NCBI GenBank assembly: GCA_903887005.1
Contig: CAISOH010000431.1
Span: forward strand, 1-33,609
Direction of reading: 5' to 3'
DNA length: 33,609 nucleotides
From: an uncultured Bacteroidota bacterium
GTDB lineage: Bacteria; Bacteroidota; Bacteroidia; Chitinophagales; Chitinophagaceae
Below are positions 1-33,609 of the stretch, one piece after another (the first letter of the stretch is position 1; every line of letters starts with the position of its first letter). A program made the translations under genes and the position numbers. The notes under the pieces were generated by a model. That model did no database searches and was not told the DNA's origin. It saw only the letters and a program-made list of their open reading frames with translations.

Positions 1-29
1 AAGTTGTTTACGATTGCAGATGTTATGGA

Positions 30-455
30 TTAAATTTGATTTATAGCTCCATTTTGTTCAACATCATGAGGAGGCGTATTTTTATGAAAAACAAAATTTC
101 TCATTAGCAAGAATGACATTACCGCTACTGGTAATGTAACAATACCAGCCGCAATATAGGTATTTGATATACCTATATGATTTAAGAGTTTTATTGATAT
201 AATCTGGGTGGATATTATCAATAAATAAACCGAAAAAAAACGAAAGACCCTTGAATAATCTTTAGAATTAAAAACAAGCCTGCCATAAGTATTAAAATTG
301 AATATCACTGCAATTACATTGGATAAAATAACAGATAAATATAAATCCTTAACCATATATATTATGACTGCAAACATTAAATATCCAAAAACAGTATTTA
401 ATCCTCCTACCAACAAAAATTTTACAAAAGGTTTTTTTAAAATTTTCTTTATCAT
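30..455 (-). CDS. GtrA-like membrane protein (lipid-linked sugar translocation)
   Basis: A 141-residue protein with four predicted membrane helices (about residues 11-33, 38-56, 72-90 and 98-117) and the family motif NFNTYGRLVF after helix 2. GtrA/GtcA proteins are thought to help move polyprenyl-phosphate-linked sugars across the inner membrane so that a GT-C enzyme can use them outside the cytoplasm. I start it at the ATG at 455; a GTG two codons upstream (461) is possible. It is the last gene of the minus-strand operon, about 70 bp after a GtrB-type GT2, which is the classic partner pairing. Family assignment is confident; the sugar carried is unknown. Confidence 0.85.
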   Translation of the reverse strand: MIKKILKKPFVKFLLVGGLNTVFGYLMFAVIIYMVKDLYLSVILSNVIAVIFNFNTYGRLVFNSKDYSRVFRFFSVYLLIISTQIISIKLLNHIGISNTYIAAGIVTLPVAVMSFLLMRNFVFHKNTPPHDVEQNGAINQI

Positions 456-526
456 ACCCACTATTGCTTATTTGATATACTGCTTTTACAAACTTTTTAT
501 CTTATAAAAATCGCTATGTAAAAATT

Positions 527-1480
527 TCAATCTTGAAAATTAATTCTTTCTTTTTCAATTACCAATGGCCTCTTCCTTACCTGGGTATGTATTGCGCCGA
601 TATATTCCCCTATTATCCCGATAAAAAATAACTGAACAGAGGAGAAAAAAAACATTCCGATGACCATGGGTGCTGCTCCAACCTGAAATCTATTCCAGAA
701 AACAAGTTTGTATATAAGATACCCTAAAGCCACTAAAAAGCTCACCATCGCGGAAAAAAAACCCACAAATACCGACAACCTCAAAGGCAGTTTAGAATGG
801 TTTGTAAACCCAAGCATTGCCATATCATACAAAGTGAAGAAATTATTCTTTGTTTTCCCGGCAGCTCTCTTTGGCTGGATATATTCAATTTCATAACGAT
901 CAAATCCAAGTTCAGTAATCAACCCTCTGAAATAAGGATATGGATCATCTAATGTTCTGATAACAGAAATAAATTTTTGATCATACAAACCAAAACCCGT
1001 AAAATTTTTGACTGGTTGCTCGCCGCTATCCGACATCTTCCGGAGCAAGTTGTAAAATGTTCCCCTAATAGCAAACATTATAGGATTCTCTTTGCTTTTT
1101 TTCTTTACTCCAATGACAATTTTATAACCTTCTTCCCACTTATTCAAAAACTGCTCAATCATTTCAGGCGGATCCTGAAAATCTGCAACAAGTGAAATAA
1201 CAGCATCTCCTTTGCATTGAATTATACCATAAAATGGGGAGCGTATATGTCCATAATTCCGGGCGTTAACAATCACTTTCACATGCTTATCTGTATGAAT
1301 AATCCTTTTCAGTATTTCAACAGTTTTATCAGAAGAACAGTTATCAATAAAAACATGCTCATAAGTATATTGAGGTAATTTTTCAAATACAATAGCTACA
1401 GCTTTAACCAAAGCTTCTACATTTTCCTCTTCATTATAACAAGCCGTAATTACCGAGATGTGTTTTTTGCTGACTTCCAT
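527..1480 (-). CDS. GtrB/CsbB-like GT2 (polyprenyl-phosphate sugar transferase)
   Basis: A 317-residue GT-A fold family 2 glycosyltransferase. The N-terminus has the nucleotide-binding strand ISVITACYNEEENV (8-21). The catalytic acidic motif is VADFQDPPE (98-106). Two membrane helices follow near 233-258 and 270-294, the second continuing into GEYIGAIHTQVRKRP as in GtrB, CsbB and DPM1-like enzymes. These load a sugar from an NDP donor onto polyprenyl phosphate on the cytoplasmic face. I chose the ATG at 1480, which lies immediately beyond the stop of the upstream cyclase gene and begins just before the conserved domain. A start at 1513 would overlap that gene by 32 bp. Pairing with GtrA directly downstream supports lipid-linked sugar transfer. 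Substrate unknown. Confidence 0.88.
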   Translation of the reverse strand: MEVSKKHISVITACYNEEENVEALVKAVAIVFEKLPQYTYEHVFIDNCSSDKTVEILKRIIHTDKHVKVIVNARNYGHIRSPFYGIIQCKGDAVISLVADFQDPPEMIEQFLNKWEEGYKIVIGVKKKSKENPIMFAIRGTFYNLLRKMSDSGEQPVKNFTGFGLYDQKFISVIRTLDDPYPYFRGLITELGFDRYEIEYIQPKRAAGKTKNNFFTLYDMAMLGFTNHSKLPLRLSVFVGFFSAMVSFLVALGYLIYKLVFWNRFQVGAAPMVIGMFFFSSVQLFFIGIIGEYIGAIHTQVRKRPLVIEKERINFQD

Positions 1481-1481
1481 A

Positions 1482-2558
1482 CTACTGACAGTATTTTTTC
1501 TTAAAAAAATCAAGTGCCTTCACTGCCTCTTCTTCCGGAAGATCCGTGATCTTAAAAAAATCAAACGCTCCATTCATCATTATCAGTGGTAACCCGGATC
1601 CAAGCCGTTTTTTATCCTGCTTCATAGCATTAATAATAATGTTATTCTCAACCTGGTTTAATTGTTTGTAGTCAATTTTTAATATTTCAAAGAACAAGGT
1701 ATTTAATTTTATGTTTAGTTCCTCCGAAATCTCATTTCTCTGAAGCGCTATTTCATTTGCCAGGATCATCCCTATTACAATAGCCTGTCCGTGAGGGATT
1801 TTATAACGGGTAGCCGTTTCAATTGCATGGCCGAATTCATGTCCATAATTGAGCATATTTCTTTTGCCCTGGTCAAATTCATCTCCATCCATGTATGTCC
1901 ACTTAATATCAAGAGACTCCTTAGTGATTTTCAATAAAGTAGCATTGTCTCTTTTGTGAATAAGCGGTAATTGACTGATCAAAAAATCAAGTTTTTCGTT
2001 CCTGCCCATTACATGCAATTTCGCTACTTCACCCATGCCGCTGTAAAAATCCTCATCATTCAATGTATCAGTGAACTGTGTACAGATATGTATTTGGTGG
2101 GGAGGGTAAAAGGTACCCAATATATTCTTGTATGACTTATAATTCAATGAAGTTTTACTACCCATACAACTATCCGCCTGGGCTAATAATGTTGTTGGAA
2201 GGTAGGTCCAGTTCAAACCTCTGTAAAATGTACTTGATACAAATCCGCTAATATCCTGTGTAATACCCCCGCCAATAGAGATAATACTGGTTTTTTTCGT
2301 AGGTTTTAATGAAATTATTTTATCAAATACTTTCTCTGAGGCAGCCAATGTCTTATTCTCTTCAATAGCTTCCAGTAAAATCAGGTTTTCTTTTCCTTCT
2401 AATGTCAAAAAATACTGCCGGTATAGCCTGAAAACATTTTCATCAATAATAAATACAGCATTTTGCTGTTCCAACATCGATTTTAAGAATGAAAAATCTT
2501 TTTCAAAATGAATAGTATAGTTGTGGATACTTGATGTTATTTGTTTTATTTCACTCAT
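1482..2558 (-). CDS. 3-dehydroquinate synthase-like sugar phosphate cyclase
   Basis: A 358-residue member of the DHQ synthase / sugar-phosphate cyclase superfamily (NAD- and metal-dependent cyclisation of a phosphorylated ketose acid or ketose). Visible motifs: GGGITQD (96-102, NAD site), D129, K135, K144-N145, zinc-type ligands E177, H240 and H256, and active-site K180, K219, R233, N237 and H244. All align with the residues of canonical DHQ synthase, so the protein should be active. However, the loop between K135 and K144 reads TSLNYKSY, where canonical AroB enzymes have a PLG before the K-N pair. In this loop and in KNILGTFYPP it is as close to the EEVS-type cyclases as I remember them. It overlaps the SDR gene by 4 bp in a glycan operon with no other shikimate genes, so a secondary cyclitol-forming role is inferred. 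A housekeeping AroB cannot be excluded. Confidence 0.8.
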   Translation of the reverse strand: MSEIKQITSSIHNYTIHFEKDFSFLKSMLEQQNAVFIIDENVFRLYRQYFLTLEGKENLILLEAIEENKTLAASEKVFDKIISLKPTKKTSIISIGGGITQDISGFVSSTFYRGLNWTYLPTTLLAQADSCMGSKTSLNYKSYKNILGTFYPPHQIHICTQFTDTLNDEDFYSGMGEVAKLHVMGRNEKLDFLISQLPLIHKRDNATLLKITKESLDIKWTYMDGDEFDQGKRNMLNYGHEFGHAIETATRYKIPHGQAIVIGMILANEIALQRNEISEELNIKLNTLFFEILKIDYKQLNQVENNIIINAMKQDKKRLGSGLPLIMMNGAFDFFKITDLPEEEAVKALDFFKKKYCQ

Positions 2559-3220
2559 AATATACTATATCCTCCATCAGCAAAGATGGTTTGGCCTGTT
2601 ACAAAAGTATTTTTATCAGAAGCAAGAAAATAAATAAGTTCGGCAATCTCCTCAGGTTCTGCCAAACGATGGACAGGCAGATTATTTTTAATGATTTCTA
2701 TTTGTTCTGGTGTATTATTTATTTTTGTAAGCTCTGTATTCACATACCCTGGAGCAACAGCATTGACGAGCACATTATACGGAGCAAATTCTAAGGCTGC
2801 AGTTCTTGTAAAAGCATTAATTGCAGATTTGGATGATGCGTATATAGATCTGCCTGGTTTGGCAACTCCACTCCATATAGAACTGATATTAACAATCCGG
2901 CCATATCCTTGTTCTTTCATTTTGGGCGCCAGCAAATTAGTTAATATTACAGGAGCCCAGAAATTCACTTCCATTAATTTCCTTCCATCTTCAAAATTAA
3001 TACTGCCTATATTTCCTAAAGGATTAACGCCTGCATTGTTTATCAAAACATGAACAGGCTTTATTATTCCATGTATATATTTTATAATGCTTTCTTCAGA
3101 GCTAAGATCCATATCGCTATGGGAAGGCGCCAATACTTCATAACCCTGTTCAATAAATTTTCGAACACATGCTTTTCCAATACCTCTGCTCGTACCGGTT
3201 ATCAATACAGTTTTATTCAT
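2555..3220 (-). CDS. SDR-family NAD(P)-dependent oxidoreductase
   Basis: A 221-residue classical short-chain dehydrogenase/reductase. It shows the cofactor motif TGTSRGIG near the N-terminus, NNAG in the middle, ISS on the catalytic-serine strand and the YASSK catalytic Tyr-Lys pair, with a C-terminal FVTGQTIFADGG as in FabG-like enzymes. It probably reduces or oxidises a keto group on an intermediate of the sugar pathway. I start it at ATG 3220, overlapping the aldolase stop by 8 bp. A GTG at 3229 is in frame but adds only three residues outside the fold. The stop overlaps the next gene's start by 4 bp (ATGA), so translational coupling with the cyclase is likely. Substrate cannot be read from the sequence. 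Confidence 0.87.
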   Translation of the reverse strand: MNKTVLITGTSRGIGKACVRKFIEQGYEVLAPSHSDMDLSSEESIIKYIHGIIKPVHVLINNAGVNPLGNIGSINFEDGRKLMEVNFWAPVILTNLLAPKMKEQGYGRIVNISSIWSGVAKPGRSIYASSKSAINAFTRTAALEFAPYNVLVNAVAPGYVNTELTKINNTPEQIEIIKNNLPVHRLAEPEEIAELIYFLASDKNTFVTGQTIFADGGYSIL

Positions 3221-4037
3221 ACTTCCCACCCGCTTGCTCGATTAATTTATCATAGCGACGCTGCAGCATTTCTATACGGCTCTCATCTTCTTTATAGATC
3301 ATTCCGTAGAAATTACGCTTGTTTTTAAGCCACATCAGCTCAAAGCCTACTGCTTTCAGGATACCCTTATCTCCACCATTCGCCATTGTAGCTTTTTTAG
3401 CATTAAACAATACTTTACGGGTTTCAAATTTATCAAGAATGCCTGAAGTTAAATTATCAAAGAAAGGTAAAGACTCAGCTGAAACCCCACCACCAATCAC
3501 ACATTCCATATCTTTATTAAATTTCTTTGCTTTCCCTAAAACCTCATCGCAAATCATTCGAATAGGGTCAGAATTAATATCATTTCTAGTCAGGCCCATT
3601 GAACCAGTCATATCCACACGCCCTACAACTACTCCTTTCAACTCATGGATATTTGGCAACAACAACATGTCATCAAAATTCTTAACTGTAGAAATTGTTT
3701 CCACATTAATTAAGAAATCTACTTCCTTTCTTTCTTCTTCCGGGAAGGCCTGGTTTGCGCAAGACAGGAACTTTTTAAGAGCGTATGGTGTTTCTATCAT
3801 TGGCCCTACTATACGTGTTACACCGATAGATCGGGAATCATACATGTCCTTCAGGGCTTCGCAACCACCGATTTTAATCGTCAGGTCCAGCCCTGCTTTT
3901 GTAACCACTTCTTTCAAACGAAGGGCTTCTTCCAGTCGGGTTCCCTCTGCTTCAAATTCAGCCTTAATACCAACTGCATAATGATTTTCTTTCAAATCTT
4001 TCAGCTGGTCAACCATTTTTCTTTCTAAAGAATTCAT
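3213..4037 (-). CDS. HpcH/HpaI-type class II aldolase family protein
   Basis: A 274-residue protein of the HpcH/HpaI aldolase / citrate lyase beta superfamily (TIM barrel, divalent metal, pyruvate or oxaloacetate enolate chemistry). The two metal ligands are recognisable: E113 in LINVETIS and D142 in VGRVDMTGSMG, matching the VET...GPADLS pattern of HpaI. R75 in GVTRIVGPM probably corresponds to the catalytic Arg region. The C-terminal third (about 200-274) is charged and helical. Such enzymes join or split a 2-keto acid and an aldehyde, so the protein could build or cut a ulosonic-type chain. The setting in a glycan operon, coupled to an SDR and 48 bp after a ThDP enzyme, argues for synthesis over catabolism. 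Family confident; reaction inferred. Confidence 0.8.
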   Translation of the reverse strand: MNSLERKMVDQLKDLKENHYAVGIKAEFEAEGTRLEEALRLKEVVTKAGLDLTIKIGGCEALKDMYDSRSIGVTRIVGPMIETPYALKKFLSCANQAFPEEERKEVDFLINVETISTVKNFDDMLLLPNIHELKGVVVGRVDMTGSMGLTRNDINSDPIRMICDEVLGKAKKFNKDMECVIGGGVSAESLPFFDNLTSGILDKFETRKVLFNAKKATMANGGDKGILKAVGFELMWLKNKRNFYGMIYKEDESRIEMLQRRYDKLIEQAGGKYE

Positions 4038-4085
4038 ATATCGGGTTTTAAATTCAATTTAACAGAACAAAAGTAATTAAAAAAA

Positions 4086-5885
4086 TCAACCATTATATTC
4101 TTTAATAAACAAATTGGAGCGAAACTCCTCCCTATCCAGAAATGGCGCCAAATCTTCCAATGGAGCAGAAACCATGCGGCCATCATCAAGCTTTTTGGAG
4201 GATACTTTTGGAAAGAACTTATAGTTTTCCGTAAGCATTACCTCGCAAATAACAGGCCCTTGCTCATTTAGAAATTGCATAATATTTTCTTTCAGATTAT
4301 TATGAGATATTATCCTGCAGGTTTTAAATCCATAAGTCTCACCCAATTTAATAATATTCGGAAAACTAACCCCTGATCCGGGATCACTTCCTACCCGATG
4401 CCCTCCAAAAAAGCCATCCTGTGTTTGTTTAATGGAAATATATCCGTCATTATTCAGATAAATGATTTTTATGGGCATTTGATGATGTATTACCGTTTGC
4501 AGCTCCTGAATATTCATTTGCAGGCTGCCATCTCCTGCTATGCAAATAACATCTTTGAACCCATTGGCGACACAGGCCCCTATAGATGCAGGAAGGTCAT
4601 ATCCCATGGAAGCGCAACCACTATTCCAGAATATACGAAACTTACTTTTTACCGGCATTGCCTGGAAAGGCGCTACACAAGCAGTTCCGTCCCCTGCCAC
4701 ACAAATACCACCATCAGGAATACAATGACCTAACTCTTCCATAAATACATATGGGTGCACACCATGTTCAGCATGATGATATTCAGGCAAAACAGAGGGA
4801 TATTTTTCCTTTCGGTTATGGCACCATTCCAACCAATCTGTGTGCGTATCCTGAATAGTATGACCCAGTTTTTCACTTAATTCCAGGATAAATTCTTTTG
4901 CATCAGCGCAAACAGCTAAATCCGGTATTACAGTTGGTTTCTGCAATTCAGCACTGTCTATATCAACAATAATTTTGTATGCTTCACGGGCGAAAAATTC
5001 CCAGTTATAACTTACCTGCCTGATATTATTTCGTGTACCGAGGGTTATCAATACATCCGCGTTTTGCACTGTGAAGTTACCTGCCCTTGTTCCAAGAGTA
5101 CCAAAACGTCCGATATAATTTTTATGGTCTTCGCAAATGAGGTCCATCCCGTTAAACGTTGTAACTACAGGTATGTTACAATGGCTTAATAATTCATCAA
5201 ATTCTTTTAGCGCTCCTGAAATGCGGATACCATGGCCTGCAAGAATTACCGGCCGTTTTGCTCCTTTGATCTTTTCTGATACGGTACTTATTATCTGTTG
5301 AAGTTCAGAATTCCGATTTAAAGCAGGGGCATCGTAACCTTTCATATCCGTCTCATCAACTAATGCTCCCTGTATGTTCATTGGAATATCCAACCATACA
5401 GGCCCCGGGCGCCCTGTCATTGCTTCGTGGATTGCCTTTTCAAGATAATACCTGATCTCGTTTGCTTCAGTTACCATGTGAGCAAACTTTGTAATGGGCG
5501 TTACAATACGTACTATATCCACTTCCTGGTCGCCTAATTGCCTTAGTCCTTTAATCCCGGGGCAGGCATGTATCGTCGTTTCAAATTTTACCTGGCCAGA
5601 CAAATACAATACAGGCACAGAATCAGTCCATTGGCCTAAAACACCATTCAATGTATTTAACCCACCAGGGCCGGTAGTAACATTTACAACAGCCAGCCTG
5701 TTAGCAATTCTTGCATAACCTTCTGCTGCAATTGCACAAGCCTGCTCATGATGATTATTGATGTATTTTAATTCACGGCCTAAAGAATCATTCAGGTGCA
5801 TAGCCCCCCCGCCGGTTACCATAAAAATATGCTCAACACCGTATTCTTTTAATTTCTTTGCGATATAATCCGTTACTTTTATCAT
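4086..5885 (-). CDS. Thiamine-diphosphate enzyme, acetolactate synthase-like
   Basis: A 599-residue three-domain ThDP enzyme of the acetolactate synthase / benzoylformate decarboxylase class. The N-terminal PYR domain carries the catalytic glutamate E47 in NNHHEQACAIAAEGYAR. A central domain (about 190-340) has GHGIRISGA. The C-terminal PP domain has the cofactor motif starting at GDG 451-453 and ending in YLNND near 477-480. It presumably makes or breaks a C-C bond by two-carbon transfer onto a sugar-derived ketone, or acts on a cyclic diketone as IolD does. It is not an obvious IlvB: no IlvN or ilv genes are nearby, and it overlaps an epimerase stop by 1 bp. Length is normal. FAD binding cannot be judged. 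Confidence 0.83.
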   Translation of the reverse strand: MIKVTDYIAKKLKEYGVEHIFMVTGGGAMHLNDSLGRELKYINNHHEQACAIAAEGYARIANRLAVVNVTTGPGGLNTLNGVLGQWTDSVPVLYLSGQVKFETTIHACPGIKGLRQLGDQEVDIVRIVTPITKFAHMVTEANEIRYYLEKAIHEAMTGRPGPVWLDIPMNIQGALVDETDMKGYDAPALNRNSELQQIISTVSEKIKGAKRPVILAGHGIRISGALKEFDELLSHCNIPVVTTFNGMDLICEDHKNYIGRFGTLGTRAGNFTVQNADVLITLGTRNNIRQVSYNWEFFAREAYKIIVDIDSAELQKPTVIPDLAVCADAKEFILELSEKLGHTIQDTHTDWLEWCHNRKEKYPSVLPEYHHAEHGVHPYVFMEELGHCIPDGGICVAGDGTACVAPFQAMPVKSKFRIFWNSGCASMGYDLPASIGACVANGFKDVICIAGDGSLQMNIQELQTVIHHQMPIKIIYLNNDGYISIKQTQDGFFGGHRVGSDPGSGVSFPNIIKLGETYGFKTCRIISHNNLKENIMQFLNEQGPVICEVMLTENYKFFPKVSSKKLDDGRMVSAPLEDLAPFLDREEFRSNLFIKEYNG

Positions 5886-6769
5886 TATTTATCTGTCAAT
5901 AGTAATTGTTTATTAAGATTCATTTTATTTCCATCATACCAATTGTACAACTCCGTTATTGCTGTTTCAATGGGTGTGAAATTTAGATTTTTCATTTCAC
6001 TTTTCAATAAAGAATTATCACCGCTATACTCTATACCATACCCTTCTTTTGATACATTTATATCCATTTGTTTCCCGGAAACTCTTTTTACAATTCTTGC
6101 AATTTCCAATAATTCAATAGAATTATCAGGAGTAATATTAAAAGCCTTTTCTTTAGGATCATGTTCAATAAAATATTCTAATACAGGCATTAGATCCTTG
6201 ATATAGAGATAATCAAACTTCCTGTTCTGTTGTAAAGATACAGGTAAGTCAAAAATCGTTTTACAAATTGCATTTGAAATAAAACGGATTGCATAGTCTT
6301 CATATTTTCCAAAGATCCCGAAAATCCGGAAATCATATACGGCATCCAAATTAGGCAATATTTTTCCGAAAATGTATTTAGTAAATCCATGCTCATCAGC
6401 CGGAATATAGGTTCCGAAATAAGACTCCTTCATTTTAGGCACATAATGACGCATATCATATATAGCGCCACTTCCCATATTTAATAGCTTACCCCAACGA
6501 TCCCGGTACTTCAGCAGATTAAACATCATCCGTGAATTCGTATAAAGCAAACCAGTAGTATCTCCTGCATTTCTATGACCTGGCTTTATTGCTGAATGAA
6601 TGACTACTTCGAAAGAATGCTGAATGAAATATTGTTTCACACTTTCATCATCACTGCAATCAAGTTCAGCCCGTGTAGGAGCAAAAAGTTCGTATTTATC
6701 TTTCAGATAAGACAATAGAATATTTTTACCTATAAATCCCGTACCTCCTGTAACTAATATTTTCTTCAT
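5885..6769 (-). CDS. NAD-dependent epimerase/dehydratase with altered catalytic Tyr
   Basis: A 294-residue extended SDR. The Rossmann motif GGTGFIG is at residues 8-14, and a GSGAIYD strand is near 100-106. In the YxxxK region, where relatives usually read EYGFSKY, this protein reads EHGFTKY: H127 replaces the expected Tyr while K131 is kept. Y132 with K136 also fits YxxxK, but one turn later. The gene may therefore have shifted or altered catalysis, or the protein may be a reductase or binding homologue. It is the first gene of the minus-strand operon that runs to GtrA, with a promoter about 100-130 bp upstream. Probably modifies an NDP-sugar for the locus. Confidence 0.82.
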   Translation of the reverse strand: MKKILVTGGTGFIGKNILLSYLKDKYELFAPTRAELDCSDDESVKQYFIQHSFEVVIHSAIKPGHRNAGDTTGLLYTNSRMMFNLLKYRDRWGKLLNMGSGAIYDMRHYVPKMKESYFGTYIPADEHGFTKYIFGKILPNLDAVYDFRIFGIFGKYEDYAIRFISNAICKTIFDLPVSLQQNRKFDYLYIKDLMPVLEYFIEHDPKEKAFNITPDNSIELLEIARIVKRVSGKQMDINVSKEGYGIEYSGDNSLLKSEMKNLNFTPIETAITELYNWYDGNKMNLNKQLLLTDK

Positions 6770-7089
6770 AACTGAACTTCATTGAGAAAAACAGATTAAG
6801 CATTAAAACTTAGTACGCCAATACCCATTTCTAATGCTATTTATAAGACTGGAAATATTGCAAGTACAAATTTATAGAAAATATAAAATATAAGCAATCC
6901 TGTCTTCTAAATTTTTATACCCAATTTTTGAAAAGTAACTTACATAACCCTTGATAATTGGGAGAAAAGTGCATGGCTACCACTCTAAGGATCAAGAGTT
7001 CTGTTTATACTATAGAATTGCATTTGCCTAAAAATTTCAATTAAAAAACTCCAAATTTTATTACTTTTAGGAACAAATTGTTTTTATAC
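6770..7089. other. Divergent intergenic region
   Basis: About 320 bp between the minus-strand epimerase and the plus-strand methyltransferase. It contains a good Bacteroidota promoter on the minus strand (6867-6897) and only a weak candidate on the plus strand, TACTTTTA at 7062-7069 with no clear -33 box, which might serve the methyltransferase. The rest is AT-rich, and I see no RNA gene or repeat in it. Confidence 0.5.
6867..6897 (-). promoter_or_regulatory. Promoter of epimerase-to-GtrA operon
   Basis: On the minus strand TTG (6895-6897), a 20-bp spacer and TAAATTTG (6867-6874) match the Bacteroidota housekeeping consensus (TTTG - about 19 bp - TAnnTTTG). The predicted 5' leader is about 90 nt before the ATG at 6769. 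Confidence 0.6.
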
Positions 7090-7830
7090 ATGTCAGAAAA
7101 ATTCAGGCCAGTCTCAAATACCCCACCAACTTCATTTATAGGTAAATTAAAATTCTATGGGAGAATGTTATTGGATCTGCAGATCCTTACTATTTACCGG
7201 GATGTAAAAAGAGCATTACCCACTTACAAGGGCAATATTCTTGATATTGGCTGCGGGCAATCTCCTTATAACTTTCTTCTGAATAAATCTCAGACCCAAT
7301 ATTTTGGCATTGACATAGTTGATGCTGAAAAATTTGACTACAGAAATTCCAATATTACACCATTCAATGGCGAAGATATCCCTTTTGAAAATGACAAATT
7401 TGATGCGATTATTTGCACTGAAGTAATGGAACATGTGGCAAATTATCAAAAACTCACAGACGAAATGTACAGGGTATTAAAAACAGGCGGGCAAGGTATT
7501 GTCACAATTCCGTGGAGTGCGCGTTATCATTATATCCCCTGGGATTATTTCCGCTACACACCCAGCAGTTTAAAAACTATTTTTTCTAAATTTTCATCAG
7601 CACAAATAATACCAAGAGGAACAGATATTGCAGCTATCAGCTCAAAAATAATTGTTCTTTTTTTTAGAAATCTTATCCCTTCGCAAGCCTGGAAATGGCT
7701 TTTTGTTCCTATCTGGATAGCATTATCTCCGATTTTGATGGCGGTTGTACTAATAGCGCATTTAGCTTTAATCTTTAATTTAGGAGCAGAAGAAGACCCA
7801 TTAGGTTATACCATTCTGATAAAAAAATAA
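7090..7830 (+). CDS. Class I SAM-dependent methyltransferase with C-terminal membrane helix
   Basis: A 246-residue protein. SAM motif I is NILDIGCGQSP near residues 49-59, and the post-motif EVMEHV fits the Methyltransf_11 type. A hydrophobic stretch near 200-228 (FVPIWIALSPILMAVVLIAH) probably anchors it to the inner membrane. I start it at ATG 7090; a TTG at 7078 is in frame but unsupported. It is the only plus-strand gene inside the glycan locus and is convergent with the next methyltransferase, 20 bp from its stop. It likely methylates a sugar or lipid-linked intermediate. Acceptor unknown. Confidence 0.8.
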   Translation: MSEKFRPVSNTPPTSFIGKLKFYGRMLLDLQILTIYRDVKRALPTYKGNILDIGCGQSPYNFLLNKSQTQYFGIDIVDAEKFDYRNSNITPFNGEDIPFENDKFDAIICTEVMEHVANYQKLTDEMYRVLKTGGQGIVTIPWSARYHYIPWDYFRYTPSSLKTIFSKFSSAQIIPRGTDIAAISSKIIVLFFRNLIPSQAWKWLFVPIWIALSPILMAVVLIAHLALIFNLGAEEDPLGYTILIKK

Positions 7831-7850
7831 TCCGCTCTAAAGAGGAAAGT

Positions 7851-8765
7851 TTACTTTTCAAGTATTATTCCCATATTGCCTGCTTTGAAGGGTAATACTT
7901 TGTTGTATATACCCAAAACTTTAAACAGGCTTACCCATAATTTCTTTACTGGTAAAGGCGCCATTCTTATCCAATAGCTGAAAGGATATGCTGTAATGAT
8001 ATCAAAAACAGAAACGACTTTAAATCCCGCTTTTTCACATAGCATCGGAAGATTTTCTTTATTAAACAGGTAAATATGCTCCACATCAATGATAGGAGAT
8101 TTTTCCCCGAATATCCTGGCTTGCAAGGCATTGGAATTATGCATGATCATATAAACGTGCCCTCCGGGCTTAACGTTGTCATACATATTTTTTACCATCC
8201 CTAATGGATCGCTAAGATGATCAAGCGTTTGAAAACAGGTGATTAAATCAAAATAATTATCTGGATATAAGCCAGGCTTATAGAACCCGGTATGAATATT
8301 ATCGCGAATATCACTTCTTGCTATTGCTTTAGGTTCTTCGCCGGGTTCACAACCATAAACTTCTTTATAACCATTATCTTTTAATACTTCTAAAAAAAAG
8401 CCGGTACTGCAGCCAATATCCAAAGCTTTATCAGTTTTCCAACCATTAACATATTTAGCTATCGGCCTCCAGTAATCTTTTTTAATAAATTCCAGCATTT
8501 CGTTGAAATGTATTTCACTACCTTTATAAAGTTCGTTTAGTGATTCATCATCAAGTATATTCCTGGAAAAGATGAGTCCTGTTTTGAGGCATTTTACCAT
8601 TTCATAATGAGCATGCCTGGTTGTTTTACGCGCTTCAAATGCCGCGGCGTCAAGCTCTTCATCTTTGAAACTTTTCTTATAGAGCACCGGGTGCCCTGCG
8701 GCATCAGTACTATCGCAAAACAAACACTCTTTGCGTATGTAATTATATTTGCCTGTTGATCTCAT
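7851..8765 (-). CDS. Class I SAM-dependent methyltransferase (sugar C/O-methyltransferase-like)
   Basis: A 304-residue protein. The N-terminal CLFC pair (C14, C17), followed by hydrophobic KCLKTGLIF, resembles the zinc-ribbon-like entry of sugar methyltransferases. The SAM-binding motif ALDIGCSTGFFLEVL follows in the middle, then CFQTLDHLSDP and KPGGHVYMIMHN. This arrangement recalls NDP-sugar C-methyltransferases, but only one CxxC pair is obvious, so zinc binding is uncertain. Its ATG overlaps the stop of the epimerase-GT2 fusion gene by 4 bp (ATGA), indicating one operon and a role on the same sugar. Family confident, substrate inferred. Confidence 0.8.
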   Translation of the reverse strand: MRSTGKYNYIRKECLFCDSTDAAGHPVLYKKSFKDEELDAAAFEARKTTRHAHYEMVKCLKTGLIFSRNILDDESLNELYKGSEIHFNEMLEFIKKDYWRPIAKYVNGWKTDKALDIGCSTGFFLEVLKDNGYKEVYGCEPGEEPKAIARSDIRDNIHTGFYKPGLYPDNYFDLITCFQTLDHLSDPLGMVKNMYDNVKPGGHVYMIMHNSNALQARIFGEKSPIIDVEHIYLFNKENLPMLCEKAGFKVVSVFDIITAYPFSYWIRMAPLPVKKLWVSLFKVLGIYNKVLPFKAGNMGIILEK

Positions 8766-10756
8766 TTTATTGTTTGGTTGTCCTTTTTAAAATTTTCAAT
8801 TTCTGTAGCAGTGTTAAGAAGCTTACCTCTGTAAATAACAGATCTTCTTATGAATTTTGGCCTGGCTTTACTTTCTTCAAATACCTTGGACAAGTATTCA
8901 CCCAATATGGAAACAGCCAACAACTGGATACCTCCAAAAAACAATATTAAAACAATAACTGTTGTAGTGCCATGCGGAACATCAGGGTACAATATTTTTG
9001 CGATTATCTGAGCAATTATTGCAAGAAAAGAAACACCCGTTAATATAAATCCTAAATAGCTCAATAATTCCAATGGCACAAAACTGAAAGAGAAAATTGC
9101 TTTCTTTGCCCAGCCAATATTTCTTCTCCAGTTGTTGGTACTCTTACCAAACATTCTTTCCGGCCTTATGTAATCAACTCCTATTTGCTTAAACCCAACC
9201 CATGCCCGGAGGCCCCTTAAAAACACTTCCGTTTCCGGCAAATTGTTCAACTCTTTTACCACCTTTCTATCCATCATAGAAAAATCCCCTGCATCAACCG
9301 GGATTTTAATATAGGACATTGTACTGAATATTCGGTAAAAACCCTTATATACAAGGTTCATAAAGAAAGACATTTCTCTTTTCACACGTTTGCCATAAAC
9401 CACATCATACCCTTCAATCCATTTTTTATAAAATGCAGGTATTATTTCGGGCGGGTCCTGAAGATCGCCGTCCATAAGAACGACTGCATCACCGGTTGAA
9501 ATTTCCATACCGCTTAAAAAAGCTGATTGTGAACCAAAATTCCTGGAATGAGTTATTCCTATTACATTATTGTCTTTAGCTGCAATTTGTGCTATGACCT
9601 CTTCTGAATTGTCCGGAGAGCAATCATTAACAAAGATTATTTCATACCTGAGCTTTGTTTCATTGAACATTTTTACCAGCCGCTCGTACATTACCGGTAT
9701 AGCCTCCCCATCTTTATAACAAGCTATAATAGCGCTAATCTTTGCATTTAGTTTAGGTTTACTAAAGGAGGGCAAAATAGTACTTGTATAATTAACTTGT
9801 TCATGCCAGTTATATGTGCTGCGCAAGCCCTCTTTCAGCGAGGTTTTAGCTTCCCAGCATAGTTCTCTGTTCGTGTTTGAGGGATCGCCATACCAATCTT
9901 TCAGATCCCATTTGCGGTTTTGCATATTACCCCAAACAGGCTCTTCCTTTATTTTGAATTCATTCCTCACAAGGTTAACCAACTGTTCCAAAGTGGTTTT
10001 CTCCCCGGTACAAATATTGAATGACTTCCCTTGTATTTCAGGATTCATATTAACTGCTGCGTCAACAAAGGCTTCTACCGCATCAGTAATATAAACAAAA
10101 TCACGGCTTATTTCTTTCTCCACTAAATTCGGGTAAGTGCCGGCCCTGGCTTTTTCAATCATTACAGGAATTAATCTGTCAGGCTCTTCCCAGGAACCAT
10201 ACACAGAATACAATCTCAGGTTAAGTGCAGGAACTTGTTTGTATTTTGCGTAATAATTTATTATATAAGACGCTGAAACTTTAGATGCGGCATAATGGCT
10301 ATTAGGTTCGAGAGCGTCGCCTTCATGCGGAGCTGCGGAGTTTGTTCCATATTCCGAACTGCTTCCTGCATGAACATACGCTTTTATACCGGCACTGCAT
10401 TCTAAAATATTTACTGTACCGTTCACATTTGTTTCATATATCAACCTTACATCGCTTTGTTTGCTGTAAGCGCCATAAGCAGCAAGATTGAATATAGTTA
10501 ACGGTTTATATTTATCGAAAATATTTCTTACAGATATTAATGAGGTGATGTCGCAATGAATAATATTTTTAGAAGGAATATCAAGCAGCTTTAAACGCCA
10601 TGCATTATTTGCATCGTGTGTTATTGCATAACAATCATTTCGAACCGAAAAAATATCCTTTATGATATTTGCGCCAATAAATCCTGTAGCCCCAAAAACG
10701 AATATAGGGCCTTCCAGCTTTTTGATTTTCTTCTGAAGCTCTTCGTAATTTATCAT
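8762..10756 (-). CDS. Fusion: NAD-dependent epimerase/dehydratase + polyprenyl-phosphate GT2
   Basis: A 664-residue two-enzyme protein in one uninterrupted frame. Residues 1 to about 325 are an extended SDR: G22xxG25xxG28, GSSSEYG (131-137), and YAASK with Y155 and K159 all intact. After a short linker (about 325-338) a GT2 domain begins at AKISAIIACYKDGEA, with the acidic motif LMDGDLQDPPE (427-437). Two C-terminal membrane helices lie at about 557-582 and 590-618, ending with GEYLSKVFEESKARPKF as in GtrB/ArnC-like enzymes. The likely role is making an NDP-sugar and passing it straight to polyprenyl phosphate. It starts 6 bp after the transketolase C stop and overlaps the methyltransferase by 4 bp. 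The fusion is seen directly; coupling of activities is inferred. Confidence 0.87.
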   Translation of the reverse strand: MINYEELQKKIKKLEGPIFVFGATGFIGANIIKDIFSVRNDCYAITHDANNAWRLKLLDIPSKNIIHCDITSLISVRNIFDKYKPLTIFNLAAYGAYSKQSDVRLIYETNVNGTVNILECSAGIKAYVHAGSSSEYGTNSAAPHEGDALEPNSHYAASKVSASYIINYYAKYKQVPALNLRLYSVYGSWEEPDRLIPVMIEKARAGTYPNLVEKEISRDFVYITDAVEAFVDAAVNMNPEIQGKSFNICTGEKTTLEQLVNLVRNEFKIKEEPVWGNMQNRKWDLKDWYGDPSNTNRELCWEAKTSLKEGLRSTYNWHEQVNYTSTILPSFSKPKLNAKISAIIACYKDGEAIPVMYERLVKMFNETKLRYEIIFVNDCSPDNSEEVIAQIAAKDNNVIGITHSRNFGSQSAFLSGMEISTGDAVVLMDGDLQDPPEIIPAFYKKWIEGYDVVYGKRVKREMSFFMNLVYKGFYRIFSTMSYIKIPVDAGDFSMMDRKVVKELNNLPETEVFLRGLRAWVGFKQIGVDYIRPERMFGKSTNNWRRNIGWAKKAIFSFSFVPLELLSYLGFILTGVSFLAIIAQIIAKILYPDVPHGTTTVIVLILFFGGIQLLAVSILGEYLSKVFEESKARPKFIRRSVIYRGKLLNTATEIENFKKDNQTIK

Positions 10757-10762
10757 GAAAAT

Positions 10763-11674
10763 TTAAAAGTAAGAATTTATTATTCGCGATATATTTTCTT
10801 CATCCAATCCGCTAATCTGCTGGTGGTAACTTTGGCTGCCATACAATCCGGTAGGATAACCTTCGGCATGTAAGCTAATAAATTTATTTACAGGTAACGA
10901 ATTTTCATTAACCAAAAGTGAAACAGCGCTTCCAAGTCCGCCTATAGAAATATGTTCCTCAACAGTAAGTACCTTTTGGGTCCTGGTAATACTTGCTGTA
11001 ATGCCGTCCGGCAAACCCTTAAGTGGCATCTTATTTACAATAAATAATTCCACTTTATTTTTATATGTATGCTCTTTCAATGCAGCTACCACGTTATTTG
11101 CTACAGGGCTTTGAGCAATAATAGTTAATTGTGCTGCAGCATTTGCAGAAGTTGCCGCACCAAAATTTTGAAGCGCAAGATAATCAGGCATGTTTTTACC
11201 AAGGCCAAGACGAAAATAAGCAGGTGCCCTTTGAGCAAACATCTCATCAAGGCAGGCCTTCATATCTTCTATAAAAGCAGGCACAAAACATCTCATATTG
11301 GGCAATCCGCTCAGCGTACCGATATCTTCAATAGCATGATGGGAAGACCCCATAATACCATAGCCATAACCGCCCCCGTTACCTATTAAATATACTGGCA
11401 TATTATGAAAACATACGTCATTCCTTATTTGTTCCAGGCAGCGATATACAATAAAGGGGGCTATGCTGTAACAAATAACACGGTATCCCTGTGAAGCCAT
11501 CCCTGCAGCAATTCCTACCATATTCTGCTCAGCAACCCCTGCATTAATAAAACGGTCTCCCAATTTTAATCCAAGGTTTTCCAATGCATTATATCCAAGG
11601 TCTCCAGTTACAAATACAATATCATCAGATTCCTCTATTATTTGCTCTATATGTGCCGAAAAATGTTTTCTCAT
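10763..11674 (-). CDS. Transketolase, C-terminal subunit (split enzyme)
   Basis: A 303-residue protein corresponding to the PYR and C-terminal domains of transketolase. Visible motifs: FVTGDLG (21-27), INAGVAEQNMVGIAAG with the ThDP-activating glutamate at E49, and GSSHHAIEDIG for the substrate-binding loop. The C-terminal part (about 180-303) is the transketolase C domain. It pairs with the N-terminal subunit encoded 21 bp upstream. Split transketolases occur often in polysaccharide and antibiotic clusters, where they transfer two-carbon units or supply ketose phosphates. The location suggests the same here, separate from the pentose phosphate pathway. Confidence 0.86.
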   Translation of the reverse strand: MRKHFSAHIEQIIEESDDIVFVTGDLGYNALENLGLKLGDRFINAGVAEQNMVGIAAGMASQGYRVICYSIAPFIVYRCLEQIRNDVCFHNMPVYLIGNGGGYGYGIMGSSHHAIEDIGTLSGLPNMRCFVPAFIEDMKACLDEMFAQRAPAYFRLGLGKNMPDYLALQNFGAATSANAAAQLTIIAQSPVANNVVAALKEHTYKNKVELFIVNKMPLKGLPDGITASITRTQKVLTVEEHISIGGLGSAVSLLVNENSLPVNKFISLHAEGYPTGLYGSQSYHQQISGLDEENISRIINSYF

Positions 11675-11695
11675 CGTATTTATTGCGGATAGAAT

Positions 11696-12484
11696 CTAAA
11701 CGTCGTAATCAATCTCAATTTTATTAACAGCCTCTTTGTATTGCACTTCATTCATTGGTAAATAATGCCATTCCATCTTGTTTTCCATATAGGCGATACC
11801 TTTCCCTTTTACCGTGTTTGCAATAATCATTTTAGGCTTGCCGTTTTTATTTTCTATCATATTCTTTTTTGCCTCCAGCATAGCGCTTATGCTATGGCCA
11901 TCCACTTCAATGACGTCAAATCCTATTGCTTCCCATACTTTTGCCGAAGCCGTATCCCCTAAAATATCAGCCGTATTACCAAATCCCTGCAGACGGTTTT
12001 TATCAATAAACACCAAAAGATTATCTAATTTATTGGCAACTGCAAAATGGCCTCCCTCCCACGATGTACCTTCATTGGTTTCACCATCGCTCATGAGCAC
12101 ATAGCTGATTCCGGTCGCCGATTTAAGCTTTTTAGCTTTAGCAATACCTACAGCAAGCGGAAGCCCGTGCCCCAGTGAGCCTGTAGCAAATGGTATTGCC
12201 TTATACTTTAATGGAGCCGGGTGCGCAGGTAAAGTAGTGTCGTTCTTATAAAAAGTATTCATTACCTCATCCGGAATTTCTCCTGTTTCATTCAGTATTG
12301 TGTACAATGCGGTAGCGGCATGACCTTTTGAAAGAATAAAGGTATCTTCCGTTTCTTTAAATTTCAGAATGCTGATCATAATATCTATGCAGCTAAGGGA
12401 ACATCCGATATGCCCCGAATTAGCCTTATGATGCAATTCCAGAATCTTTATTCTTAACTTGCCTTGCAGCTTTTTATGTTCCAT
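11696..12484 (-). CDS. Transketolase, N-terminal (ThDP-binding) subunit
   Basis: A 262-residue PP-domain subunit. Motifs: ANSGHIGCSLSCIDI (21-35), ILSKGHAATALY, TGSLGHGLPLAVGIA, and the ThDP/Mg motif beginning MSDGETNEG (131-139) and reaching VFIDKNRLQG. I start it at ATG 12484. A GTG at 12502 is also possible, and the in-frame TTG at 12514 lies inside a long inverted repeat. It is the first gene of the upper operon. Its promoter and an 18-bp perfect hairpin lie directly upstream. Works as a heteromer with the C-terminal subunit. Confidence 0.86.
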   Translation of the reverse strand: MEHKKLQGKLRIKILELHHKANSGHIGCSLSCIDIMISILKFKETEDTFILSKGHAATALYTILNETGEIPDEVMNTFYKNDTTLPAHPAPLKYKAIPFATGSLGHGLPLAVGIAKAKKLKSATGISYVLMSDGETNEGTSWEGGHFAVANKLDNLLVFIDKNRLQGFGNTADILGDTASAKVWEAIGFDVIEVDGHSISAMLEAKKNMIENKNGKPKMIIANTVKGKGIAYMENKMEWHYLPMNEVQYKEAVNKIEIDYDV

Positions 12485-12502
12485 ATCCGGGTAATCAGAC
12501 AC

Positions 12503-12544
12503 CTTTTTAAACAAAAATTCAATATAGAATTTTTGTTTAAAAAG
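12503..12544. repeat. 18-bp perfect inverted repeat upstream of the transketolase operon
   Basis: CTTTTTAAACAAAAATTC (12503-12520), a 6-nt spacer AATATA and its exact reverse complement (12527-12544). It lies between the minus-strand -7 box and the start codon, so the minus-strand transcript should begin at or just before it and fold into an 18-bp stem ending at the GTG/ATG region. It could be an operator dyad or a 5'-UTR stem. Confidence 0.85.
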
Positions 12545-12546
12545 GG

Positions 12547-12577
12547 CAAATTTAAGAAAATTAGATGATTCCGGAAA
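12547..12577 (-). promoter_or_regulatory. Promoter of the transketolase operon
   Basis: On the minus strand a -33-like TTTC (12574-12577), a 19-bp spacer and an exact TAAATTTG followed by C (12547-12554). The predicted start of transcription falls at the outer edge of the 12503-12544 inverted repeat. Confidence 0.55.
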
Positions 12578-12599
12578 CTACAAATAAAATATGAATCTG

Positions 12600-12630
12600 T
12601 TGTTTGATTACTGCTTCTTTGTATTTTAGC
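12600..12630 (+). promoter_or_regulatory. Candidate promoter of the YfhO-family gene
   Basis: TTG (12600-12602), 19 bp, then TATTTTAG followed by C (12622-12629), seven of eight to TAnnTTTG. This places the transcript start near 12636 and favours the GTG at 12652 as start codon over the TTG at 12604, which lies inside the promoter. Confidence 0.45.
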
Positions 12631-12651
12631 AAAAAACAAAAATCAATTATC

Positions 12652-15114
12652 GTGTCTGCAAAGAAAAAATCAGATCCAGTCAAATCAATTCCAGTTAACG
12701 TAAACAATAAAAAACCTGAAGAAATCATAGGGCCACGGGTTACAGATTTCTTTGATAATCTTGGTAATAAAGCTCCTTTACTGGCATTAGGTTTGATCTT
12801 ATTCATAGGTTTTTTTGTTTTTAAAGATTATTTGCTTTTTGAAAAAGCATATTACTTTAAAGATATGGGAAGCGATTCCGAAAACTATTCCTATCCCTAT
12901 CTGTTCAATACCGCAGATTATATTGCCAGGCATGGTATTCCTAAATGGTCATTTAATTTTGGAATGGGACAAAGCACTTTCCCTTTCTTTCTACGAGACC
13001 CTTTTGATATTTTCCTTTACATCGCAGGAAAGAATCATATATTTTATGGCACAGTTTATAAAGAACTTTTCAAAATACTGCTTGGGGGGCTTACTTTTTA
13101 CTATTATTTAAAAATGCTGAAATTATCAGATTACACTACCCTTACCGGCGTTTTACTCTTTTCTTTCTGCGGCTTTACGATTTTAGGAAGCGGATGGCAA
13201 ATTTTTACATTTGAGGCCTTTAATATGGCTTTGTTATTATTATCATTTGAACTGCTTTTCCAGAAACAAAAATGGCATTTATTTATTCTGGCAATTTTCC
13301 TCATTTGCATATCACAACCCTTTAATTTATATGTTTATGGCCTTTTCCTGATCGCCTATACTTTATTAAGGCATTTCCAAACTGACACATTTACAGTAAA
13401 AAATGTCGGAACTCTTTTTTTGAAAATGATGGGTTTGGGAATACTGGCAATGTTGCTGAGCGCTCCTTTTATGATAGAGAATATTGTGCAGATGCTGGAA
13501 AGCCCTCGTGGCAGCGGAACAAATTCTTATGCACAATTCTATTCAAATACTCCCCTTTTTTCAGTTTCAGACCCATTACAACTGGGCACAAGTGTAATGC
13601 GCTTTTTTTCAAGTGACATTTTAGGAGGTTGTCCCGATTTCAAGGGCTGGACGAATTACCTGGAAGCTCCTTTATTTTATTGCGGATTGCCGTGTTTATT
13701 ATTAATGCCACAGGTATTTCAGTTTTTACAAACCCGGGTTAAAATCGTCTTCATTCTATTCATTGCGATATGGATGGCCCCCATTATTTTTCCGTATTTC
13801 CGCCGTGCTTTTTGGTTATTTACCGGCGACTATTACCGTGCCTACTCATTTTTTGTCGCATTCTTTTTTATCTATTATTCTGTTCAGGCGCTTGATTTAA
13901 TACTACAGAAAAAGAAAATAAATTTAATTGTACTTATTGTCACCACAGTTATTTTATTTGGGCTGCTTAATTATCCCTTCTTTGAAGATAAAGAAATAAT
14001 CAACCCTGTAATTTCCGTTTTCGTAAGTATTATGCTCCTCGTTTATGGCGCGCTCTTATTTTTTATCGGTAAGCAAAACAGTCCTGTTTATCTGAAATAT
14101 GTCTTTTTAACCGCTATTGTTTTTGAGTTGATCTTTTTGTCCAGATTTACTGTAAATGAACGAAAAGCAGTTACAGCAGAAGAGCTATCTGCAAAAGTTG
14201 AATACAATGATAACACTATTGAAGCGGTTAAATATTTAAAACAAATTGATGGCTCATTTTACCGCATTGATAAAACATATGCGTCTTCTCCGGCTATGCA
14301 CTACTCTCTTAATGATGGGATGGCTCAGGGCTACTATGGCACAAGTGGCTACAGTCCTTTCAACCAGGAGTATTATGTTTTTTATTTGCAGCTAATGGGT
14401 ATTTCAGATAAAAAAGATGAAATACAATCAAGGTGGGCATTAGGCCTTGCAAACCGTCCCATTTTAGAATCCGAGAATCGTGTGAAATACTTGCTTGCAA
14501 AAACAAATGTTAATCCTTTATGGAAAATTGTCTGCGACCCAATCGGTGCTTTTGGCGATGTAAAAATATTCCGCAATAAATATGTATTACCCCTTGGTTT
14601 TACCTACAGCCATTACATGAAAGAAAGCGATTTTGAGAAACTAACCATAATGCAAAAAGATTTTACAAGCCTCAAAACTTTTGTACTTAAAGATGCTGAT
14701 GTAAATAAAGCCGCCGGCTTAACGGAGTTCCAGCTAAAAGACACCATTGCAGGAAATACCTTTAGTGCAGATATTTACAGGCATTGCATTGATGAATTAA
14801 GTAAGGATACACTTGCAGTTAATAAATTTGATGAGACTTTACTCACAGGGAAAATTGATGTAAGCGAAGATAAAATGATGTACCTGTCTATACCATATGA
14901 TGGCGGGTGGACGCTTAAGGTTGACGGACAGGTCCGTGATAAGATTATATTGGATGCAGGCATGACTGGTATTTTGCTTAAAAAAGGAACGCATACTATT
15001 GAAATGGCTTATGATCTTCGCTATTTTAAACCAGGATTATTTTTGTCCTTTTTGGGTATATTACTTTGCGGAGGACTATGGTTCTATACTACGAAAAAGA
15101 AAGAAACCAGTTAA
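12652..15114 (+). CDS. YfhO-family polytopic membrane protein, putative GT-C glycosyltransferase
   Basis: An 820-residue protein from the GTG at 12652. After a basic cytoplasmic tail and a first helix (LLALGLILFIGFFVF), an extracytoplasmic loop carries FKDMGSDSENYSYPY and FGMGQSTFPFF, typical of the YfhO loop where GT-C enzymes have an acidic catalytic residue. About 12-13 hydrophobic segments follow. A soluble part then ends in SIPYDGGWTLKVDGQ and a last helix, a signature of YfhO proteins. In Gram-positive bacteria YfhO takes a sugar from a polyprenyl carrier (made by CsbB, moved by GtcA) and puts it on a cell-surface polymer. GtrB- and GtrA-like genes in this window support a similar role. 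Acceptor unknown. Confidence 0.82.
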   Translation: MSAKKKSDPVKSIPVNVNNKKPEEIIGPRVTDFFDNLGNKAPLLALGLILFIGFFVFKDYLLFEKAYYFKDMGSDSENYSYPYLFNTADYIARHGIPKWSFNFGMGQSTFPFFLRDPFDIFLYIAGKNHIFYGTVYKELFKILLGGLTFYYYLKMLKLSDYTTLTGVLLFSFCGFTILGSGWQIFTFEAFNMALLLLSFELLFQKQKWHLFILAIFLICISQPFNLYVYGLFLIAYTLLRHFQTDTFTVKNVGTLFLKMMGLGILAMLLSAPFMIENIVQMLESPRGSGTNSYAQFYSNTPLFSVSDPLQLGTSVMRFFSSDILGGCPDFKGWTNYLEAPLFYCGLPCLLLMPQVFQFLQTRVKIVFILFIAIWMAPIIFPYFRRAFWLFTGDYYRAYSFFVAFFFIYYSVQALDLILQKKKINLIVLIVTTVILFGLLNYPFFEDKEIINPVISVFVSIMLLVYGALLFFIGKQNSPVYLKYVFLTAIVFELIFLSRFTVNERKAVTAEELSAKVEYNDNTIEAVKYLKQIDGSFYRIDKTYASSPAMHYSLNDGMAQGYYGTSGYSPFNQEYYVFYLQLMGISDKKDEIQSRWALGLANRPILESENRVKYLLAKTNVNPLWKIVCDPIGAFGDVKIFRNKYVLPLGFTYSHYMKESDFEKLTIMQKDFTSLKTFVLKDADVNKAAGLTEFQLKDTIAGNTFSADIYRHCIDELSKDTLAVNKFDETLLTGKIDVSEDKMMYLSIPYDGGWTLKVDGQVRDKIILDAGMTGILLKKGTHTIEMAYDLRYFKPGLFLSFLGILLCGGLWFYTTKKKETS

Positions 15115-15239
15115 ACCTCTTCGGCACCAATAACTAATAAAAACAATAGGTTTATTTATGCCCATTTTTGTTTTTCGACTATACCTTTATTAAATGTTCT
15201 TTATCATTTTGGTTGTTTAACAGGACAAAAACTTAACCT

Positions 15240-17819
15240 ATGAAAAGCTACAAAAAGGAGAAGTTACCTATAAAATCAAACGAACAAAAAGTCCAGGTAA
15301 CGAATGATGAATTAAGGTGCAAAATAGCTATTGGTACAATCACGCTATTTATCAGTACACTCGTATTAATTATAATAAACAGCGCTATTTATTATAATTA
15401 TCATCCCGACATTACCGCAATTTTAGAAAAAGTAATTCCATTATCTATTTATTCCCCAAACAACTTTTTACCTGAACCTGTTGAGCGGCTGCAATTTCAG
15501 ATATCGCTTATTTGCATCCCTTTTATTATTTTTTTCATTTTCACACTAATAAACAAAAAAAGAAATTTTTTTTATACTAATCCCCTGTATTGCCTTACTA
15601 TAAATATTACCGGGTTAGCCACTCTATTTCTTTTCATTAGCATTGTATTTTCCCAGGACCTTGTTAATGTACCTAATCAAACCACAAAATACTTTTTCAA
15701 AAACAACCTTATAGGAATATTCAACCCCTTTCTTGTATTTATTGGTTACGCCATTTTTGTTTATCTGTTCTATCGTTATAACAGCTACAAAGAAACTATT
15801 CTCAGGAAAAACATTATTGCCGTAATAACTTATGTTATTGTTGCCGTTATTATCCTTGATGTTGTTTTATACAATGTACTCCATTTGGCAAAAACCGGGA
15901 TAAATATGACTGCTGAAATAAATTCCGTGCTGTATGTTATAACCCAGGTTTATGCGGGAAAATCTCTTTTAGTGGATACTAACTGCATGTATGGGCTTTA
16001 TGCATGGCTATTGCTCCCTTTGTTCTGGCTCATTGGTATCAGTACCTACAAAATAACCCTGGTATTGGCAATTCTGAATGGGATTTCTTACCTGCTCTTT
16101 TTTTTAGGAATAAAAAAAATAATCAAAAAAGACATACTATCCGTAATCATATTTATGTGCCTTATTTTTTGGCAATACTGGTCACAAAGAATACCGGAAG
16201 AAGTGACAGAACCCAGGCAATATTATCAATACTGTCCCATCCGCATATTTTTTCCATCTTTAGTATTTTTCCTGATTGCAACATACAATACGTCCTCTGA
16301 ACGGCTGAAGAAAATTTTATTACCAGTTCTTACATTAAGCGCGTCATTCGCTATTCTATGGAACCTTGATTCCGGTTTTGTAACATATGGCGCTGCAATG
16401 GTTTTCTTATTGGCATCTGCAATCAATTCGGCAACAACTTCAGAAACCATAAAAAGAAGTTTATTTTACATAGCCTGGATGTTAGGTTCCCTCTGCTTTG
16501 TGCTGCTCCTCTTTTTTATTTCCACAAAATTGCATTCCGGCCAATGGCCTGATTTTAAGAAATTTTTTGAGTACCAGACGCTATATTACATATCCGGGTT
16601 TTTCATGTTGCCAATGGGGTCAATACACTTCTGGAACATCACGGTAATCGTTTATTTAATAACGTGCATTTACTGCTTTTTCAATCTCAGAAAGACTCAG
16701 GACCAGGATATGCCGGTTCTCGCTTTTCTTTTCATTCTCGGGGCAGGCACATTCGCTTACTTTCAGGGCAGGTCCTATGATTTGTCCTTAGAGGCGGTAA
16801 TGTATCCGCAAATAATTATTCTCGGTATCTTCTGCTCCAGACTCATTGTCAGTATTCAATCTAATCAATACAAATTCCATGAAAGTGTGATTATTTTTTT
16901 AATCGTCTTTATGTTTCTTGCTGATGGCGCATTTTCTATGCTATACCATATCCCCGCCATTCATTCTTATGCTTATGATAACGCTACCACCACCGATGAG
17001 CAAAAAGAAACCCAATTAGCTAACAAAATCAATTTCATTGAAAGTAACATTCCTAAAAAAGATACAGTTTTGATAATTTCAAAAACTTATGAAGGTTTTT
17101 ATTATGCCGAAGGTGAATATTATAATCCTTTAAACCTCCCCGGATCAACAGAATATTTCTTCAAATCAGAAATATACACTGTCCTTGATTTGATACGGAC
17201 AACAAAATATCCCATTATTGTAGATGCCGCGCTCAGCTGGGCATATTCTGATACAATTCTAAAAACACTTGCAGAATATACGATAATAAAAAAAGAACTT
17301 AAAGGCCAGAATTTACTACTATTAACCCCGGATAAAAAACAAATACCTGACAGGCTGATTAACGATGCAAATACCCTTTATTATAATTGCTATGGCGGTT
17401 TCAGCAAGTATATTAAACCTGTTTCAATCCCTTATTTAAGTGATAGTTTCACCATAGAAATGTATGTAAAATTAGATACAGAACAATTGATCGCTAACAA
17501 TGTGATGTTTTGTAACTTTCCTCAACAGGTACGTTTTACCGGGTTACTGATGATGCAGGATGGTAATGATTTAACCAGTTATAAATTCGCTTATGGAAAT
17601 GGAATGGAATGGTGCAAAGGATCTGCATTAAAATTAAGTTGTACTCATGAAGATCATGTAATTATCAAAGTTCGGAATAACATCATTACGATATTTAACA
17701 ACGGCATCCTTTGCGGAACCTCAAATACCAATAGTTCAATTAAACCAAACGATGGGGCATTTTTAATTAATCCTTCTTTTGCCGGAACAGTTTCCGGATT
17801 AAAGATCTCTACTGAATAG
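15240..17819 (+). CDS. Large polytopic membrane protein with LamG-like C-terminal domain
   Basis: An 859-residue protein not recognised as a named family. Residues about 28-560 hold roughly 12 hydrophobic helices with short loops, in the layout of GT-C glycosyltransferases or O-antigen-type membrane enzymes. A large extracytoplasmic segment (about 580-720) follows. The C-terminal 125 residues (SFTIEMYVKLDTEQ, HVIIKVRNNIITIFNNG, AGTVSGLKIST) look like a concanavalin/LamG carbohydrate-binding fold. It lies 125 bp after the YfhO-family gene on the same strand, so a role in glycan transfer or export is inferred. Start at ATG 15240. No obvious promoter directly upstream; cotranscription is possible. 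Confidence 0.7.
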   Translation: MKSYKKEKLPIKSNEQKVQVTNDELRCKIAIGTITLFISTLVLIIINSAIYYNYHPDITAILEKVIPLSIYSPNNFLPEPVERLQFQISLICIPFIIFFIFTLINKKRNFFYTNPLYCLTINITGLATLFLFISIVFSQDLVNVPNQTTKYFFKNNLIGIFNPFLVFIGYAIFVYLFYRYNSYKETILRKNIIAVITYVIVAVIILDVVLYNVLHLAKTGINMTAEINSVLYVITQVYAGKSLLVDTNCMYGLYAWLLLPLFWLIGISTYKITLVLAILNGISYLLFFLGIKKIIKKDILSVIIFMCLIFWQYWSQRIPEEVTEPRQYYQYCPIRIFFPSLVFFLIATYNTSSERLKKILLPVLTLSASFAILWNLDSGFVTYGAAMVFLLASAINSATTSETIKRSLFYIAWMLGSLCFVLLLFFISTKLHSGQWPDFKKFFEYQTLYYISGFFMLPMGSIHFWNITVIVYLITCIYCFFNLRKTQDQDMPVLAFLFILGAGTFAYFQGRSYDLSLEAVMYPQIIILGIFCSRLIVSIQSNQYKFHESVIIFLIVFMFLADGAFSMLYHIPAIHSYAYDNATTTDEQKETQLANKINFIESNIPKKDTVLIISKTYEGFYYAEGEYYNPLNLPGSTEYFFKSEIYTVLDLIRTTKYPIIVDAALSWAYSDTILKTLAEYTIIKKELKGQNLLLLTPDKKQIPDRLINDANTLYYNCYGGFSKYIKPVSIPYLSDSFTIEMYVKLDTEQLIANNVMFCNFPQQVRFTGLLMMQDGNDLTSYKFAYGNGMEWCKGSALKLSCTHEDHVIIKVRNNIITIFNNGILCGTSNTNSSIKPNDGAFLINPSFAGTVSGLKISTE

Positions 17820-17885
17820 GTAATAACAGGCTTTAATTGCATCGTTTCATTATTAATGTACCTTCATACCGTTAACTTAGCCCAC

Positions 17886-19013
17886 ATGCGCTATATCATC
17901 CAACATTTTAAGTCCATTATTGAAACCTATAAAGGCGAGATTCCCCTGGCGCATTTCCTGAAAACTTATTTCAAACAATACCCCATTCTCGGCAGCAGGG
18001 ACAGAAAGATATTGAGCGCTATGGCCTATAGCTGGTACCGCTGCGCAAAGGGAATAGGGAATGATGAAATGCTCAATGGATTAATGGCCCGATGGCTCAC
18101 TGAGAATAAGCTGCCTGCTACCCCCCTTGCTGAGTTGTTAACTGATAATACTCAATCAATACCCTTTGATCTTAATGCGATTTTCCCTTACGATATACCT
18201 TTGTCTGATGGTATAACCAAGGAAGAATGGCTCCAATCCATGCTGGTACAGCCTGACCTCTTTATACGCATCCGCAAAGACATGGGCAAGATCACCAGCC
18301 TGCTCAACAGCCAGCAGATACCATTCACCTTCATCACCGACACCTGCCTGTCATTGCCCAACGGAGCGAAAATAGATGCATTGCTGCCCCCGGAAAGCTA
18401 TGTGGTGCAGGATGCTTCTTCGCAACAAACAGGCGCTTATTTTAATCCAAAAAAGAATGAGCAATGGTTCGATTGCTGCTCGGGCGCCGGAGGCAAATCA
18501 TTATTGCTTAAAGACCTGGAATCCGGCGTACGCCTCACCATCACCGACATCCGCGACAGCATTATTTATAACCTGCAAAAACGCTTCCGGCAATACCGCC
18601 ATGTACCCCCGGTAGCACATGTAGCAGATGTAGCCAACAGTCACCAACTTGATAAAACAATAGGCAGTAAGCAATTTGACAATATCATTTGCGACGCCCC
18701 CTGCAGTGGCTCCGGCACATGGTCGCGCACACCCGAACAAATGTATTTCTTTGATCCTGCTACCCTGCCCTCCTTCTCTGCATTGCAGAAAACAATAGCC
18801 ACCAATGTATCCCGCCATTTAAAGCCCGGCGGCAGACTCATCTATATTACCTGCTCCGTTTTCAAAAATGAAAATGAAGAGGTAGTAGCAGAAATAATTA
18901 AAGCCGCTCCCGAACCATCCAGATTAGAAGTAGTACATCAGCAACTCATAAACGGCATCACCCACAAAGCAGACAGCATGTTCATAGCCATCCTCAAAAA
19001 TGCTGGAACATAG
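17886..19013 (+). CDS. RsmB/NOP2-family RNA (cytosine-5) methyltransferase
   Basis: A 375-residue SAM-dependent m5C RNA methyltransferase. SAM motif I is WFDCCSGAGGKSLLL (about 194-208). Motif IV is CDAPCSGSG with C273, the cysteine that helps product release. Motif VI is YITCSVF with C323, the nucleophile that attacks C6 of cytosine. An N-terminal helical domain (about 1-120) resembles the NusB-like region of RsmB in position. The ATG at 17886 fits homologues that begin about 14 residues before YKGE; an in-frame ATG at 17856 adds ten residues. The base composition is more GC-rich than the preceding membrane-protein genes. Likely modifies 16S rRNA; exact target not readable. Confidence 0.87.
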   Translation: MRYIIQHFKSIIETYKGEIPLAHFLKTYFKQYPILGSRDRKILSAMAYSWYRCAKGIGNDEMLNGLMARWLTENKLPATPLAELLTDNTQSIPFDLNAIFPYDIPLSDGITKEEWLQSMLVQPDLFIRIRKDMGKITSLLNSQQIPFTFITDTCLSLPNGAKIDALLPPESYVVQDASSQQTGAYFNPKKNEQWFDCCSGAGGKSLLLKDLESGVRLTITDIRDSIIYNLQKRFRQYRHVPPVAHVADVANSHQLDKTIGSKQFDNIICDAPCSGSGTWSRTPEQMYFFDPATLPSFSALQKTIATNVSRHLKPGGRLIYITCSVFKNENEEVVAEIIKAAPEPSRLEVVHQQLINGITHKADSMFIAILKNAGT

Positions 19014-19023
19014 AGGAGTGAAC

Positions 19024-19125
19024 TATTGCCAAATTGCTGAATTACACATTGTCACATTATTACCAAATTGTCAAATTGCCACATTATCAAATTGAGCCAT
19101 TGAGCCATTTCTATATTAGCCATTC
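19024..19125. repeat. AT-rich degenerate minisatellite (AAATTG / CACATT / GAGCCATT units)
   Basis: Between two convergent genes the sequence repeats short units: GCCAAATTG, GTCACATTA, ACCAAATTG, GTCAAATTG, GCCACATTA, TCAAATTG, then GAGCCATT twice. The reverse complement of the last unit (AATGGCTCAATT) reappears twice in the 3' intergenic region after rnc, so this is a dispersed repeat family and not coding sequence. Confidence 0.7.
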
Positions 19126-19145
19126 ATCTTATTCACATATCATGG

Positions 19146-19931
19146 TTAAGCCCCTTTAGGGGTTTGGGGTTTTGTTTTAAACTTATTAATCGCATTCCTC
19201 GTAAAGTCGCTCAATACCAGGTGCCCGCTGATGGCCGCACGTTCCGACAGCAGCGAATCCCAGTTCTCCGTGCCGTGCCAGAATATCTTTTTCAGTTGCG
19301 CCATAGCATCCGGGCTGCTGTCCGCCAGCCGCTCCGACAGTTTTAATACGGCATCATCCACCTCATGGATAGTCTTATGTAGCTCCGAATACAGCCCGTG
19401 CCGCTTCGCCCACTCTGCCGACCGCCATTCTGTAGCGTCAATTGCCAGTTGCGAGAAGCAGGCAACCCCTATCTTTCGCTCCACAGCCGGGCCCACCACA
19501 AACGGCCCTATGCCCACAGCCAGTTCGCTGAGTTTCACCGCACACTCTTCCGTAGCTATTGCATAATCCGTAGCGGCTATGATCCCTACCCCGCCGCCCA
19601 CGGCCTTGCCCTGCACCCGGCCTATGATCAGCTTATGGCATTTGCGCATCGCATTGATCACATGCGCGAAACCACTGAAAAAATGCTTCCCTTCCGCCTC
19701 ATTGCTGATGGCCATCAGCTCATCAAACGACGCCCCCGCGCAAAAAGCCTTATCACCAGAGCTCCGCAGCACTATTACCCTTACCCGGCTGTCAATACCC
19801 ACATCATTTATGGCTTTTGCCAGGTCGTTAAGAATAGCCGCCGGCAGCGAATTGCTCGAAGGGTGAAAGAATTCAATAGTAGCGATGCCATGTTCTATTT
19901 CATGGCTTACATAGCCTTCTGTGTGGTGCAT
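19146..19931 (-). CDS. Enoyl-CoA hydratase/isomerase (crotonase-fold) family protein
   Basis: A 261-residue crotonase-fold protein. The CoA/oxyanion-hole strands KAFCAGASFDEL and VQGKAVGGGVGIIAATD are clear, and a glutamate in KLSELAVGIGPFVVG matches the second catalytic Glu (E164 of rat crotonase). The first catalytic Glu (E144, in GGGxEL of hydratases) is replaced: here the segment reads GGGVGI. That pattern suggests an isomerase or other crotonase activity and not a standard hydratase. Start at ATG 19931, about 22 bp from a matching TAACTTTG -7 box. It is monocistronic and convergent with the RNA methyltransferase. Probable role in acyl-CoA or aromatic-CoA breakdown. Confidence 0.83.
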   Translation of the reverse strand: MHHTEGYVSHEIEHGIATIEFFHPSSNSLPAAILNDLAKAINDVGIDSRVRVIVLRSSGDKAFCAGASFDELMAISNEAEGKHFFSGFAHVINAMRKCHKLIIGRVQGKAVGGGVGIIAATDYAIATEECAVKLSELAVGIGPFVVGPAVERKIGVACFSQLAIDATEWRSAEWAKRHGLYSELHKTIHEVDDAVLKLSERLADSSPDAMAQLKKIFWHGTENWDSLLSERAAISGHLVLSDFTRNAINKFKTKPQTPKGA

Positions 19932-19953
19932 AAGTAATTATTGGTTTGCAACT

Positions 19954-19984
19954 CAAAGTTACTTCAAAAACGGAAATATGGAAA
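19954..19984 (-). promoter_or_regulatory. Promoter of the crotonase-family gene
   Basis: On the minus strand TTTC (19981-19984), 19 bp, TAACTTTG (19954-19961). The -7 box is a full match to TAnnTTTG. A short leader of about 15-20 nt is predicted. Confidence 0.55.
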
Positions 19985-20111
19985 TTGGTAGCAATTCAGC
20001 CTGTTTCGAAATGAAATTGCAACCCTATTTCAGGATGGAATTTATTGTGAGTTAAATACAACCTTTTTCCGCATTAATTGTAGTGACCATCAACAACCTC
20101 AACAATTATCA

Positions 20112-20119
20112 TAATTTTG
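20112..20119 (+). promoter_or_regulatory. Candidate -7 element before mtnN
   Basis: TAATTTTG is an exact TAnnTTTG match 60 bp before the ATG at 20179. No convincing -33 box is seen 19-21 bp upstream. If used, it excludes the upstream in-frame GTG (20083) as the start. Confidence 0.3.
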
Positions 20120-20178
20120 ATGCCGGAATCCTGGCACTGAGCCATAGTAAATGTAAGGCAGGAAAAGATTATGAAACA

Positions 20179-20943
20179 ATGTCCGAAAGAACAATAGGTA
20201 TAATGGGCGCCATGCCCGAAGAAATAAATGAGGTGGTGCATCTGCTCTCCGGGATGCAGGAATGCACCATGGGCATGAGGACCTATTACACAGGCAAGCT
20301 ACATGGTATCAGTACCGTTGTTGTGTTCTCCAGGTGGGGCAAGACAGCCGCCGCGGCCACTGTTTCCACATTGATCCTTGAGTTCAAAATAACCGAGCTC
20401 ATCTTCACAGGCGTAGCCGGGGCCATAAACCCCTCATTAAGGATCGGGGACATAGTCATTGCAAAACGCCTTATCCAGCACGACATGGATGCAAGGCCGC
20501 TAATGCCCCGGTATGAAATACCGCTGCTTAACATCACTTATTTTGAAACCCATAAAACCCAGCTGGACATTGCAGTAAACGCGGTAAATGATATGGTAGA
20601 AAACAAACACCTTCATGCCTTAATTGACAGCACGGAATTAAACCACTTTGGCATTGAACACCCCCGGTTACTTATTGGCGATATTGCAAGCGGCGATAAA
20701 TTCTTTTCAAACGGTGACGACAAGGGCAGTTTATCGGAGCAGTTGCCAGCCATATTATGTGTGGAAATGGAAGGCGCAGCCGTGGCGCAGGTATGTTATG
20801 AATATAATACCCCCTTCACCATTATCAGGACCATATCAGACACCGCAGATGAAAAATCGGAAATTGATTTTCCTTCTTTCATCCATTGCATTTCGAGTAA
20901 GTATTCTGTTCAGATAATAAAGAACATCTTCAAACAATTCTAA
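20179..20943 (+). CDS. mtnN: 5'-methylthioadenosine/S-adenosylhomocysteine nucleosidase
   Basis: A 254-residue MTA/SAH nucleosidase, which cleaves the glycosidic bond of MTA and SAH in the methionine salvage and SAM by-product pathway. Evidence: N-terminal IGIMGAMPEE with the catalytic-region glutamate E15 (E12 of E. coli), FTGVAGAI on the core strand, VEMEGAAVAQVC for the ribose-binding Glu, and RTISDTAD with the catalytic Asp. I start it at ATG 20179 because family members begin a few residues before GAM-EE; the in-frame GTG at 20083 adds 32 unrelated residues. It stands alone, convergent with the T9SS protein gene. Several methyltransferases in the window produce SAH, but no operon link exists. 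Confidence 0.9.
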   Translation: MSERTIGIMGAMPEEINEVVHLLSGMQECTMGMRTYYTGKLHGISTVVVFSRWGKTAAAATVSTLILEFKITELIFTGVAGAINPSLRIGDIVIAKRLIQHDMDARPLMPRYEIPLLNITYFETHKTQLDIAVNAVNDMVENKHLHALIDSTELNHFGIEHPRLLIGDIASGDKFFSNGDDKGSLSEQLPAILCVEMEGAAVAQVCYEYNTPFTIIRTISDTADEKSEIDFPSFIHCISSKYSVQIIKNIFKQF

Positions 20944-21002
20944 AGGCCGGTGATAAACCCGTCATTTTCTCTCTGAGTTACATCTGTTTTCAAAAATAAA
21001 AA

Positions 21003-21030
21003 ACCGCCTCAAAATTGCTTTTGAAACGGT
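21003..21030 (-). terminator. Rho-independent terminator of the T9SS protein gene
   Basis: On the minus strand ACCGTTTCAAAA, loop GCAA, TTTTGAGGCGGT forms a 12-bp stem with two G-U pairs, followed by TTTTTTATTTTT. On the plus strand the two central positions mismatch (CC against AA), so it works best for the minus strand, 25 bp after the stop. Confidence 0.75.
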
Positions 21031-21054
21031 CTTTATATTTTTCTAATCTTTCAA

Positions 21055-24000
21055 TTACCTTACTAATGTTAAATCTCCTGTTTGTTCTATGGTATTTCCA
21101 CCGCAATCATATTTTAAGTAGTAGAAGTACACGCCTATATCCTGTGGTACACCATTGTAATTACCATCCCATTGCATATTGCTGTTTGTGGATTCAAATA
21201 CTGTTTGTCCCCAGCGGTTAGCAATACGGAAAATGTGGAACCTGTGATAACCCACATAAATAGGACGGAAGACATCATTCTTATGATCACCGTTTGGAGT
21301 AAAAGCATTCGGGAAGTTTACGGAGCAGCATGAGCTCGGGTCTATTTCCTGGCTGGTACTTGCAGGGCATCCGAAAGGATCCGTCACTAAAAGTGAGATG
21401 ATGCTCTTCGATTGTTCTACCTTGCCCCAGGTAACACCTTTATTGATATTCTGGAAGAAGTGCGCGGGCGACCATACATAGGAATAATTATAGTCGTTTG
21501 TATTAGCTATGAACATTATACTGTCTTCCAGGCATAAGGGGCCATTCTTGGTTGTGTATTTAAAGGATGCGTCCGGAATGGTATGCACAAAGATCGTATC
21601 AACAGTAGGCGGCGCTTTACAACCTTCATCTGTTGCCGAAAATACTTCTATAACATGCCTGCCGCTATCGTTCCAGCTTATGCTGAATGGCCCTCCGCTG
21701 TTTTCATTATGCGCTATGATATTTAGAGCGGTTGTGGTCCCCATCGGAACATGGTCTATCATCCATGTAAATACGGACGCATTATCAGATTTGTTACTCA
21801 ATGCCAGGCCAACAGTATCTCCAACACAAACATCAGCTTTGGAAAAGGCAGTAGCTGTTGGGTGCGGGATAATGGGTATCCGGACGAATGTATCAAAGGA
21901 ACACATGCCATTGTAATCACTAACAAACAGCTTTACATAATTATTTTGCGTTACAGTATCGAACCGCACATATATCATAGAATCACTAGCAAGCGAAACT
22001 CCTATACCGGTATTTATTTTAGAACTATAAGATTCACCATTGGGAATCGTCCATACATATGCCGGATCAACCAGCGAAGGACCGGTATAGGATAGCCATA
22101 TGGAATCGTACTGGCAAACCAATGGTCTTTCCGGTGTGATATAAAAATTGGGTTTGTACAACACAGTAACTTTTATCGGCGTCCTGTCACTGACACAATG
22201 ATGTATTGTCGTTTGATCAACATACCAGGTGAAACTACCCGGAATGTCAGTTGAAGGTACAGGAACAGGAACGATTTGCAAACCACCTGTATTGGCCATA
22301 TACCATTTAAGGGTATCGTTGCCTGATGCAGTAATTACAGCGGATGGTGTAAACTGGCAATAAGTAGTGTCAGCAGTAACCGGAGGGGCCGGCTTTGGAT
22401 TAACAATAACAGAATCCATAGTACTGTCACTCACACAACCCAATACCGTTTGCGTTACAAAATAAAAGGTCTTACCAGGTATTGATGTACCGGGAGTAGG
22501 TGCAATTGGCGTGCCCACAGGGGAGCCGTCATACCATAATAGGTCGGTACCTGTAGCAACTAACTGCCTGGGTGTAAAAAATTGACAATACTCCTGCGGT
22601 ATTGCAGGCGGTGGCGGAGGTTTAGGAGGATCCTTTAATACTACAGGGCCTACTACATTATATGGGCATAATGTTCCTATAACAGTAATAAGATCGTATG
22701 TGCCTGCCGACAATCCTGTCAAAACTACTTTTCCTGCGCCGGAAGCCAGCAGAGTAACGGTTTGGGGAACGCCATTAAATCTATAACTGATTTTAAACGA
22801 GGTCAATGGGATTAACCCTCTCAGAGTAATAGATCCATCTTTGGCATTACAATGTGTAGGGTCTGAGAATCCGTCAATAGCAATTATTGTAGGCGGTGGC
22901 TCTGTAATGGTTACAGCTGTTTTACTTGTGCATCCTGTTTTATCGCTTATACTAACAGTATAAGTGCCGGCAGCCAGGCCGGTAGCGGCGGCTGTTATTT
23001 GAACAGGTATGCTGTTCCAGCTATAAGTAAACGGCGGTACCCCACTTGTCGGCAATGCGTTAGCCGTGCCGTCCTTATACCCGTAACAGGAAACATTTGT
23101 TGAGGAGACAAGAGGGATCACGCCTATAGCAGTTATCCGTATGGTATCGGTAAGGGTGCATCCTGCCGCATCAGTTACCGTATATATATACTTATTAAGG
23201 CCTAAAGCAGGAGTAACAGTGGTCGGATCGCATGTGCCGCAACTTATGGAGCCCGGACCACCAGACCATGCATAAGTTAATGGTAAAGCAATATCTGTAG
23301 CCCTTGTAGTTAATGATACACTAGAACCTATACAAACTGTTGTGTCATGACTTGGTTTTACTGCCAGCATTGTGGGCCTGACCGTTGTATAAAGGGTATC
23401 CGGGCAGCCATATCCGGGATATGGGGTTAAAATGACTGCGTAAGTGGTAGGAACCCCGGGCGTAGGAATTGTAATAGTATCGGCAGAACCATATAAAATG
23501 GTAAAGGTTGACGAATCATACCAGTCGTACTTAGCGTAACCGGGAGGCGCTGTAAGGATTGTATTAGATGAATTACATGAAACATTGGTAATTGCAAAAA
23601 GCCCGCAGGCCATATCTAAATAGCCATATCCGAAATGCCCGCCAAATCCACAGTCTGCAGCAATAAAATCAATGGTAACTGTCTTGCCCCCATATGCGGT
23701 TAAGTTCATACTTCCTAAGGACCAGGGTTTATAATACACACTAAAGCCTGTTTTTGAAAGCTTAAATCCCGGTAAAGATGATGATGTTATATAATTGAAA
23801 TGGGCGCAGGCAATAGGAAGGCCGGTGACAGAATCATAAGCGCTTACTTCAAACCTTGGCTGTCCGCTGGCAGGGTGCCCGCCATCTTCCAGAACTACTG
23901 CATAGTGATAATAAATGCTATAACTAACTCCAGGAGGAACATGTATTTGATAACGCGCCATTTCAGCGCAATAATTAATCGTATCATGGCCCAATTTGCA

Positions 24001-24273
24001 GGAATACGACCCGGCCCCAACAACAGGGAAAAGGCCATAAGGGTCAAGAGTAACACCAGATGTCAGATCTTCTCGGCCTGATACAGGGGGGCTTGGACTT
24101 AAGGTTAGAACTGTATATGGAGTACCGGCGGCGGCTAATCCGTTAAAAAAGACCCAATTAGACAGATTTCCATATTCAAAATCCATATTTGGCTGACAAG
24201 AAGGAGGTTGTCCGATTGCTGAAGTATAAAGAAAAATAAACAACAGCGGCAAAATCAATTTTTTACAATTCAT
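21055..24273 (-). CDS. T9SS type B sorting domain adhesin-like protein (gliding motility-associated CTD)
   Basis: A 1072-residue secreted protein. Signal peptide at 1-21 (LILPLLFIFLYTSAIG, then Q). Residues about 25-225 form a jelly-roll-like N-terminal domain. About 225-390 hold PKD/Ig-like segments. A SprB-type repeat lies at about 392-460 (VSCYGYKDGTANA...YSWN...GLAAGTYTVSISD). Two to three Ig-like EYCQF / TTYCQF modules follow at about 550-700, then PKD-like domains to about 975. Residues 980-1072 are the type B T9SS C-terminal domain (NFPNAFTPNGDHKND, FRIANRWGQTVFES, WDGNYNG). It is expected on the cell surface or released, possibly as an adhesin. A strong promoter and terminator flank it as a single-gene unit. 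Confidence 0.9.
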   Translation of the reverse strand: MNCKKLILPLLFIFLYTSAIGQPPSCQPNMDFEYGNLSNWVFFNGLAAAGTPYTVLTLSPSPPVSGREDLTSGVTLDPYGLFPVVGAGSYSCKLGHDTINYCAEMARYQIHVPPGVSYSIYYHYAVVLEDGGHPASGQPRFEVSAYDSVTGLPIACAHFNYITSSSLPGFKLSKTGFSVYYKPWSLGSMNLTAYGGKTVTIDFIAADCGFGGHFGYGYLDMACGLFAITNVSCNSSNTILTAPPGYAKYDWYDSSTFTILYGSADTITIPTPGVPTTYAVILTPYPGYGCPDTLYTTVRPTMLAVKPSHDTTVCIGSSVSLTTRATDIALPLTYAWSGGPGSISCGTCDPTTVTPALGLNKYIYTVTDAAGCTLTDTIRITAIGVIPLVSSTNVSCYGYKDGTANALPTSGVPPFTYSWNSIPVQITAAATGLAAGTYTVSISDKTGCTSKTAVTITEPPPTIIAIDGFSDPTHCNAKDGSITLRGLIPLTSFKISYRFNGVPQTVTLLASGAGKVVLTGLSAGTYDLITVIGTLCPYNVVGPVVLKDPPKPPPPPAIPQEYCQFFTPRQLVATGTDLLWYDGSPVGTPIAPTPGTSIPGKTFYFVTQTVLGCVSDSTMDSVIVNPKPAPPVTADTTYCQFTPSAVITASGNDTLKWYMANTGGLQIVPVPVPSTDIPGSFTWYVDQTTIHHCVSDRTPIKVTVLYKPNFYITPERPLVCQYDSIWLSYTGPSLVDPAYVWTIPNGESYSSKINTGIGVSLASDSMIYVRFDTVTQNNYVKLFVSDYNGMCSFDTFVRIPIIPHPTATAFSKADVCVGDTVGLALSNKSDNASVFTWMIDHVPMGTTTALNIIAHNENSGGPFSISWNDSGRHVIEVFSATDEGCKAPPTVDTIFVHTIPDASFKYTTKNGPLCLEDSIMFIANTNDYNYSYVWSPAHFFQNINKGVTWGKVEQSKSIISLLVTDPFGCPASTSQEIDPSSCCSVNFPNAFTPNGDHKNDVFRPIYVGYHRFHIFRIANRWGQTVFESTNSNMQWDGNYNGVPQDIGVYFYYLKYDCGGNTIEQTGDLTLVR

Positions 24274-24326
24274 ATAGGTTGAATTAGGTTCATAAAATAT
24301 TTATTCCGGCAATAAACTTATATCTT

Positions 24327-24357
24327 CAAATATAATCCGTTTATCTATAATAACAAA
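24327..24357 (-). promoter_or_regulatory. Promoter of the T9SS protein gene
   Basis: On the minus strand TTTG (24354-24357), exactly 19 bp, TATATTTG (24327-24334): a full match to the Bacteroidota consensus. Leader about 45 nt. Confidence 0.75.
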
Positions 24358-24571
24358 AAATCACTTCAATTATTTTTTTTATTATTGAGCAATAAAGTGA
24401 AGATTTTTAAAACTTAAACTATTGATCTTTCGGTGAATAAATAGAGACATATACATCCATTATAAAGGTTGGGTATTATCAAGAAAATATTTACTTTTTC
24501 CCAGTCAGCCAGGCATCAGTAAGTAATGCAAGGCTATTGATTATGCAACCTTTCTGCTTTCTTTAACGATT

Positions 24572-24579
24572 TAGTTTTG
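24572..24579 (+). promoter_or_regulatory. -7 element of the YD-repeat protein gene
   Basis: TAGTTTTG followed by C is a full TAnnTTTG match about 42 bp before the ATG at 24621. The -33 region is T-rich (TTTC at 24551-24554) but not consensus. Confidence 0.5.
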
Positions 24580-24620
24580 CCATCTTCCCTAAATTTGATT
24601 TCCACTCAAAGAATCATTGA

Positions 24621-25265
24621 ATGAAATTGTTAACACTATTATTTATTGCCATTTCATTATGCAGCCATGCACAGGTTAAAAATGACCTTGTAAGGCAAAA
24701 AATAAAAGGAATAATCAGAACCGTTACTGAATATGAATATGATGCTGAAAAGAATGGTTTAATATCCAAAAACATAAACAAGTATGACCAAAAAGGGAAT
24801 CAATTGGAATTTTACTCCTACGCCCCGGATAATAGTATGCTTTCTAAATCCATCTTCAATTATAATGACAGCGGCAAACTCATTGATATAATCCGATACA
24901 AGGGGGATGGTACTTTTAATGCAAAGACTACCTGTAAGTATGATACAAGGGGCAACCTGGTTGAAGAAGATAATTATGATGTATCAGGCACATTATTCAT
25001 GAAAGCCCTCTCGGCATATAATGGAAATGGAAACCGGAGAGTTTGCGACCGGTTTAATGAATATGGCATCCTGTTCCTGAAGTCCAATTTCAAATATGAT
25101 GACGACGGAAATGAGATGGAAGAAAAACAATATGATTCACACCACGGCTTGAAATTTAAAACTACCTATGCATATGATGGCGTTGATGCTAAGGGTAACT
25201 GGCTCAAAAGAACCACTTTCAAAAATGATAAGCCCACAGCCATTACAGAGCGCATAATTGAATAA
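24621..25265 (+). CDS. Secreted protein with degenerate YD (RHS-like) repeats
   Basis: A 214-residue protein with a signal peptide (KLLTLLFIAISLCSHA, cleavage near residue 18). The mature part repeats a unit of about 22-24 residues with the pattern KYDxxGNxxExxxYD: KYDQKGNQLEFYSY, NYNDSGKLIDIIRY, KYDTRGNLVEEDNYD, AYNGNGNRRVCDRF, KYDDDGNEMEEKQYD and AYDGVDAKGNWLKR. This matches the YD/RHS-type beta repeat, but the protein is far shorter than RHS toxins and has no C-terminal toxin domain. Probably periplasmic or outer-membrane-associated. Function unknown. It has its own promoter and no operon partner. Confidence 0.75.
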   Translation: MKLLTLLFIAISLCSHAQVKNDLVRQKIKGIIRTVTEYEYDAEKNGLISKNINKYDQKGNQLEFYSYAPDNSMLSKSIFNYNDSGKLIDIIRYKGDGTFNAKTTCKYDTRGNLVEEDNYDVSGTLFMKALSAYNGNGNRRVCDRFNEYGILFLKSNFKYDDDGNEMEEKQYDSHHGLKFKTTYAYDGVDAKGNWLKRTTFKNDKPTAITERIIE

Positions 25266-25545
25266 GCGGGCAATAAATTGACCTCAGTTTTATAAATAGC
25301 CATAAAGGATTGTTAATACAACAACCCCTTATTATACTATTGGTAATTACCTATCTGGTCGTGAAGCAATTTTCAGAAAATGTTTTCAAATAATTTGCAA
25401 CGAATTGCGGGTTTTATTGCCTGCCAAACATTTTTTATGTTAATTATTTTTAACGCACTTAATTTATCTGAAACGTGCGATTGGCACAGTTATTACTCCT
25501 ACCTAATCGAAAACAAATAATTAACAATAGTAAACAAATAATTTT

Positions 25546-26640
25546 ATGAAAACGAATACGAAGAGAAGGATTATCGCAACTGCCGCATTGCTGCTTTTTG
25601 CGATTGGTGCAGGGTATTTATATATAAACCATGAGCGCACTTTAAATAATGGACAGGATAAAACCGTAACAACGTCTCCAATGTCTGAAAACCCGGCTTC
25701 AATTGCCCGGTCGCCGGTAATAACTCCAACTACGGCTGCAACAGCGTCTTTAGATAATAATCAGAAGAAGAATTCTGAAAGTAAGGCATTAGCCACTAAT
25801 TTTAAACATAGGCGCCACCATTCTAAAAACGGGAATAATAAGGATGAACTGATTGGCCTTAATACAACCCGAAATTATGAAGGCAATCTGCCTGTAGCGG
25901 TAGCTACCAAAAATGATGAGGAGAAAACAAAAGTACCTCCGGTACAAAACACGGTTCCAATAAGTGTTCAACAAATTAAGGAACGACAAAATAAGAATAG
26001 AAAATCAGGAAGTATAAATTTTGCACCTGAAATAGGCGCAAACATAAATGGGTTAAATCATAACAATACATCCAACCTTTATACATATGGTTTTCACGCC
26101 GGCGTTATGATGAATATTGGGTTAAATGACGCTTTCGCCCTGCAGCCCGGATTAAGGTACATTCAGAAAGGTAATGAAGAAAAGCGTGTTTCTTCAGCTA
26201 ACATAGCGGAAGTTTCTTTACCTATGGAAGTTAACACTACCAGGAAGACAATGCTGGAATATATAGAACTACCTTTAAACTTAGTTTATAAGTTTGGCGG
26301 TGAAAAAGGGACTTCCCGTTTTATGATAGGGGCCGGGCCATATGTTTCTTACTTAGTAAATGCAAAAGATAATATCAAATCAACAACAACCAACGATGAA
26401 GGATTTGTGGTGAACACAAAAAACTATACCACAACTACTACAGCCAATATGAAGAAACTTGATTATGGAATAGGTGGTTTCATTGGTTGCCAGGCCGCAA
26501 AAGGCTTCTATGCAAAAGGTGGCGCCGAATTAGGATTAAGGGATATAGTTCAGGATCCCGTAAATGGCAATTCAGACCGCAATTTTAATTTCATGATTTC
26601 CGTAGGTTATATTCTCGGGTCAAAAGCTAAAGTTTATTGA
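25546..26640 (+). CDS. PorT-like outer membrane beta-barrel protein, copy 1
   Basis: A 364-residue protein. A basic start (KTNTKRR) precedes one hydrophobic helix (about 9-28) without an obvious cleavage site. A long polar low-complexity linker (about 30-155) follows, then a beta-barrel of the OMP_b-brl_2/PorT type (about 157-364) with alternating strands such as GFHAGVMMNIGLNDAFALQPGLRYIQKG, LPLNLVYKF, FMIGAGPYVSYL and the terminal FNFMISVGYILGSK. Such N-helix plus barrel proteins are known in Bacteroidota; the helix may be a long signal peptide or an inner-membrane anchor. It is a paralog of the gene at 27635, similar through the barrel but diverged in the linker. Ends just before a strong terminator. 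Function unknown. Confidence 0.8.
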   Translation: MKTNTKRRIIATAALLLFAIGAGYLYINHERTLNNGQDKTVTTSPMSENPASIARSPVITPTTAATASLDNNQKKNSESKALATNFKHRRHHSKNGNNKDELIGLNTTRNYEGNLPVAVATKNDEEKTKVPPVQNTVPISVQQIKERQNKNRKSGSINFAPEIGANINGLNHNNTSNLYTYGFHAGVMMNIGLNDAFALQPGLRYIQKGNEEKRVSSANIAEVSLPMEVNTTRKTMLEYIELPLNLVYKFGGEKGTSRFMIGAGPYVSYLVNAKDNIKSTTTNDEGFVVNTKNYTTTTTANMKKLDYGIGGFIGCQAAKGFYAKGGAELGLRDIVQDPVNGNSDRNFNFMISVGYILGSKAKVY

Positions 26641-26663
26641 TTCGCCTGATTTTTTATTCTCTT

Positions 26664-26696
26664 AAACGAACCACTCATAATCTGAGTGGTTCGTTT
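26664..26696 (+). terminator. Terminator after barrel copy 1
   Basis: AAACGAACCACTCA, loop TAATC and its exact reverse complement TGAGTGGTTCGTTT form a 14-bp perfect stem followed by ATTTAT, starting 23 bp after the stop. The A-rich left flank makes it potentially bidirectional. Confidence 0.8.
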
Positions 26697-26804
26697 ATTT
26701 ATACCTTTTGGGAATATCCAATAACGGCATTAAGCTATTTCCGGTTTTCTGTTTATTCGTATTATAAGTCATTTTATTTGCCTTTAAGCACCTATTCAGA
26801 TATA

Positions 26805-26827
26805 TTTCCTGTTACCCTTCTGTTAAG
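26805..26827 (+). promoter_or_regulatory. Direct-repeat box 1
   Basis: The box begins TTTCCTGTTACCC and ends TTCTGTTAAG. It contains CTGTTA twice, 11 bp apart (one helical turn), a layout like PhoB/PhoP/OmpR-family binding sites. Identical over all 23 bp to box 2. No good -7 box follows. Confidence 0.5.
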
Positions 26828-26988
26828 AAAAACCATATAATACAGGATAATTCAGTAGTAATAACATGCATAGTTTGTATATGCCGTCCTGAGACTGCAA
26901 AATGCCTGTATTTTATACTATCTCCAGTTGTTTATTATGGGTATAATGAATTGCGATATTTGCCTCTAAGCGATTATTTTTTTGAGCG

Positions 26989-27011
26989 TTTCCTGTTACC
27001 CTTCTGTTAAG
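26989..27011 (+). promoter_or_regulatory. Direct-repeat box 2
   Basis: Identical to box 1, exactly 184 bp further on. It lies 38 bp upstream of the TATATTTG box at 27049, i.e. centred near -62 of the predicted transcript, a plausible activator position. Confidence 0.55.
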
Positions 27012-27048
27012 GGTTCTGAATTTGCTTTTAGCTCAAAAAATATACCGA

Positions 27049-27056
27049 TATATTTG
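27049..27056 (+). promoter_or_regulatory. -7 element downstream of box 2
   Basis: TATATTTG, full TAnnTTTG match, with T-rich TTTT at 27026-27029 19 bp upstream. The same arrangement is repeated after box 4. Confidence 0.5.
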
Positions 27057-27086
27057 TACTCATTCCTTAATTTATTAATCGTAAAA

Positions 27087-27167
27087 ATGTTAAATCAACT
27101 TGGTAATAGACTTCCATGCTGGCATTATGCTCATAGCGGTTTATTTGCATATAAACGATTATTATAA
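27087..27167 (+). CDS. Possible small ORF (26 aa), repeat copy B1
   Basis: An ATG about 24 nt after the predicted transcript start opens a 26-residue frame beginning MLNQLGNRLPCWHYAH. The same first codons recur after box 4 as MLNQFGKGK. No known family. Could be a leader peptide, a decayed gene fragment or chance; it is listed because start codon and promoter spacing are kept in both copies. Confidence 0.2.
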   Translation: MLNQLGNRLPCWHYAHSGLFAYKRLL

Positions 27168-27172
27168 ACACG

Positions 27173-27195
27173 TTTTCTGTTAGCCCATTGTTAAG
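27173..27195 (+). promoter_or_regulatory. Direct-repeat box 3 (degenerate)
   Basis: Starts TTTTCTGTTAGCC, ends ATTGTTAAG. Five mismatches to boxes 1 and 2, but the TGTTA pair at 11-bp spacing is kept. Exactly 184 bp after box 2. Confidence 0.4.
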
Positions 27196-27302
27196 AAAAA
27201 ATTGATTACTGTAGTATAAATTAGTTACCACAATATGTACACTATGCTAATAACCTGTTTTTAATACATGCAAAATAGCTTAAGAGCGTATTATTATTCA
27301 TG

Positions 27303-27325
27303 TTTCCTGTTACCCAACTGTTAAT
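27303..27325 (+). promoter_or_regulatory. Direct-repeat box 4
   Basis: Starts TTTCCTGTTACCC, ends AACTGTTAAT; both CTGTTA half-sites intact at 11-bp spacing. 130 bp after box 3 and 37 bp before a TATATTTG box. Confidence 0.5.
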
Positions 27326-27361
27326 GATCTAAAATTAAGTTTTAGCACAAAAATAAACTGA

Positions 27362-27369
27362 TATATTTG
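27362..27369 (+). promoter_or_regulatory. -7 element downstream of box 4
   Basis: TATATTTG, full match, preceded by TTTT at 27340-27343. It could drive the nine-codon ORF at 27413 and, reading on, the second barrel gene at 27635. Confidence 0.5.
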
Positions 27370-27412
27370 TCAACCTATTTTGAAAATATTTTTTTATTTA
27401 TGAACTCTTAAA

Positions 27413-27442
27413 ATGTTAAATCAATTTGGTAAAGGCAAATGA
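27413..27442 (+). other. Nine-codon ORF, repeat copy B2
   Basis: ATG 27413 to TGA 27440-27442 encodes MLNQFGKGK, matching the first residues of the small ORF in copy B1. It lies in the probable 5' leader of the second barrel gene, so it might be an upstream leader ORF. Evidence is only the two-copy similarity. Confidence 0.2.
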
Positions 27443-27634
27443 AATGCATAGCACCCAACAGTAGATAAATTGTTTCCCGGATAATTTACAGTGAATGATT
27501 ACCAGCTTCACATTGCGGTCATTTTTCCTGCTGATTTTTTCAACTATTTCTATTTGTTGAAACCTGAGATTGGGTATAGTTATTATTTCTTTGCTTTATC
27601 GAATAAAATTATCTACACCATAAAATATTATTTT

Positions 27635-28699
27635 ATGACAACGAATACGAAGCGAAAAATTATTGTAACAGCAGCATTACTGCTGCTTATAATGGTTGCA
27701 GTCAGTTTTTTAAATTATAAAAGCTCTAATAATATAGGACTAAATGGGAACCTGGCTGCAATGACTCGTGAGGGTGTTACCAATCCAACTGATGAGGCCT
27801 TACATAAAAATTCAAATGCCGATAACGCAAATATTGCATCTGAAGATAAAAGTCCGGAAAAGCGACACCGCTTTAGTGGTGCGAGTAAAATAGCTATCGT
27901 TGACGATGATCAGTTTAGCCTTTCTGCCTCAGCTGGTTATGCAGGAAACATTCCGGTGCTCTCCCTGGCAGCTTACCAGGCAATGAGGATTAATAAACCA
28001 CAGGTTTACAATTTGCAAAATATCGCTATTCTTAGTGATCAACTGGATAACACTAAGAATAAAAAAGCAGAAAGAGTAAATTTCGCACCTGAAATTGGCG
28101 TTAACTTTAATGATTTGTATAATAACAATGCATCTACTCTTTCAACAAATGATTTCCACGGTGGTATTTTGATGAATGTTCGTTTAAACAGTGCTTTCGC
28201 TTTACAGACAGGTTTATTATACATTGTTAAACGTAATCAGGAAAAGAGTGTTTCCTCTACAACCTCGGATCCTAACGGTCCTATGGCACTTACTACAACC
28301 ACGAAGATTGGGCTTCAATATTTGGAATTACCGCTAAATCTCGTTTATAAGTTTGGAGATATGGAGGGGGCGCCGCGTTATATGGTGGGCGCCGGGCCAT
28401 ATGTTTCTTACTTAATAAATGCACAGGATGACGTCCAGACAGTAACAAAAGACAATCATGGATCTATTGTAAACACAAAAAATACTACTTCAAATTCCAC
28501 TTCCAATATGAAGAAAATGGATTATGGGGCAGGCGGGTTTATAGGCCTCCAGATGCCAAAAGGCTTCTATGGTAAAGTGGGAGCAGAATGGGGATTCAGG
28601 GAGATCAAAGATCCTGTAAATGGCAAACCTGTTGACCGGAATTATACTATCATGGTCACTTTAGGTTACCTGATAGGGTCACAAAATAGTATCTATTAA
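27635..28699 (+). CDS. PorT-like outer membrane beta-barrel protein, copy 2
   Basis: A 354-residue paralog of the protein at 25546. I start it at ATG 27635 because the DNA around both ATGs is nearly the same (ATTTTATGA-AACGAATACGAAG) and both proteins then begin with a TNTKR(R/K)I basic tail and one hydrophobic helix. A longer in-frame start at 27491 adds 48 residues absent from copy 1. The linker (about 30-145) is diverged. The barrel (about 147-354) shares NFAPEIG, AFALQ-GL-YI, LPLNLVYKFG, GAGPYVSYL, NMKK-DYG-GGFIG and the C-terminal strand ending in LGYLIGS. Possibly controlled by the box 4 promoter. Function unknown. Confidence 0.8.
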   Translation: MTTNTKRKIIVTAALLLLIMVAVSFLNYKSSNNIGLNGNLAAMTREGVTNPTDEALHKNSNADNANIASEDKSPEKRHRFSGASKIAIVDDDQFSLSASAGYAGNIPVLSLAAYQAMRINKPQVYNLQNIAILSDQLDNTKNKKAERVNFAPEIGVNFNDLYNNNASTLSTNDFHGGILMNVRLNSAFALQTGLLYIVKRNQEKSVSSTTSDPNGPMALTTTTKIGLQYLELPLNLVYKFGDMEGAPRYMVGAGPYVSYLINAQDDVQTVTKDNHGSIVNTKNTTSNSTSNMKKMDYGAGGFIGLQMPKGFYGKVGAEWGFREIKDPVNGKPVDRNYTIMVTLGYLIGSQNSIY

Positions 28700-29058
28700 G
28701 CTTTTACTGATTGGGCTTCAAAATACGGCATTAAAAAAAAATCCGCCAGGGCGTGGGCCCTCCAATGAGTTTTTAATACCGCAAAGGATTTTAATTGAAT
28801 ATTTCAAGGTAGCCTGACTTCTTAGCAGCAATTATCAATGCCGGTTTTTGCAGTTCAATTGGCATTACTTAATTTCATTCTACACCCCCTTACCGAAAAG
28901 AGTGTTGCAGTTATTTGGCATTGTCAAATAATATCAGATAACAGTATCTGTCACGAATAACGGTCATGAATTAAGGATATGCCGGGAACACGGCCCCGCA
29001 CATTTAGCGGGCAGGGTTTGGGGTTACTGTTAGTTTACACTATCTTTACTGCACTGCT
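28700..29058. other. Intergenic region before the DEAD-box helicase
   Basis: About 360 bp. It contains an A9 tract, a short GC-rich palindrome (AGGGC-GTGG-GCCCT, near 28750) and several GC-rich stretches, but no gene or clear RNA structure that I can support. A promoter lies at its 3' end. Confidence 0.45.
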
Positions 29059-29066
29059 TAATTTTG
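29059..29066 (+). promoter_or_regulatory. -7 element of the DEAD-box helicase gene
   Basis: TAATTTTG followed by C, full TAnnTTTG match; TTTA at 29034-29037 is a weak -33. It overlaps an in-frame TTG at 29064, which therefore cannot be the start codon, and points to a very short leader before TTG 29082. Confidence 0.5.
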
Positions 29067-29081
29067 CAAAATACGTATATT

Positions 29082-30287
29082 TTGAATTTCACTGATTTTG
29101 ATTTTGAAGATGATTTGATGGATGGCATAGATGCTATGGGTTATAAAACCGCCACTCCAGTACAGCAACAAGTAATACCCCAAATCATAGCAGGGAAAGA
29201 CATTATTGCTGCCGCGCAAACAGGTACGGGTAAAACAGCTGCCTTTTTATTGCCAATAATTCATAAATTAATTACCCAACCTCATGATGCGCAGCAGATC
29301 AATGCAATGGTCATTGTACCCACCCGCGAACTTGCCGTGCAAATAACACAAATACTGGAGGGTATATCTTATTTTACTTCAGTAAGCTTTATTTCAGTAT
29401 ATGGCGGTACCGGCGGCGCTTTATTCGCTAATGAAAAAAAGGCGCTCACATCAGGTGTGGATATTGTAATCTGCACACCCGGAAGGATGATCTCGCACCT
29501 CAATATGGGGTATGTAAAACTTGACGGGCTAAAATACCTTGTACTTGATGAAGCCGACAGGATGCTGGATATGGGATTTTATGACGACATTATCAAGATT
29601 ATTTCTTACTTGCCCAAACACAGGCAGAACCTGATGTTTTCAGCAACAATGCCCCCTGCGATCAGAAAACTGGCGAATACCATTCTTCATAAACCTGTGG
29701 AAATAAACATTGCCATTTCCAAACCCCCGGAACAGATTGTACAGGAAGCATTCCTGGTATATGACGCGCAAAAGATACCATTGGTAAAATATGTATTGCA
29801 GCAAAAACAGTTCGATAGTGTTTTGGTATTTTGTTCCAGTAAACTCAACGTTAAACAATTATGTGAAGAACTAAGAAGGTCCAGATTTTCTGCAGACCAG
29901 ATCCAATCGGATCTGGAACAGGATAAAAGAGAACAGGTACTGCTTGATTTTAAAAGTAAGAAATTGAAAATCCTGGTAGCAACCGATATCCTGAGCAGGG
30001 GAATAGATATAGAGGATATTGACCTTGTAATCAACTATGATGTTCCTCATGATGGAGAAGATTACATACACCGTATCGGGCGAACAGCCCGCGCAGCCAG
30101 TAAGGGCACAGCCTATACTTTCATCACCCTGAAAGAACTGCATAAATTTGAGCGCATAGAACGGCTGCTGGGACATGCGGTAACAAAACAAAAAGTACCT
30201 GAGCAATTTGGCCCGGCGCCTGAACCCGGTGAAGCCATACACAAACCGGCAAGAAAAAAACATAAAGGACTCAGGCGAAATAAATAG
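29082..30287 (+). CDS. DEAD-box RNA helicase (RhlE-like)
   Basis: A 401-residue ATP-dependent RNA helicase with all core motifs: F motif and Q motif near the start (TATPVQQQ), Walker A AAQTGTGKT (44-52), PTREL, GG, TPGR, DEAD in LDEADRMLDMG, SAT in FSATMPP, RGIDIEDIDLVINYD and HRIGRTAR (motif VI). A short basic tail (KPARKKHKGLRRNK) should bind RNA. I use the TTG at 29082, which gives the MNFTDFDF start typical of Bacteroidota RhlE-like proteins; ATG 29118 is an alternative. Probable role in ribosome assembly or RNA decay. Monocistronic. Confidence 0.9.
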   Translation: MNFTDFDFEDDLMDGIDAMGYKTATPVQQQVIPQIIAGKDIIAAAQTGTGKTAAFLLPIIHKLITQPHDAQQINAMVIVPTRELAVQITQILEGISYFTSVSFISVYGGTGGALFANEKKALTSGVDIVICTPGRMISHLNMGYVKLDGLKYLVLDEADRMLDMGFYDDIIKIISYLPKHRQNLMFSATMPPAIRKLANTILHKPVEINIAISKPPEQIVQEAFLVYDAQKIPLVKYVLQQKQFDSVLVFCSSKLNVKQLCEELRRSRFSADQIQSDLEQDKREQVLLDFKSKKLKILVATDILSRGIDIEDIDLVINYDVPHDGEDYIHRIGRTARAASKGTAYTFITLKELHKFERIERLLGHAVTKQKVPEQFGPAPEPGEAIHKPARKKHKGLRRNK

Positions 30288-30427
30288 CTGATTTTGGAAT
30301 TTTATTAAAATATCATTTTGAAATGGCACGATTTTGACACAAATACAATTGAAAACATAAAAATTCAGATTATTTTTCATTTTTTTAGCCGTTGGTTTTT
30401 TATTAACTCCCAAACAGAAAATAATTT

Positions 30428-30847
30428 ATGAGCATTTTAACTCGTTTTATTATTGTTGATGATGATGAATTTAACAATAAGATATGCACTGTTACTATTG
30501 AAAAAATGGACAAAAAAGCTGATATTAAAACCTTTCTCGACCCTTTGGAAGGATTTGTGCATATAGCAACTGAATATTCAAAACCTGAAAATAATGCTAC
30601 CGCGATTCTTTTTCTCGACATAAACATGCCGGGAATGAATGGCTGGGAATTCCTGGAACGGTTCGATGGTCTTGATGAATCAATTAAAAACCGTATAAAA
30701 ATTTACATCCTGTCTTCCTCTGTTGATAAAAGAGATATGGAAAAAGCCCGGAAAAATAAATACGTACAACATTACCTTGTAAAACCACTAACCGGGGAAA
30801 CAATAAGGCTGGTGACTCATTCACAAAACAGAACTCCCAAAAAATAG
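30428..30847 (+). CDS. Stand-alone response regulator (receiver domain only)
   Basis: A 139-residue CheY-like receiver with no output domain. Acidic pocket VDDD (10-13), phospho-acceptor D64 in LFLDINMPGMNG, S96/S97 in ILSSS and K119 in LVKPL are all present. It should be phosphorylated by a histidine kinase or take part in a phosphorelay. No kinase gene is adjacent, so the partner is unknown. Single-domain regulators of this type are common in Bacteroidota. Start at ATG 30428. Confidence 0.88.
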   Translation: MSILTRFIIVDDDEFNNKICTVTIEKMDKKADIKTFLDPLEGFVHIATEYSKPENNATAILFLDINMPGMNGWEFLERFDGLDESIKNRIKIYILSSSVDKRDMEKARKNKYVQHYLVKPLTGETIRLVTHSQNRTPKK

Positions 30848-31029
30848 TTTTGTTATTTGTGCTGCTTCTAAATAGAACAATAATGATATAATATACTTAT
30901 CGTTGGCTGATATCGGCATTTTGAAAATAAATAAACAATATATTTTCATAAAAACAGGCCTATTTCAGGAGCAATTTTAAAAAAGTGTCCCGGAAATAAA
31001 ATATTCCTTTCTGGTTATCCTAAAAAGTA

Positions 31030-31037
31030 TATTTTTG
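31030..31037 (+). promoter_or_regulatory. -7 element of the acpP-fabF-rnc operon
   Basis: TATTTTTG followed by C, full TAnnTTTG match, 27 bp before the ATG at 31065; TTTC at 31008-31011 may act as -33. It excludes the upstream in-frame start at 31035. Confidence 0.55.
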
Positions 31038-31064
31038 CACCATAAAAAATTAAACGCATTATCT

Positions 31065-31301
31065 ATGTCTGAAATTGCAAATCGCGTTAAGAAAATTATC
31101 GTGGACAAATTGGGTGTTGACGAATCTGAAGTTACACCGGAGGCGAGTTTTACAAATGACCTCGGTGCTGACTCGTTAGACACCGTAGAATTGATTATGG
31201 AATTCGAAAAAGAATTCAATATTTCAATTCCTGATGAACAAGCTGAAACCATCACTACGGTTGGTCAGGCTATTGCTTACCTGGAAGAACATGTAAAGTA
31301 A
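31065..31301 (+). CDS. acpP: Acyl carrier protein
   Basis: A 78-residue acidic ACP, the carrier of growing chains in type II fatty acid synthesis. The phosphopantetheine attachment motif [10 protein letters not shown] has the modified serine at S37. Helices I, II and III are easily recognised ([38 protein letters not shown]). Start at ATG 31065, shortly after the promoter; fabF follows after 34 bp and rnc after that, the usual Bacteroidota order. Confidence 0.97.
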
Positions 31302-31335
31302 TTTACTAACCACTACAGTAACTGAAAATCGTTCG

Positions 31336-32595
31336 ATGAACTTAGAGTTAAAACGAGTTGTCGTTACGGGCCTCGGCGCCGTGACGCCATTAGGCAACGG
31401 CATACCCGCGTATTGGGATGGGCTGGTTAATGGTGTTTCCGGCGCCGATTTCATTAAGCAATTTGATGTAACCAAGTTCAAAACGAAATTCGCCTGCGAG
31501 GTCAAAAACTTCAACCCTGAAGATTACTTTGACCGCAAGGAAGCACGTAAACTGGACCGTTTTTCCCAACTTGCGCTTGTTGCTGTTGAGGAAGCCGTGC
31601 GGCATGCAAAACTATCGGGAGAAGGTATTAACCATGACAGGGTAGGCGTCATCTGGGGATCGGGAATCGGAGGGATGATCACTTTCATTGAAGAAATGAA
31701 AAATTACAATGCCGGTGATGGCACCCCCCGGTTTAACCCCTTCTTTATACCTAAACTGATACTGGACATTGCCGCAGGCCATATTTCCATGAAATATGGT
31801 TTTCGCGGGCCTAACTTTTGTACGGTGAGCGCCTGCGCTTCTTCTACCAACGCTATCATTGATGCCACAACATACATAAGGCTCGGCAAAGCCGATGCTA
31901 TTGTATGCGGAGGATCTGAAGCGGTAGTAACGGAAGCTGGTATTGGCGGTTTCAATGCCATGAAAGCCCTTTCGGAACGGAATAATGATCCGCAGACCGC
32001 AAGCCGCCCGTTCGATCTTAATCGTGACGGGTTTGTTTTAGGCGAAGGTTCAGGCGCAATTATTCTTGAAGAATATGAACATGCCAAACGCCGGGGAGCC
32101 CACATCATTGCTGAAGTAGCGGGTGGCGGCCTCAGTGCTGACGCATACCATCTTACAGCTCCACACCCCCAGGGGCTTGGAGCGTATAATGTAATGAAAA
32201 ACGCGCTCGACGATGCAGGTATGAAACCGGAAGACATTGATTACATCAACGTTCACGGCACTTCCACACCGCTCGGCGATATCAGCGAAATAACTGCTAT
32301 CCAGAGAATATTCGGGGAACACGTTTATAAAATAAATATCAGCTCTACCAAATCAATGACCGGCCACCTCCTCGGGGCTGCCGGGGCCATTGAAGCGATC
32401 GCGGGTATTCTGGCTACCGTGCATGATATCATCCCCCCTACTATCAATCATTTTACAGATGATCCTTCTTTCGATCCTCGTCTAAACTTCACTTTTCATA
32501 AATCGCAAAAACGTATTGTAAATGCTGCTTTGAGCAATACGTTCGGATTTGGTGGACATAATGCGTCGGTGATCTTTAAAAAACCATCTCCTTAG
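31336..32595 (+). CDS. fabF: Beta-ketoacyl-ACP synthase II
   Basis: A 419-residue KAS II, which condenses malonyl-ACP with an acyl-ACP in fatty acid elongation. The Cys-His-His triad is visible: C167 in VSACASSTNA, H307 in NVHGTSTPLGD and H344 in TKSMTGHLLGAAG, with K339. N-terminal RVVVTGLGAVTPLG and C-terminal NTFGFGGHNASVIF are hallmarks of FabF. Length is normal. It lies between acpP and rnc, with a 2-bp gap to rnc. Confidence 0.97.
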   Translation: MNLELKRVVVTGLGAVTPLGNGIPAYWDGLVNGVSGADFIKQFDVTKFKTKFACEVKNFNPEDYFDRKEARKLDRFSQLALVAVEEAVRHAKLSGEGINHDRVGVIWGSGIGGMITFIEEMKNYNAGDGTPRFNPFFIPKLILDIAAGHISMKYGFRGPNFCTVSACASSTNAIIDATTYIRLGKADAIVCGGSEAVVTEAGIGGFNAMKALSERNNDPQTASRPFDLNRDGFVLGEGSGAIILEEYEHAKRRGAHIIAEVAGGGLSADAYHLTAPHPQGLGAYNVMKNALDDAGMKPEDIDYINVHGTSTPLGDISEITAIQRIFGEHVYKINISSTKSMTGHLLGAAGAIEAIAGILATVHDIIPPTINHFTDDPSFDPRLNFTFHKSQKRIVNAALSNTFGFGGHNASVIFKKPSP

Positions 32596-32597
32596 CT

Positions 32598-33326
32598 TTG
32601 CGGCGCTTTATCCATCGCATACTAAACAAAGTTTCATCCGACGACAAGCAGTTGTTGCTGCAATTAGAACACCTTTTGGGATTTAGTCCCAAACATATTT
32701 CTTATTACCGGCTGGCACTGATGCACCGTTCAAAACCCGAAGAGGTAACCGACAGCAATGAACGGCTGGAGTTTCTCGGAGACGCGATTTTGGGCGCTAT
32801 CATCGCTGAATACCTGTTTAAGAAATATCCTTACCAGCCTGAAGGCTATCTTACGGAGCTGCGTTCAAAGATAGTAAGGCGGGAAACGATGAACAATGTG
32901 GCGCTGCGGATGGGCCTCAATAAACTGGTCCAGTACAACAAAAATGACCGTGGCTTAAGCCGCAGCCATATATTCGGCAATGCCCTCGAAGCATTAATTG
33001 GCGCTGTTTACCTCGATAAGGGGTTTATAAAAACCCGCAATTTTATCCTCAACCAGATAGTGCGGGAGTACATAGACCTTGATACTATGGAAAGCACCGA
33101 TACTAACTATAAAAACCAACTCCTCAGTTGGGCGCAGCGCAAAAATTACCTGCTTAGTTTCGACACCCTGGATGAAAAGACAGAAGCCTCCCGCAAACTA
33201 TTTACCGTAGGCATTATGATAAACGGTGAGTTATTTGCAAATGGCACCGGATTCAATAAAAAAGAAGCCGGCCAGGTAGCAGCTCAGAAAGCACTGGAGA
33301 AAATAAATAAGAACGGCTTAGCTTAA
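32598..33326 (+). CDS. rnc: Ribonuclease III
   Basis: A 242-residue double-strand-specific endoribonuclease for rRNA and mRNA processing. The signature NERLEFLGDAIL is at 54-65. The second catalytic patch reads GNALEALIGAVYLD, with N128 where E. coli has Asp114, and E131 matching Glu117. I recall Asn here as common in Bacteroidota, but could not check. The C-terminal dsRNA-binding domain (about 168-238) ends in KKEAGQVAAQKALEKI. Start is a TTG 2 bp after the fabF stop, indicating translational coupling. Confidence 0.93.
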   Translation: MRRFIHRILNKVSSDDKQLLLQLEHLLGFSPKHISYYRLALMHRSKPEEVTDSNERLEFLGDAILGAIIAEYLFKKYPYQPEGYLTELRSKIVRRETMNNVALRMGLNKLVQYNKNDRGLSRSHIFGNALEALIGAVYLDKGFIKTRNFILNQIVREYIDLDTMESTDTNYKNQLLSWAQRKNYLLSFDTLDEKTEASRKLFTVGIMINGELFANGTGFNKKEAGQVAAQKALEKINKNGLA

Positions 33327-33609
33327 TTGCGCAATGGCTCAATTACTTAATGTCTGATACTGGTCGAAGTGTCTCACTTCGTCCTTATTTGTGCAAGCGT
33401 CTCGCTTGCGACGGAAACGGGACGCTCAATGGCTCAATTTATTATATTCATGTACTTAGCCTTTGTCATTCTGAGTAAACAATTTGCTGCGCACAAGCTC
33501 TTTGAAAATGACAGGAAACTTTGTGAGGTACGTAACACACTCCCCTCCTTTTTTCAACTTAGCATTACCCAAAACTTTTTTTTAGGAGATCAATGTGTAT
33601 AACTTGCAT
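33327..33609. repeat. 3' intergenic region with REP-like palindromes and dispersed repeats
   Basis: No credible gene. Two adjacent short hairpins with the same TCT loop: CGAAGTG-TCT-CACTTCG (33365-33381) and GCAAGCG-TCT-CGCTTGC (33393-33409). AATGGCTCAATT occurs on both sides of them (near 33333 and 33428) and is the reverse complement of units at 19090-19110. Further on, TGTCATT (33464-33470) and AATGACA (33507-33513) form an inverted pair around 36 bp. This looks like a REP-like dispersed element. Confidence 0.7.

Follow-up and report, generated by a model that had tools for sequence, protein, structure and literature searches.

A gene core common to many bacterial phyla and its probable role in making a cell-surface sugar with an unusual long side chain

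Gene content of the locus

The window analyzed here is the whole 33,609-nt stretch of DNA, and all positions follow its numbering (Table 1). L-numbers denote sampled loci, G000 is the genome of the window itself, and G254, G683, and G684 are other genomes. Every gene class that a preliminary description had listed for positions 30–12484 was found as an intact ORF. The two epimerases and two GT2s of that list are present as classes, but one epimerase and one GT2 make up a single fusion protein (EPI2-GT2a). The TKN gene starts with TTG, and the end first assigned to it, 12484, matches an internal ATG. As described earlier, the window holds no nucleotidyltransferase; the same genome encodes one elsewhere, on contig C408.

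Table 1. Genes of the locus and the features used for their annotation
Gene or product	Positions	Strand	Features
GtrA-type small membrane protein (flippase/DPM-like TM domain)	30..461	-	PF04138 45.9 bits; near contig end
GT2b, polyprenyl-phosphate sugar transferase-like GT2	527..1513	-	PF00535 83.6 bits
CYC, AroB-related TIGR04425 enzyme	1482..2558	-	TIGR04425 401.9 bits
SDR, short-chain dehydrogenase	2555..3229	-	PF13561 160.2 bits
ALD, divergent HpcH/HpaI-fold pyruvate-type aldolase	3213..4037	-	PF03328 27.9 bits, cut-off 25
ALS, YerE-like ThDP carboligase	4086..5885	-	three TPP domains
EPI, extended SDR (epimerase/reductase)	5885..6769	-	PF01370 75.5 bits
MT1, SAM methyltransferase	7078..7830	+ (opposite strand)	PF08241
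MT2, SAM methyltransferase	7851..8765	-	PF13489 85.2 bits
EPI2-GT2a, epimerase fused to polyprenyl-phosphate GT2	8762..10756	-	PF01370 at 18-249, PF00535 at 341-502
TKC, transketolase C-terminal half	10763..11674	-	PF02779/PF02780
TKN, transketolase N-terminal half	11696..12514	-	PF00456 105.8 bits
YfhO-type large membrane protein, divergently transcribed	12604..15114	+	PF09586 210.4 bits

A conserved core and a separable transketolase unit

The window genes fall into two separable sets. The conserved set, EPI-ALS-ALD-SDR-CYC, occupies positions 1482–6769, where adjacent genes overlap or are at most 48 bases apart. Its distribution was followed in 80 ALD loci, of which 51 have long flanks and 66 are readable for their CYC/HAD content. 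ALS, ALD, SDR, and CYC lie within 8 kb of each other in 34 of the 80 loci, which represent 13 named phyla and show two main gene orders (20 and 13 loci), usually near CDP-glucose genes. This arrangement is far beyond chance. The preliminary description had made its proposal depend on conservation of the block, and the four-gene core is indeed kept as a unit. ALS alone is found in 73/80 loci, and the loci with long flanks contain RfbF in 39 cases, RfbG in 37, RfbH in 42 (RfbH-like by homology only), and EPI in 44. Of the 396 genomes in the phylum of G684, only G684 carries TIGR04425 (locus L057, Actinomycetota), and in the class of G683 it was found in one of 289 genomes (L080, Alphaproteobacteria).

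Several genes bordering the core recur to different extents. A GT2b-like gene is present in 39/80 loci (33/51 of those with long flanks), and a GtrA-like gene in 15/80; GT2b presumably loads the finished sugar onto a lipid carrier. Homologs of the YfhO-type protein (34–71%), which is possibly the GT-C-like transferase of the locus, adjoin the cluster in L010, L011, L012, L013, and L016.

The transketolase pair and EPI2-GT2a form the second unit. At the thresholds used, the TKC/TKN pair, EPI2-GT2a, and MT2 (a 74% identical copy) each occur in only one of the 80 ALD loci, L010. In G254 the transketolase unit stands apart from the core and is adjoined by a 63% identical copy of MT1. EPI2-GT2a also adjoins the transketolase pair in L163, besides L010, and a dedicated copy of TKC was observed in 3 of 12 genomes. 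Given this lack of conservation and the separate position in G254, transketolase was rejected as a core member, and the earlier view of one block including the pair, EPI2-GT2a, and MT2 was not supported.

The ThDP carboligase and supply of the CDP sugar

ALS carries the HHEQA glutamate and GDG...N motifs and, judged by sequence, is nearest to YerE-like lyases. Its best match among 149 solved relatives, nearly full length, is 8rph (371 bits vs 268 for the next), which we take to be JanthE. The 8rph sequence carries the CDG motif that the available part of PMC12247030 gives for JanthE.

The genome of the window encodes an rfbF-rfbG-rmlC-like triple on contig C408, with RfbF and RfbG well identified (356.9 bits at a cut-off of 300.25 and 430.0 bits at 278.45, respectively). 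No RfbH 3-dehydrase exceeds the cut-off in G000 (best score 300.8 bits vs 423), and loss of the 3-OH from the sugar is therefore improbable. This result counts against the pathway preferred below, as does the presence of a CDP-glucose dehydratase in 30/78 other genomes of the same family. EPI is presumably the reductase of the branched keto-sugar nucleotide.

The aldolase

In structural alignments, ALD matches the PEP/pyruvate barrel with the metal-binding E and D of the HpcH/HpaI aldolase class. Unlike the class II pyruvate aldolases that share this fold, to which it is 9–14% identical in the listed alignments, ALD belongs to a tight family of its own, whose members in the 80 loci kept are 61–90% identical to the window protein. 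HpcH/HpaI aldolases use the catalytic residues R70 and H45; over this region ALD has no reliable sequence alignment to them. A phmmer search of the PDB with ALD gave nothing credible, only two chance matches (E 0.36–0.42). More distant relatives are encoded on plasmids, two of them 44% and one (Ilyobacter) 39% identical. RfbF and RfbG matches adjoin ALD in one of the 44% records (L118, an unannotated entry). The Ilyobacter gene sits among apparently catabolic genes, and thus the wider ALD family is not tied to glycans.

The AroB-related enzyme

CYC scores above the curated cut-off (400 bits) of TIGR04425, "AroB-related putative sugar phosphate phospholyase (cyclizing)", a named family for which no function was found in the literature searched, and below that of the aroB model TIGR01357 (253.6 vs 305 bits). 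It had been argued that the proposal would fall if CYC were the only DHQ synthase of the genome and clustered with AroB. We found a separate AroB outside the window (326.2 bits, cut-off 305), and in a quick tree 50 CYC rows were split from 8 AroB-type rows with an SH-aLRT of 99.

CYC nevertheless belongs to the fold family of AroB (3-dehydroquinate synthase) and matches it at all 14 catalytic positions, the roles and numbering of which we take to be those of AroB. Two of these residues, K250 and R264, presumably the AroB carboxylate ligands, are invariant in 50/50 CYC relatives; R264 is lost in two other AroB relatives (L165 and L166). CYC signature changes such as C131 and W117 are likewise invariant (50/50), and beyond such changes no residue that would have to suppress cyclization was found in these 50 relatives. 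CYC is a relative of a well-known enzyme of aromatic amino acid synthesis and may have a new role here.

Exchange of SDR and CYC with phosphatases

SDR and CYC are never split in the 80 ALD loci: half of these (40) have the pair and the other 40 lack it. SDR adjoins CYC in 10/10 and 8/8 CYC-anchored loci (18/18 in all). ALD is accompanied by either SDR and CYC or a HAD phosphatase: the 66 readable loci comprise 32 with CYC only, 23 with HAD only, 2 with both, and 9 with neither (Fisher p 1.9e-8, with the relatedness of the loci ignored). The phosphatases belong to two distinct families, a PF13419-type and HAD-IIA, one representative of each having been scanned. These families and SDR mostly occupy the same slot after ALD: up to 250 bp beyond it, and on either strand, the first gene is SDR in 38/80 loci, HADa in 21/80, and HADb in 5/80; ALD is followed directly by ALS in 6/80. 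On the ALD tree the CYC/HAD states require 13 changes, and a phylogenetically paired test on supported branches, underpowered with only 6 pairs, gave p 0.125. The joint presence of CYC and HAD in L009, L057, and L179 and the nine loci with neither count against the preferred pathway. The exchange alone cannot separate cyclization from simple phosphate removal.

A small ORF with a DxDG-type motif and a HAD-like appearance follows ALD in L012 and L013. Pfam matched the L013 copy to nothing and the L012 copy to a phosphatase below threshold, and a single-sequence model of the L013 protein has a pLDDT of 38.6. L013 was counted as having neither gene, and L012 as a HAD locus on account of a separate HADa gene.

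A further point against the preferred pathway is that EPI is rarer with CYC (20/28) than with HAD (22/23); another extended SDR is present in 5 of the 8 CYC loci without EPI. In the CYC-anchored sample (n = 18), ALD was found in 12 loci and a NeuB-family gene in one (L137); of the five that remain, four have a canonical HpcH aldolase, so that 17/18 CYC loci adjoin a gene of a family making 2-keto-3-deoxy acids. The five loci without ALD or a NeuB-family gene represent a second context of CYC and SDR: four have a CMP-synthetase-type gene (a weak match of 55 bits in L130), and no ALS was found in the stretch read.

Proposed pathway and alternatives

The gene content of the core points to an unusual sugar of the cell surface that carries a long carbon side chain, and a C4-branched sugar of the YerE/erwiniose/caryophyllose type is, taken as a whole, the probable product. 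The branched half of the earlier suggestion of a branched or carbocyclic sugar is thus supported by the YerE-like ThDP enzyme and the CDP-glucose genes, whereas the carbocyclic half is possible and not our first choice. Every substrate and step of the following route is inferred from which genes are present and conserved, from the residues that CYC retains, and from the exchange at the slot after ALD: (i) RfbF and RfbG, encoded elsewhere in the genome with an RmlC-like gene alongside, would produce CDP-4-keto-6-deoxyglucose; (ii) from pyruvate and a short aldose phosphate, of which erythrose 4-phosphate is the simplest choice, ALD would make a 2-keto-3-deoxy acid with a terminal phosphate, an analog or epimer of DAHP; (iii) CYC and SDR would remove the phosphate here, a task that falls to a HAD phosphatase in many relatives; (iv) ALS would decarboxylate the keto acid and attach a C6 acyl chain to the CDP sugar at its C4 ketone; (v) EPI would reduce the new ketone; and (vi) GT2b would transfer the sugar to polyprenyl phosphate, with GtrA and the YfhO-like protein serving export and transfer.

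In step (iii), CYC would run the AroB chemistry of oxidation, beta-elimination of phosphate, reduction, and ring opening, after which the enol would most likely be protonated to a methyl ketone and not closed onto C2; SDR would reduce the ketone, yielding a 3,7-dideoxy-2-ulosonic acid that terminates in CHOH-CH3. We favor such reductive phosphate removal over a carbocycle because CYC keeps the AroB positions, including the carboxylate ligands, and the presumed next enzymes need an intact keto acid. Because ring closure in AroB is facile and can proceed even without the enzyme, CYC would need to prevent it, which counts against this route. The C4-branched route with a non-cyclizing CYC is our tentative choice, with somewhat less than an even chance of being correct. 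We propose with slightly more reserve that CYC and SDR could serve as a nucleotide-free pair for deoxygenation, in which an AroB-fold phospholyase halting before ring closure and then a ketoreductase would convert the phosphate-bearing terminus of a 2-keto-3-deoxy sugar acid into CHOH-CH3. Across many phyla the pair would tailor donors for ThDP enzymes that branch sugars and, together with a CMP-synthetase, make terminal-deoxy ulosonic acids.

A carbocyclic branch, the version closest to the preliminary description, is unlikely but deserves consideration. ALS would act first, joining the CDP sugar and a phosphorylated keto acid; CYC would then carry out the full AroB reaction on this DAHP analog, in which the sugar replaces the carboxylate, to form a cyclohexane on C4, and SDR would reduce the ring ketone. 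Cyclization is the known outcome of the family, the AroB catalytic set of CYC is complete, this reading likewise makes HAD and CYC alternatives to each other, and the somewhat rarer EPI with CYC fits as well. Yet K250 and R264 are invariant although this substrate would have no free carboxylate at that place, while L165 and L166 have lost R264; a bulky CDP sugar would need to fit a DAHP-sized site; and in the second context CYC and SDR lie beside an HpcH aldolase (4/5) and a CMP-synthetase-type gene (4/5), and the stretch read holds no ALS. The complete active site would equally serve an improbable scheme in which ALD, CYC, and SDR make and reduce a dehydroquinate epimer as a separate glycan decoration, a free quinate-like acid, while ALS uses pyruvate for a yersiniose-type sugar; pyruvate users are among the ALS-type ThDP enzymes in the part of PMC12247030 available. 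That scheme leaves unexplained both the exchange with HAD phosphatases and the loci with ALD directly followed by ALS, and no acid-activating enzyme was found among the annotated recurrent neighbors.

Surface-glycan islands are known to be mosaic, and neighboring genes might serve different residues with no single pathway. This holds for the transketolase unit; for the core it is even less probable than the quinate-like acid, given its recurrence across phyla in two main orders, the inseparability of SDR and CYC, and the frequency of ALS. Least probable by far is an EEVS-type cyclitol route with sedoheptulose 7-phosphate supplied by transketolase, as suggested earlier. The transketolase halves do share a gene run with the core in the window and in L010, but the unit is separable. 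EEVS-type sugar phosphate cyclases have an altered carboxylate pocket, whereas CYC has AroB-type residues at all 14 positions and its relatives keep the presumed AroB carboxylate ligands throughout, which argues against cyclization of a ketose phosphate; the EEVS carbocycle was thus set aside.

If the C4-branched route with reductive phosphate removal is correct, it gives a role to an uncharacterized and widely shared AroB-like family, in which AroB chemistry is redirected to the removal of a terminal phosphate and oxygen. It would also show a possible bacterial route to the keto-acid chains of caryophyllose-type sugars and provide a genome-based rule for predicting the end of a C4-branched sugar, CH3 with SDR and CYC and CH2OH with a phosphatase.

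Comparison with known systems

Split transketolases of the miharamycin and amipurimycin pathways are likewise encoded by two genes and, in the available text of PMC12247030, are proposed to branch a keto sugar; unlike them, the pair in the window belongs to a separable unit. The synthesis genes of the bradyrhizose O-antigen are reported as unknown, and the portion of the source at hand names no cyclase or ThDP gene shared with the window. Literature searches returned neither the donor (keto-acid chain) synthesis for caryophyllose-type sugars nor, in the source sections available, a usable gene list for known producers (M. marinum, R. palustris, and others).

The pathway of yersiniose A, in which YerE uses CDP-3,6-dideoxy-4-keto-glucose and pyruvate, shares with our reconstruction the YerE-like ThDP enzyme, the genes for CDP-glucose synthesis and dehydration, and an extended SDR, as far as the accessible part of PMC12247030 describes it. 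In contrast to that pathway, here a dedicated aldolase and either SDR and CYC or a phosphatase lie by the ThDP enzyme, and G000 has no RfbH over the cut-off. ErwE (erwiniose) and MMAR_2332 (caryophyllose) resemble the proposed ALS in their reported preference for hydroxylated, longer keto acids (PMC12247030, same part). In the available part of PMC7821131, D-digitoxose is the synthetic source of the caryophyllose chain, a C6 acyl, and this origin implies a terminal CH3. To the extent described there, its length and end are those expected from pyruvate and erythrose 4-phosphate followed by reductive loss of phosphate.

Organization of the locus

The window comprises one entire contig (C431) of the 5.96-Mb genome G000, and domain calls agreed with the gene classes named in the preliminary description. 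All described genes in 30-12514 except one methyltransferase gene, MT1, are located on the minus strand, and the genes within 1482-6769 overlap or are separated by at most 48 bases. The window is a junction of two units: (i) EPI-ALS-ALD-SDR-CYC-GT2b-GtrA, which includes the divergent HpcH/HpaI-type aldolase (ALD), the YerE-like ThDP carboligase (ALS), a short-chain dehydrogenase (SDR) and the AroB-related enzyme (CYC), and (ii) TKN-TKC-EPI2/GT2a-MT, which includes the transketolase halves (TKN, TKC). This division is drawn because in genome G254 the transketolase halves, the epimerase-GT2 gene and MT1 are grouped on contig C23 (L163), while the RfbG and RfbH genes of its aldolase cluster (L014) lie on contig C19, and because a dedicated TKC was present in 3 of 12 genomes examined. 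The transketolase was initially regarded as part of the glycan block; however, its halves occur in only one of 80 ALD loci (L010), in none of the 51 loci with long flanks, and on a separate contig in G254. The split-transketolase unit possibly serves a second branched sugar.

The gene divergent from the cluster encodes a YfhO-type membrane protein, which may be a transferase of the finished sugar, because its homologs flank the cluster in L010, L011, L012, L013, and L016. It is adjoined by a membrane-protein-like ORF, and a surface protein is encoded further along the contig (see table).

Features of the window and of compared loci
Feature	Location	Strand	Score	Remarks
MT1	7078-7830	+		
Split-transketolase unit	8762-12514; L163:3622-8028			Split transketolase, epimerase-GT2 fusion, methyltransferase; RfbF close by in L163
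YfhO-type protein	12604-15114			
Membrane-protein-like ORF	15240-17819			859 aa; zero Pfam matches
T9SS-type surface protein	21055-24273			1072 aa; SprB repeat, Ig-like, CHU_C domains
RfbF	C408		356.9 bits (cut-off 300.25)	
RfbG	C408		430.0 bits (cut-off 278.45)	
RmlC-like protein	C408		143.3 bits (under cut-off 155.75)	
DxDG-motif ORF	L012:10849-11262; L013:10828-11250			137-140 aa; directly after ALD
NeuB-family gene	L137:10566-11666		121.9 bits (PF03102)	After CYC

Conservation of the aldolase-centered block

A scan of GTDB genomes yielded 128 relatives of ALD; of the 248 genomes examined in the window's order, two carry ALD, one of them being G000. The best 80 of the 128, with 61-90% identity to the window ALD, represent 16 named phyla as stated in the sequence records, 11 loci having no phylum. 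Neighboring genes were mapped by tblastn in all 80 loci: ALS occurs in 73, and SDR and CYC always go together, 40 loci having the pair and 40 having neither. In 34 loci, representing 13 named phyla, the four genes ALS, ALD, SDR, and CYC lie inside 8 kb; they are arranged as ALS-ALD-SDR-CYC in 20 loci, ALD-SDR-CYC-ALS in 13, and ALS-SDR-CYC-ALD in 1. The proposed check for a block conserved as a unit in other genomes thus gave a positive answer. SDR and CYC in any arrangement cover 14 of the 16 phyla. In 51 loci the flanks reach 5.5 kb or more upstream and 2.5 kb or more downstream; 39 of these contain RfbF, 37 RfbG, 42 RfbH, and 44 the extended SDR EPI. The core block is real, and is either ancient or widely spread by transfer.

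Distinction of CYC from AroB

CYC could have been the only dehydroquinate synthase of the genome, grouping with AroB. The AroB proper of G000 is encoded on contig C297 (326.2 bits, above cut-off); CYC scores 253.6 bits with the aroB profile, under the cut-off of 305, and 401.9 bits with TIGR04425, "AroB-related putative sugar phosphate phospholyase (cyclizing)", passing the cut-off of 400. In a quick tree with some long branches, CYC rows separate from AroB-type rows (SH-aLRT 99). Residues were compared in 50 CYC rows, L182 being left out, and 7 AroB-type rows (four annotated as aroB, one passing TIGR01357, two without annotation). The 14 positions of the AroB active site, with numbering and roles after the Aspergillus enzyme, agree between the two groups, and 12 are invariant in all CYC rows; K356 is found in 49 rows, with one gap, and K197 in 46, with histidine in the other four. 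K250 and R264, the carboxylate ligands of AroB, are retained in all 50 CYC rows, whereas two Streptomyces relatives with no assigned role (L165, L166) have alanine at R264; arginine at K197 occurs in L150 and L164, taken for amino-DHQ types. C131 and W117 are signatures of CYC only (50 of 50 rows).

Genomic contexts of CYC

For sampling free of the ALD anchor, genomes were searched for TIGR04425 with strict E-value limits (1e-85 to 1e-95). Hits came from 11 of the 395 genomes in the window's phylum (G000 among them), from 7 of 292 in the G686 phylum, from 2 of 251 in the G685 phylum (one being G685), and, in two further sets, from 1 of 396 (G684 itself) and 1 of 289 (G1124). We read the neighborhoods of 18 CYC loci, namely 10, 7, and 1 further loci of the window, G686, and G685 phyla; two repeat L034 and L051, and the G1124 locus was left out. 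SDR adjoins CYC in all 18, and 12 contain both ALD and ALS. In the rfbFGHI-ALS-SDR-CYC cluster of L137, CYC is followed by a NeuB-family gene, a possible non-homologous substitute for ALD, which was absent from the stretch read.

Five loci (L130, L131, L134, L135, L182) combine SDR and CYC with SIS, Gfo/Idh/MocA, and 2-hydroxyacid dehydrogenase genes; neither ALS nor ALD was found in the stretches read. A canonical HpcH/HpaI aldolase is present in all but L130, and a CMP-synthetase-type gene in all but L131 (weak in L130, 55 bits). This is a second home of SDR and CYC and looks like an undescribed ulosonic-acid route; all four CYC rows with histidine at K197 come from it.

Exchange with phosphatases and predicted reaction order

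The next typed gene, at most 250 bp past the ALD end, is SDR in 38 of the 80 loci, a PF13419-type HAD phosphatase in 21, HAD-IIA in 5, ALS in 6, GT2b in 3, and other or none in 7. Where 2.5 kb or more of downstream sequence is available (66 loci), CYC alone occurs in 32, HAD alone in 23, both in 2 (L009, L057), and neither in 9 (Fisher p = 1.9e-8, ignoring relatedness); CYC and HAD also co-occur in L179, the third such locus. The ALD tree (87 rows) requires 13 changes between CYC and HAD rows, including the sister rows L034 (CYC) and L035 (HAD). A paired test on supported branches could use only 6 pairs, of which about 4.2 went the expected way and 0.1 the other way (p = 0.125). We infer that the SDR-CYC pair and HAD perform equivalent jobs on a phosphorylated intermediate. 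In loci flanked on both sides, EPI is present in 20 of 28 CYC-only vs. 22 of 23 HAD-only loci; five of the eight CYC-only loci without it have another extended SDR. The DxDG-motif ORF of L012 and L013, for which Pfam and a single-sequence model gave no clear class, is perhaps a third phosphatase type in this slot.

A carbocyclic product formed via CYC is possible, and ring closure by AroB is facile, but 17 of the 18 CYC-anchored loci have a gene from a 2-keto-3-deoxy-acid-making family near CYC, the presumed next enzymes (for use as a ThDP donor or CMP activation) would require the keto acid intact, and SDR with CYC exchanges with HAD phosphatases. Because of these three points, CYC is predicted to act ahead of ALS, and ring closure at C2 is doubted. 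The facile ring closure of AroB, the three loci with both CYC and HAD, and the lower frequency of EPI in CYC-only loci weigh against this reading.

Supply of CDP-sugars and relation to known pathways

The reported absence of a nucleotidyltransferase holds for the window but not for the genome, where RfbF, RfbG (CDP-glucose dehydratase), and an RmlC-like protein are encoded by three consecutive genes on C408. When RfbG regions of four further ALD genomes were compared with C408, ORF comparison recovered the trio in L113, L114, and L116; L115 was also counted, RfbG and RfbF being placed by separate searches and ORF comparison alone giving one of the three. The dehydratase scores above cut-off in 11 of 12 ALD genomes, one from another family and ten of untold kinship, against 30 of 78 further genomes from the window's family (Fisher p = 9e-4, ignoring relatedness). 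RfbH is above cut-off in 3 of the 12, G000 not being among them.

The core block is uncharacterized as far as the literature searched shows. It would best be filed as a variant of YerE-type synthesis of C4-branched sugars, with an unusual donor-making arm.
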